Below are positions 1-64,000 of a stretch of 64,000 nt of DNA, in pieces. Each line of letters opens with the position of its first letter. Position 1 is the first letter of the stretch. The notes under the pieces were generated by a model. The model was not told where the DNA came from, made no database searches, and was given only the letters and a program-made list of their open reading frames with translations. This DNA is from Parafilimonas terrae (GTDB taxonomy: Bacteria; Bacteroidota; Bacteroidia; Chitinophagales; Chitinophagaceae). A program made the translations under genes and the position numbers. The stretch lies in assembly GCF_900115755.1 (NCBI RefSeq), contig NZ_FOXQ01000005.1:186001-250000 (forward strand), written 5' to 3'.

Positions 1-929
1 GCAGTATAAGCACCGGCAACAAACTCACAGCTTCTTCCAATTTCAACATCTGTTCCTTAACCAAACAATTTACCGCAATAGCCATACTGCAACTGCAGCA
101 AAAACATTTACTTTCTTTAAATGATAAGATCAGCAGGTTTTTCCCTGGTATGAATAAAAAGCTTGCAGACGTTATTACCATTAAACAATTACTAACGCAC
201 ACTTCGGGCATCCCGGACCATTACGCTTACATTAATACAAGCGGCATGCAGCATGCGTATAATATTGATGTATATAACGCTGTTAAACATGCTGACAGCA
301 CATATTTTATGCCGGGCACAAAATTCCGTTACAGCAATACTGCCTATTGTTTGCTTGCACTGATAATAGAAAAATTAAGCGGCAAAACTTATAATGATTA
401 TATGGCTGAATATGTATTTAAACCCGCAGGCATGCAGCATACGATTATTTGGAATGAGCAGGCAACAATACAAAACGAAGTAACGGGTTATGAACGCGAC
501 AGCCTTGACAATTTAATTCAATCAGGACCTGGTGAACATATATTTTTTTCAACCGAAGGTGATGGTGGCATTTATACTTCTGTTACTGATTATATTAAAT
601 GGTTTAAAGCTTTGCAATCCGGCAAAGTATTCAGTAAAACAATTGTTGATGAAGCACGCAACCTTGAATTTATAATAGACAGAAATAAAAAAAACGGCTA
701 TGGTTTTGGCTGGTTTATTGATGAGCAGGATGCAGTGCGCAAAGTATATCACAGCGGCGATAACGGCGGTTTCAGAACCTATAGTTTCAGCATACCATCT
801 TTAAATTACCTTGTTGTAATTTTTGCCAACCGCAACGATGTGAATGTTGAACAAATCGTTCAGCAAATTATAAACATGCAGTTTCCTTCATTAAAAAACT
901 TTACACCCATTGAGGTGCTTACTTCATAA
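1..929 (+). CDS. Serine hydrolase, beta-lactamase/class C family (5' truncated)
   Basis: This is the C-terminal part of a penicillin-binding-protein-like serine hydrolase; the reading frame is open to the window edge, so the start and any signal peptide lie outside. The catalytic S-x-x-K motif is read as SLTK, with Ser at 54-56 and Lys at 63-65. The Y-x-N motif is YSN in FRYSNTAY, and the third motif is HSG in YHSGDNGGF. The family includes D-aminopeptidases, esterases and beta-lactamase-like proteins, usually in the periplasm or on the cell surface; the substrate cannot be told. The first ATG inside the window, at 150, lies after the catalytic Ser and is not the start. The gene ends about 115 bases before the LytS/LytTR pair. 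Confidence 0.85.
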   Translation, partial: SISTGNKLTASSNFNICSLTKQFTAIAILQLQQKHLLSLNDKISRFFPGMNKKLADVITIKQLLTHTSGIPDHYAYINTSGMQHAYNIDVYNAVKHADSTYFMPGTKFRYSNTAYCLLALIIEKLSGKTYNDYMAEYVFKPAGMQHTIIWNEQATIQNEVTGYERDSLDNLIQSGPGEHIFFSTEGDGGIYTSVTDYIKWFKALQSGKVFSKTIVDEARNLEFIIDRNKKNGYGFGWFIDEQDAVRKVYHSGDNGGFRTYSFSIPSLNYLVVIFANRNDVNVEQIVQQIINMQFPSLKNFTPIEVLTS

Positions 930-967
930 AGCGCACAGTTTAAATTTAATCGCCGCACCATTTTCCC

Positions 968-1001
968 GTTTTGCCTCATTATTTCCGTGTTTTGCCTCAT
1001 T
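968..1001 (+). promoter_or_regulatory. Direct repeat, candidate LytTR-regulator binding site
   Basis: Two identical 13-base repeats GTTTTGCCTCATT occupy 968-980 and 989-1001, start to start 21 bp, which is two helical turns. LytTR-type regulators are known to bind paired direct repeats at about this spacing. The site lies 43 bases before a LytS/LytTR operon, so autoregulation is a reasonable inference. Confidence 0.5.
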
Positions 1002-1043
1002 GTTACCATAACTTACAGCTTTAAGTTTTTAATTTGATCATCG

Positions 1044-2159
1044 ATGGTGAACAAACGATCACTAACGGTTTTACTGCATATAATTGGATGTATAGTTTTT
1101 TTAGCGTTACCGGTTTTTCTAACTCCGGATTTTCCGCGTTCGCTTAATATTTTTAGCAACAGGCCTACACAAAGAGACCTTATTGCGTATGCATTAATGG
1201 TCTCTTTTTTTTACCTGAATTTTTTTGTGCTTATACCAAAGCTGTACGTTACAAAAAAATACGTTTCTTTTTTCAGCATTGTGCTTTTGTGCTTCCTCAT
1301 TATTTCGCTTACGCCGTCCCTATTCATACCTGATAACAGGAGGCCGGAAGAAAATTTTCAACCCATGCCGCCACCTGCTGTTAATAATCCCAATAATACA
1401 TCGCCCGGGCCGCAAGATTCTTTAAGAAGAATGCCACCTGAAGAAATGCGCAGGATGCCGCCGCCCCAGCAGTTTAACCGTTATCTTTTTGGCGTTCTTC
1501 ACTACCTCTTCATTTTTATTGCCATTGTTTTTTTCACACTTATACTAACTATTAACAACAGGCTTAAACAGTCAGAAAAAGAAAAGCTGCAGGCTGAGCT
1601 GCGTTATTTAAAGGCACAGATCAACCCGCATTTTTTGTTCAATACACTTAATACTATTTATTCATTTGCCATTGAAAGATCAGCTGCTACAGCAACAGCA
1701 GTTGTTAAGCTTTCTGCTATGATGCGCTATATAATTAATGACTCTGGTAAAGATTTTGTTTTGCTTGAACAGGAAGTAAATTATATAAACGATTATATTG
1801 AATTACAAAGAATGCGTTTTGGAAATTCTATTGATCTTAATTTCAATATCAAGGGCAATACTTCGGGCAAAATGATTGCGCCGCTGATATTGATCCCTTT
1901 TATTGAAAACGCATTTAAATACGGCATAAATGCAGAAGAAGTTTCACTGATAAATATTGATGTAAATATTGATGATAACCAGTTGCAGATGATTGTTGAA
2001 AACAATAAGGTTAAGCTTGCAAAAGCACTCGAAGAACGCACCGGCCTGGGTATGGCAAACACAAAAAACAGGTTGCAGCTTGTATATCCCGGCAAGCATA
2101 TCCTTATAGTTAAAGACGCAGATAAATTTTATGTTTCACTTACATTGAATTTAGAATGA
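1044..2159 (+). CDS. LytS-type sensor histidine kinase
   Basis: Membrane sensor kinase of the His_kinase (LytS/YehU) family, 371 residues. Four hydrophobic segments lie near residues 8-27, 46-64, 73-95 and 149-170. A proline/methionine-rich stretch at about 96-145 falls between the third and fourth, where a periplasmic loop is expected. The phosphoacceptor block INPHFLFN has His near 196. An N-box (PFIENAFKYG, about 290) and a G-box (GLGMANTKNRL, about 340) complete the ATPase domain. The stop overlaps the next start by four bases (ATGA), so kinase and regulator are translationally coupled. The signal sensed is unknown; the repeated MPP motifs in the loop are unusual. Confidence 0.92.
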   Translation: MVNKRSLTVLLHIIGCIVFLALPVFLTPDFPRSLNIFSNRPTQRDLIAYALMVSFFYLNFFVLIPKLYVTKKYVSFFSIVLLCFLIISLTPSLFIPDNRRPEENFQPMPPPAVNNPNNTSPGPQDSLRRMPPEEMRRMPPPQQFNRYLFGVLHYLFIFIAIVFFTLILTINNRLKQSEKEKLQAELRYLKAQINPHFLFNTLNTIYSFAIERSAATATAVVKLSAMMRYIINDSGKDFVLLEQEVNYINDYIELQRMRFGNSIDLNFNIKGNTSGKMIAPLILIPFIENAFKYGINAEEVSLINIDVNIDDNQLQMIVENNKVKLAKALEERTGLGMANTKNRLQLVYPGKHILIVKDADKFYVSLTLNLE

Positions 2160-2845
2160 TATCAGCCATTGCAATAGATGATGAATTACCTGCATTAAAA
2201 GTGCTGGAAAATTTTTGCGGGCAAACAAATTTTATCAGCCTGCTAAAAACTTTTAATAAGCCACATGAGGCTTTAAGGTATTTGCAGCAATTCCCGGTTC
2301 CGCTTTTATTTCTCGATATTAATATGCCGGCCTTATCAGGCATAGACCTGTATAAGGCAACCGGCAAAAATGCAATGGCCATATTCACAACTGCATATAG
2401 TGAATACGCCGTTGAAGGATTTAATTTAAATGCGGTAGATTATCTTTTAAAGCCCTTTACTTTTGAGCGCTTTATGCAGGCCGTTAATAAAGCACAGGAT
2501 TATTACAATTATGTGCATGCGCAAAAGCCGGATGAGCAATATATTTTTATACGGGCCGATTACAGCCTTATAAAAATTAAATTAAGCGATATTATTTTTA
2601 TTGAAAGCCTTGATGATTATTTAAAAATTCATCTGCAAAACCAGCGGCCGGTTGTTGCAAGGTTAACCATGAAGGTTATGCTTGAAAAACTACCCGCAAC
2701 AGAGTTTATACGTGTGCACCGGTCTTATATTGTATCGCTTAATTATATTCAAACAGTGCGCAATAAAACCATAACCGTTAACGGCGTTAATATACCTGTA
2801 AGCAGCAGCTACGAAAACGAATTCTTTAACCGCTTTAACAGGTAA
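2156..2845 (+). CDS. LytTR-family response regulator
   Basis: Response regulator of 229 residues and cognate partner of the kinase it overlaps. The receiver domain covers about residues 1-115: acidic pair D8-D9, phosphoacceptor D54 in LFLDINMP, and the conserved Lys in LLKPF. The LytTR DNA-binding domain fills about 130-229, with the family-typical FIRVHRSYIV and the ending INGV...PVSSSYENEFFNRF. It acts in the cytoplasm as a transcription factor. Target genes are not known; the direct repeat at 968-1001 is a likely site in its own promoter. Confidence 0.93.
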   Translation: MISAIAIDDELPALKVLENFCGQTNFISLLKTFNKPHEALRYLQQFPVPLLFLDINMPALSGIDLYKATGKNAMAIFTTAYSEYAVEGFNLNAVDYLLKPFTFERFMQAVNKAQDYYNYVHAQKPDEQYIFIRADYSLIKIKLSDIIFIESLDDYLKIHLQNQRPVVARLTMKVMLEKLPATEFIRVHRSYIVSLNYIQTVRNKTITVNGVNIPVSSSYENEFFNRFNR

Positions 2846-2948
2846 GTTAATAACCTCTGAATTCTTTCCTTTTACCGCAAACATTTCACCGGGGCTGGTT
2901 TAATTATAATATTTGAGTTGCATTCCTCATTTAATAAATTAAACCATT

Positions 2949-3656
2949 ATGGAAAGAAAAGAATTTTTAAAAAGAGGCTTTACTACGGCATTAAGCATGG
3001 CTGCCATTGCACCAATCATGAAAGCCTGCTCAAAAAATGCGGATTCCGGCTCCACAGATAATACTTCAGGTTCCTGCACTGATACACCTGAAGAAACGGA
3101 AGGCCCTTATCCAACACATACACCCTCGTCATTGGTAACAAGCGATATTACCAGCGACCGGAAAGGTGTTCCGCTTTCAATAAACATTACTGTGAACAAC
3201 AGCAATGCAAGCTGTGCCGCTTTGGCTAATGCAATTGTTGATATATGGCATTGCGATGCCGATGGCAATTACTCTGAATACGGAAGCACGCAAATGCAAT
3301 CATCTGATTATACATCTGTGCATTTTTTAAGAGGCAGGCAAACAACAAATACCAGCGGCCTGGTAACTTTCACATCAATATTTCCAGGCTGGTACCAGGG
3401 CAGGGCAACGCATATACATGTGCACATTTACAGTGCAGACGGCACGTCTCTGCTGGTAACGCAAATTGCCTTTCCGGCAGATGTTTGCAATACTGTTTAT
3501 ACAACAGCTACCACCTATTACACAAAAGGTACGCAGGATACAAGCAATGCGGAAGATGATATTTTCAGAGATTCCCTTGCATATGAATTAGCAACAGTTG
3601 AAGGCAACATTACCAATGGTTATACACTTACTCATCTTATAACAGTTGCAGCATGA
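2949..3656 (+). CDS. Intradiol ring-cleavage dioxygenase-like lipoprotein
   Basis: Protein of 235 residues resembling the protocatechuate 3,4-dioxygenase/catechol dioxygenase fold. It opens with a hydrophobic export signal (KEFLKRGFTTALSM) and a Cys at 27 that may be lipidated, although MKAC is an imperfect lipobox. Family motifs are EGPYP, VDIWHCDADGNYSEYG, FLRGRQ and GWYQGRATHIHVHIY. The last carries the Tyr and the HxH expected as non-haem Fe(III) ligands, and the Tyr in NYSEYG could supply the other. Exported, stand-alone members of this family are common in Bacteroidota and their substrates are mostly unknown. It overlaps the next gene by four bases. Confidence 0.85.
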   Translation: MERKEFLKRGFTTALSMAAIAPIMKACSKNADSGSTDNTSGSCTDTPEETEGPYPTHTPSSLVTSDITSDRKGVPLSINITVNNSNASCAALANAIVDIWHCDADGNYSEYGSTQMQSSDYTSVHFLRGRQTTNTSGLVTFTSIFPGWYQGRATHIHVHIYSADGTSLLVTQIAFPADVCNTVYTTATTYYTKGTQDTSNAEDDIFRDSLAYELATVEGNITNGYTLTHLITVAA

Positions 3657-4357
3657 TAGAACAGTGTGAAGCCAAAATATTTTTAGCGAAAGACCGCAGC
3701 ATAACCACAACTGGCTGGATGAAAAGCTGCGCTTTATTTAAGCAGCCTGCAATTAAAAATTCATTGTACGGCAATTTTTATAATGTGCAGGATGATGTGC
3801 TTTCTTCCCGCAGAACATTAAATTTTATTGCAGAAAATGATGCTGACCTTATAATATTACCGGTAGCCGGGTCAATTATTTATAATGACAATTATGGCAA
3901 CAGTGCTATGATAGAAGGCGGCAAAATGCAATATTTTTCGGTTAAGAAAAATACGCAGGTAAAAATATTTAACCCTTATAACGACGTGTTTGTAAACTTC
4001 CTGCGTATATGGCTTAAACCAGGCAGCCTGAATGCTATTATTAACACAGCTTCTTTTTCGTTTGAGCGGGAAAACAATAAAAACAAATTACTGCACCTGT
4101 TTGTAAGTTATAATAACGAACAGCAGCCTGTAAATTTTTATATTGGCAAATTCGATGGCCGTAAAGATGTGCTTCACAAGGTTTGCAAACCGGGCAATAT
4201 GGTTTTTATTTTTGTGATTGATGGCGCCTTTGAAGTGCAGTACCGCCTGCTTGAAACAAGGGATGCGCTCGCTTTATGGAATGTTGACAAAGTTGATATG
4301 GAAGCATTATCAAACAACGCTGTTGTATTAATGATTGATATGCCGGCAACAGCATAA
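3653..4357 (+). CDS. Pirin-like bicupin protein lacking the usual metal-ligand pattern
   Basis: Protein of 234 residues that aligns by eye with the pirin/YhhW quercetinase-like family: G-x-I-x-Y-x-D-x-x-GN near 80-95, a GGKMQYFSV segment where pirins have PGxVQxMSAG, FNPYND where they have HSExN, and FLRIWLKP where they have LQIWIxP. The histidines that bind metal in pirins (the HPHR segment and following His) are not visible, so enzymatic activity is doubtful. It is translationally coupled (ATGA) to the dioxygenase-like lipoprotein, suggesting a linked role. It has no signal peptide. The family call is by motif layout only. Confidence 0.6.
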   Translation: MIEQCEAKIFLAKDRSITTTGWMKSCALFKQPAIKNSLYGNFYNVQDDVLSSRRTLNFIAENDADLIILPVAGSIIYNDNYGNSAMIEGGKMQYFSVKKNTQVKIFNPYNDVFVNFLRIWLKPGSLNAIINTASFSFERENNKNKLLHLFVSYNNEQQPVNFYIGKFDGRKDVLHKVCKPGNMVFIFVIDGAFEVQYRLLETRDALALWNVDKVDMEALSNNAVVLMIDMPATA

Positions 4358-4453
4358 TAAGCGGGCGGATAGCAATAACAGCGCGCACATCGCTCCGGCC
4401 TTATTGCGCTAAATCTTATCTTTTTGTTCAAATACTTCAAGCAAAAGCAATAG

Positions 4454-4461
4454 TATTTTTG
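4454..4461 (+). promoter_or_regulatory. Bacteroidota -7 box TATTTTTG
   Basis: It matches TAnnTTTG and sits 6 bases before the ATG at 4468, which would give an almost leaderless transcript. No convincing -33 element is visible, so it may be a chance match. Confidence 0.3.
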
Positions 4462-4467
4462 CAACTG

Positions 4468-5478
4468 ATGAGTAAAAAGAAAATAGCTTATTCTGTGCTC
4501 GACCTCGCTGCGGTAACCGAAGGTTCAACGCCGGAGCACAGTTTTAAGAAAAGCCTTAAGCTTGCGCAATACACAGAGTCTTTAGGATATACACGTTACT
4601 GGCTGGCCGAACATCATAACATGGCCAGCATAGCCAGTTCGGCAACATCGGTATTAATAGGTTATATAGCAGGCGGCACAAAAACTATCCGCGTTGGTTC
4701 AGGCGGTATCATGCTGCCTAATCATTCTTCTTTAATTATTGCCGAACAATTTGGTACGTTAGGAAGTTTATATCCCGGCAGGATTGATCTTGGCCTCGGC
4801 CGTGCACCAGGCACAGACCAGTTGACTGCAATGGTTATACGCAAAAGCAATAACCTGCGGGCTGAAGATTTTCCGCAGCAGGTAATGGAATTAAAAACGT
4901 ATTTCTCCAAAGAGAACAGCACCGCCAAAGTAAGGGCTATTCCGGGTGAAGGCGTTGATATTCCAATGTGGATTTTAGGATCAAGTACAGACAGCGCCCA
5001 TCTCGCTGCTTATTTTGGAATGCCTTATGCTTTTGCCGGCCATTTTGCCCCGGCACAAATGCAAACTGCTTTTAGCATTTATACAAATGAGTTCAAACCT
5101 TCGGAGCAATTAAAAGAACCTTATATCATGGCTTGCGTTAACGCTATCGTTGCGGGTACAGACGATGAAGCAAATTACCTGGCCACGTCTGCATACCAGG
5201 CTTTTCTTGGCATACTGCGCGATAAACGGCAACTGCTTCAGCCACCTGTAAAAAACATGAACGATTTATGGACTGATGTGGAAGCAGCGCATGTAATGCA
5301 AATGCTTTCCGGTTCATTTATCGGCAGCGCTTCAACTATTCAAAAAGATATACAAAGTTTTGTTGCGCAAACCGGCGTTGATGAACTCATGTTCAATGCA
5401 CATATTTATGATTTTGATGCAAAAATGCATTCCTATAAACTGGTGAGTGAGGTAATGCAAAGTGAGTTTGAAGTGTAA
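4468..5478 (+). CDS. LLM-class flavin-dependent oxidoreductase
   Basis: Luciferase-like monooxygenase family protein of 336 residues, group-1 type. Typical segments are YTRYWLAEHHNM (near 46), IRVGSGGIMLPNHS, LYPGRIDLGLGRAPGTD and PMWILGSSTDSAHLAA. These proteins bind reduced FMN and oxidise small molecules; the substrate cannot be read from the sequence. The in-frame TTG three codons upstream (4459) is less likely than the ATG at 4468, which begins MSKKKIAYS as in relatives. The gene stands alone, with 190 bases of regulatory DNA after it. Confidence 0.9.
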   Translation: MSKKKIAYSVLDLAAVTEGSTPEHSFKKSLKLAQYTESLGYTRYWLAEHHNMASIASSATSVLIGYIAGGTKTIRVGSGGIMLPNHSSLIIAEQFGTLGSLYPGRIDLGLGRAPGTDQLTAMVIRKSNNLRAEDFPQQVMELKTYFSKENSTAKVRAIPGEGVDIPMWILGSSTDSAHLAAYFGMPYAFAGHFAPAQMQTAFSIYTNEFKPSEQLKEPYIMACVNAIVAGTDDEANYLATSAYQAFLGILRDKRQLLQPPVKNMNDLWTDVEAAHVMQMLSGSFIGSASTIQKDIQSFVAQTGVDELMFNAHIYDFDAKMHSYKLVSEVMQSEFEV

Positions 5479-5519
5479 ACCGGTCCATCATTTTTAGCCA
5501 GGATATGTTACGGCCCTTT

Positions 5520-5557
5520 TGTCCGCTTTCCGGTTACACACTGTACGATACCGTACA
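5520..5557 (+). promoter_or_regulatory. Tandem palindromes, candidate enhancer-binding-protein sites
   Basis: The proximal site TGTACGATACCGTACA (5542-5557) is a perfect 6-4-6 inverted repeat. A degenerate copy, TGTCCGCTTTCCGGTT, lies at 5520-5535, centre to centre 22 bp. The proximal centre is 75 bp upstream of the -12 dinucleotide of the sigma-54-like element at 5611-5626. The same arrangement precedes the permease starting at 42577 on the other strand. Confidence 0.6.
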
Positions 5558-5610
5558 ATTTTTTGCTGCATCCGTTTTTACAGGGCATTAGTTTTAAATA
5601 AGTTATACAG

Positions 5611-5626
5611 TGGCATTGTGGTTGTT
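5611..5626 (+). promoter_or_regulatory. Sigma-54-like -24/-12 promoter
   Basis: TGGCATTGTGGTTGTT matches TGGCAY-N5-TTGCW except that the -12 GC reads GT. It would start transcription near 5637, about 34 bases before the permease start. The upstream palindrome pair supports it. Confidence 0.5.
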
Positions 5627-5670
5627 AAATAGCATTGCATAATTATCACCCGCCAATTTGATGTTGCTTT

Positions 5671-8112
5671 ATGATAAGAAATTTTTTAAAAATAGCCTGG
5701 AGAAACCTTGCAAGAAATAAGGTTTATTCTATTATCAATATTACCGGGCTTGCCATTGGCCTCTCGTGTTTTTTGCTGATCACATTGTATGTAATGGATG
5801 AGCTGAGTTATGATAGCTATTATCCAAATGCCAAAAATATTTACCGCATTAATTCAGATATACATTTTGGCAGTTCTATCCAGCACACTGCGCAAACCAG
5901 CGATGTGATGGGGCAATTGCTTAAAAAAGATTATCCCCAGGTAGAAAGCTATACGCGCATTTATACAAATGATGGTTATAAGCTCATAAGAAAAGGAAAT
6001 GATTTTATTGATGAAGCGAAAGTGGCCAATGTTGATTCCACTTTTTTTGACATGTTCCGGTTGCCGGCCATTGCAGGTGATGTGCAGCATGGACTGGATG
6101 AGCCGAATACGGTTATCATAACTGCATCGGCTGCAAAAAAATATTTTGGAACCACGGATGTTGTTGGCAAAACCATTGAAATAAGAAGCAGTAAAAATCC
6201 TTTTTATAAAATAACGGCTGTTATAAAAGATGTTCCGCATAACACACATTTTAATTTCAATTTCTTCTTTTCTATGAAGAACGTAGATTATAAATGGGGA
6301 CAGGCTTCCAGCCATAATTTTCTTACCTATATACGTTTAAGGCCAGGCACAGACCCTAAAGCTTTTGAAAAAAATTTTGATGCCTATATAGAAAAATATG
6401 TGGTGCCTGATGCAAAAAGATTTATGAGCATTAACACCATTGATGAATTCAGAAAGGCAGGCAACAACCTCGAATATTCGTTGATGCCAGTTACAAAAAT
6501 CCACCTGTATTCAAATCGCAGCTTTGAGATAACACCGAGTGGTAATATTCAATATGTATATATATTTTCTGCTGTTGCGCTGTTTATATTACTCATTGCC
6601 TGCATCAATTTTATGAATCTCACCACAGCGCGTTCTGCTAACCGCGCAAAAGAAGTGGGCATAAGAAAAATGTTGGGAACAGAAAGAAAAGGCCTTATAT
6701 GGCAGTTTCTTTTTGAATCCACAACCATGGTTTTTATTTCACTGGCAATTGCTGTTGCTGTTGTTTATGGAGTACTGCCTTCGTTTAACAGTGTGGCCGA
6801 TAAGCAAATGAACATTACAGGTTTATTTTCGCCATATATATTGCCAATTCTTATTGCATTGCCTTTTATTGTTGGGCTGATGGCAGGCAGTTATCCTGCA
6901 TTTTTCCTGTCATCTTTCAAACCCGTTGAAGTATTAAAAGGCAGGCTGAAGCTGGGCAGCAAAAGCGGCGGATTAAGAAGTGTGCTCGTGGTGTTTCAGT
7001 TTGCCACATCCATTATTTTAATTGTTGGAACAATTATTATATATGACCAACTGCATTACATTCAAAACAAAAACCTTGGCTATAATAAAGAAGAGGTTCT
7101 AATAGTAGATAAAGTATATGCATTAAATAACAATAAGGAAGCTTTTAAAGATGAAGTATTAAAAATGCCCGGCGTTATAAGTGCATCTATCAGCAGCTTT
7201 TTGCCGGTTTCCGATTCCTGGAGAAACAGCCATACTTTTTCGAGGGATGCTGTGCTGAATGCTGAAAATGGCATTGAGATACAGAACTGGAAGGTTGATT
7301 ATGATTATATACCAACATTGGGCATGCAAGTTATAAAGGGAAGAAATTTTTCCAAAGATTTTGGAAGCGATTCTTCAGCGGTTATCATTAATGAAACCAC
7401 GGCAAAATTTTTAGGGTATGCCGATCCTATTGGCAAAAAAATATACAGCTCTGATGCAGATGGGTATGGTAATACACTAGCCTATACAATTATTGGCGTG
7501 GTTAAAAATTTCAATTTTGAATCACTTCATCAGCAAGTGGGCCCGTTATGCCTTATGCTGAACAATAATAATTATGGAGGCTCAGCTATTTTTAAAGTGA
7601 ATAGCGCACACATTCAAAACCTTATTGCACAAGCAGAAACCAAATGGAAAAGCTTTGCATCCGGGCTGCCTTTCAGCTATCGTTTTTTAAACGAGTCATT
7701 CAATCAAATGTACCGTGAAGAACAGCGCGTGGGTAAAATTGCCATTATATTTTCTGCACTGGCAATTTTTATTGCATGCCTTGGTTTATTCGGGCTTGCT
7801 ACGTTTATAGCAGAACAAAGAACAAAAGAAATAGGCATACGGAAAGTTTTAGGCGCAAGCGTTAATAGCGTTGTAAGCATGCTGGGTAAAGATTTTATAA
7901 AGCTGGTGGCTATTGCATTTGTATTCGCAGCGCCACTTGCCTGGTGGGCCATGCATAACTGGCTTAATAATTTTGCTTATCGTATTAATATTGAATGGTG
8001 GATGTTTGCTGCAGCAGGCGCCATTGCTTTATTAATTGCATTGATAACAGTGAGCTTCCAGGCCATAAGAGCAGCTCTGGCAAACCCGGTTGAGTCGTTG
8101 CGAACAGAGTAA
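5671..8112 (+). CDS. MacB/FtsX-type ABC permease
   Basis: Large permease of 813 residues in the double-FtsX layout. An N-terminal membrane helix (about 20-42, IINITGLAIGLSCF) is followed by a periplasmic MacB-like domain and a first FtsX block near 290-425 containing KEVGIRKMLGTERKGLIWQF. A second periplasmic domain follows, then a C-terminal FtsX block near 690-813 with KEIGIRKVLGASVNSVVSMLGKDF. The C-terminus is ANPVESLRTE. Relatives move or sense envelope substrates with a separate MacB-type ATPase, but none is encoded nearby. It is monocistronic, with a sigma-54-like promoter upstream and a strong hairpin downstream. Substrate unknown. Confidence 0.9.
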   Translation: MIRNFLKIAWRNLARNKVYSIINITGLAIGLSCFLLITLYVMDELSYDSYYPNAKNIYRINSDIHFGSSIQHTAQTSDVMGQLLKKDYPQVESYTRIYTNDGYKLIRKGNDFIDEAKVANVDSTFFDMFRLPAIAGDVQHGLDEPNTVIITASAAKKYFGTTDVVGKTIEIRSSKNPFYKITAVIKDVPHNTHFNFNFFFSMKNVDYKWGQASSHNFLTYIRLRPGTDPKAFEKNFDAYIEKYVVPDAKRFMSINTIDEFRKAGNNLEYSLMPVTKIHLYSNRSFEITPSGNIQYVYIFSAVALFILLIACINFMNLTTARSANRAKEVGIRKMLGTERKGLIWQFLFESTTMVFISLAIAVAVVYGVLPSFNSVADKQMNITGLFSPYILPILIALPFIVGLMAGSYPAFFLSSFKPVEVLKGRLKLGSKSGGLRSVLVVFQFATSIILIVGTIIIYDQLHYIQNKNLGYNKEEVLIVDKVYALNNNKEAFKDEVLKMPGVISASISSFLPVSDSWRNSHTFSRDAVLNAENGIEIQNWKVDYDYIPTLGMQVIKGRNFSKDFGSDSSAVIINETTAKFLGYADPIGKKIYSSDADGYGNTLAYTIIGVVKNFNFESLHQQVGPLCLMLNNNNYGGSAIFKVNSAHIQNLIAQAETKWKSFASGLPFSYRFLNESFNQMYREEQRVGKIAIIFSALAIFIACLGLFGLATFIAEQRTKEIGIRKVLGASVNSVVSMLGKDFIKLVAIAFVFAAPLAWWAMHNWLNNFAYRINIEWWMFAAAGAIALLIALITVSFQAIRAALANPVESLRTE

Positions 8113-8148
8113 CTTTTGGAAAGTTCTGTTCCAAACTTTCCAAAAGTT
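8111..8148. terminator. Perfect 15-bp hairpin
   Basis: Arms 8111-8125 and 8134-8148 pair perfectly around an 8-base loop, starting next to the permease stop. There is no long U-tract, but the position fits a terminator. The arm core (CTTTTGGAAAG) resembles the hairpin at 50086-50122. Confidence 0.7.
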
Positions 8149-8231
8149 ATAATAATGAATGTTGAATAGTAATAAACAACATTAGCCTCATGCGCATTGC
8201 CCGTCGCGCATGGCTCAAATCATTTCAGCAA

Positions 8232-9641
8232 TCACCATATATAAGTAGCCGCAGCGCCTGCTGGTAAACTGGCCAGCGCTGCTTTATCTTTGAACTTTAT
8301 ATTAAAGTTTACGGCTGAAGCGCCATCATTCAATACGAGCAAAACCTTTTTGCCTTCGGGCGTTTTAAAGGCTACATTATATAAACCACCTATTGCATTT
8401 GAATTAATTCTTACCGAACCCGCGGGAACAAATTTGGAAACCTGCGCAATAATATAATAAGCTACATTTCTTGTAATGCTGCCATTGATGGTTAAAGCAC
8501 CTTTGCATTGTGTGCAGCCACCCGGTGTGTGCGGCCCGAAAGATGCATTATTGGCAAGGTTCCATTCAAGCGCAACGCGGCCCCAGTTATTCATTGAACC
8601 TATTACCACATTTTTTACATGCCATAAAAAATCGCCGTCAAACTTTCCTTCAGATGAGGTCCACTGTTCTGTAAAGTACACATGTTTATTTGGGAAAGCA
8701 TTATGTACTGTTGATAAAGCGTTTATATCACCTGCATATAAATGAAATGCAGAGCCATCAACATATTTGGCAGCATCTGCATCGTTTAAAATAGCCAGCG
8801 GGTATTCCGGTTTATCACAGTTATGATCATAAACAATTATTTTGGTATTGATATTTGCTGCTGCAAAGGCAGGCCCGAGATTATTCTTAATAAAATTAGC
8901 CTCATCGCCGGCAAGCATCAGCATGCTTGGGTTATTGCCCGGATGCAGCGGTTCGTTTTGTGGCGTAATGGCATCTATCGTTATACCTTCAGCTTTCATA
9001 GCCTGTATATATTTCACAAAATATTTTGCATATACATCGTAATACTTTGTGTACAGGCTGCCGCCTTTTGTATTGTTGTTGTCTTTCATCCAGGCGGGCG
9101 CACTCCAGGGTGTTGCCAGTATTTTTATAGATGGATTAATAGCAACGATTTCTTTTAATAAAGCAATAAGTTCTTTATCGTTTTCAAGGCTGAAGTGCTC
9201 AAGGTTTACATCGCCGGCCACATCATCATAACTAAAAACGTCAGCATTTAAATCTGATGCGCCAATGCTGATGCGGAGATAGCTTATGCCCGCAGAATTT
9301 GATTTATTACCAAACAATTCCTGTAGAAGATTTGCTTTAGCAGTTGCATCAAGCGAATTGATAGCCTGCGCGCTGCCGCCGGTTAATGTATAACCAAAAC
9401 CATCAATGGTTTGATAGGTTGTTGTACTGTCAACTGTTATGGTTGAATAGGAATTCGTTGGTGCATTAAATGCTATTGAAGGTTGCTGCAGCAGTAAAAC
9501 AGTTTGATCGGCTTTTGTTAGCCAGACGATGGCTGAATCCGGGTTAACCGCCGGTGGTTGCTCACCATTATTTGAATTAGTGTTTTTAGAGCAACCTGTA
9601 AAAGTTAATGCGGCCAATAATAAAAAAATATTCATACGCAT
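8232..9641 (-). CDS. Glycoside hydrolase family 30 lipoprotein
   Basis: Glucosylceramidase-like GH30 enzyme of 469 residues. The lipobox FTGC places Cys at 17, so the protein is probably a lipoprotein. Family landmarks are QTIDGFGYTLTGGSA near 77-91, LRISIGASDLN, and ATPWSAPAWMKDN near 176-187. The likely acid/base is E230 in TPQNEP and the likely nucleophile is E325 in YFTEQW. GH30 enzymes cleave beta-glucosidic, beta-1,6-glucan or xylan linkages; the subfamily cannot be decided here. It is the last gene of the SusCD locus, 9 bases after the FG-GAP gene, and probably supplies its hydrolytic activity. A second in-frame ATG two codons in is possible. Confidence 0.92.
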   Translation of the reverse strand: MRMNIFLLLAALTFTGCSKNTNSNNGEQPPAVNPDSAIVWLTKADQTVLLLQQPSIAFNAPTNSYSTITVDSTTTYQTIDGFGYTLTGGSAQAINSLDATAKANLLQELFGNKSNSAGISYLRISIGASDLNADVFSYDDVAGDVNLEHFSLENDKELIALLKEIVAINPSIKILATPWSAPAWMKDNNNTKGGSLYTKYYDVYAKYFVKYIQAMKAEGITIDAITPQNEPLHPGNNPSMLMLAGDEANFIKNNLGPAFAAANINTKIIVYDHNCDKPEYPLAILNDADAAKYVDGSAFHLYAGDINALSTVHNAFPNKHVYFTEQWTSSEGKFDGDFLWHVKNVVIGSMNNWGRVALEWNLANNASFGPHTPGGCTQCKGALTINGSITRNVAYYIIAQVSKFVPAGSVRINSNAIGGLYNVAFKTPEGKKVLLVLNDGASAVNFNIKFKDKAALASLPAGAAATYIW

Positions 9642-9650
9642 ATATTTAAT

Positions 9651-12600
9651 TTAGTTTTTAATTGGCGTGCCGGTTTTATAAAATAATAAGCTGTTATTGT
9701 TCCTGGCAATTACTAACAGCTTTTCTCCATTAACCGTGTTCAGCCATTTTATATCGCGGAACTCTCCCTGTACATCGGGTAATATCGCTTTGGTAATACT
9801 AGTTTTTTCATCCAGAGAGAATATGGTTGGAAAAAGCGCATCATACCTTCCTTCATAAGGCATGGTTCCATAAAAGTTACCTCCGGCTATATACATATTA
9901 CCGGGCAGTTGCGCAAAAGCAAATACCGGCGCCTGCTGTAAATCTTTGTTCAAATCAGCTTTTATAAACCCGCCTTTACCATCATTTATAAAACATGCAG
10001 AGCCTAAAGTTTCTGCTTTCAATTCAGTATAATCTTTAAATAAATCATAGAAAATATAATCAACCGTTTTACCGGCTACTTCCGCGTATGTTGAATAATA
10101 TTTTTGCAGCACAGGCATAACTTTCTCCAGTTGGTCTTTTGCAAGAAATGTATATTCTTTCCCATCAATCGTATAACATAAAAGCTGTTCAACACTGCCA
10201 TTCATATCAAAATCTTTCACATATAGTTTTACCGGGCCATTCTTACCCGCCCATAGTTTTGAATTATATCCCCAGTTGCCTGCAAGAATATCTGTGTTGC
10301 CATCTCCATTCACATCTGCTGCAAAAACTGTTTGCCATAAGCCGGTTGAATGCGCAATATCTGCTGCTGTAAATTTCCCATGATCATTCATAAAAACTTT
10401 TACCGGCATCCATTCGCCTGTTACAACCAGGTCTGCCCACCCATCGTGATTAAGGTCGGTAAATTTTGCCGATGTTACAACACCAAGGTTGAGCAGCTTT
10501 ATTGTTTCATAGCCTGCTTCTGTAAACCTGGCTTTGCCATCATTTAAAAAAAGAAAAGAGTTTTGCGGAAGTCCAAAATCATTCGCCAGCGTACTTTCAA
10601 TGGTACCAATAAAAATATCCGAATCGCCATCATGATCAATATCAGCAATTGCAACACATGATTTGTTGTACAACTTCTGCACCACAAAATCAGTCTTCTT
10701 TGTAAAATTGCCTTTGCCATCATTCAAATACAAACGGTCTTCCAGCAACTGAGGTGAATTACCTTGCGGCTTTCCGCCACCGCTTATAACAAGCACGTCT
10801 TTAAAGCCATTATTATCCGCATCGAATATTACGGCATCCATATCCTCGTATGCAGCATCACGATTGAATATCGCCGTATCAGCAGCTTTAAATGTTCCGT
10901 CTTTTTGCTGCACCATCATGGCGCCTGCATTGTTAGCTGCCCCGCAGGTATAAAAATCATCAAGGCCATCGTTATTAATGTCGCCCACCGCAATCTTTGG
11001 CCCGCGGGTACTTTCTTCATGCGGAATTAAATACTGTACGCTAAAATCAGAAAAGTTATCTTCCCTGTGTTTCCAGTTGCAGTTAACCTGTGCTGTAACA
11101 TCTTCAAGCATTTGTTTTTTAGGAGAGAAAAATATGTTGTACTCAAAAGAATCAGCAGCATTTTTTTCTGCAACAATCAGTGGTTTATTTGCTGCAACAT
11201 TTTTGATGAGCTGGTATTTTTGATTGGGCCAAACTATTAAAACGCTATCAATAGTTTTTACGGCATCTAACCCAAAATGCAATTTTGTATCGCAGGAAGA
11301 TTGAAAGCCCCTTGTAAGTATTAATTCGCCATACTGCATTTGATTTATATGCATGCCTATAGAATCTGTGTGCGTGAAAACGTATGCTTTTGCACCTATT
11401 CCAAACTTATTCATGCTTTCTCCTTTAAAAGAGATATTGAGCACATTTTTTTTCTTTGATGTGTTCTTCAGTACAACAGCAGGCGAATTAATGCAGTTTA
11501 TAACAAGATCAAGATTTCCATCACCATCAAGATCTGCATAAGCAGCACCATTATAATATCCTTTCATTTTGCCAGTGCCCCAATCATTGCTTACATCTTT
11601 GAAAGAACCGCTGGCATCGTTCTTAAAAAGAAACGGGTGCGATGCACCGTCGGGCATTTTTTCTATAGAAATTTTATCATAAGCATCAGAGGTATTACGG
11701 TCTGTTTTTGTTGAAAGATCAGAGATAAATTTTATATAATCCAGGTCGAGTGTACGCTTCACAATGCCGCTTGAAATAAACAGGTCTTTGTTGCCATCAT
11801 TATCAAAATCTGCAAACAATGGCGCCCAGCTCCAGTCTGTTGCTGCCACACCTGCCATTAAAGCCTCATCGCTAAAACTTTCACCCTTACCATTATTTTT
11901 TTGCAGGCAATTTCTTGAAACCTGCTCCTGGTAACCATTTGACCTTATCTTGAAATTATACAATTCAACACTCTCATCGCTGCCATACATCTTCACTGTT
12001 TTTTCGTCGGGCGGCAACATGTCAACTGTCACAACATCAGGTTGCCCGTCATTGTTATAATCGGCAATATCATTACCCATGCTAAATCGTGAATAATGCC
12101 CGAAGTGTTTTGCACCGCTTTCCGTAAACGTGCCATTACCGTTATTGATATAATAATAATCGTTCTCATGAAAATCATTACCAATATAAATATCGTCCCA
12201 TCCATCATTATTCATATCTGCAACAGAAATGCCCAGGCCATAACTGATATCGTTTTGATAAATGCCAGCCAACCTCGAAACATCCGTAAACATTCCTGTT
12301 GTGTTTATATCATTTCTGTATAAACGATCACCTGCTTTTGAATCAATATCATTGCGATGGCTCGTATCAGCTATATACGTGCCCGGGTTACGCTGTGACT
12401 GGTTTAGAACATAACAATCCAGGTCGCCATCATGATCGTAATCAAAAAAGGCAGCCTGTGTTGAATAGGCCACTAATGCTAATCCATATTTCTCCGCGCT
12501 TTCAGTAAAAGTGTTATTTCCGTTGTTTATAAATAGTTCATTCCTTCCTTTTAAATGATGCTCGCCGGTCATGGCGCACACATAAATATCCAATAAGCCA

Positions 12601-12980
12601 TCGCCATTCACATCAGCCATCGCAGCACCGGTGCACCAGTCTGAAGTGCCCGCCACGCCTGCTTTCTGAGTTATATCTTCAAATTCAAAATCGCCTTTGT
12701 TCAGGTATAGTTTATTACCTGCATGATTGCTTGCCGTAAAATAAATATCAGGTAAACCATCATTGTTTATATCACCAATAGATACACCGCCGCCATTATA
12801 ATAATAGAGATAGTATAATATGCCGAAAGCGCGATGTTCTTCAGGCTTATTTACAAAACTGATATTTGTTTTTGATGAGGGTAATTGCTCGAAAACACTG
12901 CCTGAATTTTTACAGGCTGTTATCGATGCACTTATTATAAGTAAGATAATAAAACTGTTTCTGTAACTTTTAAAAGTCAT
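9651..12980 (-). CDS. FG-GAP/VCBS-repeat lipoprotein with ASPIC/UnbV domain (CRTAC1-like)
   Basis: Surface or periplasmic protein of 1109 residues with a lipoprotein signal (SASITAC, Cys near 23). It carries many calcium-loop FG-GAP repeats of the form DxNxDGxxD, for example GDINNDGLPDIYF, ADVNGDGLLDIYV, ADLDGDGNLDLVI and FTDLNHDGWADLV, which predict a beta-propeller. An ASPIC/UnbV segment (GIGAKAYVFT...VLIVWPNQKYQLI) lies near 525-600 between two groups of repeats. Such proteins are common near SusC/SusD pairs and c-type cytochromes in Bacteroidota, with no settled function. It lies 6 bases after the multihaem cytochrome gene and is presumably co-transcribed with it and with the GH30 gene. 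Confidence 0.9.
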   Translation of the reverse strand: MTFKSYRNSFIILLIISASITACKNSGSVFEQLPSSKTNISFVNKPEEHRAFGILYYLYYYNGGGVSIGDINNDGLPDIYFTASNHAGNKLYLNKGDFEFEDITQKAGVAGTSDWCTGAAMADVNGDGLLDIYVCAMTGEHHLKGRNELFINNGNNTFTESAEKYGLALVAYSTQAAFFDYDHDGDLDCYVLNQSQRNPGTYIADTSHRNDIDSKAGDRLYRNDINTTGMFTDVSRLAGIYQNDISYGLGISVADMNNDGWDDIYIGNDFHENDYYYINNGNGTFTESGAKHFGHYSRFSMGNDIADYNNDGQPDVVTVDMLPPDEKTVKMYGSDESVELYNFKIRSNGYQEQVSRNCLQKNNGKGESFSDEALMAGVAATDWSWAPLFADFDNDGNKDLFISSGIVKRTLDLDYIKFISDLSTKTDRNTSDAYDKISIEKMPDGASHPFLFKNDASGSFKDVSNDWGTGKMKGYYNGAAYADLDGDGNLDLVINCINSPAVVLKNTSKKKNVLNISFKGESMNKFGIGAKAYVFTHTDSIGMHINQMQYGELILTRGFQSSCDTKLHFGLDAVKTIDSVLIVWPNQKYQLIKNVAANKPLIVAEKNAADSFEYNIFFSPKKQMLEDVTAQVNCNWKHREDNFSDFSVQYLIPHEESTRGPKIAVGDINNDGLDDFYTCGAANNAGAMMVQQKDGTFKAADTAIFNRDAAYEDMDAVIFDADNNGFKDVLVISGGGKPQGNSPQLLEDRLYLNDGKGNFTKKTDFVVQKLYNKSCVAIADIDHDGDSDIFIGTIESTLANDFGLPQNSFLFLNDGKARFTEAGYETIKLLNLGVVTSAKFTDLNHDGWADLVVTGEWMPVKVFMNDHGKFTAADIAHSTGLWQTVFAADVNGDGNTDILAGNWGYNSKLWAGKNGPVKLYVKDFDMNGSVEQLLCYTIDGKEYTFLAKDQLEKVMPVLQKYYSTYAEVAGKTVDYIFYDLFKDYTELKAETLGSACFINDGKGGFIKADLNKDLQQAPVFAFAQLPGNMYIAGGNFYGTMPYEGRYDALFPTIFSLDEKTSITKAILPDVQGEFRDIKWLNTVNGEKLLVIARNNNSLLFYKTGTPIKN

Positions 12981-12986
12981 TTGTTG

Positions 12987-14255
12987 TTATGATTTCTTCT
13001 TTACAGAAGATGAATTTTGTTCTATAAATTTTTTTGTTTCATCGTTATAGATAGTAATGTAATGCGTTCTCATTTTTGCGTTCACTGTTTGCTTGTTTTG
13101 CAGTATGAAAGAAATTGAAGTTGATTCCTGCAAGGGCATGTGGCAATCAATACAATTATTCTTTACAACAGCATTTGATAACCCTTCTATTTGTTTATGT
13201 TGGCCCGTATGGCAACTCATGCATCGCTTCGAAAACAACGATGCATTCCCTGCCTCATTTTTATGCGGGTCATGACAAGTGGTACACGTCATCGTTTTAC
13301 TTAACTGAAAACATTTGCTCGCCGATAAAATGCCCAACTGGTTGCCGTGCACATCCATTAAACCTGCATTTCTTGCAGCATCACTTATTGAATAATATTT
13401 ATTCAAACTGTCGCCTGCAACAAATTGAAAAGGGTTCCTTTTTTCTTCCAGGCGGCCTGCATGACAAACACCGCAAACATCAAGTGATTGTGGTTTTGAA
13501 AGTTTATCTGGATTGATAATAAACATACCAATTGAATCATTCGGATGTTTTGTTTCATAAGCAACATGCTTTGCAGCAGGGCCATGACATCTTTCACAGC
13601 CAACCGTTAAAATCATTTTGGTTGAATCAAATGCAGGCGGCACATCAGGATTATAATTAATAGCTTCAGCATAAGTGCTGTGGCATTCGAGACAACGCGT
13701 GGTAACAGGCCTGTTGAAAATGATAGGCGACAAAGGATAACCCGGGCTGTTTGCCCATTGATGCACTTGTGTGAAATAGGAAACCGGCAGTTCTATAATA
13801 TGATTGCCGATCCAGGATAAAAAAGTTTGCCCGTTTTTACCAGAACCGATTACAATATCAAACCTCCTGTTTACCACTTCTTTATTGTTGTGATAATAAA
13901 CCTGGTAGAAACTATCGTTGCGTTTTTCAAGCTTTACAATTTTTCCGGCATCATATTGAAAGCTGTTTTTGCCGGGAATAAAACTGCCTTTTATGGTTTG
14001 GGCCGAAGCTGTTTGCGAAGTATAAAAATGAAATGAATTAAAATAGTTTTCTGTTATCTCTTTATGGCAACTGGCGCATGTTTGCGAACCTGCAAACTGA
14101 TTAAAAGTTACAGTATCAATAATGCTGTTTGATGCAGTTTCCTGTTGTTGATTATTTTTATTTTGATCGCTGATACATTTTGAAAAAATGGTTAAGGCTG
14201 TTATAACCAAAGCGCTTATAAGAAAGGTTCTTTTATTTTGAAAGACTTTAATCAT
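12987..14255 (-). CDS. Heptahaem c-type cytochrome
   Basis: Exported cytochrome of 422 residues with seven CxxCH haem-binding motifs in order: CASCH, CLECH, CERCH, CGVCH, CTTCH, CMSCH, CIDCH. The N-terminus is a hydrophobic export segment (FLISALVITALTIFSKC) whose Cys may be lipidated. The ATG at 14255 is preferred over an in-frame TTG at 14270 that touches the upstream hairpin. The fold resembles the cytochrome c-554/doubled-CxxCH families used for periplasmic electron transfer. Its partner is unknown, but lying between a SusCD-LamG unit and the UnbV/GH30 genes it may serve redox chemistry during carbohydrate use. Confidence 0.9.
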   Translation of the reverse strand: MIKVFQNKRTFLISALVITALTIFSKCISDQNKNNQQQETASNSIIDTVTFNQFAGSQTCASCHKEITENYFNSFHFYTSQTASAQTIKGSFIPGKNSFQYDAGKIVKLEKRNDSFYQVYYHNNKEVVNRRFDIVIGSGKNGQTFLSWIGNHIIELPVSYFTQVHQWANSPGYPLSPIIFNRPVTTRCLECHSTYAEAINYNPDVPPAFDSTKMILTVGCERCHGPAAKHVAYETKHPNDSIGMFIINPDKLSKPQSLDVCGVCHAGRLEEKRNPFQFVAGDSLNKYYSISDAARNAGLMDVHGNQLGILSASKCFQLSKTMTCTTCHDPHKNEAGNASLFSKRCMSCHTGQHKQIEGLSNAVVKNNCIDCHMPLQESTSISFILQNKQTVNAKMRTHYITIYNDETKKFIEQNSSSVKKKS

Positions 14256-14272
14256 TATGCTTATCAACAAAA

Positions 14273-14305
14273 TTAAAAAGCTGCTTTTTTACAGCAGCTT
14301 TTTAA
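14273..14305 (-). terminator. Intrinsic terminator or attenuator within the SusCD locus
   Basis: A perfect 13-bp stem (arms 14273-14285 and 14293-14305, 7-base loop) ends in a U-rich tail on the minus strand. It follows the LamG gene stop and precedes the cytochrome start, so it may end most SusC-SusD-LamG transcripts and lower expression of the three distal genes. Confidence 0.8.
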
Positions 14306-14322
14306 TCAACAAAGAGAAAATA

Positions 14323-15174
14323 TTATTCTTTATTATCGTATAAACTTTTGATATCCGCTGCGGAAAGCGCCTCGCTATATAGCCTGAACTGATCAATAGC
14401 GCCGTTAAAATTGCCCATCCATGTTTGGCCAATATCCTCTGGTGTTTTGCCCAAGGCATACATGCCAGGGCCGCCTACAACAAGGCCTGCGAGTGAAGAA
14501 AAATCTAATTTACCACCATTATTATTGAATTTCCCAAAACCGTCTGGTAAATTGGTTGGCGTGGCGCCATCAACATACGGGGTAAGCGTTGAACTTGCTG
14601 AATCAAAAACAAATGCAAGATGATGCCAGTTACCATCTAAAACATGCGGCATTCTTTTATCAATATCGGATGCTTTTATAAATTCAAACCACTGATCATT
14701 CAGATAAAATTTAGCAGCAGCAGAATCTTTCGAGCTTGGGTTGCCTGCATCTTCAAATTCCAGGAAAATATCCTGGGCGGTCCAGATATCTTTAGAGGTT
14801 GCGAAGCCGAATGCAAACGTAGTGCCGCCACCGGCTTTATTAGGCCCATCTTTTTTTATCCAGAAAGCAATTGTAAAACTGGTTGATGTATTAAAATCAT
14901 TGCCTGAAGGATAAACAATGTGACCATCAGCATCTGCATTCATCGCCTGGCCGGAAACGCCATCAACATAAGTTACATTAGTGTTTGTGCCAAAATTTGC
15001 TTTTGTACTGTCAACATTTGTTCCATCTAAAGCAATGAAAAATTTCAGTGGCCCGCCGGGAGGATTGGCATCTTTGGGATAATCGCCCAAAGGCGGCTGT
15101 TCCATTTTCTGGCAACTATTCATAAATAAGCCAATTGAAAAGAGCAGCGCAATATTTCTTATAATGATTTTCAT
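14323..15174 (-). CDS. LamG/concanavalin-like lipoprotein in SusE position
   Basis: Lipoprotein of 283 residues with signal NIALLFSIGLFMNSC, followed by a LamG-like jelly-roll domain. Typical pieces are DGVSGQAMNADADGHIVYP, FTIAFWIKKDG, WHHLAFVFDSASSTLTPYVDG and FNGAIDQFRLYSEALSAADI. These domains bind carbohydrate. As the third gene after SusC and SusD it takes the place of a SusE/F-type surface glycan-binding protein. The ATG at 15174 is preferred; another lies four codons upstream at 15186. Confidence 0.88.
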   Translation of the reverse strand: MKIIIRNIALLFSIGLFMNSCQKMEQPPLGDYPKDANPPGGPLKFFIALDGTNVDSTKANFGTNTNVTYVDGVSGQAMNADADGHIVYPSGNDFNTSTSFTIAFWIKKDGPNKAGGGTTFAFGFATSKDIWTAQDIFLEFEDAGNPSSKDSAAAKFYLNDQWFEFIKASDIDKRMPHVLDGNWHHLAFVFDSASSTLTPYVDGATPTNLPDGFGKFNNNGGKLDFSSLAGLVVGGPGMYALGKTPEDIGQTWMGNFNGAIDQFRLYSEALSAADIKSLYDNKE

Positions 15175-15197
15175 ATTAATAATCATTTTAAATAGTA

Positions 15198-16772
15198 TTA
15201 GTAATTCGGATTTTGAACCAGCACGCCGCCTGAAAGATCAATAGCAGGCTGTGGAATCGGGTACCAGGCATTCCTGGATTGGTAACCCAAAGCGCCCAAA
15301 GCACTTTGTGCATCACCCCATCTTACAAGATCATAAAAACGGTAGCCTTCCATTGCAAATTCCCACCGGCGCTCATTTTTGATTGCCGTGCGCATCTGGC
15401 TTTGGCTTGTAAATGGAATAGGCGGAAGTGCATTGGGGTCTGAGCCTGAATTTCTCGCCCTTGCCCTTACCTGCTCCAGCATGGCAGCGGCAGTAGCGCC
15501 ATCGCCCAATTCGTTGGAAGCTTCTGCCATCATCAGCAATACATCTGCATAACGAAGGATACGGTGATTGATCCAGTCTGCAGCGCCGGCATTATTTACC
15601 TGCCCTGTATAGGAGCGCATGGCAGGATCGGAGTACACTTTTTTATTCCAGTAAGGCTGGTCGAGAAATCCTGACTTACCGAGCGAATCTTTATTATAGG
15701 GCGGGATGGTAGCTCCATAACCACCTTCACCAGAGCCACCGTCGAATTCACCTGAATATAAAACTGTCATATTCTTCCTCGGATCAGCAGCACTCCAGTC
15801 GTTAACAAGGTTCTGTGTAGGTACATTCCAGCCCCAACCGAGGTTCCATTCAACAGAAGCGCCACCCTGCCGTATATTTTGGGAAGTGCCCCAGGCAACG
15901 CCATAATTAGGCGTTCCGTTTTGGCCTATCAAAGCCTGCATTTCAAAAATTGACTCTTTACTGTTTTTACCGGCGCCACTCAGCCCATCCTTCCACACAT
16001 CATAAAACTTTGGCAGCAGGGCATATTCACCTGAAGCAATTACTTCCTGGCAGAGCTCTTTTACCCGTTGCCAGTTTTTTCTGAACAGGTATGTTTGCGC
16101 CCACAAAGTTTTGGCAGCTCCGCTTGTTAAACGGCCGGGATATTGGGAATTGCCCTGCGCATCATTCCAGTTTAAAGGCAGGTACATGGAAGCGGTATCA
16201 AGGTCTTTATCAATCTGCGCATAAATATCATCCACCTTGGCCTTGGGCCTGATACCATCGGCGGGGTTTGTATAGTAGTAATTAAGCAGCGGCACTTCGC
16301 CATAAGCTTTTACCAGTTCAAAAAAGGAGTATGCCCTGAAAAAATAAGCTTCGCCTACATTCCTGCGGGATGCTTCATCCGTTACCCCAAGAGAATCGGC
16401 AGAAAACAGCTCCTTGTTTGCCAGGTAAATCATGGTATAATGATCATTCCAATAAGTAGTAGTAGCCCAATCGTTCTTGGTATATTGAAATGTTTCAAAT
16501 TCTGCATTTATTTCCGCGCCATCCGTTTGGCTGCTTCCCTTTTGTGCATCATCATCGCGAATGCTATGAAAGTCAAGCCAGGGCAAAGATGAAAAACCTG
16601 CGAGGCTTCTTAAATTACTGTATAACCCAAAACTTTGCGCTTCGAGTGTGCCCTGCTTCAGGTCATCGTAAGTTGCGGACAAAGGTTTCCTGTCAAGAAA
16701 TTTTTTACAGCTACCCAATACAACGCTTGTCCCCAGGGCAATTAAAACAATATAAATATTTCTCTTTTTCAT
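15198..16772 (-). CDS. SusD/RagB-family outer-membrane lipoprotein
   Basis: Surface glycan- or nutrient-binding partner of SusC, 524 residues. The lipoprotein signal ends at SCKKFLDRKPLSATYDD, the usual SusD opening. TPR-like segments with an SusD-like N domain follow. The C-terminal RagB domain contains YADVLLMMAEASNELGD, ERRWEFAMEGYRFYDLVRWGDA and the near-terminal AWYPIPQPAIDLSGG...QNPNY. It lies 17 bases after SusC. The ligand cannot be predicted from sequence alone; the GH30 gene in the locus suggests a beta-linked glycan. Confidence 0.95.
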   Translation of the reverse strand: MKKRNIYIVLIALGTSVVLGSCKKFLDRKPLSATYDDLKQGTLEAQSFGLYSNLRSLAGFSSLPWLDFHSIRDDDAQKGSSQTDGAEINAEFETFQYTKNDWATTTYWNDHYTMIYLANKELFSADSLGVTDEASRRNVGEAYFFRAYSFFELVKAYGEVPLLNYYYTNPADGIRPKAKVDDIYAQIDKDLDTASMYLPLNWNDAQGNSQYPGRLTSGAAKTLWAQTYLFRKNWQRVKELCQEVIASGEYALLPKFYDVWKDGLSGAGKNSKESIFEMQALIGQNGTPNYGVAWGTSQNIRQGGASVEWNLGWGWNVPTQNLVNDWSAADPRKNMTVLYSGEFDGGSGEGGYGATIPPYNKDSLGKSGFLDQPYWNKKVYSDPAMRSYTGQVNNAGAADWINHRILRYADVLLMMAEASNELGDGATAAAMLEQVRARARNSGSDPNALPPIPFTSQSQMRTAIKNERRWEFAMEGYRFYDLVRWGDAQSALGALGYQSRNAWYPIPQPAIDLSGGVLVQNPNY

Positions 16773-16789
16773 ATTAATGCGTTATTAAA

Positions 16790-19700
16790 TTAAAAGGTTG
16801 CATTTAATCCGAATGTAATAACCATAGGTATTGCGCCACCGGCTGCATCATAACCAAAAGACGTGGCATCCCCGCCATACTCTGCTGTGTAGCCTTTATT
16901 ATTTTTCCATGTAATAAGGTTTTGTGCATTGGCATAAATCCTTATTCCTTTAATGTGCAGGCTCTGCAGTGTATTTTGTGAAAAGCTGTATGACAACTGG
17001 ATATTTCTCAACCTGAAATAGCTTCCATCTTCAATATTATAGGTAGAACCCTGGTAGTTAACACGGTCTTTCTGGCTGATAATCGGCTCCCAGTTGGAAG
17101 TGCCTTCACCATGCCACCTGTTTAACTGGAAGGCTGCGTAGTTTACTCTCTGAAAAGGAGATTCCAGCGAATTCCAAACCCTGAATATTTCATTGCCATA
17201 AACGCCTGCACCGTCAATATCTAATGTAAAATTTTTGTAAGTAAGGCTTACAGAGGCGCCATACATAAAATCGGGTGATGGGTTTCCTATGAACGTTCTG
17301 TCACTGGCATCAATAACGCCGTCTCCATTTAAGTCGGCATATTTTCTATCGCCGGGCCTTACTTCACCTAAAGATGACTGGCTTGGCGATTTAATAATAT
17401 CGGCGTAAGACTGGAAAATACCTATTTGCTTATAACCGAAAAATGAACCAATCGGGTGGCCGGGAGCCGTACGGCTAACGGCAGTACCATTGTTTTGAGA
17501 AACCCTGTCAATAATCCCGGAAGGAAGATCTTCTGCCAGGGAAACCACTTTATTCTGCATAAAAGTGATATTACCGGAAAAGCTGATACTGAAATCTTTG
17601 GAGACAGATTGGTTCCAGGTGGCCAGGAATTCTTCCCCTGTATTGCGAAGTGATCCCCCGTTGATAATTTCGCTTGGCAAACCTATGGCTGATCTATCCA
17701 CATAAGTCATCAGGTCATTGGTTTTCCTGGTATAATAGGTTCCTTCAAAATGCAGCCTGTTATCAAAAGCATTTAACTCAATGCCAATATCTGCCGCATC
17801 AACTGTTTCCCAATGCAGGTCGGGGTTTACAAGATAACTTGCCTGGGCTGCATTGTAAATATAATTTCCAAAAACAGCAGCAACACCGGAAAGAAGTGAA
17901 GGATAAAAAGGATAAGGATAAGGATTGCTTGTACCAGGCTGGTTAGGCGTGCTTTGATTACCTAATACACCAATAGTACCATGTATTTTAAGATAATCGA
18001 ATATTTTCTGATTAGCCATAAAACCTTCCCTGCTTATATCCCAGCCGGCGCCAACCGCCCAGAAAGCCTGGCTGCGGTTTTGAGGAGGCAATTGGGATGA
18101 TGCATCATTGCGGAAAGAAGCATTAAGAAAATACTTGTTTTTATAACTGTATAAAGCCCTTGCGAGTTCTGATACCGTAGTTCTTTCATACTGGGAACTT
18201 GTGGCCAGCGTAAGGGCATCGCTTTCAAAACCGTTATTCAAATACCAGAATCTTTTATCATCCGGAATAGGTAATGAGCCGGGCGTATTGGAAGGTTTTG
18301 CAGTACCGCCGCGGTTAAAGTTGCCAAAATAATAAGTGGTAAACCCAGCAGTTAAAGTGAGCTTATGTACGCCGCCAAATGTGTTGGTGTAAGTTAATAT
18401 CTCATCCTGCTGATACTTTTTATAGGTTTGATTATTCTCTTCCACCTGTGTTGACTGGCTATATAAATAAGGCGTATTGTTTACAGGATTGTAAGCATAA
18501 TACAACGGTGTATATTTCCTGTAATCAATATAACTCTGGTCTGCATAGAAAGTGGAACGGAAATTAAGTTTGGGGGTAATATTTATATCGGCATAAATGC
18601 TCCCCACATACCTCATTTCCTGGTTAATTACTTTGTTCCAGGTGTTTTCAACTTCCAGTAAAGGATTTACAACACCTGAATTTTGAAGCGCCACATCAAG
18701 GCCTGAATAGAGGTTCTGGCTGATTGTATCAGTACCATACGGGTTTTGCACTACGAATGGCTGCAGCCCGGCAGAAACCTGTGGCATTACCTTTCTTGCA
18801 TTATCCAATACAGAACCGGCATCATAAGGATTATTGGTTCTTGCTACGTTAAGATTGAACCCAACTTTTATAACCTTATTGAATTTGTATTCATCATTCA
18901 GGTTAACGGTCATCTTTGTTAATTTCTGGCGGATGACAATGCCTTCATCATATATATAACCCAAAGACATCCCGAACTTATTCTTTTCTGAAGAGGAAGA
19001 TACATTCAGGCTGTTATTGCTGAACTGGCCAGACCTTGTAACAGCATCTATCCAATCTGTATTTGCAGTTAAAAAAGAATAATCGGGGGTAGGCGCATTA
19101 TTGTTATCATTCTCTTCCTTAAACAGCATATCAAAACCTGCCGCATCCACCATTTTTATTTTATTCACCAATCTTTTAAAGCCATAAGAAGCATTAAAGT
19201 TCACAATGGTTTGACCGGCCTTTGCGCTTTTTGTTGTTATCACAATAGCACCGGTTGCGCCTCTTACACCAAAGATGGCCAGTGAAGACGGATCTTTCAA
19301 AACTTCAATAGACTGTATATCGTTTGGATTGAGGTAATCTATATTATCATTTAAAATTCCGTCAACCACATATAAGGGATGCACCTGTCCAATACTAACA
19401 GTACCGCGTATCCTGATATCCGGAGCGGCGCCGGGCGTACCATTATTAACAACAGAAAGACCGGTAACCTTTCCCTGCAATGAAGCTACCGGGTTTGGAT
19501 TGGGCTTATCGGCAATTTCTTTACCTTGTATTGTAGATATAGACCCGGTGAGGTCTCTTTTCTGCGCGACACCATAACCTATAACCACCACATCTGTTAG
19601 CTGCGAAGACGTTGAGGTTAATGATATATCAATAGTTGTTCTGTTACCAACATTTACATCCTGCTCTTCAAAACCAACATAAGAAAATGTGAGAACATCG

Positions 19701-19924
19701 GAGGGCGATGCATTTATCTGGTAAACTCCCTCACTGTTTGTTACTACTCCTGTTTTGGTTCCTTTTTTCTGCACAGAAACTCCGGACAGCGGCTTGCCGC
19801 TTGAATCGGTTACAGTACCTGAAACCAGGTTCTGACCCTGGGCATGGCTATTAAAAGCACACAACAGCATTACGGTAAGTATTGCTGTTATACTTAGCCA
19901 ACATTTGCGTTTTAAATAACTCAT
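16790..19924 (-). CDS. SusC/RagA-family TonB-dependent outer-membrane transporter
   Basis: TonB-dependent importer of 1044 residues. A signal peptide (ITAILTVMLLCAFNSHAQ) is followed by a carboxypeptidase-D-like regulatory domain (VSGTVTDSSGKPLSGVSV) and the SusC-type plug with VVIGYGVAQKRDLTGSIS and PLYVVDGILNDNIDYLNPNDIQ. The beta-barrel ends in MVITFGLNATF. The start at 19924 gives a normal signal peptide; the frame stays open to 20020 but that extension is not signal-like. With SusD it forms the active uptake pair of this locus. No ECF sigma, anti-sigma or hybrid regulator lies next to it, so its regulator is elsewhere. Confidence 0.96.
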   Translation of the reverse strand: MSYLKRKCWLSITAILTVMLLCAFNSHAQGQNLVSGTVTDSSGKPLSGVSVQKKGTKTGVVTNSEGVYQINASPSDVLTFSYVGFEEQDVNVGNRTTIDISLTSTSSQLTDVVVIGYGVAQKRDLTGSISTIQGKEIADKPNPNPVASLQGKVTGLSVVNNGTPGAAPDIRIRGTVSIGQVHPLYVVDGILNDNIDYLNPNDIQSIEVLKDPSSLAIFGVRGATGAIVITTKSAKAGQTIVNFNASYGFKRLVNKIKMVDAAGFDMLFKEENDNNNAPTPDYSFLTANTDWIDAVTRSGQFSNNSLNVSSSSEKNKFGMSLGYIYDEGIVIRQKLTKMTVNLNDEYKFNKVIKVGFNLNVARTNNPYDAGSVLDNARKVMPQVSAGLQPFVVQNPYGTDTISQNLYSGLDVALQNSGVVNPLLEVENTWNKVINQEMRYVGSIYADINITPKLNFRSTFYADQSYIDYRKYTPLYYAYNPVNNTPYLYSQSTQVEENNQTYKKYQQDEILTYTNTFGGVHKLTLTAGFTTYYFGNFNRGGTAKPSNTPGSLPIPDDKRFWYLNNGFESDALTLATSSQYERTTVSELARALYSYKNKYFLNASFRNDASSQLPPQNRSQAFWAVGAGWDISREGFMANQKIFDYLKIHGTIGVLGNQSTPNQPGTSNPYPYPFYPSLLSGVAAVFGNYIYNAAQASYLVNPDLHWETVDAADIGIELNAFDNRLHFEGTYYTRKTNDLMTYVDRSAIGLPSEIINGGSLRNTGEEFLATWNQSVSKDFSISFSGNITFMQNKVVSLAEDLPSGIIDRVSQNNGTAVSRTAPGHPIGSFFGYKQIGIFQSYADIIKSPSQSSLGEVRPGDRKYADLNGDGVIDASDRTFIGNPSPDFMYGASVSLTYKNFTLDIDGAGVYGNEIFRVWNSLESPFQRVNYAAFQLNRWHGEGTSNWEPIISQKDRVNYQGSTYNIEDGSYFRLRNIQLSYSFSQNTLQSLHIKGIRIYANAQNLITWKNNKGYTAEYGGDATSFGYDAAGGAIPMVITFGLNATF

Positions 19925-20194
19925 ATAATTATTCAATTTTATTTCAGAGGTTAAAAGGATTTGGTGCGGTCCACAGAAGCAATTCCGAATTACTAACAAC
20001 TTAATTTTCCAAGCAAACATTAATAAACCTTACTGGATTATTAAAGAGGCGGCAGGTTTATTCATTAACACTAAAGACACATCTTGCGCAAACAGTGCTG
20101 CAAACCACTGTAAATTCCTTAACACAAAATTGACTGTACATTATTGGGTATAATAAAAGTTTTACCGGGGTACTTTACAATATCCTAATCTTAC

Positions 20195-20208
20195 CTAACA
20201 GTCGTTAG
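20195..20208. promoter_or_regulatory. paaA operator (candidate): Inverted repeat CTAAC-N4-GTTAG, candidate TetR-type operator
   Basis: CTAACAGTCGTTAG lies 19 bases before the paaA start and overlaps the expected promoter. Phenylacetate operons are often repressed by TetR-type (PaaR) or GntR-type (PaaX) proteins that bind palindromes here. No such regulator gene is in the window. Confidence 0.45.
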
Positions 20209-20215
20209 TAAATCC

Positions 20216-20223
20216 TATTTTTG
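20216..20223 (+). promoter_or_regulatory. Bacteroidota -7 box TATTTTTG before paaA
   Basis: It matches TAnnTTTG 4 bases before the ATG, so a transcript from it would be essentially leaderless. The -33 region is weak. The rest of the roughly 300-base gap back to SusC shows no further gene. Confidence 0.3.
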
Positions 20224-20227
20224 TTAT

Positions 20228-21175
20228 ATGCAATCACACCAATTTGAAAACAGGTTTCAGCAAAAGATAGATGCTGAAACCAAAATTGAGCCGAAGGACT
20301 GGATGCCCGATGCTTACCGCAAAACATTGATTCGCCAGATAAGCCAGCATGCACACAGTGAAATCGTGGGCATGCTGCCCGAAGGTAACTGGATAAGCCG
20401 GGCGCCATCTTTAAAGCGCAAAGCCATCCTCCTGGCCAAAGTGCAGGATGAAGCCGGGCACGGCCTTTACCTTTATTCGGCCTGCGAAACGCTTGGCATT
20501 GCCCGCGAAGAAACCATTAATGACCTGCATAGCGGCAAAGCCAAATATTCATCCATTTTTAATTATCCCACTTTAACCTGGGCCGATATTGGCGCCATTG
20601 GCTGGCTGGTGGATGGCGCGGCCATTTTAAACCAGGTAATGCTTTGCCGCACATCGTATGGTCCTTATGCAAGAGCTATGGTAAGAATTTGTAAAGAAGA
20701 GAGCTTTCATCAACGGCAGGGCTTTGATATTTTACTGACCTTAAGCAATGGCACCGAAGCGCAAAAAACAATGTGCCAGGATGCTATTAACCGCTGGTGG
20801 TGGCCTTCGCTGATGATGTTTGGCCCAAAAGATTCTGAAAGCACCAATTCAGACCAAAGCATGAAGTGGAAGATCAAGCGCAAAACCAATGATGAATTGC
20901 GCCAGCAGTTTGTGGATATGTGCGCCGAACAGGTAAAAGTTTTAAATATGGTTTTGCCTGATAAAGATTTACAATGGAATGCAGCAAGGCAACATTACGA
21001 TTTTGGCGGGATAGACTGGAATGAATTCTGGAACGTGGTAAAAGGCAACGGCCCCTGCAACAAAGAAAGACTGGCAGCCCGCCGCAAAGCGCATGATGAC
21101 GGCGCCTGGGTTCGCGAAGCGGCAGCGGCTTATGCAGCAAAAAGAGCTAACAAACAGGAAATAAAAGCAGCATAA
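20228..21175 (+). CDS. paaA: 1,2-phenylacetyl-CoA epoxidase catalytic subunit PaaA
   Basis: Di-iron catalytic subunit of 315 residues of the PaaABCE multicomponent monooxygenase, which epoxidises the ring of phenylacetyl-CoA in the cytoplasm. Iron-ligand motifs are visible: E45 in [14 protein letters not shown]75-x-x-H78 in [12 protein letters not shown], and E158-x-x-H161 in [35 protein letters not shown] is a strong PaaA signature. The length is normal. Its last base overlaps the start of the ORF6N frame that follows. The matching reductase gene paaE is not in the window. Confidence 0.97.
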
Positions 21176-21682
21176 TGCAATTAACTTCTATTCAAAATAA
21201 AATATATGAAATATGGGGTCAAAAAATAATACTTGGCTTTGACCTGGCCGCCATGTATGAAACAGAAACAAGAACTTTAAAACAGGCGGTAAAGCGAAAC
21301 ATTACAAGGTTCCCTGGAGATTTTATGTTTCAGCTTACAAAAAAAGAAGTTGAGAATATGGTATCACAAAATGTGATACCTTCTAAACAAAAATTAGGTG
21401 GCGCATTGCCCTTTGCATTTTACCGAACAGGGTGTGGCCATGCTTTCAAGTGTATTAAACAGCGAACGCGCCATACAGGTAAATATAATTATAATAAGAA
21501 CTTTTGTTTTAGTGCGCCAATATGCACTGAATTATAAAGAGCTTGCTTCAAAATTGCCGGCATTAGAAAAAAAGTATAATAAAAATTTCAAAGTGGCTTT
21601 TGAGGCGTTGAATAAATTAATTGAAGAAAAAGAAAACCAGCTTTCTTTCGAGCGAAAGGAAAGAACTGGTTTTAAAAAATGA
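21175..21682 (+). pseudogene. ORF6N-domain protein with a +1 frameshift
   Basis: The first frame encodes a typical ORF6N N-terminus (IYEIWGQKIILGFDLAAMYE then TLKQAVKRNITRFPGDFMFQLTKKE). At the run of four Ts at 21418-21421 the family sequence moves to the second frame, which continues TEQGVAMLSSVLNSERAIQVN and a helical tail to the stop at 21680-21682. Removing one T restores ALPFAFTEQGVAM, the expected ORF6N motif. ORF6N is a putative DNA-binding domain common in phages and Bacteroidota accessory genes. It sits between paaA and paaB, where operons normally have nothing. It may be a real inactivating mutation, a slippage site or a base-calling error. Confidence 0.8.
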
Positions 21683-21689
21683 TTTTGTT

Positions 21690-22067
21690 ATGCAGCAGTT
21701 TATCAGAAAATTTTATTACGGCGATATTCCTGATGATATTTCAGGAGAAGGTTTGAAGCCTGCACAAACAGGAGAAAGTGCAGAAGAAGCATCCTGGCCT
21801 TTATGGGAAGTATTCATCCGCAGCAAACAAGGCCTTGACCATAAACATGCCGGCAGCCTGCATGCCGCCGATGCGCAAATGGCTATTGAAAACGCACGGG
21901 ATGTTTATACCCGCCGTAATGAAGGTGTAAGTATTTGGGTAGTTGAAAGCAAATACATTCATGCATCCAATCCTGATGATGCAGAAAGCTTTTATGAACC
22001 GGCGAGCGACAAAGTTTACCGCCATCCTACGTTTTATGAATTGCCGGAGGCAGTGAGGAATATGTAG
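21690..22067 (+). CDS. paaB: 1,2-phenylacetyl-CoA epoxidase structural subunit PaaB
   Basis: Small structural subunit of the epoxidase, 125 residues. The core SWPLWEVFIRSKQGLDHKHAGSLHAADAQMAIENARDVYTRRNEGVSIWVV matches PaaB throughout (key blocks WPLWEVF, HAGSLHA, ARDVYTRR). The end is HPTFYELPEAVRNM. An N-terminal extension of about 37 residues precedes the core. The ATG at 21690 lies 7 bases after the ORF6N stop and is preferred to an upstream TTG inside the ORF6N frame. It is followed by an octanucleotide-repeat tract rather than directly by paaC. Confidence 0.95.
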   Translation: MQQFIRKFYYGDIPDDISGEGLKPAQTGESAEEASWPLWEVFIRSKQGLDHKHAGSLHAADAQMAIENARDVYTRRNEGVSIWVVESKYIHASNPDDAESFYEPASDKVYRHPTFYELPEAVRNM

Positions 22068-22070
22068 GTG

Positions 22071-22094
22071 TTAGTTGAGTAGTTGATTGGTTGA
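22071..22094. repeat. Octanucleotide repeat, three units, reverse orientation
   Basis: Three 8-base units TTAGTTGA, GTAGTTGA and TTGGTTGA begin four bases after the paaB stop. They are the reverse complement of the TCAACYNN units at 22541-22580, so the four-helix gene is flanked by inverted copies matching over about 24 bases. Confidence 0.85.
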
Positions 22095-22122
22095 TATGTA
22101 TTGAAAAGAATAAATGTAGTTT

Positions 22123-22497
22123 ATGAATGAGCATTCACATAAAAGTTTTACCGAGCTTGAAGTATGGAAAAAAGCAAGGGCCTTGAAAAACGAAATCAAA
22201 GAATTGTCAGAATCTTTTCCAGTGGAAGAGAAATACAGGTTAACCGATCAAATTATACGCTCGTCAAGAGGCATTAATGCCGCCGTTGCAGAAGGCCATG
22301 GACGATATACTTTCAAAGATCAGTTACATTTTTGCATAATTGCAAGAGGATCATTATCAGAAACTCACAATCACTTTATTGATGCCTTTGACTGCAAGTA
22401 CATTACTGAAGACCGACTAAACTATTTCAAAAATAAGATTGAAGAAGTTGAAAGGCTTCTGAACGGATATATCGCTTACCTCAGAAAAAACGTATAA
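22123..22497 (+). CDS. Four-helix bundle protein, IVS/S23 family
   Basis: Protein of 124 residues of the family first known from intervening sequences of 23S rRNA genes. Motifs are FTELEVWKKARALKNEI near the start, YRLTDQIIRSSRGINAAVAEGHGR in the middle and a helical C-terminus. Solved members form pentameric four-helix bundles; the cellular role is unknown. Here it stands alone between paaB and paaC, not in an rRNA gene, flanked by inverted octanucleotide repeats, and ends 2 bases before paaC. It looks like an acquired insert in the paa operon. Confidence 0.9.
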   Translation: MNEHSHKSFTELEVWKKARALKNEIKELSESFPVEEKYRLTDQIIRSSRGINAAVAEGHGRYTFKDQLHFCIIARGSLSETHNHFIDAFDCKYITEDRLNYFKNKIEEVERLLNGYIAYLRKNV

Positions 22498-22499
22498 AC

Positions 22500-23345
22500 A
22501 TGTCTGTAGCTTCACATACAAAGAATAATCTGCAATCAGATCAACCAATCAACTACTCAACTACTCAACTACTCAACTACACCACGCATCTCGCTGATAA
22601 CACCCTCATCCTGGCGCAGCGCAGCAGCGCGTGGTGCGGCCACGGGCCAATACTGGAACAGGATATTGCCATCACCAATATTTCATTGGACATTTTAGGG
22701 CAGGCAAGAAATTTTTACCAGTATGCGGCCCAACTTATCAACCAGTCAACCAATCAACCAATCAACTGCTCAACCATTCAACCTGCAACTGAAGACGCCC
22801 TTGCTTACCACCGCGACAGCCGTGAATTTAAAAACTGCCTGCTCGTTGAACAGGAAAATGGCGACTGGGGCAAAACCATATTGCGCTTATTTCTTTTCAG
22901 CAGTTATCAATATTTGCTGTACGAAAAATTGCAACACAGTAATGATGGGCAGCTCGCAGCCATAGCAGCAAAGGCATTAAAAGAAGTTGCGTACCATGTG
23001 CGATGGAGCAGTGAATGGGTAATTCGTTTGGGCGATGGAACAGGTGAAAGCCATCAGCGCATGGTAAATGCAATTGACGAACTTTGGCCTTACATTGATG
23101 AATTATTTATAAATGCAGGATATGAAGAGGCATTGCTTGAAGACAATATTGCAGTTGACGTTTCTGCGTTAAAAGAAAAATGGTTCGAAAAAATTTTACC
23201 CGTTTTTAATGAAGCAACTTTGCAGGCGCCGCAAAATATGTTTGCGAAAACCGGCGGTAAGCAAGGCATTCATTCAGAACAATTGGGTTACATACTTGCA
23301 GAAATGCAGTTCATGCAAAGAGCATATCCAAATTCAACGTGGTAA
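22500..23345 (+). CDS. paaC: 1,2-phenylacetyl-CoA epoxidase subunit PaaC with repeat-derived insertions
   Basis: Structural partner of PaaA in the epoxidase, 281 residues against about 250 for typical PaaC. Family blocks are THLADNTLILAQRSSAWCGHGPILEQDIAITNISLDILGQARNFYQYAAQL (key WCGHGP, NISLDILGQAR), AYHRDSREFKNCLLVEQENGDW, and LKEVAYHVRWSSEWVIRLGDGTGESHQRM. Residues about 14-27 (PINYSTTQLLNY) and 80-96 (QSTNQPINCSTIQP) are not PaaC-like; they are translated octanucleotide repeats, one before the conserved start and one in the loop after YQYAAQL. The reading frame is kept. Whether they are tolerated or harmful is unknown. Confidence 0.94.
   Translation: MSVASHTKNNLQSDQPINYSTTQLLNYTTHLADNTLILAQRSSAWCGHGPILEQDIAITNISLDILGQARNFYQYAAQLINQSTNQPINCSTIQPATEDALAYHRDSREFKNCLLVEQENGDWGKTILRLFLFSSYQYLLYEKLQHSNDGQLAAIAAKALKEVAYHVRWSSEWVIRLGDGTGESHQRMVNAIDELWPYIDELFINAGYEEALLEDNIAVDVSALKEKWFEKILPVFNEATLQAPQNMFAKTGGKQGIHSEQLGYILAEMQFMQRAYPNSTW
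22541..22580. repeat. Octanucleotide repeat inside paaC, five units
   Basis: TCAACCAA followed by four perfect copies of TCAACTAC. It encodes an extra N-terminal segment of PaaC. In this orientation no frame contains a stop; the other strand has a TGA in every unit. Confidence 0.9.
22738..22785. repeat. Second octanucleotide repeat inside paaC, six units
   Basis: Units are TCAACCAG, TCAACCAA, TCAACCAA, TCAACTGC, TCAACCAT and TCAACCTG. Forty-eight bases equal sixteen codons, so the frame is preserved. It encodes an added loop in PaaC. Confidence 0.88.
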
Positions 23346-23363
23346 GCCTTGAAAGAAGTTATT

Positions 23364-23870
23364 ATGATTCATGAAAAAGATATAACAGAAGATGCCTTAC
23401 TGAAGATATTGGAAACGGTTACTGATCCTGAAGTACCGGTACTCTCCATTATTGACCTTGGTATTGTAAGAAAAATAGAAATCTCTGCATCCGGCAGTTT
23501 ACAGGTTTTTATTACGCCAACCTATACCGGCTGCCCGGCAATGGATGTAATTAAAACAAACATCAGGCTGGTATTATTGGAGAATGGTTTTAATAACGCT
23601 GAAATAAAGACCGTTTTATCTCCCGTCTGGACAACCGATTGGATGACTAAAACGGGCAAACAAAAATTAAGAGATTATGGCATTGCACCGCCAAACATTA
23701 AACAGCAGGTTTGCACACTCGAAGCTTTTCAAAAAGATGAAGCCGTTCAGTGCCCGCATTGCAATTCCTATCATACTCACCTGGTAAGCCGCTTTGGTTC
23801 CACGCCCTGCAAAGCACTATATAAATGCGATGATTGCCTGGAGCCGTTCGATTATTTTAAATGTCATTAA
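23364..23870 (+). CDS. paaD: PaaD-like Fe-S/metal maturation protein
   Basis: Protein of 168 residues with an N-terminal MIP18/DUF59 domain (TDPEVPVLSIIDLGIVRKIEI, TPTYTGCPAMDVIK) and a C-terminal cysteine cluster CPHCNSYHT...CKALYKCDDCLEPFDYFKC. PaaD is needed for assembly of the phenylacetyl-CoA epoxidase, probably in metal-centre maturation. The ATG at 23364 is preferred; a TTG five codons upstream (23349) is possible. It follows paaC by 18 bases in the same operon. Confidence 0.93.
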   Translation: MIHEKDITEDALLKILETVTDPEVPVLSIIDLGIVRKIEISASGSLQVFITPTYTGCPAMDVIKTNIRLVLLENGFNNAEIKTVLSPVWTTDWMTKTGKQKLRDYGIAPPNIKQQVCTLEAFQKDEAVQCPHCNSYHTHLVSRFGSTPCKALYKCDDCLEPFDYFKCH

Positions 23871-23918
23871 TTCGCACTTTATTTTCAAAATTATTTGACC
23901 AAATTTTTTGTTTTGATT

Positions 23919-24689
23919 ATGTCAACTATTCTGTTTGAAGTAAAGGGCAACATTGGTTTTATAACATTAAACCGTCCCGAAAAATTAAATGCATTTAACC
24001 GCGAAATGGCTTTGTTGCTGCAGGAGAAATTAGATGAATGCAATAATTCAAAAGAAGTACGTTGCGTTTATTTAACGGGCAGCGGAAAAGGTTTTTGCGC
24101 CGGGCAGGACCTTGCCGAAGTTTCAGATTCCAGGGAAATGAATATTATTTTACGGGAACAATTCAATCCTATTGTTTCAAAAATCCGCAAGCTTGAAAAG
24201 CCTGTTATCGCTGCCATAAACGGCGTTGCTGCCGGCGCCGGCGCCAACATAGCTTTATGTTGCGATATAATTGTTGCAACAGCATCAGCTTCATTCATAC
24301 AGGCTTTCAGCAAAATTGGTTTAATACCCGATAGCGGCGGCACATTTATGTTGCCACGATTAATTGGCTGGCAAAAAGCAAGCGCTTTAATGATGACAGG
24401 CGATAAAGTAAACGCAGATGAAGCAGAGCGATTAGGCATGATCTATAAAGTTTTTGCAGATGATGTTTTTGATATGGAAGCAAAGAAGCTCGCCGCAACA
24501 CTTGCTGCAATGCCAACCCGTGGTTTATGGTTTACCAAACAGGCTTTAAACTGGGCATTGAGCCACACCTGGTATGAACAGCTTTCCAATGAAGATAAAC
24601 TGCAGCAGCGTGCGGCTGATACCTGCGATTTTAAAGAAGGCGTTCAGGCTTTCCTCGAAAAAAGAAAACCGGTGTTTAAGGGGGAATAG
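23919..24689 (+). CDS. paaG: PaaG-like 1,2-epoxyphenylacetyl-CoA isomerase (enoyl-CoA hydratase family)
   Basis: Crotonase-fold protein of 256 residues. Motifs are LNRPEKLNAFNREM, GKGFCAGQDLAEV (oxyanion hole), AAINGVAAGAGANIALCCDIIVA, and FIQAFSKIGLIPDSGGTFMLPRLIG with D138. The last matches PaaG-type isomerases, which convert the ring epoxide to an oxepin. Ordinary hydratases usually carry Glu near that position. The ATG at 23919 gives MSTILFEVKGNIG; an upstream TTG is unlikely. It is the last gene of this paa run. Later pathway genes (paaZ, paaH, paaJ, paaK) are not in the window. Confidence 0.88.
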   Translation: MSTILFEVKGNIGFITLNRPEKLNAFNREMALLLQEKLDECNNSKEVRCVYLTGSGKGFCAGQDLAEVSDSREMNIILREQFNPIVSKIRKLEKPVIAAINGVAAGAGANIALCCDIIVATASASFIQAFSKIGLIPDSGGTFMLPRLIGWQKASALMMTGDKVNADEAERLGMIYKVFADDVFDMEAKKLAATLAAMPTRGLWFTKQALNWALSHTWYEQLSNEDKLQQRAADTCDFKEGVQAFLEKRKPVFKGE

Positions 24690-24702
24690 CTTAGGGCCAT
24701 GC

Positions 24703-24756
24703 GCCACAAGCTGTGAGCTTTTAACTTCATCTTATTCAGTTTACCATTCACATTCA
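24703..24756. repeat. Intergenic AGCT-rich mini-repeat between convergent genes
   Basis: A short tract with CACAAGCTGTGAGCTTTTAAC and a following AT-rich stretch fills the convergent gap. Similar AGCTGTGAGC-like tracts occur at 36064-36093 and 37556-37600, suggesting a small dispersed repeat. Confidence 0.4.
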
Positions 24757-27150
24757 TTATTCACTTCGTAGCGCTTCTACGGGATTGGCTGTTGCAGCTT
24801 TTATTGCATGAAAACTTACGGTGAGCATTGTAATGATCAATACCGTTAATGCGGATAATAAAAATGGTGTTGCTGATAAGCCTGTGTTGTAAGGAAATAT
24901 TTTCAACCATTTATCCATAAACAGGTAGGCAATTGGAAAAGCAATGAGGCATGAGATGCCAACCAGCGCAATAAAATTTCTTGTAACAAGCGGCACGATC
25001 TGTCCCACGCCTGCGCCCATAATTTTTCTTATGCTTAACTCTTTCCGGCGTTGCTGCGTGGTGAATGCAATCAGCCCCAGTAAACCAAGACAGGTAATGG
25101 CAATGGTAAGAATTGAAAATGCCGTAAATATTTTACCACGCTTTTGATCTGCAGCATACTGCGAATCAAAATCCTGGTCGAGAAAAGTATATTGAAAAAC
25201 GATATCGGGAAATATCTTTTTCCAGGTGCTTTCAATTAATTTAACAACAGGTGTTATATTCTGTGCATTCAGCTTTAGCTGTACGCTGTTGCTTACCGGC
25301 TGGTAAAAAAGTATAAGCGGCGCAATAGGATTATACAATGATTGCTGGTTAAAATCTTTCACCACGCCTATCACTTCTGCATAATAGCCCGATGTATCGC
25401 CTGCAAACTTTACCCGCTTGCCAACAGCATCATTACCCCAGCCAAATTGCTGCGTCATTTTCTCGTTTACAATAATGCTGCGCAACGTATCGGAAAGGCC
25501 TGTAAAATTGCGGCCCTTCGCCATTTTCATTCCAAGCGTATTAATATAATTTTCATCAATAGCGTAATTGTTTACACCCTGCTCAACAAAACCATTTTTT
25601 GATTGCACGGAAAACAGTTGCAGGTTAATATTCTGGCCCGGCACTGCCTGTGCTGTACTTACACTTAATACCTGCGGCATATTGCGCATCTCGTTAGTAA
25701 ACGCAGTTATCTTGCTGCGCATGTTGGGCCCGTTAATTCTAAGGTTCATTACCTGAGCTTTATTAAAGCCAAGGTCTTTATTGCGCAGATATTTTAACTG
25801 GCCATATACCACCCAGGTACATATAAGCATTATCATGGCAATGGAGAATTGCACTACTACCAGCACCCGCCTCAGCGTTACATTGCCTGATGCTTTTGAC
25901 AAGCTGCCTTTGAGAATATTTACAGGATTGAATTTTGAAAGATAGAATGCAGGATAACTTCCACCCGCCAAACCCGTAAACGCAGCAACGCCTAACATTA
26001 TCCATAATGTTTTTGGCTGCAACAAAGTAGCAAACGAAATAAACTTGCCCGAAATAGTATTAAAAGCCGGTAACAGCAATGCAATAATGCCGATGCTCAA
26101 CAGCAAAGCAAAACATGCCGTTACAATAGATTCAACAAGAAACTGCGCCACTAATTGTTTTTGCGTAGAGCCGGCAACTTTTCTTATGCCTATTTCTTTT
26201 GCCCGCCTTGCAGAACGCGCCGTGGTAATGTTCATATAATTAATGCAGGCAATTAACAACATGAAAAATGCTACTGCTGCAAATATGTAGATGTACGACA
26301 TGCTGCCCAGTTCTTCCGGTTCATTATCTGTATCCGCATGCAGGTGAATTGCCGTAACGGGTATAATACCAAACCGCATTTTTATATTGAACTGCGCAAA
26401 TATGGAAGCAAGGTATTTATCATATACAGGCAATAATTTTTTTTCAAAACTGGCTGCACTCGTATTTGGTTTAAGCAGCACATAAGTATAAAATCCAAAG
26501 CCACCCCAGTTATTGGCAAAATCGGCAGGCAGCGAACTTCTTGAAATTAATATATTGAAAAGAAGATGTGAGTTTTTCGGAACGTCTTTTATAACTGCGG
26601 TTACTTTATATACATCGCCATTAATGTTCTCCAGTGTTTTTCCAACGTAGCTTTTATTCCTGCCAAAAAATTTCTCCGCAACAGATTGTGTAAGCACCAT
26701 TGAGTTTGGCGCCACCAATGCTGTTTGCGGGCTGCCTTCAATAAACTTATGCGTAAAAACTTTGAAGATATTACTGTCAACAAAAAACACTTTGTTCTCA
26801 TATAAACGCTGGTCGCCGTTTTTATACATAATATCGTTGCCGCCACCAGCGCCTACAAAACGAACGGCTTCTTCCACTTCCGGGTAATCTTTGTTCAAAG
26901 CTGCTCCCATTGGGAAAGGTGTAATGGCCCATCGCATCGTGTCTTTATCGGGCTCTTTTACATAAGCGTTTACACGATAAATGCGGTCAGCCTTTTCGTT
27001 GTACCGGTCATAGCTTAATTCATCAATGATATAAAATATCAATAACAGGCTGAATGAAATACCAATAGCAAGCCCGATGATATTTAAGAGGCTGTACCAT
27101 TTGTCCCTTTTTAAGTTGCGCAACGCAACAAGCACAAGATTTTTTAGCAT
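24757..27150 (-). CDS. MacB/FtsX-type ABC permease
   Basis: Permease of 797 residues. It has the N-terminal helix LLNIIGLAIGISFSLLLIFY, a periplasmic MacB-like domain, a first FtsX block with KEIGIRKVAGSTQKQLVAQF near 320-340, a second periplasmic domain, and a C-terminal block with KELSIRKIMGAGVGQIVPLV. It is the most divergent member of the local array: it ends NPVEALRSE where the others end NPVKSLRTE. It lies 65 bases downstream of the beta-propeller gene, possibly co-transcribed. No ATPase gene is adjacent; substrate unknown. Confidence 0.9.
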   Translation of the reverse strand: MLKNLVLVALRNLKRDKWYSLLNIIGLAIGISFSLLLIFYIIDELSYDRYNEKADRIYRVNAYVKEPDKDTMRWAITPFPMGAALNKDYPEVEEAVRFVGAGGGNDIMYKNGDQRLYENKVFFVDSNIFKVFTHKFIEGSPQTALVAPNSMVLTQSVAEKFFGRNKSYVGKTLENINGDVYKVTAVIKDVPKNSHLLFNILISRSSLPADFANNWGGFGFYTYVLLKPNTSAASFEKKLLPVYDKYLASIFAQFNIKMRFGIIPVTAIHLHADTDNEPEELGSMSYIYIFAAVAFFMLLIACINYMNITTARSARRAKEIGIRKVAGSTQKQLVAQFLVESIVTACFALLLSIGIIALLLPAFNTISGKFISFATLLQPKTLWIMLGVAAFTGLAGGSYPAFYLSKFNPVNILKGSLSKASGNVTLRRVLVVVQFSIAMIMLICTWVVYGQLKYLRNKDLGFNKAQVMNLRINGPNMRSKITAFTNEMRNMPQVLSVSTAQAVPGQNINLQLFSVQSKNGFVEQGVNNYAIDENYINTLGMKMAKGRNFTGLSDTLRSIIVNEKMTQQFGWGNDAVGKRVKFAGDTSGYYAEVIGVVKDFNQQSLYNPIAPLILFYQPVSNSVQLKLNAQNITPVVKLIESTWKKIFPDIVFQYTFLDQDFDSQYAADQKRGKIFTAFSILTIAITCLGLLGLIAFTTQQRRKELSIRKIMGAGVGQIVPLVTRNFIALVGISCLIAFPIAYLFMDKWLKIFPYNTGLSATPFLLSALTVLIITMLTVSFHAIKAATANPVEALRSE

Positions 27151-27215
27151 AATGAGCTTTGTTTAATTGTTATTAATCTTCATTTTCTATGTGCCCGTAT
27201 GAAAGGGAGTTTTAC

Positions 27216-28466
27216 TTATCCCAACGCATAAATATAACCGTCTGCGCTGCCAAAGTAAAGCATGCCATCATCTATCCATATTGTTGAAAAAATGCTTCCC
27301 ATCTTGAGGAATTCTGTATAAAGCGGCGTTACATCGTTTTTATATTTTTCAATTATATCCGCCCTTATTTTATCCGAAGCATCCATAAAATCATGGTAAT
27401 GCTGCTTACTGAAATCCGTCTGAAAGAGTTTTGAAACTTTGCCTGAACTAATATCCAGTTTGTAAACCATTCCATCTATACAACCGAAATATGCAGCGCT
27501 GTCGTTTAATGAAGCGCTGCTGAAAACATTTAGCGGAACCGGTGTTTCATAAAGTTTTGCACCATAGGTTTTTTCAAATCCAAGTATGCTGTGCGAATCA
27601 GACATGGTTACAATTAACCGTTCTGGTGAAAGGCTTGGCACACTCGTCCAGCTTCCGGGTTGATGATATACCCAATGGCCGCCACCATCTTTTATTTTCA
27701 ATGCATATACATTGTAATCTCTTGAACAAAAAAATACCGTGCTGTCGTTAATGATTGCATTAAACTGCACTTCACCTAAAGGGAAATAATGCTCGCCGAT
27801 TGTGTTGAATTTCCAGCGCAGCGTTCCGTCTTCATTAATGCAATAAAAGAAACCATCGAAGCTGCCTGCGAGAACTGCATCATCTGCAATAGCCGGCGAT
27901 GCATGAACAATTCCGCCTGTTTTATATTTCCACAACAATTCTCCGGATAGCTGGCCTAATGCGTATATGTATCCATCGCCACAACCAAAATAAACGCGAT
28001 TGTTATTAACAGCAGGTGATGACTGATAATAATCCCATGCATCATAAAATTTTTCTCCTGCTGTTTTAAATTGCCATCGTTGCTTACCGGTTGCTGCATC
28101 GAGCGCATAAAAAATACCATCCGTACTTATAAAGAAAACCATGTTATTATCTATGGCAACAGATGAGCGTATTTCACCGCCGGTTTTAAATTTCCATATA
28201 ACAGCGCCATTGGTTTTATTTAACGCATAAAGATTACTGTCGCATGAACCTGTAATAAGCATATTGCCGGAGAGAACAGGCGAAGCAAATACATGGCCGC
28301 TGGTTTTGAATTTCCATTTAACAGCGGGTGCATTACTTACGGGCTTGGCTGATGTAAAATTTTTTTTATCGGGCGTTCTGCAGAATTGTTGCGCATATAT
28401 ATGACTGATTAAGAGCAATGCAGGTAAAGTTGCAATACATCTCTTTAAAAATTTTTTCATAAACAT
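27216..28466 (-). CDS. PQQ-type (BamB-like) beta-propeller protein, exported
   Basis: Protein of 416 residues with signal peptide CIATLPALLLISHIYAQ and about seven to eight repeats of the form G-x-x-x-W-K-F-K-T-G/A, for example GAVIWKFKTGGEIRSSV, GKQRWQFKTAG, GELLWKYKTGGIVHASP and GTLRWKFNTIGE. It should fold as an eight-bladed beta-propeller. Such proteins are either BamB-type scaffolds or stand-alone binding proteins; the catalytic residues of PQQ dehydrogenases are not evident. It sits inside the permease array and may be an envelope partner, which is inference from position only. Confidence 0.88.
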   Translation of the reverse strand: MFMKKFLKRCIATLPALLLISHIYAQQFCRTPDKKNFTSAKPVSNAPAVKWKFKTSGHVFASPVLSGNMLITGSCDSNLYALNKTNGAVIWKFKTGGEIRSSVAIDNNMVFFISTDGIFYALDAATGKQRWQFKTAGEKFYDAWDYYQSSPAVNNNRVYFGCGDGYIYALGQLSGELLWKYKTGGIVHASPAIADDAVLAGSFDGFFYCINEDGTLRWKFNTIGEHYFPLGEVQFNAIINDSTVFFCSRDYNVYALKIKDGGGHWVYHQPGSWTSVPSLSPERLIVTMSDSHSILGFEKTYGAKLYETPVPLNVFSSASLNDSAAYFGCIDGMVYKLDISSGKVSKLFQTDFSKQHYHDFMDASDKIRADIIEKYKNDVTPLYTEFLKMGSIFSTIWIDDGMLYFGSADGYIYALG

Positions 28467-28572
28467 AAAGCCTTTTCCGGTTGCGGTTTATCTGCCAACT
28501 TACTGCGCTTTTATATTTCAGCAACAGGTAAACACATAAATGGTTGAATATTTATTTTGCAGGCAATAATTG

Positions 28573-28619
28573 TTGGAAGAATGAAGTCCGGTTAAATTTC
28601 TCAGACTTAAATCTTCCAA
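28573..28619 (-). terminator. Imperfect hairpin after permease gene
   Basis: Arms 28573-28588 and 28604-28619 pair at 14 of 16 positions around a 15-base loop, six bases past the stop of the permease ending at 28625. There is no clear U-tract, so it may be only a partial terminator. Confidence 0.5.
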
Positions 28620-28624
28620 TCCGT

Positions 28625-31087
28625 TTATTCCGTTCTCAAACTTTTCACCGGGTTGGCTATTGCTGCTTTTATGGTTTGCACGCTTAAAGTAATAAGTGCA
28701 ATCATGAGCATGCCAAAACCACACAAAGCAAATATCCACCAGCTTATTGCTGTTCTGTAAGCAAAATCTTCAAGCCATTTATATATTGCCCACCATGCAA
28801 CGGGTGCAGCAATTACAAAAGCTACCAATACCAGTTGCACAAAGTCTTTTGATAAGATGGAAATAATGTTGGTAACCGTTGCACCTAATATTTTTCTTAT
28901 GTCTATTTCTTTTGTGCGTGTATTGATGGTGTACATCACAAGTCCTAATAAACCCAGGCAACTGATGAACACTGATAAGCCTGTTGCCCAACCCAGCAAA
29001 CTTGCAGTGCGCTGTTCTGTTTCATAAAATTTGGCAATAGTTTCGTCTAAAAATTTATAACTGAAATCTTCTTCAGGATATAAACGATGATATGATTTTT
29101 GAATCTGCGCAATGGTGTTTTGCCATGATGCGCCCGCAGCTTGCGGCTGCAATAAAACATGGAAGAAATAACTTCCCGAACCGAGGCTGGAAAATACCAG
29201 CGGGCCAACTTCTGCGTGGAAAGACTGTTCATTAAAATCGTGCATTACACCAACAATGGGCAGCCTTCTTCCATTAAAATCAAGCAGCTTGCCCAACGCA
29301 TTTTCCGGATGCTTAAAACCAAGCGATTTTGCGTAAGTTTCGTTTATTAAAAACTCTTTAATAGTATCGCTTTGCTGCACATTTCTGCCAGCTAATATTT
29401 TTATGTTGAATAGTTTCAGGTAATTGGTATCGCCCCAGCGCAACTGCACACTTTCTTTATTATCATTGGTTGCGCCGGCATAGCTTATACTGGTAAAAGC
29501 AGCGCCTTTATCTGCAGGTGTAAGAAATCCCATACTCGCTATTTGCACACCGGCAATATGCTTTATTTCATTCAGCAATACAGCGCGATGATCAGCCGCT
29601 GAATCGGTGCGGGGAACATTAAAACTTATAACCGCATCTTTTCTGAAACCCATATCAGCATTCAATGAATAATTGATTTGCCGGCTTACCATTACAGTAG
29701 CGATAATAAAGAACTGCGCAATCACAAACTGGGATACCGTTAATACTTTTCTTATCCACGCATGCCTCGTTTCATTGCTGAATGAAAAAGACTGATTCTT
29801 TAAAACCCGGACCGGTTTGTAACCTGATAAAATAAATGCCGGGTATAAGCCTGACAAAAAGCTTACAACAACAGCAAGCAACAATAAAAACAAAAAGATA
29901 TAAGGCTGCCGCAACGGTTGAAATTTTAATCCCGGCGGAATAAAATCTGCAAATAATTTCAGCAGCACAGGAGCCAAACAAAAAGAAATAATACCGGCTG
30001 TTATAGTAAGCAAAAATGTTTCGCCTAAAAACTGGAAGATGAGCTGCTTTTTTGAGCTGCCCATTGTTTTGCGGATACCGATTTCTTTAGCGCGGCTTGC
30101 AGCATTGGCAGTTGTAAGATTGATAAAATTGATGCATGCAAGTATTAAGAGAAACGCAGCCACAGCCAGCAGTCCGTATAAAGTGGGTTTATGCGCCAGC
30201 CGCTGGTTAAACCCTGCATATAAAGCATTAAAATGAATATCGTTTAATGACTCCAAATGAAAACGCTGGTAGTTAAGGTCATCCTTATACGCATTCTTAT
30301 TATACTTATTAAAAATATCGTTTAGCTGCTTTTCTGAACTGGAAATATCTGTGCCTGCAGCAAGTTTTATATATACAGAAGAATAAGCCATCCAGTCGTT
30401 CCACACATTCATCATAAAATCATCCTGCATGTGCGTTTGTGCTATCGTGGCAAAAGAGATAAACTCAACTGCATTAAAAGAAGTGCGGGCATTTAAGTCT
30501 TTTACAATACCGGTTACAGTGGCAGTAAAATCATCATTATATTTTATTTGCTTACCAATAATATCATTAATGTTGGCTGAAGGAAAATATTGCTTAGCCC
30601 TGCTTTCCGCAAGCACAACATGAAAAGGATCTTTCAATGAAGATTCAGGTGAACCAGCAAGCCATTTAAAAGGCAGCAGTGAAAAATATTGCGGGTTAGT
30701 AAAAACAATATCCGGCTGCTTTTTAAAAACAGCAGGCTGCGCTGAACCGGCTTTTACTACACTTACTTTCGCTGTTGCATCACCCTGGAACTGCATTAAG
30801 GGAACAACGGCTTCAACGCCTGTTGCTTCATTTTGTATGGCTGCACTTAAGGGCGCAGGCACAGCAGCAGAGTGGCCTTCATTTCCATTAAACTTCATAT
30901 CCATTACAACACGGTAAATGCGGTCTGCATTGGTTTCAATTTTATCATAGCCCAGTTCAAACTGAACAATTAAAAAAATGATGAGCGCTGCGCTTACGCC
31001 AATTGATAAACCCAGTATGTTGATAGCTGTAAACGCTTTGTTGCGGGCAAATACGCGAAAGGCTGTTTTGAAGAAATTGTTGAACAT
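28625..31087 (-). CDS. MacB/FtsX-type ABC permease
   Basis: Permease of 820 residues. Landmarks are the N-terminal helix AINILGLSIGVSAALIIFLIV, the first FtsX block with KEIGIRKTMGSSKKQLIFQFLGE, and the C-terminal block with KEIDIRKILGATVTNIISILSKDF, ending ANPVKSLRTE. The start at 31087 (MFNNFFKTAFRVF) matches its paralogues; an upstream TTG at 31111 is in frame but unlikely. It is part of the minus-strand array. Its periplasmic domains differ clearly from those of its neighbours while the C-terminus is nearly identical, suggesting shared membrane mechanics with different ligands. Confidence 0.91.
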   Translation of the reverse strand: MFNNFFKTAFRVFARNKAFTAINILGLSIGVSAALIIFLIVQFELGYDKIETNADRIYRVVMDMKFNGNEGHSAAVPAPLSAAIQNEATGVEAVVPLMQFQGDATAKVSVVKAGSAQPAVFKKQPDIVFTNPQYFSLLPFKWLAGSPESSLKDPFHVVLAESRAKQYFPSANINDIIGKQIKYNDDFTATVTGIVKDLNARTSFNAVEFISFATIAQTHMQDDFMMNVWNDWMAYSSVYIKLAAGTDISSSEKQLNDIFNKYNKNAYKDDLNYQRFHLESLNDIHFNALYAGFNQRLAHKPTLYGLLAVAAFLLILACINFINLTTANAASRAKEIGIRKTMGSSKKQLIFQFLGETFLLTITAGIISFCLAPVLLKLFADFIPPGLKFQPLRQPYIFLFLLLLAVVVSFLSGLYPAFILSGYKPVRVLKNQSFSFSNETRHAWIRKVLTVSQFVIAQFFIIATVMVSRQINYSLNADMGFRKDAVISFNVPRTDSAADHRAVLLNEIKHIAGVQIASMGFLTPADKGAAFTSISYAGATNDNKESVQLRWGDTNYLKLFNIKILAGRNVQQSDTIKEFLINETYAKSLGFKHPENALGKLLDFNGRRLPIVGVMHDFNEQSFHAEVGPLVFSSLGSGSYFFHVLLQPQAAGASWQNTIAQIQKSYHRLYPEEDFSYKFLDETIAKFYETEQRTASLLGWATGLSVFISCLGLLGLVMYTINTRTKEIDIRKILGATVTNIISILSKDFVQLVLVAFVIAAPVAWWAIYKWLEDFAYRTAISWWIFALCGFGMLMIALITLSVQTIKAAIANPVKSLRTE

Positions 31088-31118
31088 AAAAGATAGTTTA
31101 TTTTGCTGCAAGCCGTCT

Positions 31119-31157
31119 ATCCTTAAATCCCTTCCTTTAGAGAAGATATTTAAGGAT
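31119..31157 (-). other. Hairpin between permease genes
   Basis: A perfect 10-bp stem (ATCCTTAAAT at 31119-31128 with ATTTAAGGAT at 31148-31157) spans a 19-base loop. A smaller CTTCCC/GGGAAG hairpin lies at 31203-31217. Both fall in the 144-base gap and could reduce read-through or stabilise processed ends. Confidence 0.5.
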
Positions 31158-31231
31158 CGTGATTAATTGAATGCTGTTTATATATTCAGCGGCCTACCAG
31201 GTCTTCCCTTCGGGAAGGTTTGGATGGGCTG

Positions 31232-33598
31232 TCATTCTGTTCTCAAACTTTTAACAGGATTTGCCAATGCGGCTTTTATTGATTGAAAACTGATGGTAAT
31301 TATTGCAATAATTACAGCCAGCAAACCTGCAACGGCAAAAACGCTCCATCCAATATTTATTTTATAGGCAAAATCCTGCAGCCATTTATCCATTGCATAC
31401 CAGGCAACCGGCGTGGCAATAACAATGGCAACAATTACAAGTTTAATAAAGTCCCTTGCCAGCAATTGTATAACACTGCCCACACTTGCACCTAATACTT
31501 TTCTTACGCCTATCTCTTTTGTGCGCACCTGCGCTGTATAAGCTGCGAGCCCAAATAAACCAAGGCATGAAATAAAAATAGCTATGCCGGCAAATATGTT
31601 GAAGAGTAAACCGGTGCGTTGTTCTGCAGCATATAAGCGGTTAAAATTATCATCAAGAAAACTATATTTAAACGGATAGTTCGCGTTGTATTTCTTCCAT
31701 TCTTTTTGGGCTGCAGCTATAGCCGCCGGTACATCTTTGCCCGTTGTTTTAATATAAATATTTCCATAGTTAAGCGGCTGCGCATAAAAAACGGCGGGTT
31801 TTATTCTTGTGCGCATAGAGGTAAAATGAAAATCTTTTACAACGCCTATTATCGTTCCTTCTGTTTCCCATAAACGCAGGCGTTTGCCAACCGGGTCTTT
31901 AATACGCATGGTTTTTACGGCTGTTTCATTCAATATAAAGTGCATGGAATCTGCAACAGCTCCGGTAAAATTGCCGCCTTGAATCAATTGCATTTTAAAG
32001 AAAGGGATAAAGTTTTTATTGATGTTGATAGGGCTTAGCATAACTGTTTCGCCGGTTTGTTTACCATCCCAATCATTATTACCGGTTTGATTACCAAAGT
32101 CGATTATATCGGCATTGGCAAACGTTACATCTTTTATACCTGGTTGCTTTAAAAGTTCAGCTTTAACAGCCTCGAGATGCCCGGCCATGTATATCATCTT
32201 CATTGATAAAACATTCTCCTTATCATAGCCTAATTGTTTTGAATTGATGTATTGCAATTGCTTGCCAATTACAATAGTTCCTGTTATAAGTATGATTGAA
32301 AAAGTAAACTGCACAACCACCAGCACTTTTCTGAATGCAGCATTACTGAAGTTTGCGTTAATCTTTCCCTTTAAAGCTTTTACCGGTTCAAAAGAAGACA
32401 ATAATAATGCGGGATAAATGCTTGAAATAACAAGCGTGCCCGCAATAGTGCACAGTATTATTTTCCATATATGATAATCAGTAAAATTTAAAACAATTTC
32501 TTTGGATGCCACTGTATTGAAAACCGGTATTAAGCTGTAAACAAGTACAAGCGAAATGATAATAGCTATTACAAAAAGCAATGCTGTTTCTGTTATGAAT
32601 TGCAGGAATAACTGCGTTCTTGCTGCGCCAACAATTTTTCTTAAGCTCACTTCTTTTGCACGCAGCATGGAGCGGGCCGTGGAAAGGTTTACGTAATTAA
32701 TACAGGCAATTACCAGTATTAAAATAGCGATGATGGTAAACATACGTACAGTGCCAATGCCGCCGTCGCCATCATCGGCGCGGTATAAATGCACTTTATT
32801 AAGCGGCAGCCACACATAACCAATATCAGTATCATCCGGCTTAATGCTCAAATGCATGTTGCGCAGTTTTTTGGCAAAGCCTTCAAACGAAAAACCGGGC
32901 TGCAGCAGGAGATAAGTATTGTAATCAAAATTGCTGAAATCGTTATTGATGTTCTTTCCATCCGTATTACTGCTATAATTTTTTTCAGCAACAAGGCTCA
33001 TGGGAAAAATCATATCTCCCTGTATGGTTGAATTTTTAGGAAAGTCTTTTATGATGCCGGTAACTTTAAAAGCATCTTTATATTCAGTAGTTATAACTTT
33101 TCCTATTGCATCATCATTTCCAAAAAACTTTTTGGCTGTTGTTTCAGTTAATACAACTGAACGGCTGTCGGGAAAGGGATTAGCTGCATTTCCTTTAATG
33201 ATATTAAAATCAAACATTGAAAAAAATGAAGGATCAGTAACCACGGTCCTTTCATCACTGAATACTTTATCCCCGTATTTATATAAACCATAATAATAAT
33301 TTTCCGTAACACGCACCACATCTTTTACACCGGGAATTTCTTTCTTTGCCATTTCACCTATCGGCGCTGTAGTTACTGTCCACAATTGCCTTGCCGAGCC
33401 GGTGGCCACCATATTTTCCAGCTTGATAATATTAGGTGCATTCTTGTGAAAACGGTCGTAACTATACTCATCCTGCACCCATAATAAAATGAGTAAACCA
33501 ACGGTTAAGCCAATGCTTAACCCTGCAATATTGATGACAGAATAAAACTTATTCTTCACCAGGTTTCGCCAGGCGGTTTTAAAATAATTTTTAAACAT
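31232..33598 (-). CDS. MacB/FtsX-type ABC permease
   Basis: Permease of 788 residues. It begins MFKNYFKTAWRNLVKNKFYSVINIAGLSIGLTVGLL, with the first FtsX block containing KEVSLRKIVGAARTQLFLQF and the last KEIGVRKVLGASVGSVIQLLARDF. The C-terminus is ANPVKSLRTE. The ATG at 33598 is chosen because all paralogues start MFKxY/TF; the frame is open to 33640 from another start. The gap to the upstream permease is 61 bases and carries a 34-base repeat shared with 40076-40109. Substrate and ATPase partner unknown. Confidence 0.91.
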   Translation of the reverse strand: MFKNYFKTAWRNLVKNKFYSVINIAGLSIGLTVGLLILLWVQDEYSYDRFHKNAPNIIKLENMVATGSARQLWTVTTAPIGEMAKKEIPGVKDVVRVTENYYYGLYKYGDKVFSDERTVVTDPSFFSMFDFNIIKGNAANPFPDSRSVVLTETTAKKFFGNDDAIGKVITTEYKDAFKVTGIIKDFPKNSTIQGDMIFPMSLVAEKNYSSNTDGKNINNDFSNFDYNTYLLLQPGFSFEGFAKKLRNMHLSIKPDDTDIGYVWLPLNKVHLYRADDGDGGIGTVRMFTIIAILILVIACINYVNLSTARSMLRAKEVSLRKIVGAARTQLFLQFITETALLFVIAIIISLVLVYSLIPVFNTVASKEIVLNFTDYHIWKIILCTIAGTLVISSIYPALLLSSFEPVKALKGKINANFSNAAFRKVLVVVQFTFSIILITGTIVIGKQLQYINSKQLGYDKENVLSMKMIYMAGHLEAVKAELLKQPGIKDVTFANADIIDFGNQTGNNDWDGKQTGETVMLSPININKNFIPFFKMQLIQGGNFTGAVADSMHFILNETAVKTMRIKDPVGKRLRLWETEGTIIGVVKDFHFTSMRTRIKPAVFYAQPLNYGNIYIKTTGKDVPAAIAAAQKEWKKYNANYPFKYSFLDDNFNRLYAAEQRTGLLFNIFAGIAIFISCLGLFGLAAYTAQVRTKEIGVRKVLGASVGSVIQLLARDFIKLVIVAIVIATPVAWYAMDKWLQDFAYKINIGWSVFAVAGLLAVIIAIITISFQSIKAALANPVKSLRTE

Positions 33599-33603
33599 AC
33601 AAG

Positions 33604-33637
33604 TTGTTTTTTTGATGTCTGATTTACGGTTGGCCGT
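33604..33637. repeat. Intergenic repeat, copy 1
   Basis: This 34-base tract (starting TTGTTTTTTTGATG) matches 40076-40109 at 32 of 34 positions. Both lie just before the conserved NPVKSLRTE-coding end of the upstream permease. It is followed by the small palindrome GTCAACTGTTGAC at 33636-33648. Confidence 0.75.
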
Positions 33638-33659
33638 CAACTGTTGACCGTTGACTGCC

Positions 33660-36035
33660 TCATTCCGTTCTCAAACTCTTCACGGGATTAGCCACTGCCG
33701 CTTTTATGGATTGAAAGCTGATGGTAATTAAAGCAATAAGTATGGCTGAAATACCTGCTGCTAAAAATACCCACCAGCTTATCTCAATCCTGTATTGATA
33801 ATTTTGCAACCAGTCGCGCATCATCCACCATGAAACCGGGAAAGCAACAAAACATGAAACAGCAACCAGCAATAAAAACTCTTTTGATATAAGCGCTGTA
33901 ATACCAGAAACGCTTGCGCCCAATACTTTGCGTATGCCTATTTCTTTTGTTCTGCGTTCCGCTGTATAAGCAGCTAAACCAAACAATCCCAAACACGAGA
34001 TAATTACAGCAAGCGCGGCAAATATTTTTGAAAGCCGGCTTATCAGTTGCTCATTCTGAAACATTTGGTTGAACTGCTCATCCACAAAATGATAAACGAA
34101 GGGATATGATGGATTATCTTTCTTTATTACCGCTTCAACTTGTTTAAGCGAAGCTTCAACATTTGTTTCATGCTTCAGCCGCACATATACCAGCGATGCA
34201 TCTTCCGGCTTTACGCAAAAAAACATAACAGGGTCCGGCTTGCCATACATATCGCCATACATATAATCGTTTACAACGCCCACAACATTTAAAACAAGGT
34301 TGCTTGTATCACCATCCCAATGCAATGTTTTGCCAACAGCACTGCCTTTACCCATTAATTTTTCCAGCGACTGCGTGATCATTACATTCATCTTTTTTGA
34401 TTGAATACTGTCGGTTTCAACAAGGTCTCTTCCACCCAGGATTTTTATGCCGGCTGTATTCATATAGCCCGGCGAAACAAAACGCGTGGATACCAGTATC
34501 TGGTTGTTGGATGCTTTACCTTCCCACGTAAGCCCGCCTGTGTTATTACCGCTGTATAATGTATTATAATTAGACAATGCAAGGCTTTCAATAATGTTTG
34601 TATTTAAAAGATCTTGCTTAACCACAGCATAATTCTTAGCCAGTTCGCTGTTCATTTCAATTTGCAGCAGGTTATTTTTATTAAAACCAAGGTTCCTGCT
34701 TTTTACATGCTGTATTTGCTGGTAAATAATAATGGTGCTTATAATAAGTATAATGGATACGGAAAATTGCACCACTACCAGCCCCTTTCTTATAAAATTG
34801 GCGCTGCCTGCCTTAAGCTTCAATCCTTTTAAAACAAATACGGGATTAAAGGAGGACAAGTATAATGACGGATAACTGCCTGCTACCAGCCCGCAAACAA
34901 CAGTAATAGCAAGCAATGCCGCTATATGCAACGGACTATTTAAGCCTAACGAAAGTTCTTTTTGTACCAGTAAATTAAAGGCAGGCAATACCAGCGCCAT
35001 AAGAATTAAGGCAAGCATTGCAGACAAAGCCGCCATGAACAGCGCTTCAGTTATAAACTGGAAGACGAGGCTTTGCCTGCCGGCGCCTAACACTTTTCGC
35101 ACACCCACTTCTTTTGCACGCTTCTCGCTGCGCGCTGTGGAGAGGTTCATAAAATTAATGCAGGCTATTAGTAAAATAATCCATGCAATGGTGGTGAATA
35201 AATGCACATAAGTAATGCGCCCGCCACCCGTTTGCACACCGTTATCAAATTCATCGCGCAAATGCCAGTCGTGCAGCGACCATAAAAACGGCCTTGCTAT
35301 AGATTTAGGTTCATGTTGCTGAATAAAATCATACAACAATTTATTTACTGAAGCTGCATTTACACCGGGCTTTAATTCAACAAAGGTGGATAAGCAGTTA
35401 TTGCCCCAATACTGCGCCCATGATTGATTTTCATTATACCACACATCGAATGGCGAAACCCATTCAAAATTTACGGTTGAATTTTTGGGAATATCTTTTA
35501 TAAGGCCTGTAATTATATAATCCTGCTTATTATCCACACGCACTGTTTTACCAAGTACATCTTTATCTGTACCAAAAAACTTCTTTGCTGTTGCCTGTGT
35601 AATAACCATAGAATGCAACTGGGAAAAAGCTGTTTTGGCATTGCCTTCCACAAACGGAAAAGTAAACATGCTGAACAAAGAAGCATCAACATAACTGCCA
35701 ATGGCATACATTGATTTGTTGCCTATGGAAATAAGTTTTGATGAACCTTCACCTCCTAACCTGCATGTGTTGGCAACGCCAGGGATAGCCGATTGCATGG
35801 CTGGCGCCAACGGCACCGGTGTTGAACCAAATGTTGCTGTGTAAGCGTCATACTTTTGGTTTTCGCGGACAAAATATAGTTGGTCTTTTTTAGTATTGAA
35901 CTGATCGAAGTTCAGTTCGTCTTCTACCCATAAAAAAATTAAACCGGCGCAGGCAATGCCAATGGCCAGCCCAAAAATATTTAAGAAGCTATAACCTTTA
36001 TTTTTCCAAAGGTTTCTGAATGTTGTTTTGAACAT
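33660..36035 (-). CDS. MacB/FtsX-type ABC permease
   Basis: Permease of 791 residues starting MFKTTFRNLWKNKGYSFLNIFGLAIGIACAGLIF. The first FtsX block carries KEVGVRKVLGAGRQSLVFQF and the C-terminal block KEIGIRKVLGASVSGITALISKEF, ending ANPVKSLRTE. Eight membrane helices in the 1+3+1+3 pattern are expected. A remnant of another permease start lies just upstream at 36094-36245, so this spot in the array has suffered a deletion. No ATP-binding subunit is nearby. Confidence 0.91.
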   Translation of the reverse strand: MFKTTFRNLWKNKGYSFLNIFGLAIGIACAGLIFLWVEDELNFDQFNTKKDQLYFVRENQKYDAYTATFGSTPVPLAPAMQSAIPGVANTCRLGGEGSSKLISIGNKSMYAIGSYVDASLFSMFTFPFVEGNAKTAFSQLHSMVITQATAKKFFGTDKDVLGKTVRVDNKQDYIITGLIKDIPKNSTVNFEWVSPFDVWYNENQSWAQYWGNNCLSTFVELKPGVNAASVNKLLYDFIQQHEPKSIARPFLWSLHDWHLRDEFDNGVQTGGGRITYVHLFTTIAWIILLIACINFMNLSTARSEKRAKEVGVRKVLGAGRQSLVFQFITEALFMAALSAMLALILMALVLPAFNLLVQKELSLGLNSPLHIAALLAITVVCGLVAGSYPSLYLSSFNPVFVLKGLKLKAGSANFIRKGLVVVQFSVSIILIISTIIIYQQIQHVKSRNLGFNKNNLLQIEMNSELAKNYAVVKQDLLNTNIIESLALSNYNTLYSGNNTGGLTWEGKASNNQILVSTRFVSPGYMNTAGIKILGGRDLVETDSIQSKKMNVMITQSLEKLMGKGSAVGKTLHWDGDTSNLVLNVVGVVNDYMYGDMYGKPDPVMFFCVKPEDASLVYVRLKHETNVEASLKQVEAVIKKDNPSYPFVYHFVDEQFNQMFQNEQLISRLSKIFAALAVIISCLGLFGLAAYTAERRTKEIGIRKVLGASVSGITALISKEFLLLVAVSCFVAFPVSWWMMRDWLQNYQYRIEISWWVFLAAGISAILIALITISFQSIKAAVANPVKSLRTE

Positions 36036-36063
36036 AGATATTTATTTCTGATGTATTATTTAG

Positions 36064-36093
36064 CTTCAGGCTATGAGCTGCGAGCTTCTGACA
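36064..36093. repeat. AGCT-rich intergenic mini-repeat
   Basis: CTTCAGGCTATGAGCTGCG and following bases resemble tracts at 24703-24722 and 37556-37600. It abuts the permease remnant. Confidence 0.35.
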
Positions 36094-36245
36094 TCATGTT
36101 ATATAATTCATCATTTCCATACAAACGTCATTATAATAATGCAGGGCGGCCATGTCAATAGCAAGGCCAACGATGTTTATGATGGAATATGCTTTGCGCT
36201 TCCATAAATTACGAAGTGCCTTGCAGGGAAATAGTTTTTAAACAT
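36094..36245 (-). pseudogene. Remnant of an FtsX-type permease N-terminus
   Basis: On the minus strand an ATG at 36245 starts MFKNYF, the paralogue opening. After a one-base frame change the sequence reads ALRNLWKRKAYSIINIVGLAID, clearly the first membrane helix region of a permease. The similarity then stops and a stop codon follows at 36094-36096. It is a truncated, frameshifted leftover of another array member. The rest of the 290-base gap (36036-36324) holds the mini-repeat and no other gene. Confidence 0.8.
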
Positions 36246-36324
36246 ATCTAATGTTTGATCTATTTAAACGCAGGTTTTAAGCTCATGTTTTCCTGCGCAT
36301 CCTTCAACCCATTTAAATCCCGGC

Positions 36325-37536
36325 TCATGCCGCTCTCCTGCCGAGTGAACGCATTACTTGTCCATAATAATAATCAGACTTTATATTTTTAGCAGCATCG
36401 CCAATTTGTTTTCTTAAGGTTTCGCTATCCGGCATTTTATCAGCAATCTTCATCAGCATCTGGGCCTGGTAATAATCAGAACCTATCTTTCCTGCGTATT
36501 GTATCAGGCTGCTCCATGCCGCTTCATCTGTAATGTTTTCGTCTATCAGGCCAGAGAGTATGCTGTATTGATAATAATCGCTCTTTATGTTTTGTGCTGC
36601 AGCTATCGTTTTATCATAACGGTCTTTATTAAGCGTTTTATTTTTAAGCAGGGCGCTGATGATCTCAGATTTGTAATAGTCGCTGCCCATATTGCCTGCT
36701 ATCTTCATAAGACCTGCAAACCTTGCATCAGAAATATCATTATTGCTTAATAGTTTTTTTACCACTTCGGCCTGATAGTAATCAGATTTCATATTACTTA
36801 CAATGGTCATTACCTGCTGGTATTGTTTTTCATTAAGCGATGTATTGAGTAATTTTTTTACTGTTTCACTTTGATAATAATCGGAAGAAATGCTGTTTAC
36901 AGTTTGCAGGTAAGCATTGGATGTAGCTTCATCGGCAAGAAAGGGGCCCATTACACCATCCAGTAATTCAGCTTTATAATAATCGCTGCTGAGGTACTGA
37001 TTGGCCTTATTAAGCAGTGTAACCATTTCATCTTTTGAAAGCTTTTGATTTTTCAACAGGTAAGAGAGATACATTTCTTTTACATAATCACTTTTGAAGC
37101 GCTCCACTTCGCTCAATACGCCAGAAGTGCCTTTTTGAGCAAATATTCTTTGTACGCGGTTATCGGCATCCACACCATAATCAATCAGCAACTGCACGCA
37201 GTCTTCAACAAGCGCTTTATCTTCTGCAGTCAGCGTTGATTTTTTATTACCATTAACCGTATATAAAAGATTGCCTTTGCCATCTTCTTCCACTTCAAGC
37301 GACTGACCTTTTTTGCGATAATAGATGTACCCTTCATCAGATATCGACGTAATGCTTTTATCATCATCGCCAAGCTTTACATCGCCTTTAATAGTGAGCG
37401 TTAATTTTTCAGCGCTGTTCTTTACTTTTAAATTAAATACGTTGTTTAGTCTTGAGTAAGAAACCTCATTATTTTGCGCATGTATCAGCGCAACAAATGC
37501 AAAACATAACAGTAAACTTGAAATGATCTTTTTCAT
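36325..37536 (-). CDS. Exported protein with eight 34-residue SDYY helical repeats
   Basis: Protein of 403 residues that I do not recognise by name. Signal peptide IISSLLLCFAFVALIHAQ is followed by a beta-rich region to about 100 (LTLTIKGDVKLGDDDKSI) and then eight repeats starting SDYV/SDYY at residues 149, 184, 218, 251, 285, 319, 353 and 387. The consensus is SDYYQAE-x-x-x-x-LL with a second helix ending IxSNMK/IAGNMG. The 33-35-residue period is that of TPR-like alpha-solenoids, but the motif is distinct. It probably forms a periplasmic binding scaffold. It lies within the permease array on the same strand, so a link to the permeases is possible. Function unknown. Confidence 0.85.
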   Translation of the reverse strand: MKKIISSLLLCFAFVALIHAQNNEVSYSRLNNVFNLKVKNSAEKLTLTIKGDVKLGDDDKSITSISDEGYIYYRKKGQSLEVEEDGKGNLLYTVNGNKKSTLTAEDKALVEDCVQLLIDYGVDADNRVQRIFAQKGTSGVLSEVERFKSDYVKEMYLSYLLKNQKLSKDEMVTLLNKANQYLSSDYYKAELLDGVMGPFLADEATSNAYLQTVNSISSDYYQSETVKKLLNTSLNEKQYQQVMTIVSNMKSDYYQAEVVKKLLSNNDISDARFAGLMKIAGNMGSDYYKSEIISALLKNKTLNKDRYDKTIAAAQNIKSDYYQYSILSGLIDENITDEAAWSSLIQYAGKIGSDYYQAQMLMKIADKMPDSETLRKQIGDAAKNIKSDYYYGQVMRSLGRRAA

Positions 37537-37555
37537 TATTTTATTTTTGTTGTTT

Positions 37556-37600
37556 TGGAGCTGTCAGTTGTGAGCTGTTAGCTATCAGCCTTGAGCTAAG
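37556..37600. repeat. AGCT-rich intergenic mini-repeat
   Basis: Tandem imperfect units around GAGCTGTCAGTTGTGAGCTG fill the gap between the SDYY-repeat gene and the next permease. They are similar to 24703-24722 and 36064-36093. Confidence 0.4.
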
Positions 37601-37627
37601 ACTTTTACGAATCCTTATCTCATCCCA

Positions 37628-40057
37628 TCATTCCGTTCTTAAACTCTTTACCGGGTTGGCCACAGCCGCTTTGATTGTTTGAAAGCCAACTGCAATAGAT
37701 GTTACAACAAGCGCGGCCAGGACAGCTACGGCAAAAACCCACCAGCTTATAGATGTTCTGTAAGCAAAATCCTGCAGCCATTTATTCATTAATAACCACG
37801 CTATTGGTGCAGCAATAAAAAATGCTACAACAATAAGTTTCAAAAAGTCTTTGGATAATATGAATGATATGTCTTTAACCGAAGCGCCCAACACTTTGCG
37901 AATGCCAATTTCTTTAGTCTTTTGTTCTATCATAAAAGACAGCAGGCCCACAAGGCCAAGTATATTAATGACTACAGACAGGAAAGTGAACAGGTTAAAT
38001 AGATGCTGTGTGCGCTTTTCATTCTTATATAGTGAAGCAATATGCTGATCTAAAAAACTGGTTTCAAACAATTGATCGGGATATACAGATGTCCAGGCTT
38101 TTTCAATAGCGGCTAATGTGGCAGCCGAATATCCTTTGCTTAATTTTATACCGGCGTTATAATAAAAGAAAGGAAAATCAACCATTATTACCGGCGCCAC
38201 GGCATCGTGCAGCGATGTTGTATTATAATCTTTCACCACGCCAACTACCGGCGCTGTTATATCGTACATGCCAAAAGTTACATACTTGCCTATTGCCTTT
38301 TCAGGAGAAGCAAAACCAAGCGCTTTTACAGCTTTTTCATTCAACACAAAAGCATAATGCTTTAAGGAATCCGGAATTGACAGATCAATATTGTGCTCAT
38401 CAGTATCATCAATCCAGCGGCCTGCCAGCAGTTGCAGGTTATAGGTTTTTAAATAATTTTTATCAGAAGCTTTTACTTCCACATCAATCTTTTCAGAAGC
38501 ATATTTTTCTTTAACATTAAAACCCGTAGATGCATTGTTATCTGCTATTGGCGCACCAAGCGAAAGGCTAACGTTGCTTACGCCCGGTATGGCGGCCAGC
38601 TTGTCTTTCAGCAATTTCAGTTGTTGCGGCTTATTTTCCGGAAGGCTTATATCCACCACATTATTCGTTATAAAACCCAGCGGTTGCGATTGTATAAAAT
38701 TCATTTGCTTTGCCACCACCAAAGCGCCGATAATTAAAACCTGCGCCGTTAAAAACTGGAACACAACAAGGCTTCTTCTTAATGTAACAACAGAAGTTTT
38801 TGGCGTTATAGTTTTATTCTTTAAAGCAGTAATAGGATTGAAACCTGATAAAACAAATGCAGGATATAAACCAGACAGCAATGATACCGTAATCCATAAA
38901 CCTGCCAAAAACAAAGCGCTCTTTATATGCAGCCAGTTAAGCGGAATATTTTTATCGAAGAATTTATTTAGCGGCGGCAGGAACAGATTAATAGATAAAG
39001 CAGCAACAATAAATACAAAAGCAGTAAGCAAAAAAGTTTCTGATAAGAATTGTTTGATTAAATGCTGCCTCGTTGCGCCCATGGTTTTACGCACGCCAAC
39101 TTCTTTCGATTTTTTTATTGCAAGCGCCGTTGAAAGGTTTGTATAATTAATACAGGCTGATAAAATGAGGAACAAGCCTATAGCACCGATTAAATACAAA
39201 TAGCTATAGTTAATGGTATAAGACGGGTTGCTGTTAGCATACAATTGATTGAAATGAATATCAGGCAATGGCTGCAGGCTGAATGCAGTGGTGGTGCCGT
39301 CATTATCTTTGTTAAGATGATCGTTGGCAATGCCAGCAAGTGCACGCTGCACCCGGCTTACTTTATTTTTATCGGATAATGCTATATACGTAAATCCTGA
39401 AGCGCTTAAGCCCCACTGATCTATTGGAAACCCGCCAATAAATTCAGGCCGCAATGATTTGTAAGAAACAATCATATTATACGGTAAATGCGTATTGGAA
39501 GGCGCATTTGCTATTACAGCAGCCACCTGCAGGTCAACAAGATTTAAAATTTTTATACGCTTGCCTACAGGGTTTTCATTACCAAAAAATTTACGGGCCG
39601 TTTCTTCCGTAAGAATGGCAAAGCCCGGTTCCGTAAGCGCTCTTTTTATATCGCCTTGTTGTACTGTTAAAGGAAACAGTTTGGGAAAAACAGAATCAGC
39701 AAAAACAATACTTGTTTCCCGTAATTTTTTGTTATCAAAAAAAACAGGCGCATTGCTTTGAAAATGAATTTGGGAAATAAGTTTTTCATCCGGCATAGCA
39801 GCCCGCAAGGCTGTTGCCAGCGGATATGGTGTGATAGGGTTATAGGTTTTGCCCGTTGGCCTTTCTACAGCTTTTACAATGCGGTAAATGTTTGTATCGT
39901 TACCTGCAGATTTATCAAAACTTGTTTCATGCAGAATGATCAAACCAATCAATATGCATGCAACCACGCTTATGTAAAGGCCAATAAAATTCAGCGCAAA
40001 AAAGCCTTTGTTCTTTTTTATATTTCGCCACGCGGTTAACAAATAATTTTTAAACAT
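37628..40057 (-). CDS. MacB/FtsX-type ABC permease
   Basis: Permease of 809 residues starting MFKNYLLTAWRNIKKNKGFFALNFIGLYISVVACILIG. The first membrane helix has GLYISV where its paralogues have GLAIG. The first FtsX block holds KEVGVRKTMGATRQHLIKQFLSE and the C-terminal block KEIGIRKVLGASVKDISFILSKDF, ending ANPVKSLRTE. It lies 60 bases after the permease starting at 42577 and is probably co-transcribed with it. Periplasmic domain sequences differ from all neighbours. Confidence 0.91.
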   Translation of the reverse strand: MFKNYLLTAWRNIKKNKGFFALNFIGLYISVVACILIGLIILHETSFDKSAGNDTNIYRIVKAVERPTGKTYNPITPYPLATALRAAMPDEKLISQIHFQSNAPVFFDNKKLRETSIVFADSVFPKLFPLTVQQGDIKRALTEPGFAILTEETARKFFGNENPVGKRIKILNLVDLQVAAVIANAPSNTHLPYNMIVSYKSLRPEFIGGFPIDQWGLSASGFTYIALSDKNKVSRVQRALAGIANDHLNKDNDGTTTAFSLQPLPDIHFNQLYANSNPSYTINYSYLYLIGAIGLFLILSACINYTNLSTALAIKKSKEVGVRKTMGATRQHLIKQFLSETFLLTAFVFIVAALSINLFLPPLNKFFDKNIPLNWLHIKSALFLAGLWITVSLLSGLYPAFVLSGFNPITALKNKTITPKTSVVTLRRSLVVFQFLTAQVLIIGALVVAKQMNFIQSQPLGFITNNVVDISLPENKPQQLKLLKDKLAAIPGVSNVSLSLGAPIADNNASTGFNVKEKYASEKIDVEVKASDKNYLKTYNLQLLAGRWIDDTDEHNIDLSIPDSLKHYAFVLNEKAVKALGFASPEKAIGKYVTFGMYDITAPVVGVVKDYNTTSLHDAVAPVIMVDFPFFYYNAGIKLSKGYSAATLAAIEKAWTSVYPDQLFETSFLDQHIASLYKNEKRTQHLFNLFTFLSVVINILGLVGLLSFMIEQKTKEIGIRKVLGASVKDISFILSKDFLKLIVVAFFIAAPIAWLLMNKWLQDFAYRTSISWWVFAVAVLAALVVTSIAVGFQTIKAAVANPVKSLRTE

Positions 40058-40075
40058 ACGGTTGATTTCTAATGT

Positions 40076-40109
40076 TTGTTTTTTTGATGCCTGATTTACG
40101 ATTGGCCGT
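40076..40109. repeat. Intergenic repeat, copy 2
   Basis: It is nearly identical (32 of 34) to 33604-33637 and occupies the equivalent position between two permease genes. This is evidence that array members arose by duplication including flanking DNA, or that they exchange sequence. Confidence 0.75.
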
Positions 40110-40117
40110 TGACAGCC

Positions 40118-42577
40118 TCATTCCGTTCTCAAACTTTTCACCGGGTTAGCAACGGCCGCCCTTATTGCCTGTACGCTGATGGTTAATAAAGCTATAAGCA
40201 GCGCAACCAATGCAGTTATTAAAAATACCGTCCAGCTTATATGCGTGCGGTAAGCAAAACTTTGCAGCCATTTCTTCATAATAAACCAGGCCAGCGGCGA
40301 TGCTATAATAATGGCAATGCTAACAAGCTTTAAAAAATCTGTTGAAAGCAAAGCAACGATGCTGGATACACTTGCTCCTAAAACTTTGCGCACGCCAATT
40401 TCTTTTATGCGTTGCTCGGCGCTGAAAGTGGCAAGGCCAAACAAACCAAGGCATGAAATAAGAATGGCGATGATAGTGAAGTCGCCCACAATGGCTGACA
40501 GCTTATTTTCCGCATCATAATTTTCCTGGAAATCCTTGTCAAGAAAACTGTAATCAAAAGGTTCTGAGGCATTAAGGCTGTGCCAGGTATTTTGAACAGC
40601 TTTTAAAGCCGCAGCCATATCATTTGATTTAATATGCACAATGGCATAATTAAACTGTGGCGGTATATTCAACATAAAACCGAAAGGGCCGATGGGCAGG
40701 TGAAGGTCTTCATAATGAAAATCTTTCACCACGCCAGCAATATTGAAATTATAAGTAATGTTATTAAAAGTGGAATGCAGTTTTTGATTAACAGCTTGCT
40801 GCGCATTGGCAAAACCTAAAGACTTTACAGAGCTTTCATTCAATACAACAGCAGCAGTTGTGGTATCCTGTGCATAATAATCATCTGAAAACATTCTGCC
40901 GGCAAGCAGTTTAATGCCGAGCGTTTGAAGAAAACGCGTATCAACATAATTCATCTTTACATCCTTGCCCTGCTGCATATCCTGGCCATCTTTAAAGAAA
41001 ATATTATCTGCAACGTTTGCAATGCCGGGATAATACAATGATGCGCCAACATTGCTTACGTATGATTGTTTAAGCAGCTCGTCTTTTAATGCGCCGTACA
41101 TTTCTTTTGCATGGCCGCTGCGCAATGGAATTACAACCTGCTGGTTTTGTTCAAATCCAAGATCGGCAGAACGAAGAAATTTCATTTGATTGTTGATAAC
41201 AACAGAAGCTACAATCAATACAACAGAAATAATGAACTGAAAAACCACCAGCGTTTTACGCAGTGTAATGGCAGAAAGTGAATTGGAGAACTTGCCTTTT
41301 AAAACCCTTGCCGGGTTGAAAGAAGATAAATAAAATGCAGGATAACTGCCCGCTATCAATCCTGTAATTATGGCTAATGCAGCAAATGTGGCAATAAGGC
41401 CGGCATTATCTGTAAACGACAAGGCGAGCTGCTTTCCGGAAACCTGGTTAAACAAAGGCAATAACAATTTTGTAAATGCAAATGCAAGCAGTAAAGCAGT
41501 GAGGCTCATTAAAACTGCTTCGCCAAGAAATTGCGTTACCAGTAATTTTTTTTGTGCGCCTAATACTTTTCTTATGCCCACTTCCGCTGAACGTTTGGCA
41601 GATTGCGCGGTAGCAAGGTTCATGAAATTAATGCAGGCAATTAATAAAGTAAACAATGCGATGGAACCGAGAATGTATAAATACGTTACGCTGCCGCCCG
41701 GCGTAACATTGTTCTTCACATCTTCATTCAAATGAATTTGTTTAAGCGGAACGAGGAATTGCTTTTTTGAAAAACCTACAGCCTTTAAATCGTTGCCTGC
41801 ATATTTTTCAATAAACGCGGGAAATTTAGCTTCAAGGTTGGCAACATTAGCACCGGGTTTTAGCTTAAGATAAGTAAAGAAGTAATTATTTGTTGCAAGA
41901 TTGGGGCCCTGGCTTTTTATTCTTTCTTCCATAGCGCCGCCCATCATGCTCATAAAAAACCTGCCGTCAATATGCGAAGGTTTATTAATGGGTTTAAAAA
42001 CACCTGTAACCATAAAATCATGATCACCGTTAGTGCTGCTGCTTATATGCACCACTTTATTTAATGCAGGCTGGCTGCCAAATAATTTCCTGGCAACATC
42101 TTCAGACAATACAACTGTATTAGGATTATTTAATGCAGATTGTGGTTGCCCCTCAACAAAATTGTAAGTAAACATTCTGAAGAAAGTTGAATCTGCGAGG
42201 TAGCCTTTGGTTTCATAAAAAGATTTTACACTGCCGCTACCTTCGTTGTATTGCAGCAATGTTTTATCTTCTCCAAAAAGCCTTGCAATTCTTGTGGATT
42301 GCTCTATTTCAGGAAAAACATTCTGCATGGTTTCTCCCAAAGCAGCCGGTGTATTCGGTAATTTTTTAAAATTTCCAAGGCCTATAAATTCACTCCCAAC
42401 CTGGTAAATATTACCTGCATCTTTTTGATAAGTGTCATAACTCGTTTCATTTAAAATATACAGCGTTATCATTATACAGCAGGTAAGCCCTACTGATAAA
42501 CCAATGATGTTTATAAATGAAAACATCTTGCTCTTCATTACGTTGCGCCACGCCGTTTTGAGGTAAGTTTTAAACAT
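40118..42577 (-). CDS. MacB/FtsX-type ABC permease, first gene of the array
   Basis: Permease of 819 residues starting MFKTYLKTAWRNVMKSKMFSFINIIGLSVGLTCC. The first FtsX block has AEVGIRKVLGAQKKLLVTQFLGE and the C-terminal block KEIGVRKVLGASVSSIVALLSTDF, ending ANPVKSLRTE. The ATG at 42577 matches the paralogues. A clear sigma-54-type promoter and tandem palindromes lie upstream, and all genes down to 24757 run in the same direction. It may therefore lead a long, inducible permease transcript interrupted by partial hairpins. Confidence 0.92.
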   Translation of the reverse strand: MFKTYLKTAWRNVMKSKMFSFINIIGLSVGLTCCIMITLYILNETSYDTYQKDAGNIYQVGSEFIGLGNFKKLPNTPAALGETMQNVFPEIEQSTRIARLFGEDKTLLQYNEGSGSVKSFYETKGYLADSTFFRMFTYNFVEGQPQSALNNPNTVVLSEDVARKLFGSQPALNKVVHISSSTNGDHDFMVTGVFKPINKPSHIDGRFFMSMMGGAMEERIKSQGPNLATNNYFFTYLKLKPGANVANLEAKFPAFIEKYAGNDLKAVGFSKKQFLVPLKQIHLNEDVKNNVTPGGSVTYLYILGSIALFTLLIACINFMNLATAQSAKRSAEVGIRKVLGAQKKLLVTQFLGEAVLMSLTALLLAFAFTKLLLPLFNQVSGKQLALSFTDNAGLIATFAALAIITGLIAGSYPAFYLSSFNPARVLKGKFSNSLSAITLRKTLVVFQFIISVVLIVASVVINNQMKFLRSADLGFEQNQQVVIPLRSGHAKEMYGALKDELLKQSYVSNVGASLYYPGIANVADNIFFKDGQDMQQGKDVKMNYVDTRFLQTLGIKLLAGRMFSDDYYAQDTTTAAVVLNESSVKSLGFANAQQAVNQKLHSTFNNITYNFNIAGVVKDFHYEDLHLPIGPFGFMLNIPPQFNYAIVHIKSNDMAAALKAVQNTWHSLNASEPFDYSFLDKDFQENYDAENKLSAIVGDFTIIAILISCLGLFGLATFSAEQRIKEIGVRKVLGASVSSIVALLSTDFLKLVSIAIIIASPLAWFIMKKWLQSFAYRTHISWTVFLITALVALLIALLTISVQAIRAAVANPVKSLRTE

Positions 42578-42645
42578 GAGATACCCGGTTTGGTTATAGA
42601 ACTTTTCTATTACTATAACGCATAGCAATAACTGCCTGTGAAGTT

Positions 42646-42661
42646 TGCAACGTAAATGCCA
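42646..42661 (-). promoter_or_regulatory. Sigma-54 -24/-12 promoter
   Basis: On the minus strand TGGCATTTACGTTGCA matches TGGCAY-N5-TTGCW fully, with GG and GC correctly spaced. Transcription would begin near 42635, giving a leader of about 58 bases before the permease at 42577. Confidence 0.75.
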
Positions 42662-42707
42662 AGCATATAAGAAATTGTTTTTTAATAGTTTAGGATTGAC
42701 TAAATTG

Positions 42708-42737
42708 AAAAAGGTGTTCGATAATGAACACCTTTTT
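42708..42737. terminator. Terminator hairpin overlapping an enhancer-like palindrome
   Basis: Arms AAAAAGGTGTTC (42708-42719) and GAACACCTTTTT (42726-42737) form a perfect 12-bp stem with a 6-base loop and U-tracts on both strands. It can end transcripts of the L,D-transpeptidase-like gene. Its core is also the proximal palindrome of the permease promoter. Confidence 0.85.
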
Positions 42738-42752
42738 GTACGGCGGTGAACG
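42715..42752 (-). promoter_or_regulatory. Tandem palindromes, candidate enhancer-binding-protein sites
   Basis: Proximal TGTTCGATAATGAACA (42715-42730) and distal TGTACGGCGGTGAACG (42737-42752) both have the 6-4-6 form. Their centres are 22 bp apart, and the proximal centre is 75 bp from the -12 GC of the sigma-54 element, identical to the set before 5671. Confidence 0.6.
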
Positions 42753-42820
42753 AACTGGCAAAGCCAAAAATCAATAATGGCTTGTTTCGCTTTTACGAAA
42801 GCAACAGGCTGTTCGCTTTG

Positions 42821-44077
42821 CTATTTCAGCAGCGGCAGCACTTCGCTTATATCTACATTCGATCTTTTATCGTCTATATCAATCACTACCACATAGCCTT
42901 CGCCAATTCCGATATCGTTAATTGCATTTACAATTTTTTGCTGGTTGCTTACAGTTCTGTAACCATCTTCATTCCAGTCTTCAAAACTGCACAAACAACC
43001 CAGTGACGGCGTTTGCGGATAATAAGTTTGGTCTTTATAAAACTGGGGATCGATGGTAGTGCCATGCATAATAATCGCGTTTCTTCCAATTTGCCCGGCA
43101 TAAAAACTTTCATATATATTATTATAGTTTTTCCACGATGCCGGCAATAAGGAAGCATATAAACCCAGGCTCCATGAAGAATCAATATAATTACTGTCTG
43201 CAAAAAAAGAGGAGGCTGTTATTTCAAATGGCAACTGTAATTGCAGGTTTTGCGTTGGGCCAATATATAAGAGCCTTGATACATCAAACCCACTGAAACG
43301 CAAGATGCCTTGCGGCGTATTGCCATTGGTTATATAAAAAGGATAATTTGTTATAGCCCTCGCCAGTTGCGATGTGTGAAAAAAACCGCCTGCCGGGTCC
43401 TTTAAAAATGTTCCATCGGGTTTGCGGATGAGTACCAGCCCTGCATAATCGCGGTTGCTGCGCTGCAGGCTGTAAATAACGGTTTTGCCGGGCAAAAAAC
43501 TGCTATCAAAAATATCATACATCGGCGGCCGCTGTTGCGGTTTGCCGGCATAAATACGGCTTTTTAATAACCGCATTCCAATGCTGTTATCATAAGGAAA
43601 CTTTTGTTTAATTAATGCAGCCACAACCTGTTTCCCTTTTACTGAATCGGCCCTTAAAACATATTCTGCACAGCGTATAAAAATAGCTGTGGATTTTGTT
43701 TGCTGCATTAATTGTAATGCCTGCGTTTTAAATTCTGTTTTATATAAAGAGAAAGTTGTTTCCAGTAAATTCTTTTGAAAATAAGCTGATAGCTGAGCGG
43801 CCTTGTTCCACGCAATTCCAAGCTTTTGCCTGGTAAAAGCATCTTTATATTGAAGCAATTCCATTGCCCATAAAGCATCGTTCCATTCGCCTTCATTATC
43901 ATCATTCAGCGGATCCAGCAAATATTGTTTTATTGCCGTATCGGCAAGATAACGGTATCGGGCAGCCTTTGCGTCTTTTGTAGTAACCCTGCTGAATACC
44001 ATGTCATCCGGCATAGGCGGTTGCGCTGATACAGCAGCAGAAAATAATAATGCAGCAATTAAAAAACAATATTTCAT
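42821..44077 (-). CDS. Exported L,D-transpeptidase-like protein
   Basis: Protein of 418 residues with signal peptide YCFLIAALLFSAAVSAQ. The C-terminal region near 340-375 contains IIMHGTTIDPQFYKD and, about 16 residues later, SLGCLC. This follows the HG...SxGC pattern of YkuD-type L,D-transpeptidases with a catalytic Cys, although the usual Arg after the Cys pair is absent. The N-terminal 200 residues are helical and unassigned. It could remodel peptidoglycan or attach proteins in the periplasm. The ATG at 44077 gives the best signal peptide; another ATG lies at 44101. A strong terminator follows. Confidence 0.65.
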   Translation of the reverse strand: MKYCFLIAALLFSAAVSAQPPMPDDMVFSRVTTKDAKAARYRYLADTAIKQYLLDPLNDDNEGEWNDALWAMELLQYKDAFTRQKLGIAWNKAAQLSAYFQKNLLETTFSLYKTEFKTQALQLMQQTKSTAIFIRCAEYVLRADSVKGKQVVAALIKQKFPYDNSIGMRLLKSRIYAGKPQQRPPMYDIFDSSFLPGKTVIYSLQRSNRDYAGLVLIRKPDGTFLKDPAGGFFHTSQLARAITNYPFYITNGNTPQGILRFSGFDVSRLLYIGPTQNLQLQLPFEITASSFFADSNYIDSSWSLGLYASLLPASWKNYNNIYESFYAGQIGRNAIIMHGTTIDPQFYKDQTYYPQTPSLGCLCSFEDWNEDGYRTVSNQQKIVNAINDIGIGEGYVVVIDIDDKRSNVDISEVLPLLK

Positions 44078-44155
44078 GAAAGCGAAACTACAGTACCGCA
44101 TTGCAGTAATTTTCTTAAAGTTGTTAACAGCTGTGCAGGTGTTATAAAAATATTC

Positions 44156-44176
44156 ATGCCTTAATTTTCAAGGCAT
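44156..44176. other. Short perfect hairpin in divergent promoter region
   Basis: ATGCCTT and AAGGCAT arms enclose a 7-base loop between the divergent L,D-transpeptidase-like and AraC genes. It could be an operator or a leader structure; nothing else decides. Confidence 0.35.
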
Positions 44177-44241
44177 TTTCCGCAGGTAAATAATCTATAC
44201 CGCTTTCAACACTATCTGCCCGGCAATAAGCCTGCATTTTG

Positions 44242-44249
44242 TAAATTTG
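44242..44249 (+). promoter_or_regulatory. Bacteroidota -7 box TAAATTTG
   Basis: It matches TAnnTTTG 20 bases before the AraC start at 44270, a normal distance for a short leader. Confidence 0.45.
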
Positions 44250-44269
44250 AATTTTGCAATATCCCTTTT

Positions 44270-45211
44270 ATGGTAAAAAATATAAAAAGCACATCACTTG
44301 AAGAATTTTATAAAGAGGCTGCAAGGTTTACCGGTAAAAATATCAATAAGCTTTTGCCACCGGGCATTAATAAGGAAATAGGGCACTTCAATATTTTTGA
44401 TATTGCAGAAACAATTGAATCGGTGAAACGAAAAGCGGTGATGCCTTATAACCGCAGGGCTTATTATAAAATAAGCCTTATTCGCGGCAAAAGCCGGGCA
44501 GAATATGCTGATAAGATTATTGAGATAGAAAAAAATGCGTTGTTATTTGCCACGCCCAAAGTGCCTTATTACTGGATACCGCTCGATAAGAAACTGCATG
44601 GAAACTTTTGCATATTCACAGATGAATTTTTAATAAAAAACAAAAGCGGCGTAGAGCTTGATGAATTACCCATTTTCAGGCCGGGAGGGTTTCCTGTATT
44701 TCTGTTAAATGATGCAGAAGCAGATGAAATCACATTGGTATTCAACAAAATGAAAAAGGAAATAGCATCTGATTATACTTATAAATATGATCTGCTGCGC
44801 AACTATGTACTGGAGCTTATACATTACGGTCAGAAGCTGCAGCCTGCTGTAATTGCGCAACACGGCTTTAATGCATCGGCCCGTGTTACATCTTTGTTTA
44901 TTGAATTGCTGGAACGGCAATTTCCTATTGAATCGCCTGAACAAAAATTAAAGCTGCGCTCTGCAAAAGATTATGCTGAAAGGCTGGCCATTCATGTAAA
45001 TCATCTCAATAAAGCATTGAAGGAAAACACAGGCAAAACAACCACTGCTTTTATAGGCAGCCGCATTATACAGGAAGCAAAAATTTTATTAAAGCAAACT
45101 GACTGGAACATATCTGAAATTGCTTATTGCCTGGGCTTTGAAGAAGTAGCACACTTTTCCAATTTCTTTAAAAGGCAAACTTCATTTGCACCTTTGTCAT
45201 TCCGCTCGTGA
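44270..45211 (+). CDS. AraC-family transcriptional regulator
   Basis: Regulator of 313 residues. The N-terminal cupin-like ligand domain covers roughly 40-150 (YNRRAYYKISLIRGKSRAEY, IPLDKKLHGNFCIF). The C-terminal AraC HTH domain covers about 215-313, with SAKDYAERLAIHVNHLNKAL and NISEIAYCLGFEEVAHFSNFFKR. It is followed 87 bases later by an SDR gene on the same strand, a common arrangement where the regulator controls the oxidoreductase. The inducer is unknown. Confidence 0.93.
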   Translation: MVKNIKSTSLEEFYKEAARFTGKNINKLLPPGINKEIGHFNIFDIAETIESVKRKAVMPYNRRAYYKISLIRGKSRAEYADKIIEIEKNALLFATPKVPYYWIPLDKKLHGNFCIFTDEFLIKNKSGVELDELPIFRPGGFPVFLLNDAEADEITLVFNKMKKEIASDYTYKYDLLRNYVLELIHYGQKLQPAVIAQHGFNASARVTSLFIELLERQFPIESPEQKLKLRSAKDYAERLAIHVNHLNKALKENTGKTTTAFIGSRIIQEAKILLKQTDWNISEIAYCLGFEEVAHFSNFFKRQTSFAPLSFRS

Positions 45212-45298
45212 AATAATTATTTGAATTTTGCAAACATTGGATTGATGCATGCAAACAACCTTTCTCTAACTTAAAGCAACTTTGCAGTAACAAATTCT

Positions 45299-46069
45299 AT
45301 GAATATGAACACAAAAAACAAAGTGGCTTTAATTACAGGCGGAAGCCGTGGCCTTGGAAGAAATATGGCTATCAATATTGCCAAAAAAGGTATTGATGTT
45401 GTAATTACCTACCACAACAATAAAACAGAAGCCGATAAAGTTGTGGCAGAAATCCAGGCACTCGGCCAGAAGGCAGCGGCCTTTCAATTAGATACAAGTA
45501 ATATTAAACTGTTTGATGGCTTTATTAAAGAGCTAACAACTTACCTGGATAAAGAAACAGGAAGCCCGAATTTCGACATTCTTGTAAACAATGCCGGAAC
45601 CGGTTTTTACGGCGCTTTCACAGAAGCAACAGAAGAGCAGTTTGATGCTGCCCTGAATATTCATTTTAAGGGCGTATTTTTTCTGACGCAAAAAGCCCTG
45701 CCCTATATTAATGATGGCGGCCGTATCATAAACATTTCATCCGGGCTGGCAAGATTTTCTTTCCCCGGTTCTTCTGTTTATGCCTCCATGAAGAGCGCCA
45801 TAGAAACACTTACACGCTACCTCGCGGTAGAATTAGGCCCGAGAAAAATAGCAGTCAATGTGGTTGCTCCGGGCGCTATTGCCACTGACTTTGGCGGCGG
45901 CCATGTAAGGGATAATAAGGAAACAAATCAGCGCATAGCAAGCCTTACAGCTTTGGGCCGTGTGGGTGAAGCTGATGATATTGGCGGCGTAGTTGCTTTC
46001 CTTTCTACAGAAGATGCAAGATGGATTAATGGCCAGCGCATTGAAGTTTCGGGTGGAATGATGCTGTAA
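45299..46069 (+). CDS. Short-chain dehydrogenase/reductase (classical)
   Basis: SDR of 256 residues. Cofactor motif TGGSRGLGR, structural NNAG (DILVNNAGTG), catalytic Ser in INISSGLA and YxxxK in VYASMKSA are all present. The C-terminal WINGQRIEVSGGMML is typical of FabG-like NAD(P)H-dependent reductases. The substrate is unknown. It is probably controlled by the AraC regulator just upstream. Two ATGs (45299, 45305) are possible starts. Confidence 0.92.
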   Translation: MNMNTKNKVALITGGSRGLGRNMAINIAKKGIDVVITYHNNKTEADKVVAEIQALGQKAAAFQLDTSNIKLFDGFIKELTTYLDKETGSPNFDILVNNAGTGFYGAFTEATEEQFDAALNIHFKGVFFLTQKALPYINDGGRIINISSGLARFSFPGSSVYASMKSAIETLTRYLAVELGPRKIAVNVVAPGAIATDFGGGHVRDNKETNQRIASLTALGRVGEADDIGGVVAFLSTEDARWINGQRIEVSGGMML

Positions 46070-46099
46070 ATTTATGAATGTTGCAAGAGTTTATTTTAA

Positions 46100-46134
46100 G
46101 CCATAGATGTGCAATTTATCTGTGCATCTATGGC
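46100..46134. terminator. Bidirectional terminator between convergent SDR genes
   Basis: GCCATAGATG (46100-46109) pairs with CATCTATGGC (46125-46134) in a 10-bp stem within the convergent gap. Confidence 0.65.
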
Positions 46135-46167
46135 CATTATAACCTATATTGATACAATTTGTTCATT

Positions 46168-46956
46168 CTACAAACAACCTGTTCTTCCTCCATCAACCGG
46201 CAGGTTAATTCCATTAATATAGGATGCCGCAGGCGAACATAAAAATGCAACGGCAGCGCCAAATTCAAATGGCTCGCCAATACGGCCTGCAGGAATTGCT
46301 GCTGCTGTTTTTTTTATAAAATCTTCTTTACTAATGCCTTGTTCCCTGGCTTGCTTTCCTAAAATGGAATCCAATCTTTGCGTATTGGTAAAGCCAGGCA
46401 AAACATTGTTGATGGTAATGCCAAAACCAGCTATTTCATTGGCTAACGTTTTTGCCCAGTTGGCAACCGCAGCGCGTACAAGATTGGAAATGCCCAGGCC
46501 GTTTATCGGCTGTTTAACAGATGTTGAAACGATATTAATAATGCGGCCAAAACCTGCAGCCTTCATTCCCGGCATAACAAGCTGTGCCGTTATTTGATTA
46601 CTGATAACATGTGTGCGGAACGCTTTTTCAATTTCGGCAGGATTCGTATCAATCATTGGGCCCGGCGGCGGGCCACCCGCATTATTTACAAGGATATGAA
46701 TAGTATTAACCGTTTGAAGAAGGCTGGAAACAGATTGCTTTACTTCTTCTGTATTGGAAAGATCAAGCGCAAGCAAACGATGCTGCTGGCCTTTTGACGT
46801 ATCGAAACTTTGTATGGCCTGCTGCAGTTTTTCTTTACTGCGGCTCACGGCAATAATGTTAGCGCCAAGCAATGCAATTTCCGCGGCAGAGGCAAAGCCA
46901 AGTCCCTGTGATGCCCCGCACACCAGCGCTGTTTTTCCGGTTAGGTCAAGATTCAT
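46168..46956 (-). CDS. SDR-family protein with atypical active site
   Basis: SDR fold of 262 residues. It has CGASQGLGFA for cofactor binding, LVNNAGGPPPG, a Ser in NIVSTS and the ending YINGINLPVDGGRTG. The catalytic Tyr-x-x-x-Lys is missing; the position reads GLGISNLVRAAVANWAKTLA. An SN-x-x-R pattern here is found in a recognised subgroup of SDRs, so the protein may be intact but use other residues. Its substrate is unknown. It is convergent with the neighbouring SDR. Confidence 0.88.
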   Translation of the reverse strand: MNLDLTGKTALVCGASQGLGFASAAEIALLGANIIAVSRSKEKLQQAIQSFDTSKGQQHRLLALDLSNTEEVKQSVSSLLQTVNTIHILVNNAGGPPPGPMIDTNPAEIEKAFRTHVISNQITAQLVMPGMKAAGFGRIINIVSTSVKQPINGLGISNLVRAAVANWAKTLANEIAGFGITINNVLPGFTNTQRLDSILGKQAREQGISKEDFIKKTAAAIPAGRIGEPFEFGAAVAFLCSPAASYINGINLPVDGGRTGCL

Positions 46957-47143
46957 TTTGTTGCAATTTATTAATGCTGCAAAGGAAGTAAAGTATTGTT
47001 GAACGATAACAAATTGCAGGCAGCATTGCTATTGCTTATCAACTCATGTCTTCATTTCTTCAATCAATACAATATTCGTTGTAGGCAAAAAAAATATCAC
47101 GCAATCTTTATGCTGTCAATAAAATTTTATCAAGAAATAACTT

Positions 47144-47617
47144 ATGAATAGTCAAAAGAAAACACCTGAACAAGGCATCTTAAAATCGATTGAAAAATTT
47201 AAAGCTGCCTGGAATATACATGATGCCGCAGCATTTGCACAGCTATTTACAGAAGATGCAGATTTCACAAATGTTTTTGGCCAGCAGTTTCGGGGAAGGC
47301 CAGCTATTGAGGCACAGCATGTGCCTATTTTTTCCACTATGTTTAAAGCAAGCAGCATTTCAATTCTAAAAACCGGTATAAGGTTTTTAAGTGAAACGCT
47401 TGCAGCAGTTGATGTAATCTGGAATATGAGCGGTGCAATGAATTTCATGGGTAACCCATGGCCCGACAGGAAGGGCTTAATGAGCCTGGTGATGCAGCGG
47501 AAAGGTGAAGAATGGTTTATACTCGTTATGCATAATATGGATTTGCCTGCAGTACCTGCGCCCGATCTAAAAAACACCGTTGCAGCAAATGGCTTTCATG
47601 CAAAAGCGTCGCTATAA
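47144..47617 (+). CDS. SnoaL-like/NTF2-fold protein (SgcJ/EcaC type)
   Basis: Small protein of 157 residues with the NTF2-like pattern: IEKFKAAWNIHDAAAFAQLFTEDADFTNVFGQQFRGRPAIEAQH followed by beta-strands (ILKTGIRFLSETLAAVDVIW) and WFILVMHNMDLP. Members bind or convert small molecules in a conical pocket, and many are of unknown function. There is no signal peptide. It ends 3 bases from the convergent cupin gene. Confidence 0.85.
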   Translation: MNSQKKTPEQGILKSIEKFKAAWNIHDAAAFAQLFTEDADFTNVFGQQFRGRPAIEAQHVPIFSTMFKASSISILKTGIRFLSETLAAVDVIWNMSGAMNFMGNPWPDRKGLMSLVMQRKGEEWFILVMHNMDLPAVPAPDLKNTVAANGFHAKASL

Positions 47618-47620
47618 ATT

Positions 47621-47944
47621 TCAGAATTTATAATCTTCCCTTTCAGGATAGAAAACATCCAGCAACTCGCAATAAGTTATAGCGCGGCCACTGTGTTTTA
47701 CGTTTGGCGGAATTACTGCGGCCTTGCCGGGTTCAAGTAATTCCGTTTTGCCGTCTATAGTTAATTCAAATGTTCCTTTCAGCACATGCGCGGTTTGTTC
47801 ATGCACATGCGAGTGTTCAGGCACACCTGCGCCTGCATCAATCCTCCAATACATATAAGTGTTGGTGCCGGTATGAATTGCCCTTCCTTTATAACCGGGA
47901 AATACTTCTTTTTCATTCAGCGAATCAAGATCAATAAAAGCCAT
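47621..47944 (-). CDS. Small cupin-domain protein
   Basis: Single cupin of 107 residues. Motif 1 is PEHSHVHEQTAHVLKGTFEL, giving His and Glu metal ligands, and motif 2 is PGKAAVIPPNVKHSG, with a final His. It probably binds a divalent metal; its role is unknown. A short coding fragment (47950-48087) lies immediately upstream on the same strand. Confidence 0.88.
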   Translation of the reverse strand: MAFIDLDSLNEKEVFPGYKGRAIHTGTNTYMYWRIDAGAGVPEHSHVHEQTAHVLKGTFELTIDGKTELLEPGKAAVIPPNVKHSGRAITYCELLDVFYPEREDYKF

Positions 47945-47949
47945 AATTT

Positions 47950-48087
47950 TTATTTGCTGTAAATATCCTGAAGTATGCCCACATGCAGAAAAAGCATTTC
48001 ATCTTCATCTTTAAAAAATAAAGAATGCACCTTGTAAGATTGTTTCTTGTCTGCAATTACCGGTACAGTACTTGTATAATTTTGCAC
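47950..48087 (-). pseudogene. Short coding fragment upstream of the cupin gene
   Basis: The minus strand reads as a 45-residue peptide containing VIADKKQSYKVHSLFFKD and MLFLHVGILQDIYSK, with a GTG as the only near start and a stop just before it in frame. It ends 5 bases before the cupin start. The composition looks coding, so it is probably the 3' end of a lost gene or a small gene. I do not recognise the family. Confidence 0.4.
48077..48084 (+). promoter_or_regulatory. Bacteroidota -7 box TAATTTTG
   Basis: It matches TAnnTTTG about 135 bases before the aldo/keto reductase and shortly before a 32-codon open frame at 48103-48201 (MKRPCKNSTF to GIWLN). That frame is too short to call a gene. 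Confidence 0.35.
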
Positions 48088-48218
48088 TATAAAATATCAA
48101 CTATGAAACGCCCATGTAAAAATTCCACATTCAGGAGGGAATGTTTATTCGGCGTTCCCTGTCCGGCTGAGCCGTTTCAGGCGGGTATCTGGCTTAATTA
48201 AAAAATAAAAATAAACAG

Positions 48219-49223
48219 ATGAAATACAGGCAACTATCAAACACCGGAGAAAAGCTTTCCGCAATTGGCTTAGGCTGCATGGGCATGAGCTTTGCTTATG
48301 GCCCGAGGAACGATGAAGAAAGTATTAAAGTATTGGAGAGAGCGCTGGAACTCGGCATTAATTTTTGGGACACTGCTGATATGTATGGCCAGGGGCATAA
48401 TGAAGAGCTTATCTCCAAAGTGCTTGCCCCAAACCGCGATAAGGTTTTTATAGCCACTAAATTTGGCTTTCGTGTAAAAGAAAATGCAAGCGGGTTTGCA
48501 GGCACGCCCGGCACTTATTTCGACGGCCGCCCCGAATATGTAAAAGAGGCTGTTGAAAAAAGTTTGAAGCGTTTAAAGATTGATACAATCGATTTGTATT
48601 ATGCACACCGCATTGACCCCAATGTTCCTGTTGAAGATATGGTTGGCGCAATGGCCCTTTTAGTGAAAGAAGGTAAAGTACGTTATCTCGGTTTATCAGA
48701 AGCTTCGGCATCATCCATCCGAAAAGCATACAAAGTGCATCCAATTGCTGCATTGCAAAGTGAATATTCTTTACTGACAAGAGATATTGAAGGTGAAATA
48801 TTAAACACTATTCGTGAACTTGGAATAACGCTGGTGCCTTATTCACCGCTGGCAAGAGGATTGGTTACGGCAACCGTTACCGATAAAACAAAACTGGCGC
48901 AGGATGATTTTCGCAGAAGCCTGCCGCGTTTTGATGATGCACACTGGCAAAACAATCAGCAACTGGTGGATGAGTTTGCGGCTATAGCCAGTGTAAAGGG
49001 CTGCACACCATCGCAACTGGCTTTGGCCTGGGTGTTGGCGCAAGGCGAAGATATTATACCGATTCCCGGCACAAAGCGCATTAAATACCTTGAGGAAAAT
49101 GCCAGCGCTGTTGATGTAAGCTTAACAGCGGATGATCTTGATGCAATAGAATCAGTTTTAGAAAAACATCCCGATACAGGCGCACGTTACAGCGAAGGCG
49201 CTATGAAACTGGTGAATCATTAA
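48219..49223 (+). CDS. Aldo/keto reductase
   Basis: NADPH-dependent oxidoreductase of 334 residues with the TIM-barrel AKR layout. The catalytic tetrad is visible: Asp and Tyr in [18 protein letters not shown], Lys in VFIATKFGF and His in [10 protein letters not shown]. Cofactor-binding [18 protein letters not shown] is near the C-terminus. It resembles the AKR13/YajO-like enzymes acting on aldehydes. It is followed by a good terminator. The substrate is unknown. Confidence 0.94.
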
Positions 49224-49226
49224 ATT

Positions 49227-49260
49227 AAACAGGCCTGGTTTTAAAAAACCGGGCCTGTTT
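49227..49260 (+). terminator. Intrinsic terminator
   Basis: AAACAGGCC and GGCCTGTTT arms, extended by a wobble pair and further pairing to about 16 bp, lie just after the aldo/keto reductase stop and end in a T-run. Confidence 0.85.
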
Positions 49261-49274
49261 GCAACCATTTAATC

Positions 49275-50081
49275 ATGCAAACGATATTTATAACCGGTGC
49301 AACAGATGGCATTGGAAAGCTTGCGGCTATTGAGCTTGCGGCAAAAGATAAAGAAGCAACAATGATTGTGCATGGCAGAAATAAAGCAAAGCTTGATGAG
49401 GTTATTGCAGCAATAAAACACGATAGCGGAAACGAACATATTGAAGGCTATGTTGCAGATTTTTCTTCATTGGCTGAAGTAAAACAACTGGCTGATGATG
49501 TTTTATTAAAGCATAGTTTCATTAATATTCTTATTAATAATGCAGGCGCCGGTTTCGCAGCACCGCGTTATGGTAAAGATGGCATGGAAACAAGGTTCAC
49601 TGTAAATTATCTTGCCCCGTTTTTATTAACCAACCTGTTGCTTCCAGCCATTAAAAAAGCAGCGCCTTCACGAATTGTGAATGTGAGTTCTGCCGGCCAG
49701 TCTGCTATTAATTTTGATGATGTAATGCTTACAAAAAATTTTGATGGCGTTACGGCTTATACGCAAAGCAAGCTTGCATTAATTATGTTCACTTTTGATC
49801 TTGCAGAACAGTTGAAAGATGATAATGTAACTGTGAATGCATTGCATCCAGGAACTTATCTCGATACGAATATGGTAAATGATGCAGGCATTAAACCACT
49901 TGGTACAGCACAAAGCGGTGCTGATGCAGAAGTTTATCTTGCTACTTCTGAAGACTTAAAAAATATTACCGGGAAATATTTTAATATAAAAAAAGAAGCA
50001 AAAGTGCATACGCAGGCTTATGATTTAGAAGCTAGGGAAAAGTTGAGAGCGATAACACTGAAGCTTACCGATCTTATTTAA
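49275..50081 (+). CDS. Short-chain dehydrogenase/reductase, retinol-dehydrogenase-like
   Basis: SDR of 268 residues: TGATDGIGKLAAIELA, NNAGAGFAAPRYGKDGMETRFTVNYLAPFLLT (typical of the RDH/WW-oxidoreductase subgroup), catalytic Ser in NVSSAGQ and YxxxK in YTQSK. It reduces or oxidises an unknown carbonyl or alcohol. It starts after the terminator of the aldo/keto reductase, so it is probably transcribed separately, and is followed by a hairpin. Confidence 0.92.
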   Translation: MQTIFITGATDGIGKLAAIELAAKDKEATMIVHGRNKAKLDEVIAAIKHDSGNEHIEGYVADFSSLAEVKQLADDVLLKHSFINILINNAGAGFAAPRYGKDGMETRFTVNYLAPFLLTNLLLPAIKKAAPSRIVNVSSAGQSAINFDDVMLTKNFDGVTAYTQSKLALIMFTFDLAEQLKDDNVTVNALHPGTYLDTNMVNDAGIKPLGTAQSGADAEVYLATSEDLKNITGKYFNIKKEAKVHTQAYDLEAREKLRAITLKLTDLI

Positions 50082-50085
50082 AGCG

Positions 50086-50122
50086 ATAACCTTTGGAAAG
50101 GTCAAAACTTTCCAAAGGTTAT
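50086..50122. terminator. Perfect 15-bp hairpin between convergent genes
   Basis: Arms 50086-50100 and 50108-50122 pair perfectly around a 7-base loop. The core CCTTTGGAAAG resembles the hairpin at 8111-8148, so the same terminator-like element occurs twice in the window. Confidence 0.75.
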
Positions 50123-50132
50123 TTAGAAAAAG

Positions 50133-50708
50133 TTATTTGCGTTTATCAATCTCTTCGCAAATAGAATTAAATATTTCATCAATGCTGCCTTCGCCTTTTA
50201 AATGCACCACTTTACTAAACTGGTTATAATAATCGGCAACAGCCCTGGTTTTCGTTTCATATTCTTCAATGCGGCTGCGGATAACAGATTCATTTGTATC
50301 ATCAGAACGGCCGCTGCTCTCACCACGCTTAAGTAAACGTGTTACCAGCTCTTCTTCTGAAACATCTAAAGCCAGCATTACAGCAATGGATGTTTTTTTA
50401 AGCTGCAATAATTTATCCAGCGCTTCTGCCTGTGTGGCGGTACGGGGAAACCCATCAAATAAAAAGCCCGGCACATCTGGGTTTGTTTCCAATGCTGTGC
50501 TTATCATTCCAATAACCACTTCATCCGGCACCAACTGGCCTTTATCAATAAAATTTTTCGCTTCAAGGCCAAGCGGCGTTTGCTGTGCAATTTCACTGCG
50601 CAGCAAATCTCCTGTTGAAAGATGCTTTAATCCATATTTCCCAATCAGTTTTGTACTCTGCGTGCCTTTGCCGCTGCCCGGAGGGCCAAATAAAATTATA
50701 TTAAACAT
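50133..50708 (-). CDS. adk: Adenylate kinase, short form
   Basis: Converts ATP and AMP to two ADP. Protein of 191 residues with P-loop FGPPGSGKGTQ at 6-16, the AMP-binding region LSTGDLLRSEI and FLFDGFPRTATQAEAL. At about 215 residues bacterial enzymes usually carry a long, often zinc-binding LID. Here the LID is short (RLLKRGESSGRSDDTNESVIRSRI), as in eukaryotic AK1 and other Bacteroidota. It is convergent with the SDR gene and divergent from msrB. Confidence 0.96.
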   Translation of the reverse strand: MFNIILFGPPGSGKGTQSTKLIGKYGLKHLSTGDLLRSEIAQQTPLGLEAKNFIDKGQLVPDEVVIGMISTALETNPDVPGFLFDGFPRTATQAEALDKLLQLKKTSIAVMLALDVSEEELVTRLLKRGESSGRSDDTNESVIRSRIEEYETKTRAVADYYNQFSKVVHLKGEGSIDEIFNSICEEIDKRK

Positions 50709-50891
50709 TTGCTTGCTAAGGTAAGTGGCAAATATAAAGGCTTGTAGTTAAAAATCAGCACCTGCCACCGCAAAAGCCTTCTGCACAATTAATCAGCAGG
50801 ACTGGCAGTTAATAATGAGCTGCATAATATTTGCGCTATTATCATCAGTTGATATTTATCATATCTTGTACAAACAATTCAAAAAACCATT

Positions 50892-51383
50892 ATGAATAAT
50901 AATACAAATAATCCCGACTATTCACATACAGACACCGGTAAAATTGTTGTGAGTAATGATGAATGGAAGAAAAGATTATCTCCTGAAATATATCGCGTTG
51001 CAAGGGATAAAGGCACTGAAAAGCCGTGGAGCAGCGAATATGAACTTTCAAAAGAAACCGGAACATATTACTGCGCTGTTTGCGGTAATGCTTTATTTGA
51101 AAGTGATACAAAATTTGAAAGCGGTTGTGGCTGGCCAAGTTTCTATAAACCCATCTCGAAAAGCTCTATTATATATGCGCCTGATAACAGTTATGGCATG
51201 CAGCGCACAGAAGTAATGTGCGGAAGGTGCGGCTCACATTTAGGCCATGTGTTTGATGATGGCCCGGCGCCAACAGGATTGCGTTATTGCATAAACGGTG
51301 TTGTGCTTGATTTTGAAAAGGCCAAAGCCGCCGAAGCAAACTTTGACCTTAAGCAGCAGGAAAAACAGGGTGGTAAAAAATAG
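50892..51383 (+). CDS. msrB: Peptide-methionine (R)-S-oxide reductase
   Basis: Repairs oxidised methionine, 163 residues. Two zinc-binding CxxC pairs are present (YYCAVCGNALFES and MCGRCGSHLGHVF), with FESGCGWPSF and the catalytic Cys in TGLRYCINGVVLDF. There is no export signal, so it is cytoplasmic. An N-terminal extension of about 15 residues precedes the family core. It is convergent with the carbonic anhydrase gene, only 3 bases apart. Confidence 0.96.
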   Translation: MNNNTNNPDYSHTDTGKIVVSNDEWKKRLSPEIYRVARDKGTEKPWSSEYELSKETGTYYCAVCGNALFESDTKFESGCGWPSFYKPISKSSIIYAPDNSYGMQRTEVMCGRCGSHLGHVFDDGPAPTGLRYCINGVVLDFEKAKAAEANFDLKQQEKQGGKK

Positions 51384-51386
51384 TTC

Positions 51387-52022
51387 CTATAAATCGTCAT
51401 ATTTATAAACAGCATCCATTTCTGCACCGGGCTGCATATCAAACAGCGATTTAATAATGCCGTCTTTCAATCCATATACCCAGCCATGCAATACGGGCCG
51501 GTTGCCATATTTCCATGCCCGCTGAATAATAGATGTTTTGGCAAGTTTCATTACCTGCTCCTGCACATTTAATTCAACAAGCCGGTCAGTACGGGCTTCC
51601 ATATCTTCTATACTTTCAAGCTCCTCCTGGTATAAACGGTAAACATCTTTAATATTCCTCAGCCACATGTTCAGCACCAAATCGTAATTGTGATTGCTCA
51701 TGGCTGCTTTAACGCCGCCACAACCATAGTGGCCGCAAACAATTACATGGTTTACTTTAAGATGGTTTACTGCATAATCCAGCACACTCAGCAGGTTTAC
51801 GTCGGTATGTATAACCAGGTTAGAAATATTGCGGTGCACAAAAATTTCGCCGGGTTGCGTACCGGTGATTTTATCGGCAGGCACACGGCTGTCGCTGCAA
51901 CCTATCCATAAAAATTCAGGAGTTTGCAGCTTTGAAAGGCGGTTAAAATAATCCGGGTCTTCTTCTACCATTTCATGCGCCCAGCCTTTATTTTCCAGCA
52001 ATAACTTTTCGTAAGGTGTCAT
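51387..52022 (-). CDS. can: Beta-carbonic anhydrase
   Basis: Interconverts CO2 and bicarbonate, 211 residues. Zinc ligands are in CSDSRVPAD (Cys, Asp) and GHYGCGGVKAAM (His, Cys). The end YGLKDGIIKSLF is typical of the Can/CynT branch. It starts 6 bases after the SulP transporter gene and is clearly in one operon with it, forming a bicarbonate uptake and conversion module. Confidence 0.96.
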   Translation of the reverse strand: MTPYEKLLLENKGWAHEMVEEDPDYFNRLSKLQTPEFLWIGCSDSRVPADKITGTQPGEIFVHRNISNLVIHTDVNLLSVLDYAVNHLKVNHVIVCGHYGCGGVKAAMSNHNYDLVLNMWLRNIKDVYRLYQEELESIEDMEARTDRLVELNVQEQVMKLAKTSIIQRAWKYGNRPVLHGWVYGLKDGIIKSLFDMQPGAEMDAVYKYDDL

Positions 52023-52028
52023 TTTATA

Positions 52029-53597
52029 TTAATTTAATTGATTGTTTAACTGATGGCTTTTCAATTTTGCATGTCTTGTTTTTGCCGGGCTTTTTTTAAC
52101 GTGTGTCTTAATATTTTTAAGAGGTGCATGCTGTAAGAAATCATTGATTACTTCTATCACATCTTTATCAATAAAATCAGCTCTTGAAATATCAATTAAT
52201 ACAGATGAGTTCTCCGGCACTTGTTCCAACTTGTTTTTAAGCAGGGGCTTATTCAGGAAAGATACATCTTTTCTCAAACGGAACAGGTATTTGCTGTCAT
52301 CATGCACAACAAAGAAAGACGTTTTAAAGTTGCTGCGCAACACAAAGAACAGGCCTACGCCAATGCCTATTACTATTCCTATCAGAAGATCTGTGAAAAT
52401 GATTGCAGTAATAGTAACCACAAAAGGCACAAACTGATCAAAACCGCCACGGTACATTTCTTTAAATAAAGATGGTTTTGCCAGCTTATAGCCGGTATAA
52501 ATAAGCACCGCTGCCAAAGCAGATAATGGAATAAGATTTATTAAGAAAGGAATTAAAGCCACTGCAAGCAGCAGCATAATTCCGTGCATAATGGTTGCTG
52601 CTTTTGTTCTGCCGCCGCCATTTATATTGGCAGAAGTTCTAACCACAACAGATGTTACGGGTAAACCACCAATCAGGCCACTTACGAGGTTACCTATGCC
52701 CTGTGCTTTTAACTCCCTGTCTTTTGGCGTTACACGTTTATAAGGATCAAGTTCATCAGAAGCTTCTATATTCAGCATAGTTTCAAGGCTTGCAACAATG
52801 GCAATGGTAATGCCGGTTATCCATATTTCAGGCATGCCTAAATATTTAAAATCAGGAAGCATAAAGAATGAAAAGAATTCACCTACACCATCGGCTGAAG
52901 GAATATTCACCAATTGGTTTTCGCGTAACTGCAATGAGCTGCCATTTGATAAAAACATATTCATAAGCACACCTGCAACTACCACAACAAGCGGCGCAGG
53001 AATAAGCTTGAAAATCTTTCCTTTTTTCACCAATACTTTATCCCAGAATATCTGTATGCCTAATGCAACAACGCCAATAATAATTGCCAGCGGAGTAATT
53101 TTTGAAAAGGTATGCCATATTCCGCTAAAGGTATTTTCTGAATCCTGCTGCGCAAAAGCATAGTCTCCTTCAAAATCGGCATCGTAGCCAAATAGATGCG
53201 GTATTTGTTTTAAGATAAGAATGATGCCTATGGCAGAAAGCATTCCTTTAATAACGTTTGTGGGAATATAATCGCCAAACACGCCGGCTTTTATGTAGCC
53301 TAAAATAATCTGTACAATACCTGCAATGATTACTGAAAGCAGGAAGGCTTCAAAGGCAGGAACTTTTAAAATACCTGCTGCAACAATGGCCGTTAAACCC
53401 GCAGCCGGCCCGCTAACGCTTAATTGCGAGCCACTAAAACTGCCTACAACAATACCGCCCACAATACCGGCAATTAATCCGGAAAATAAGGGCGCTCCTG
53501 AACCGAGGGCAATGCCTAAGCACAACGGCAATGCCACTAAAAACACAACAACAGATGCTGAAAAATCAGCACCAAAATTTTTGAAAATATTTTTCAT
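52029..53597 (-). CDS. SulP-family inorganic anion (probably bicarbonate) transporter
   Basis: Membrane transporter of 522 residues with about 11-14 hydrophobic segments. The N-terminal signature is FLVALPLCLGIALGSGAPLFSGLIAGIVGG with GSQLSVSGPAAGLTAIV, and the core motif is ASLETMLNIEASDELD. A C-terminal STAS domain covers about 420-500 (SVLIDISRADFIDKDVIEVIND). SulP proteins carry sulfate, bicarbonate or other anions; pairing with a carbonic anhydrase favours bicarbonate, as in BicA-like systems. The ATG at 53597 is chosen; an upstream start would add a non-conserved stretch. Confidence 0.93.
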   Translation of the reverse strand: MKNIFKNFGADFSASVVVFLVALPLCLGIALGSGAPLFSGLIAGIVGGIVVGSFSGSQLSVSGPAAGLTAIVAAGILKVPAFEAFLLSVIIAGIVQIILGYIKAGVFGDYIPTNVIKGMLSAIGIILILKQIPHLFGYDADFEGDYAFAQQDSENTFSGIWHTFSKITPLAIIIGVVALGIQIFWDKVLVKKGKIFKLIPAPLVVVVAGVLMNMFLSNGSSLQLRENQLVNIPSADGVGEFFSFFMLPDFKYLGMPEIWITGITIAIVASLETMLNIEASDELDPYKRVTPKDRELKAQGIGNLVSGLIGGLPVTSVVVRTSANINGGGRTKAATIMHGIMLLLAVALIPFLINLIPLSALAAVLIYTGYKLAKPSLFKEMYRGGFDQFVPFVVTITAIIFTDLLIGIVIGIGVGLFFVLRSNFKTSFFVVHDDSKYLFRLRKDVSFLNKPLLKNKLEQVPENSSVLIDISRADFIDKDVIEVINDFLQHAPLKNIKTHVKKSPAKTRHAKLKSHQLNNQLN

Positions 53598-53672
53598 TTT
53601 TCTTGATTTAGTATAAATAATAACAATGCACGGCAATGATACCGGCGGCAACAATCGTTATAATGCTTTATA

Positions 53673-53966
53673 CTAAATGTTGGGAGGCGGTGTGGGCACT
53701 TCTGCAATATGCAGTTTAACCAAAACTGAGCGGGAATAAATACTAAGGTTATTGGTAGCAGCAAGCTCTTTTGCGGTTATGTCTAAAACAGGAAAGAAAT
53801 GATGCGCTTCTTTTTCACCGCTGATTCTTTTACCGTAATCTGAGTTATGTGTAAGCTCTTCGGTAATCTGGTTATTAAAAAGCATAGCGCCTATCTGGCG
53901 TAATGGTATAACCTGCGTGCAAAGCACAACCAAACATATAACCGCTATGATTTTTCTAACCTTCAT
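53673..53966 (-). CDS. Small exported hypothetical protein
   Basis: Protein of 97 residues that I do not recognise. It begins with a hydrophobic segment (IIAVICLVVLCTQVIPL) that could be a signal peptide or anchor. A soluble part with HFFPVLDITAKELAATN and a proline-rich end (EVPTPPPNI) follow. It lies 75 bases before the SulP/carbonic anhydrase genes on the same strand and may be the first gene of that operon. Confidence 0.6.
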   Translation of the reverse strand: MKVRKIIAVICLVVLCTQVIPLRQIGAMLFNNQITEELTHNSDYGKRISGEKEAHHFFPVLDITAKELAATNNLSIYSRSVLVKLHIAEVPTPPPNI

Positions 53967-54163
53967 TTGGAGCTGCAAATAAAAAACACAATGAGAAAAC
54001 AGCCAAAAAACTACCTGAAACTTAACAATAAAAAGACAATTGCCGGAAGCTGTTTAAATTGCTCATTCCATGAAACAGTATTGAGGTGCTTTGTAAATTT
54101 CTTATCAATTTTCACACCTGGAAAGCGCTATGTACAAAATATTCTTTTAGCTCAAACAGCTTC

Positions 54164-54913
54164 CTAAATGCTTAACCCGCCGCATATACTTATAACTTCG
54201 CCGGTTATATAAGCGCTCATATCGCTGGCAAGAAAAAGGGCAAGGTTTGCCACTTCATCGGCTTTGCCAAACCTGCCGAGTGGAATGTCTTTTAAAAAAT
54301 TATCAGCGGCAGTACCTTCTTTTAAATAATGCGTCATATCAGTTTCAATAAAGCCCGGTGCGATAGCATTGCAGCGGATATTGCGGCTGCCAAGTTCAAG
54401 CGCTATCGATTTTGTAAATCCAATAATGCCAGCTTTTGATGCTGCATAACTTGCCTGGCCTGCATTGCCGCGAATACCAATAATGGAACTCATATTTATA
54501 ATGTTGCCAGACCTTGCTTTTATCATTGGGCGAATAACCTGTTTGGTCATATTATAAACGCTGTTGAGGTTTACGTTTATTACATCATTCCATTGATCCG
54601 GTGCAAGGCGAAGCAGCAAATTATCTTTAGAGATACCTGCATTATTTATGCACACATCAATCTTTCCAAAGTCTTTCAACACATCATTCACCAAAGTTTC
54701 GCATTGTGCAAAATCGGCAGCATTGCTTTTATAACCCTTAACTTTTATACCGTCTTTATTTAATTCATTTTCCAGGGCAGCAGCTTTTTCAGCGCTGCTG
54801 TCGCTTATATATGTAAAGGCAACCTGGGCGCCGTTTTCAGCTAATTTTTTTACAATGGCTGCGCCAATTCCACGGGCAGCGCCGGTAACAATGCAAACTT
54901 TATCCTTCACCAT
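54164..54913 (-). CDS. fabG: 3-oxoacyl-ACP reductase
   Basis: Classical SDR of 249 residues with all FabG features: TGAARGIGAAIV, DVCINNAGISKDNLLLRL, NMSSIIGIRGNAGQASYAASKAG (Ser, Tyr, Lys), IAPGFIETDMT, and the end MSAYITGEVISICGGL. NISKDN-type loops after NNAG and the TD motif are typical of the fatty-acid synthesis enzyme, which reduces 3-oxoacyl-ACP with NADPH. No other fab gene is adjacent, so the assignment rests on sequence alone. Confidence 0.88.
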   Translation of the reverse strand: MVKDKVCIVTGAARGIGAAIVKKLAENGAQVAFTYISDSSAEKAAALENELNKDGIKVKGYKSNAADFAQCETLVNDVLKDFGKIDVCINNAGISKDNLLLRLAPDQWNDVINVNLNSVYNMTKQVIRPMIKARSGNIINMSSIIGIRGNAGQASYAASKAGIIGFTKSIALELGSRNIRCNAIAPGFIETDMTHYLKEGTAADNFLKDIPLGRFGKADEVANLALFLASDMSAYITGEVISICGGLSI

Positions 54914-54977
54914 AATATTTTATTTACTTAAAAATAAGCTGCAATGATAGCTACTAACTCTTACAGCCGGAAATTTT

Positions 54978-55012
54978 ATTGTTATTAAAACAATGTACTA
55001 AAATAGAACAAT
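54978..55012. promoter_or_regulatory. Repeated ATTGTT/AACAAT motifs in divergent promoter
   Basis: ATTGTT at 54978-54983 pairs with AACAAT at 54989-54994, and a further AACAAT lies at 55007-55012. It may be an operator shared by fabG and the AraC gene; this is inference only. Confidence 0.3.
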
Positions 55013-55075
55013 AAGTTTTATGTATGACTGTAAAGTTTATATGTTTTACCGCACAAATAAATATCTTCTGTTAGC

Positions 55076-55083
55076 TAAATTTG
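55076..55083 (+). promoter_or_regulatory. Bacteroidota -7 box TAAATTTG
   Basis: It matches TAnnTTTG 33 bases before the AraC-family gene start at 55117. Confidence 0.4.
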
Positions 55084-55116
55084 TTGGTTTAATTTGTTTC
55101 GCTAAAAATTTTTGTT

Positions 55117-55974
55117 ATGAGCGCAACTTCATCAATTCCTGTATTGAGCTGGAAGGAATGCATGCCTGATGCTGATTTTGTAATTAAAATAATAGATGAT
55201 AAAAACATTCCTTCACGCATGAAAATTCCGCACCGCAACATTGGTTATAAAGTGGCGCTGTTGCTTGAAGGGAAAATGAGCGGCAATGTTGATTTCAGAA
55301 AATATGAAGTGGAAGGGCCTGCTGTTTTATTCTCATCACCAGAGCAGGTTGACCATTTAACAGGCCATAAAAATATCAAGATGATCCATATTGCTTTTAG
55401 CAAGGATTATCTTTTAAATGATGTAAGAACAACCTTGTCTTGCTGGGAATGCATGTTCAGCCAGATAGTGATACCCGTAATCAATAATAAAGACTTTAAT
55501 GAACTGAAAACCTATGCCAGCCTTATGCAACAAGAGTTTGCAGAGCTGCGTCATCAAAAAGATTTAGTGATCAGGAACCTTTTAAATGCGTTCTTAATTA
55601 CTGCAGCAAGACTGGGCACATGCAAAACAAAACTTGCAGTGATGAACTCATCACAGAATAAAATATTACAACAGTTCAGAACGCTGGTAGATGATCATTT
55701 TTTAAGCAAGACACAGGTAGCTGAATATGCTGATATGATCTACATTACACCAGGCCATTTGAATGATACAATTAAAATGGTAACCGGCAAAACAGCCAAG
55801 CAGCTTATTGATGAAAAAAGAATTACCGAAGCCAAACGTTTACTGTTTTGGGGAGAGCTTAATGCAAAACAAATTGCAGCACACCTGAACTTTGAAGATG
55901 ATGCTTACTTCAACCGCTTCTTTAAAAAACATACGGGGCAAACACCTTTACTGTTTCAAAGAAATTCCCTTTAA
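55117..55974 (+). CDS. AraC-family transcriptional regulator
   Basis: Regulator of 285 residues. The N-terminal cupin-like domain (YKVALLLEGKMSGNVDFRKYEVEGPAVLFSSPEQV) is followed by an AraC HTH domain over about 185-285, with ADMIYITPGHLNDTIKMVTGKTAKQLI and LNAKQIAAHLNFEDDAYFNRFFKKHTGQTP. It stands directly before the RND efflux operon on the same strand, so it is a good candidate for that operon's activator. The ligand is unknown. Confidence 0.93.
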   Translation: MSATSSIPVLSWKECMPDADFVIKIIDDKNIPSRMKIPHRNIGYKVALLLEGKMSGNVDFRKYEVEGPAVLFSSPEQVDHLTGHKNIKMIHIAFSKDYLLNDVRTTLSCWECMFSQIVIPVINNKDFNELKTYASLMQQEFAELRHQKDLVIRNLLNAFLITAARLGTCKTKLAVMNSSQNKILQQFRTLVDDHFLSKTQVAEYADMIYITPGHLNDTIKMVTGKTAKQLIDEKRITEAKRLLFWGELNAKQIAAHLNFEDDAYFNRFFKKHTGQTPLLFQRNSL

Positions 55975-56025
55975 AAGTGCAATAATTCCCTTGATTAAGT
56001 AAATAGTTTTCGCAATAACCTTTTC

Positions 56026-56033
56026 TACTTTTG
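56026..56033 (+). promoter_or_regulatory. Bacteroidota -7 box TACTTTTG
   Basis: Perfect TAnnTTTG match about 5 bases before a small open frame (56038-56112) and 177 bases before the RND adaptor start. It is the likely operon promoter. Confidence 0.5.
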
Positions 56034-56037
56034 CGAA

Positions 56038-56112
56038 ATGAAATTGTTAACCTCATTGCTTAAAGTGAACTGTTGTTGTATAAGCATTGAACCTGAAACA
56101 CTCGCTATATAA
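56038..56112 (+). CDS. Candidate 24-residue leader peptide with Cys-Cys-Cys
   Basis: Short frame MKLLTSLLKV...CCC...EPETLAI between the AraC gene and the RND adaptor, directly after a -7 box. Three consecutive TGT cysteine codons are at residues 12-14. It is followed at 56147-56163 by a small perfect hairpin (TGCAAC/GTTGCA) and a T-rich stretch. It could be a leader peptide that couples cysteine supply or ribosome stalling to pump expression, or it may be chance. No ribosome-binding site is evident. Confidence 0.35.
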   Translation: MKLLTSLLKVNCCCISIEPETLAI

Positions 56113-56146
56113 CAACAAATAGGCAAGACAGCACCGGTTAAACCAA

Positions 56147-56163
56147 TGCAACATTGCGTTGCA
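56147..56163 (+). other. Hairpin in RND operon leader
   Basis: TGCAAC, a 5-base loop and GTTGCA, then CTCTTGCGATTTTCTT. It is weakly terminator-like and could act as an attenuator with the upstream small frame. Confidence 0.35.
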
Positions 56164-56209
56164 CTCTTGCGATTTTCTTACCAATTACAAACAATTAAAA
56201 TTTAAACGT

Positions 56210-57403
56210 ATGATACGTCTAATAAAGGGTATTGTCCAAAGTCAACTGTTTATTTTAATAGCAGGCGCAATAATTATAGGCATCACATACAGTTGCAATG
56301 AATCTGCAGCAGAAAACAGCACCGGCGCTATGCCGCCGCCGCAATTGCCTGTGATTGATGTAAAGGCAGCGCCAGCTACCACTTATCAATTATTCCCTGC
56401 CTCAATAGAAGGGAAAGTTAATGTTGAAATAAGGCCGCAGGTAGATGGCTATTTACAAAAGATGTATGTGGATGAAGGCGCTTATGTAAAAGAAGGCCAG
56501 CCATTATTTAAAATAAATGATGCGCCATACATTGAGCAACTTAATAATGCAAAAGCAAGTTTGCAATCTGCTGAAGCAACATTGCAAAGAGCGAAGGTGG
56601 AGCTGGACCGTTTAACACCTCTCGTTGATAACAATGTTATATCTGATGTGCAGTTAAAAACAGCCAGGGCAAATTATGATGCCGCTGTTGCTGCCATTAG
56701 TCAAAACAAAGCAATAGTAAGCGCTGCACAGATCAATGTGGGTTATACTTTAATTAAAGCGCCGGTTAGTGGTTACATAGGAAAGATCCCGTATAAAACA
56801 GGCGCCCTTGTTGGCAAAACTTCTGCAGAGCCGCTTACTTTATTATCAGATGTAAGTGAAGTGTATGCTTATTTTTCTTTGAGTGAAGCTGATTTCATTG
56901 CTTTTAAAAACCAGTTTGAAGGCAATACAATTGAAGAAAAATTAAAGCATGTTCCGCCGGTGGAACTGCAGTTGGCCAATGATAGTTTATATAAGCTAAA
57001 AGGAAAAATAGAAACAGTAGAAGGGCAGTTTGATGAAACGACGGGCTCAATAAGTTTTCGTGCAACTTTTCCAAATGCATCCGGCGTTTTACGTTCCGGC
57101 AATACAGGTAAAATAAGAATTCCAAAATTATATACATCGGCATTGGTGGTACCGCAGGAAGCCACTTACGAAATACAGGACAAAGTATTTGTTTATGTAG
57201 TAAGCGACAGCAATAAGGTTACCGGCACGCCCATCAATGTTTCCGGCAAAACAGCTAACTATTACTTTGTTGACAGCAGCCTTGTATCCAACAGTAAAAT
57301 TGTTTTATCCGGAATAACTAACCTTCGGGATGGAATGCTTATTAATCCACAACCTGTATCAACAGACAGCTTATTCAAAGCAAGGCCAATAAGTAATTTA
57401 TAA
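56210..57403 (+). CDS. RND efflux periplasmic adaptor (MexA/AcrA type)
   Basis: Membrane-fusion protein of 397 residues with a lipoprotein-like signal (LIAGAIIIGITYSC). In order it has a beta-barrel/lipoyl start (VEIRPQVDGYLQKMYVDEGAYVKEGQPLFKINDAPY), an alpha-hairpin with QSAEATLQRAKVELDRLTPLVDNNVISDVQLKTARANYDAA, a second lipoyl half (TLIKAPVSGYIGKIPYKTGALVG), and a C-terminal barrel. It links the inner-membrane pump to the outer-membrane channel. The ATG at 56210 is preferred to an upstream TTG. It is the first gene of the efflux operon. Confidence 0.94.
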   Translation: MIRLIKGIVQSQLFILIAGAIIIGITYSCNESAAENSTGAMPPPQLPVIDVKAAPATTYQLFPASIEGKVNVEIRPQVDGYLQKMYVDEGAYVKEGQPLFKINDAPYIEQLNNAKASLQSAEATLQRAKVELDRLTPLVDNNVISDVQLKTARANYDAAVAAISQNKAIVSAAQINVGYTLIKAPVSGYIGKIPYKTGALVGKTSAEPLTLLSDVSEVYAYFSLSEADFIAFKNQFEGNTIEEKLKHVPPVELQLANDSLYKLKGKIETVEGQFDETTGSISFRATFPNASGVLRSGNTGKIRIPKLYTSALVVPQEATYEIQDKVFVYVVSDSNKVTGTPINVSGKTANYYFVDSSLVSNSKIVLSGITNLRDGMLINPQPVSTDSLFKARPISNL

Positions 57404-57412
57404 AATTTGAAA

Positions 57413-57469
57413 GCCGGTGAAATACAGCGTGGATAAAGCTTTAGACAGGATATAGTTTTATTCACCGGC
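57413..57469 (+). other. Long-range hairpin between adaptor and pump genes
   Basis: GCCGGTGAA (57413-57421) pairs perfectly with TTCACCGGC (57461-57469) across 39 bases in the adaptor-pump gap. It may be a processing or stabilising structure that sets the adaptor to pump ratio. Confidence 0.45.
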
Positions 57470-57550
57470 TTCAAATTCTTTCAGTAATCATTTAAAAAAT
57501 TAGCAAGGCTGATGAGTGTATCTCATCAGCTAATAAAACTTTTATTCCTG

Positions 57551-60500
57551 ATGTTAAAGCGATTTATTGAACGCCCGGTTTTATCAACCGTTGTATCAAT
57601 CATATTATTGTTATTAGGCTGTATTTCTTTATACACACTGCCTATTACGCTTTTTCCTGACATAGCGCCGCCAAGCGTTGTAGTAACAGCATCTTATCCG
57701 GGCGCTAATGCTGAAGTGGTTGCACGTTCTGTGGCCACCCCGTTAGAGCAGGCTATTAATGGTGTAGAAAACATGACTTACATGACTTCCAATTCAAGCA
57801 ATGATGGAAGCATGACACTTACAGTTTATTTCAGGCAGGGAACAGATCCTGACATTGCATCTGTGAATGTGCAGAACCGTGTTTCAAAAGCGGTAAGCCA
57901 GATACCGCAGGAAGTAATTCAATCGGGCATTTCAACACAAAAACAACAAAACAGCATCATCATGTTCGTTGCTTTGTCAAGCAAAGACAACACCTATGAT
58001 GAAACTTTTCTGCAGAATTATATCAAGATAAACCTCATTCCGCAAATACAGCGCATACCGGGCGTTGGTGATGCGCAGGTATTTGGAACAAGGGATTATT
58101 CAATGCGTATATGGCTGAAGCCGGATAGGTTAACAGCAAACAATTTAACGCCACAGGATGTTACCAATGCCATACGTGATCAAAACCTTGAAGCAGCGCC
58201 GGGGCGCTTTGGTGAAAGCAGCACGCAAACATTTGAATATGTATTGAAATATAAAGGCAAGCTTAATAAGAATGAAGATTATGAGAACATCATTATTAAA
58301 GCTAATGCAGACGGTTCTTTTATAAGATTAAGAGATGTGGCCCGCGTTGAATTTGGCTCATTCACTTATTCATCAAGCAGCCGTTTGAATGACGGCCCCA
58401 CTTCAGGCTTTGCTATATTTCAAACAGCCGGTTCAAATGCCAATGATATTCTTACCGAAGCTGAAAAACAGATCAAAGAATTCTCATCATCGCTGCCTGA
58501 AGGCGTTGAAACAACCATCATGTATAATTCAAAGGAGTTTCTTGATGCATCTATCGGGCAGGTGAGGGAAACATTGGTTATTGCCTTCATACTTGTATTC
58601 ATCGTTGTGTTTATATTCCTTCAGGATTTTCGTTCCACACTTATACCAGCAATCGCTGTGCCGGTAGCTGTTATAGGCACCTTCTTTTTCATGCAGCTTT
58701 TTGGCTTTACCATTAACCTGCTTACCCTGTTTGCATTAGTGCTTGCAATTGGCATTGTGGTAGATGACGCCATTGTGGTAACCGAAGCTGTGCATACAAA
58801 AATGGAACAAACAAAACTGCCTGCCAGGGCGGCCACTATTCAATCTATGAATGAAATATCGGGCGCCATTGTTTCTATTACATTGGTAATGGCTGCAGTA
58901 TTTATTCCTGTTGGATTTATGCAGGGCCCTGCCGGTGTTTTTTACAGGCAATTTGCGTTTACGCTGGCAATCGCCATTCTTATCTCGGCAGTTAATGCAT
59001 TAACGCTAAGCCCCGCATTATGTGCATTGTTTTTAAAGAATGAAGAAGAAGGAAGCGGCAATAAAAAGAAAGGTTTTGCCAGCCGGTTCTTCCAGGCTTT
59101 CAACGCAGGTTTTTCTGTAATGACAAATCGTTACAAAAGCAGTATATCATTTTTATTAAAAAGAAAATGGGTGGCTGCTGGCGGATTGATTGTAATAACA
59201 ATTACAACCATATTTCTTATACGGCAAACACCAACAGGCTTTATACCAACAGAAGACCAGGGCTTTATTTTATATGCAGTAAATGCACCTCCCGGAAGTT
59301 CGCTCGACAGGACACATAGGGCAACAGTAAAAATCGACAGTATTTTAAAACACTACTCATCTGTTTATAAAAAATACACCGTTGATGGTTTAAACTTTAT
59401 TTCAAATGCCAATGCATCTCCTTATGCAGCAGGATTTGTGAGGTTAAAACCTTATAAAGAAAGAGGTGAAGTAAAAAGTATAGACCAGCTTACCAATTCC
59501 ATGATGATGGATGTAAGCGCTGTAAAAGATGTAAATACTTTCTTTTTTACATTTCCCACGATTCAGGGTTTTGGTAATGTAAGCGGTTTTGAATTTATGC
59601 TGCAGGACAGGGGCAATCATTCGCTTGATGATCTTGGTAAAACAGCATACTCATTTATCGGCGCTTTAATGCAGCGGCCCGAAATAGCAGCGGCGTTTAC
59701 CACTTTTTCAGTGGGTAATCCGCAGTTCCAGATTGAAGTTGATAATGAAAAAACAAAACAGCTTGGGGTAAATGTGAGCGACCTGCTGCAAACATTACAG
59801 GTTTATTACGGAAGCAGTTTTGTATCAGACTTTAACCGCTTTGGAAAATATTATCGCGTGATGGCGCAGGCCGATGTTCAGTACCGTGAAGACGCATCAT
59901 CGCTCAATAACATTTTTGTAAAGAACAACAATAATGAAATGGTTCCCGTGAACACACTTGTAAAACTGAAACGTGTTTACGGCCCTGAAACCATTACACG
60001 CAATAATCTTTATAATGCTGTAAATATAAACGGTGCGCCCAAGCCGGGATACAGCACAGGCGATGCCATTAAAGCAATTGAAGAAACAGCCAAACAATCA
60101 TTGCCCAAAGGATATTCTTATGAATGGACAGGCATGACCAGGGAAGAAATAGCCACGGGCAATCAAACAGCCATCGTGTTTTTGCTGAGCATACTGTTTG
60201 TTTACTTCATTTTGTCGGCGCAATATGAAAGTTATATCCTTCCGCTGGCCGTGATCTTTACCATTCCTGCCGGTATTTTAGGCGTATATGCATTTATAAA
60301 ATTTGCCGGTATTGAAAGCAATATTTATGTACAGGTTGGATTGATAATGCTCGTGGGGTTATTATCTAAAAATGCGATACTTATTGTTGAATATGCCGTG
60401 CAGCGGCGAAGACAGGGCGCATCTATCATTGATGCAGCGCTCCAGGCATCGCAGCTTCGCCTTCGCCCTATATTAATGACATCCCTTGCTTTTATAGTTG

Positions 60501-60697
60501 GGTTATTACCATTGGTTTGGGCAACGGGTGCATCGGCTTTGGGCAATCGCTCTATTGGCACCGGCGCAGTGGGCGGAATGCTTACCGGTGTTGTATTTGG
60601 CGTATTCATCATCCCTGTTTTATATGTCATATTCCAATACCTGCAGGAAAAAGTAAGCAGTGCGTCAAAAAAAGCAGCGCCTGCATTAAGTGAATAA
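57551..60697 (+). CDS. RND-family efflux pump (AcrB/MexB, HAE1 type)
   Basis: Proton-driven inner-membrane exporter of 1048 residues. It starts MLKRFIERPVLSTVVSIILLLLG, with 12 membrane helices in two halves and large periplasmic loops containing PITLFPDIAPPSVVVTASYPGA and PLEQAINGVENMTYM. The proton-relay region ALVLAIGIVVDDAIVVTEAV in helix 4 carries the adjacent Asp pair. The second half has GLIMLVGLLSKNAILIVEYA. The ATG at 57551 gives the family-standard start; an in-frame ATG at 57512 would add 13 residues. Substrates are probably hydrophobic drugs or toxins. Confidence 0.95.
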   Translation: MLKRFIERPVLSTVVSIILLLLGCISLYTLPITLFPDIAPPSVVVTASYPGANAEVVARSVATPLEQAINGVENMTYMTSNSSNDGSMTLTVYFRQGTDPDIASVNVQNRVSKAVSQIPQEVIQSGISTQKQQNSIIMFVALSSKDNTYDETFLQNYIKINLIPQIQRIPGVGDAQVFGTRDYSMRIWLKPDRLTANNLTPQDVTNAIRDQNLEAAPGRFGESSTQTFEYVLKYKGKLNKNEDYENIIIKANADGSFIRLRDVARVEFGSFTYSSSSRLNDGPTSGFAIFQTAGSNANDILTEAEKQIKEFSSSLPEGVETTIMYNSKEFLDASIGQVRETLVIAFILVFIVVFIFLQDFRSTLIPAIAVPVAVIGTFFFMQLFGFTINLLTLFALVLAIGIVVDDAIVVTEAVHTKMEQTKLPARAATIQSMNEISGAIVSITLVMAAVFIPVGFMQGPAGVFYRQFAFTLAIAILISAVNALTLSPALCALFLKNEEEGSGNKKKGFASRFFQAFNAGFSVMTNRYKSSISFLLKRKWVAAGGLIVITITTIFLIRQTPTGFIPTEDQGFILYAVNAPPGSSLDRTHRATVKIDSILKHYSSVYKKYTVDGLNFISNANASPYAAGFVRLKPYKERGEVKSIDQLTNSMMMDVSAVKDVNTFFFTFPTIQGFGNVSGFEFMLQDRGNHSLDDLGKTAYSFIGALMQRPEIAAAFTTFSVGNPQFQIEVDNEKTKQLGVNVSDLLQTLQVYYGSSFVSDFNRFGKYYRVMAQADVQYREDASSLNNIFVKNNNNEMVPVNTLVKLKRVYGPETITRNNLYNAVNINGAPKPGYSTGDAIKAIEETAKQSLPKGYSYEWTGMTREEIATGNQTAIVFLLSILFVYFILSAQYESYILPLAVIFTIPAGILGVYAFIKFAGIESNIYVQVGLIMLVGLLSKNAILIVEYAVQRRRQGASIIDAALQASQLRLRPILMTSLAFIVGLLPLVWATGASALGNRSIGTGAVGGMLTGVVFGVFIIPVLYVIFQYLQEKVSSASKKAAPALSE

Positions 60698-60711
60698 TAA
60701 AAAAACAAGCA

Positions 60712-62121
60712 ATGCAACGAATAAATCATTTGTATAAACTTCTATTTATATTTTTTATAAGCGCCTGTACTGTTGGGAAAGAATACCAGCGCCCGACAGT
60801 GCAGTTGCCTGAAACTTTTCAGGATAGCGTTACTGCTTCAGATTCAGGCATAGCAGCAATGGAATGGAGAACCTTTTTTAAAGATCCAACATTGATTGAT
60901 TTAATTGATACGGCTCTAAGCAACAGTTATGATTTGCAGCTTGCTGTTAAGCATATTGAAGAAACAGAGGCATATATAAAGCAGGCTAAAATGAATTATG
61001 TTCCTTCTGTTGATGTTGCAGCAACCGCACTTACCACCAATCCTTCAAACAATAGCTTGAATGGTAAAAACCTTGAAAGTTTTATCGGGCAAAACCATGT
61101 TGAAGATTACACATTAAACGCAGCCGTATCCTGGGATGTTTATTCCTGGGGAAAAATAAAGTTGCAGAAAGAGGCAGCCCTGGCAGATTATCTTGCTTCT
61201 TATGAAGGCGCTAAAACTGTGAGGACAACACTGGTTGCCGAAATTGCAACGGGTTATTATAATCTTTTAATGCTGGATGAACAGCTTGCCATTGCGCAAA
61301 AAAATCTTGCATTAACCGATTCTCTTGTGCGGATGATGCAATTGCAAAAAGCTGCAGGGCAGGTAACAGAACTTGCCGTTCAGCAAACAGAGGTGCAAAA
61401 GCAAACAGCGGCGCTTTTAATACCGCAGCTTGAACAGCAGGTTGCTATACAGGAAAATGCTATTAAGATTTTATCGGGAAAACTGCCTGCAAAAATTTCG
61501 AGGAATGCTGATATCAATTCCATGTATGTGTGGGATGATCTTTCAACAGGGTTGCCTGCTGCATTATTAAGCCGAAGGCCCGATGTGCGGCAAAGTGAAA
61601 TGGAATTGATGAAAGCCAATGCAAACGTGGGCGTAGCCAAAGCATCCATGTATCCCTCTTTAAATATTACAGCAAGCGGCGGATTGAATGCTTTTAAAAG
61701 CAATGCATGGTTTTCCATACCTGCATCGCTCTTTTTTTCTGCGGGCGCCAGCATTGCCCAGCCTGTATTGCAGCACAGAAATCTTAAAACAAAATATGAG
61801 GTATCTGCCATACACAGAGATGAAGCTGTAATAACATTTCGTCAAACAGTTTTAAAAGCCGGCGGCGAGGTGGTGAATGCATTGGTGCAATTAGATAAGT
61901 TAAAAGCGCAACAGCAAATTTCTTCCAACAGGGTTGATACACTGCACAAGGCAATTGGTAATGCTACGTTGCTGTTCAGAAGCGGCCTGGCAGATTACCT
62001 TGAAGTGCTTACTGCGCAAAGCAACTCGCTTTCAGCAGAGCTGACGCTGGCAGATATACAACGCCAGCGCTTATCAGCCGCAGTGGAATTATACCGTGCA
62101 TTAGGCGGGGGATGGAAATAG
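60712..62121 (+). CDS. Outer-membrane efflux lipoprotein (OprM/NodT, TolC family)
   Basis: Outer-membrane channel of 469 residues completing the tripartite pump. The lipoprotein signal ends FISACTVGKEYQRP, the typical OprM opening. Two long coiled-coil repeats follow: SYDLQLAVKHIEETEAYIKQ near 80-100 and ALLSRRPDVRQSEMELMKANANVGVAKASMYPSLNI near 285-320, the latter a hallmark of the family. The end is QRLSAAVELYRALGGGW. It starts 14 bases after the pump stop. Confidence 0.94.
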   Translation: MQRINHLYKLLFIFFISACTVGKEYQRPTVQLPETFQDSVTASDSGIAAMEWRTFFKDPTLIDLIDTALSNSYDLQLAVKHIEETEAYIKQAKMNYVPSVDVAATALTTNPSNNSLNGKNLESFIGQNHVEDYTLNAAVSWDVYSWGKIKLQKEAALADYLASYEGAKTVRTTLVAEIATGYYNLLMLDEQLAIAQKNLALTDSLVRMMQLQKAAGQVTELAVQQTEVQKQTAALLIPQLEQQVAIQENAIKILSGKLPAKISRNADINSMYVWDDLSTGLPAALLSRRPDVRQSEMELMKANANVGVAKASMYPSLNITASGGLNAFKSNAWFSIPASLFFSAGASIAQPVLQHRNLKTKYEVSAIHRDEAVITFRQTVLKAGGEVVNALVQLDKLKAQQQISSNRVDTLHKAIGNATLLFRSGLADYLEVLTAQSNSLSAELTLADIQRQRLSAAVELYRALGGGWK

Positions 62122-62124
62122 CTG

Positions 62125-63651
62125 CTACGCCGGTTGTACATTTGAGCGCATTAACTGCAATATCTCATCAATATATTTCCGGTCGTTGCTTAACCTTGGC
62201 ACTTTATGCTGGCCGCCTAATTTTCCTTTATGCTTCAGCCATAAATTAAAAATGCCATGCTTTAAACAATGTACAACGGGCAAGCGCAAGGCAATGTTTT
62301 TATGGCGCTTGGCTTCGTAATCGCTGTTGAGATTTTTTAATGATGAATCAAGTTCATGCACAAACTGCTCCATATTGGCCGGTTCTTTTTCAAACTCTAT
62401 CAACCATTCATGGGCGCCATTATTTTTTTCGCTGAAATAAATGGGCGCAGCCGTATAATCATTTACAAGTGCGCCTGTTTTTTTACTGGCTGCGGCAATA
62501 GCCGCATCGGTATTTTCAACAATAATTTCTTCGCCAAAAGCATTAATAAAATGCCTGAGCCTGCCGGTAACTTTTATCCTGAAAGGAAATAATGTGGTGA
62601 ATTGAATAGTATCGCCCACCAGGTAGCGCCATAAACCGCCGTTGGTGGAAATTACAAGCGCATATTGTTTTCCCAATTGTACTTTAGTCAATCCCACCGT
62701 TTCAGGATTTGGTTTGCCATATTCTTCAACGGGCATAAACTCATAAAAAATACCGTGGTTTAAAAACAACAGCATTCCTTCTTCATTAAGATTATCCTGC
62801 GCCGCAAAAAAACCTTCGCTTGCATTATACATTTCCATGTACTGAATGCCATCGCCCAGCAATCTTTTAAAATTTTCTTTGTACGGTGTAAACGATACGC
62901 CGCCATGCATATACAGTTCAAGATTGGGCCATACTTCCTTGGCAGTTTGTTTACCGGTTATTTCAAGAATGCGTTTTATTAAAACCTGCGTCCATGTGGG
63001 CACGCCGGATATAGATGTTACATTTTCATATATGGTTGACTGTGCAAGCGATTCAATTTTTGTTTCCCATTCATCCAATAATGCAATAGCAAGTTCAGGC
63101 GTGCGTATCCATTGTCCCCACACCGGCATGTTTTGCATCAGCACGGCGCTCAGGTCGCCAAAAAATATTTCTTCATTTAACTGGTTTACCTGGTGGCTGC
63201 CGCCAATTACCAGGCCTTTGCCGGTAAGTAAATTACTTTCAGGATTACATTGATAATAAAGCGTGAGCACATCTTTACCGGCCTGGTAATGACAGTCTTC
63301 CAGGCTTTCTTCCGTAACCGGGATAAACTTGCTTTTATCGCTTGTGGTGCCACTGCTTTTGGCAAACCAGTTTACTGGCGAACACCATAACTGGTTTTGC
63401 TCGCCGTTCATTAATTTTTGTATCCAGGGTTTTATATCATCATACTCATGAATAGGAATCGCTTCTTTAAACGCTTTTACTGTAAACAGGTTTTTCATGT
63501 TGTACTTCCTGCCAAAATCTGTATGTTGGCCATGTGTAACAAGGTCCTGCAAAATTTCACGCTGCGCCGTTATGGGATGGCTCATCCATTCTTCAATGCT
63601 GCTGTAGCGAAGGCGCACAAGCTTGGATATGGCAGGAGAAAGCAAGTTCAT
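62125..63651 (-). CDS. GH3-family acyl-adenylating/amido synthetase
   Basis: Protein of 508 residues related to plant GH3 auxin/jasmonate-amino acid synthetases of the ANL adenylating superfamily. ATP-binding motifs are visible: NWFAKSSGTTSDKSKFIPVT near 85-105, MYNASEGFFAAQD near 295, and LWRYLVGDTIQF followed by FINAFGEEIIVENTD. Bacterial members, common in Bacteroidota, have unknown acyl and amino substrates. The ATG at 63651 begins MNLLSPAISKLVRLRYSSIEEW; the longer frame to 63753 is not conserved-looking. It is convergent with the efflux operon, 3 bases apart. Confidence 0.88.
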   Translation of the reverse strand: MNLLSPAISKLVRLRYSSIEEWMSHPITAQREILQDLVTHGQHTDFGRKYNMKNLFTVKAFKEAIPIHEYDDIKPWIQKLMNGEQNQLWCSPVNWFAKSSGTTSDKSKFIPVTEESLEDCHYQAGKDVLTLYYQCNPESNLLTGKGLVIGGSHQVNQLNEEIFFGDLSAVLMQNMPVWGQWIRTPELAIALLDEWETKIESLAQSTIYENVTSISGVPTWTQVLIKRILEITGKQTAKEVWPNLELYMHGGVSFTPYKENFKRLLGDGIQYMEMYNASEGFFAAQDNLNEEGMLLFLNHGIFYEFMPVEEYGKPNPETVGLTKVQLGKQYALVISTNGGLWRYLVGDTIQFTTLFPFRIKVTGRLRHFINAFGEEIIVENTDAAIAAASKKTGALVNDYTAAPIYFSEKNNGAHEWLIEFEKEPANMEQFVHELDSSLKNLNSDYEAKRHKNIALRLPVVHCLKHGIFNLWLKHKGKLGGQHKVPRLSNDRKYIDEILQLMRSNVQPA

Positions 63652-63766
63652 ATCAATAGGGCAAATTAAAGAAATGGTTCTTAATAATGTGCAACACTTT
63701 ATTAAAACAGCACAGTGCAGTACAATTCCGTTTTCAATATTAATTATCTTCATTTAAACTTGCTAC

Positions 63767-64000
63767 ATGAAGCTTATAATTTTATTGATTGCGCTTATTT
63801 ACCCATTTCAACATTTTAATGCGCAAAGCATAAATCCTGATATTATCACAAAGCCCTGGAATGCCAAATGGATTGATGTGCCCAATACCAATCAGCATGG
63901 TTATGGCATTTATCATTTCAGAAAAGAAATTGTATTGAATGAAAAGCCTTCACAATTTATAATTCATGTATCTGCAGATAACCGGTATAAGTTATTTGTA
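63767..64000 (+). CDS. Alpha-L-rhamnosidase-like protein (3' truncated by window)
   Basis: The first 78 codons of an exported enzyme. Signal peptide LIILLIALIYPFQHFNAQ is followed by PWNAKWIDVPNTNQHGYGIYHFRKEI and FIIHVSADNRYKLFV, the N-terminal beta-sandwich found in bacterial alpha-L-rhamnosidases (GH78) and related enzymes. The catalytic part lies outside the window, so the enzyme class is provisional. It is divergent from the GH3-family gene with about 115 bases between. Confidence 0.7.
   Translation, partial: MKLIILLIALIYPFQHFNAQSINPDIITKPWNAKWIDVPNTNQHGYGIYHFRKEIVLNEKPSQFIIHVSADNRYKLFV

Follow-up and report, generated by a model that had tools for sequence, protein, structure and literature searches.

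A probable sigma-54 promoter with paired upstream dyads before a permease array of Parafilimonas terrae, its recurrence before exporter genes of related bacteria, and a candidate NtrC-type activator

Sigma-54 promoters with paired upstream sites were known before this work, and the NtrC-type sigma-54 two-component scheme, in which activation depends on phosphorylation, is exemplified by NtrC, ZraR, and AtoC. The Bce/Psd systems are peptide detoxification modules of Firmicutes with an OmpR-family response regulator and a permease serving as flux sensor for the kinase, and a short loop between two membrane helices is a trait of intramembrane-sensing kinases. The ADOP permeases are orphans, with no ATPase beside them. 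A 2025 report describes COG0577 permeases as enriched in the predicted sigma-54 target set of Bacteroidia, which it terms the first evidence for this link (PMC12316311).

In this work, the DNA before a permease gene of Parafilimonas terrae was analysed in a window, by which we mean the whole stretch of 64,000 nucleotides (C18:186001-250000 in the 4.99-Mb assembly). On the minus strand, ATG 42577 is preceded, in this order, by a distal dyad, a proximal dyad, a spacer of 53 bp, and a sigma-54 element. The putative distal activator dyad CGTTCACCGCCGTACA (42737-42752, minus read 42752-42737) is imperfect, with 8 of 10 consensus positions, and the proximal dyad TGTTCATTATCGAACA (42715-42730, minus read 42730-42715) has 9 of 10. 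The A/T-rich linker of 53 bp (42662-42714, minus) leads to the -24/-12 element TGGCATTTACGTTGCA (42646-42661, minus), which was assigned by sequence match and occurs in one exact copy in the entire genome (42661-42646); the ATG lies 84 nt from the start of TGGCA. The dyad-to-dyad distance is 22 bp, and that to the -24 element is 53/75 bp (a gap of 53 bp from the proximal dyad). The original prediction had placed a sigma-54 element and two palindromes before this gene, and all three were found where it put them. Furthermore, an imperfect inverted repeat was observed at 42586-42620, where the mRNA of the permease would have its leader.

The gene behind this set encodes a fused FtsX/MacB permease (40118-42577, ATG at 42577; the start in the ORF list is TTG 42628) and is the first of an array on the minus strand. 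It is followed by permease 2 (37628-40057), a protein of 403 aa that matched no Pfam or NCBIfam family at E 0.001 (36325-37536), permeases 3 (33660-36035), 4 (31232-33640), and 5 (28625-31111), a beta-propeller (PQQ-like) protein (27216-28466), and permease 6 (24757-27150). A second set, read on the plus strand, precedes the permease at 5671-8112 (plus) and includes a distal dyad TGTCCGCTTTCCGGTT (5520-5535), a proximal dyad TGTACGATACCGTACA (5542-5557), and a sigma-54 element TGGCATTGTGGTTGTT (5611-5626, plus). Its spacings had been predicted to be identical to those of the first set, and they are: the dyads are 22 bp apart, and the -24 element follows at 53/75 bp. In its letters, the distal dyad keeps only the left half-site (6 of 10 consensus positions), and the -12 part is TTGT instead of TTGC. 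All seven permeases of the window are about 800 aa long and contain both MacB_PCD and FtsX twice, and no relative of the core exporter ATPase was detected among the window ORFs of at least 100 aa (phmmer, E 1e-5). Elsewhere in the window (56159-62121), a weakly HlyD-like ORF is followed by ORFs of 1061 and 469 aa, and judged from size and order this group looks like an RND efflux system.

The genome contains 46 MacB_PCD matches, of which those in long frames resolve, in the fetched stretches, to 22 fused permeases, one of them divided over two stretches and so listed in two of 23 rows. The composite of dyad and sigma-54 element was sought, with a gap of 46-59 allowed, in 411 kb made up of the window and 20 fetched stretches, some of which overlap. 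The stretches are a biased sample of the genome, as they were picked partly around dyads, permeases, and activators. Seven sites had 18 or 19 of 19 positions with a gap of 51-53, and all seven stand before permeases (starts at C18:160064, 191671, and 228577; C21:131135; C32:627868, 654991, and 718227). One more row of 17 overlapped one of these sites, and two Markov-1 copies gave no score of 17 or more. In an unbiased search of the whole genome, the relaxed pattern TGTNCN6GNACA-N50-54-TGGCAYN5TTG matched five times, always before a permease, and its reversed form did not match at all. If the arrays are co-transcribed, 17 of the 22 fused permeases would stand behind strong sites and four behind the core operon; no site was found upstream of the fused permease at C32:661153.

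Neither half of the composite was a usable marker by itself. The dyad alone (TGTNCGN5GNACA) occurred at 19 genome places, merely six of them before permeases, and was thus unspecific, with 27 rows on both strands vs 34 for the reversed control; the exact sigma-54 sequence TGGCATN5TTGCA occurred at three places, one of them before a permease. Perfect dyads were also observed before two paralogous, secreted-looking proteins of 145 aa (L008 1501-1516 and L014 1501-1516; C21:163873 and C29:127513); the distance from these dyads to a TGGTAY..TTTGA element is 93-94 bp vs the usual 51-53. An extra full dyad in between was sought at both loci, and none accounts for the longer gap. These proteins possibly form a second target class.

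The recurrence of the composite was examined in 294 Chitinophagaceae genomes by the strict pattern TGTNCGN4CGNACA-N50-54-TGGCAYN5TTG. It was found at 133 places in 71 genomes, and neither the reversed pattern nor the pattern with a displaced gap of 61-65 occurred in any of the 294. Chance is therefore excluded for the dyad/sigma-54 composite. All 133 places were inspected (30 loci, three own sites, L167 and L168, and 98 stretches), and at 130 of them the first exporter gene in the 2.2 kb downstream, counted on the strand of the site, encodes a permease (99), an HlyD protein (22), or an ATPase followed by TolC (9). Two of the other three places lie at contig ends (484 and 122 nt left), and the third (L225) stands before an unrelated protein. 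At 126 of the 130 places, less than 400 nt separate the -24 element from the start of the exporter gene; the distance is larger at L233, L241, L270, and one L272 site. Eight genomes of the genus gave 36 matches to the relaxed pattern, 30 of which were tested and all 30 stand before a permease; the control gave none. In the class, 12 of 395 genomes matched and the control again gave none. Nine sites lie outside the family, before HlyD (4), a permease (3), or other proteins (2). Outside the family, in L174 and L175, the site precedes proteins of 350 and 133 aa that look secreted and are not exporters.

These counts support the predicted match beyond chance and the proposed dedicated permease regulon, which on this evidence would be wider than predicted: besides permeases, it appears to include HlyD-led exporter operons and ATPase-TolC pairs. 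Random scatter, named in the original prediction as the outcome of a fixed-spacing search that would speak against it, was not seen. The spacing of exactly 22 and 75 bp, seen in both window sets, is only one setting in a narrow range. The distance between the dyads is 21 (commonest) or 22 bp, and that from the dyad to the -24 element ranges from 50 to 54 bp and peaks at 51-52 (7, 56, 42, 19, and 10 rows for 50 to 54 bp, respectively, in 134 rows with one place in two loci). By comparing 132 distinct sites, a second dyad with at least 7 of 10 positions was found at offset 21 in 59 and at offset 22 in 19, and the remaining offsets from 16 to 60 gave 0 to 9 sites each. The better of offsets 21 and 22 reached at least 7 in 78 sites and was weaker in 54. 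The linkers are A/T-rich, with AA and TT conserved in the stretch from about 30 to about 6 bp upstream of TGGCA (CAA..TT-like positions), and may resemble an IHF site; a bend by IHF or HU is possible in the linker at 42662-42714.

A sigma-54 gene is present in the genome (PF04552, E 2.6e-53), together with eight PF00158 proteins above 220 bits. The regulator of the permeases is probably encoded outside the window: the candidate is the response regulator at C18:145584-146942, of REC-AAA-HTH_8 architecture (PF00072, PF00158, PF02954). It lies 39 kb left of the window, with an adjoining kinase and with HlyD, ATPase, and permeases opposite. Of the eight activator neighbourhoods fetched, this one alone combines permeases with HlyD and ATPase. 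The association recurs in other genomes. Among the named loci with an activator relative, which are the best 80 of 578 candidates, activator, kinase, HlyD, ATPase, and permease occur together in 54, and in 44 of the 55 that are at least 20 kb long. One or more of HlyD, ATPase, and permease were found in 72 of these 80, and no exporter part above threshold in eight (L060, L062, L067, L073, L108, L126, L129, and L131). Several of the eight loci are short, though L062 and L073 have full length. In 11 Pontibacter/Rufibacter loci, HlyD is mostly absent nearby and a related site, TGTGCG-N4-(C/T)G(C/T)AC at 53-54 bp with an imperfect -12, points toward the activator gene. Of 78 kinases, 75 have two N-terminal hydrophobic segments joined by a predicted loop of 0-12 residues, and in three one helix was found (from hydropathy only).

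Activator relatives (E<=1e-140) were found in 138 of the 294 family genomes. They occur in 68 of 71 site-bearing vs 70 of 223 site-less genomes (Fisher p 7e-24), a co-occurrence confounded by kinship, as the genomes are related and non-independent, and by the shared presence of the exporter. Two of the three site-bearing genomes without a relative at this threshold are 63-67% complete, and the third (G039) is well assembled; 70 of the 138 activator-bearing genomes have no strict site match. Four of the 22 HlyD-type places were fetched widely (L280, L281, L285, and L289), and in each the site heads a row of HlyD..ATPase-permease-permease-activator-kinase. Thus, the activator gene, here a more distant one of about 41% identity, stands behind its presumed own site. 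Moreover, the recognition helix LG(L/I)(T/S)RxxLYRR is common to the activators of the three exporter types, and the C-termini differ in the four other own activators that were compared (those besides L045, L051, and L053).

The sites could also be true sigma-54 operators read by an activator other than the C18 protein, for example by another of the eight, which we consider unlikely. This would agree with the weak sites next to the candidate. Its own core HlyD-ATPase operon has a site score of 2.2 vs a training minimum of 31, with the strong site missing upstream, and in front of core HlyD operons there is often a half-dyad that is followed, 51-54 bp on, by TGGCAY with a poor -12. Over 55 intergenic regions, 19 exceeded the 99th percentile of shuffles toward HlyD and eight toward the activator, and the own ATPase-TolC pair (C19) has a similar weak site with a gap of 53. 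As the core-operon sites are weak, the neighbourhood of the activator is weaker evidence than the distant sites. In addition, activators related at about 51% and 41% identity are present in other genomes, and on C29 (L052 4374-6904) another NtrC-type response regulator is encoded divergently from an ABC ATPase that is a relative of the core exporter's and belongs to its superfamily. However, it is the C18-type activator that is frequently linked to the exporter and co-occurs with the sites, and related activators, whose recognition helix is similar, are encoded in the rows headed by sites. The C18 regulator stays the most likely reader.

The proximal dyad also forms the core of a perfect inverted repeat, AAAAAGGTGTTC-N6-GAACACCTTTTT (42708-42737, minus), whose 12-bp arms give a terminator-like hairpin of -15 kcal/mol. 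It could accordingly be a mere intrinsic terminator of the gene at 42821-44101 (minus), which ends just upstream, with the sigma-54-like element beside it by coincidence. The perfect arms, the flanking A and T runs, the correct strand and co-directional gene, the stability (z -5.7), and a lean to T of the bases 3' of the dyad (51-71% at the second and third positions in the 132 sites) fit this explanation. A terminator, however, leaves the constant distance of 50-54 bp from the -24 element, the shared TGTNCG/CGNACA core, and the second dyad at 21 or 22 bp unexplained, and the terminator scan listed none at 42708-42737. Furthermore, among 35 sites with enough upstream DNA, the upstream gene is co-directional in 23, divergent in 10, and unclear in two, so there is nothing to terminate at 10 of the 33 classifiable sites. 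We regard it as very unlikely that the palindrome is only a terminator, and termination does not explain the sites in general; at the 42577 site alone, the palindrome may be both operator and terminator. That the promoters are alike merely because permeases were duplicated along with their upstream DNA, which would not imply common regulation, is scarcely credible: the permeases are indeed paralogues and some sites inside one genome are close together, but the linkers of the seven own sites are down to 41-45% identity while the fixed motif positions remain 92-96% identical, and the unrelated HlyD and ATPase-TolC genes carry the same site.

Taken with the motif, its geometry and conservation, the gene context, the co-occurrence, and the sigma-54 gene, the region before 42577 is very probably an NtrC-type sigma-54 promoter with two activator-bound dyads, the activator being most likely that at C18:145584-146942, which would bring about permease expression on a signal. 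We propose that the adjoining membrane kinase phosphorylates this regulator, whose dimers would bind the two dyads, set 21-22 bp or roughly two turns of the helix from each other, at 50-75 bp upstream of -24. The bound activator would then oligomerise and hydrolyse ATP, and so open the RNA polymerase-sigma-54 complex. Permease 42577, and the six-permease array if it is co-transcribed, would be switched on only upon the signal. Such a regulon would link the core exporter with orphan permeases that have no ATPase gene in their vicinity, and the exported substrates may be peptides or other envelope-active compounds. One ATPase shared by the orphan permeases is a guess, because seven ATPases of the core superfamily are present in the genome (E<=1e-25). 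As a tentative and rather doubtful extension, the system might be a sigma-54-based Bacteroidota counterpart of Bce-type sensing, in which an intramembrane-sensing kinase without a periplasmic domain reads the activity of one HlyD-ATPase-permease exporter, and one enhancer-binding protein induces a large set of interchangeable orphan permeases, scattered over the chromosome, all of which would work with one common ATPase and adaptor.

These results give a concrete handle on a large and poorly understood permease family of Bacteroidota, namely a candidate regulator and kinase, an operator, and a list of targets. In addition, the working mode of orphan FtsX permeases without a neighbouring ATPase becomes testable through their co-induction with, or dependence on, the core ATPase and adaptor. 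New here are the operator, the geometry with its controls, the extent of the regulon, and the candidate activator-kinase pair; in the open-access literature, no published account of the regulator, operator, or geometry was found. The permease class and the sigma factor are shared with the 2025 report, whose searched passages name no activator, operator, spacing, or regulon extent (PMC12316311).

By its predicted parts, the system is like NtrC-type regulons, with a REC-AAA-HTH_8 regulator and kinase, paired upstream dyads, an A/T-rich linker, and a -24/-12 element. Unlike the regulons of NtrC, ZraR, and AtoC, its targets are parts of ABC exporters, mostly orphan permeases. Among the 25 of 97 NCBIfam matches listed, none reaches its cut-off (368 bits vs 760 for ZraR, 378 vs 714 for AtoC, and 326 vs 559 for NtrC). 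The permeases resemble ADOP (TIGR03434) in a full-length match, with about 800 aa and a doubled MacB_PCD-FtsX make-up, and those of the window also in having no neighbouring relative of the core ATPase (window ORFs of at least 100 aa); the two of seven scanned stay below the cut-off of 622.3 with 300.7 and 334.7 bits. The cut-off of 700 for the darobactin exporter DarB (NF038008) was likewise not reached (172.5 and 137.1 bits), and the HlyD protein resembles DarC (NF038010), yet with 166 bits vs a cut-off of 450. Like the Bce/Psd modules, the system unites FtsX-family permeases with a kinase that, in 75 of 78 cases, has two predicted membrane helices no more than 12 residues apart. It differs from them in that an NtrC-type response regulator with sigma-54 takes the place of the OmpR-type regulator, and HlyD and TolC genes accompany the exporter.
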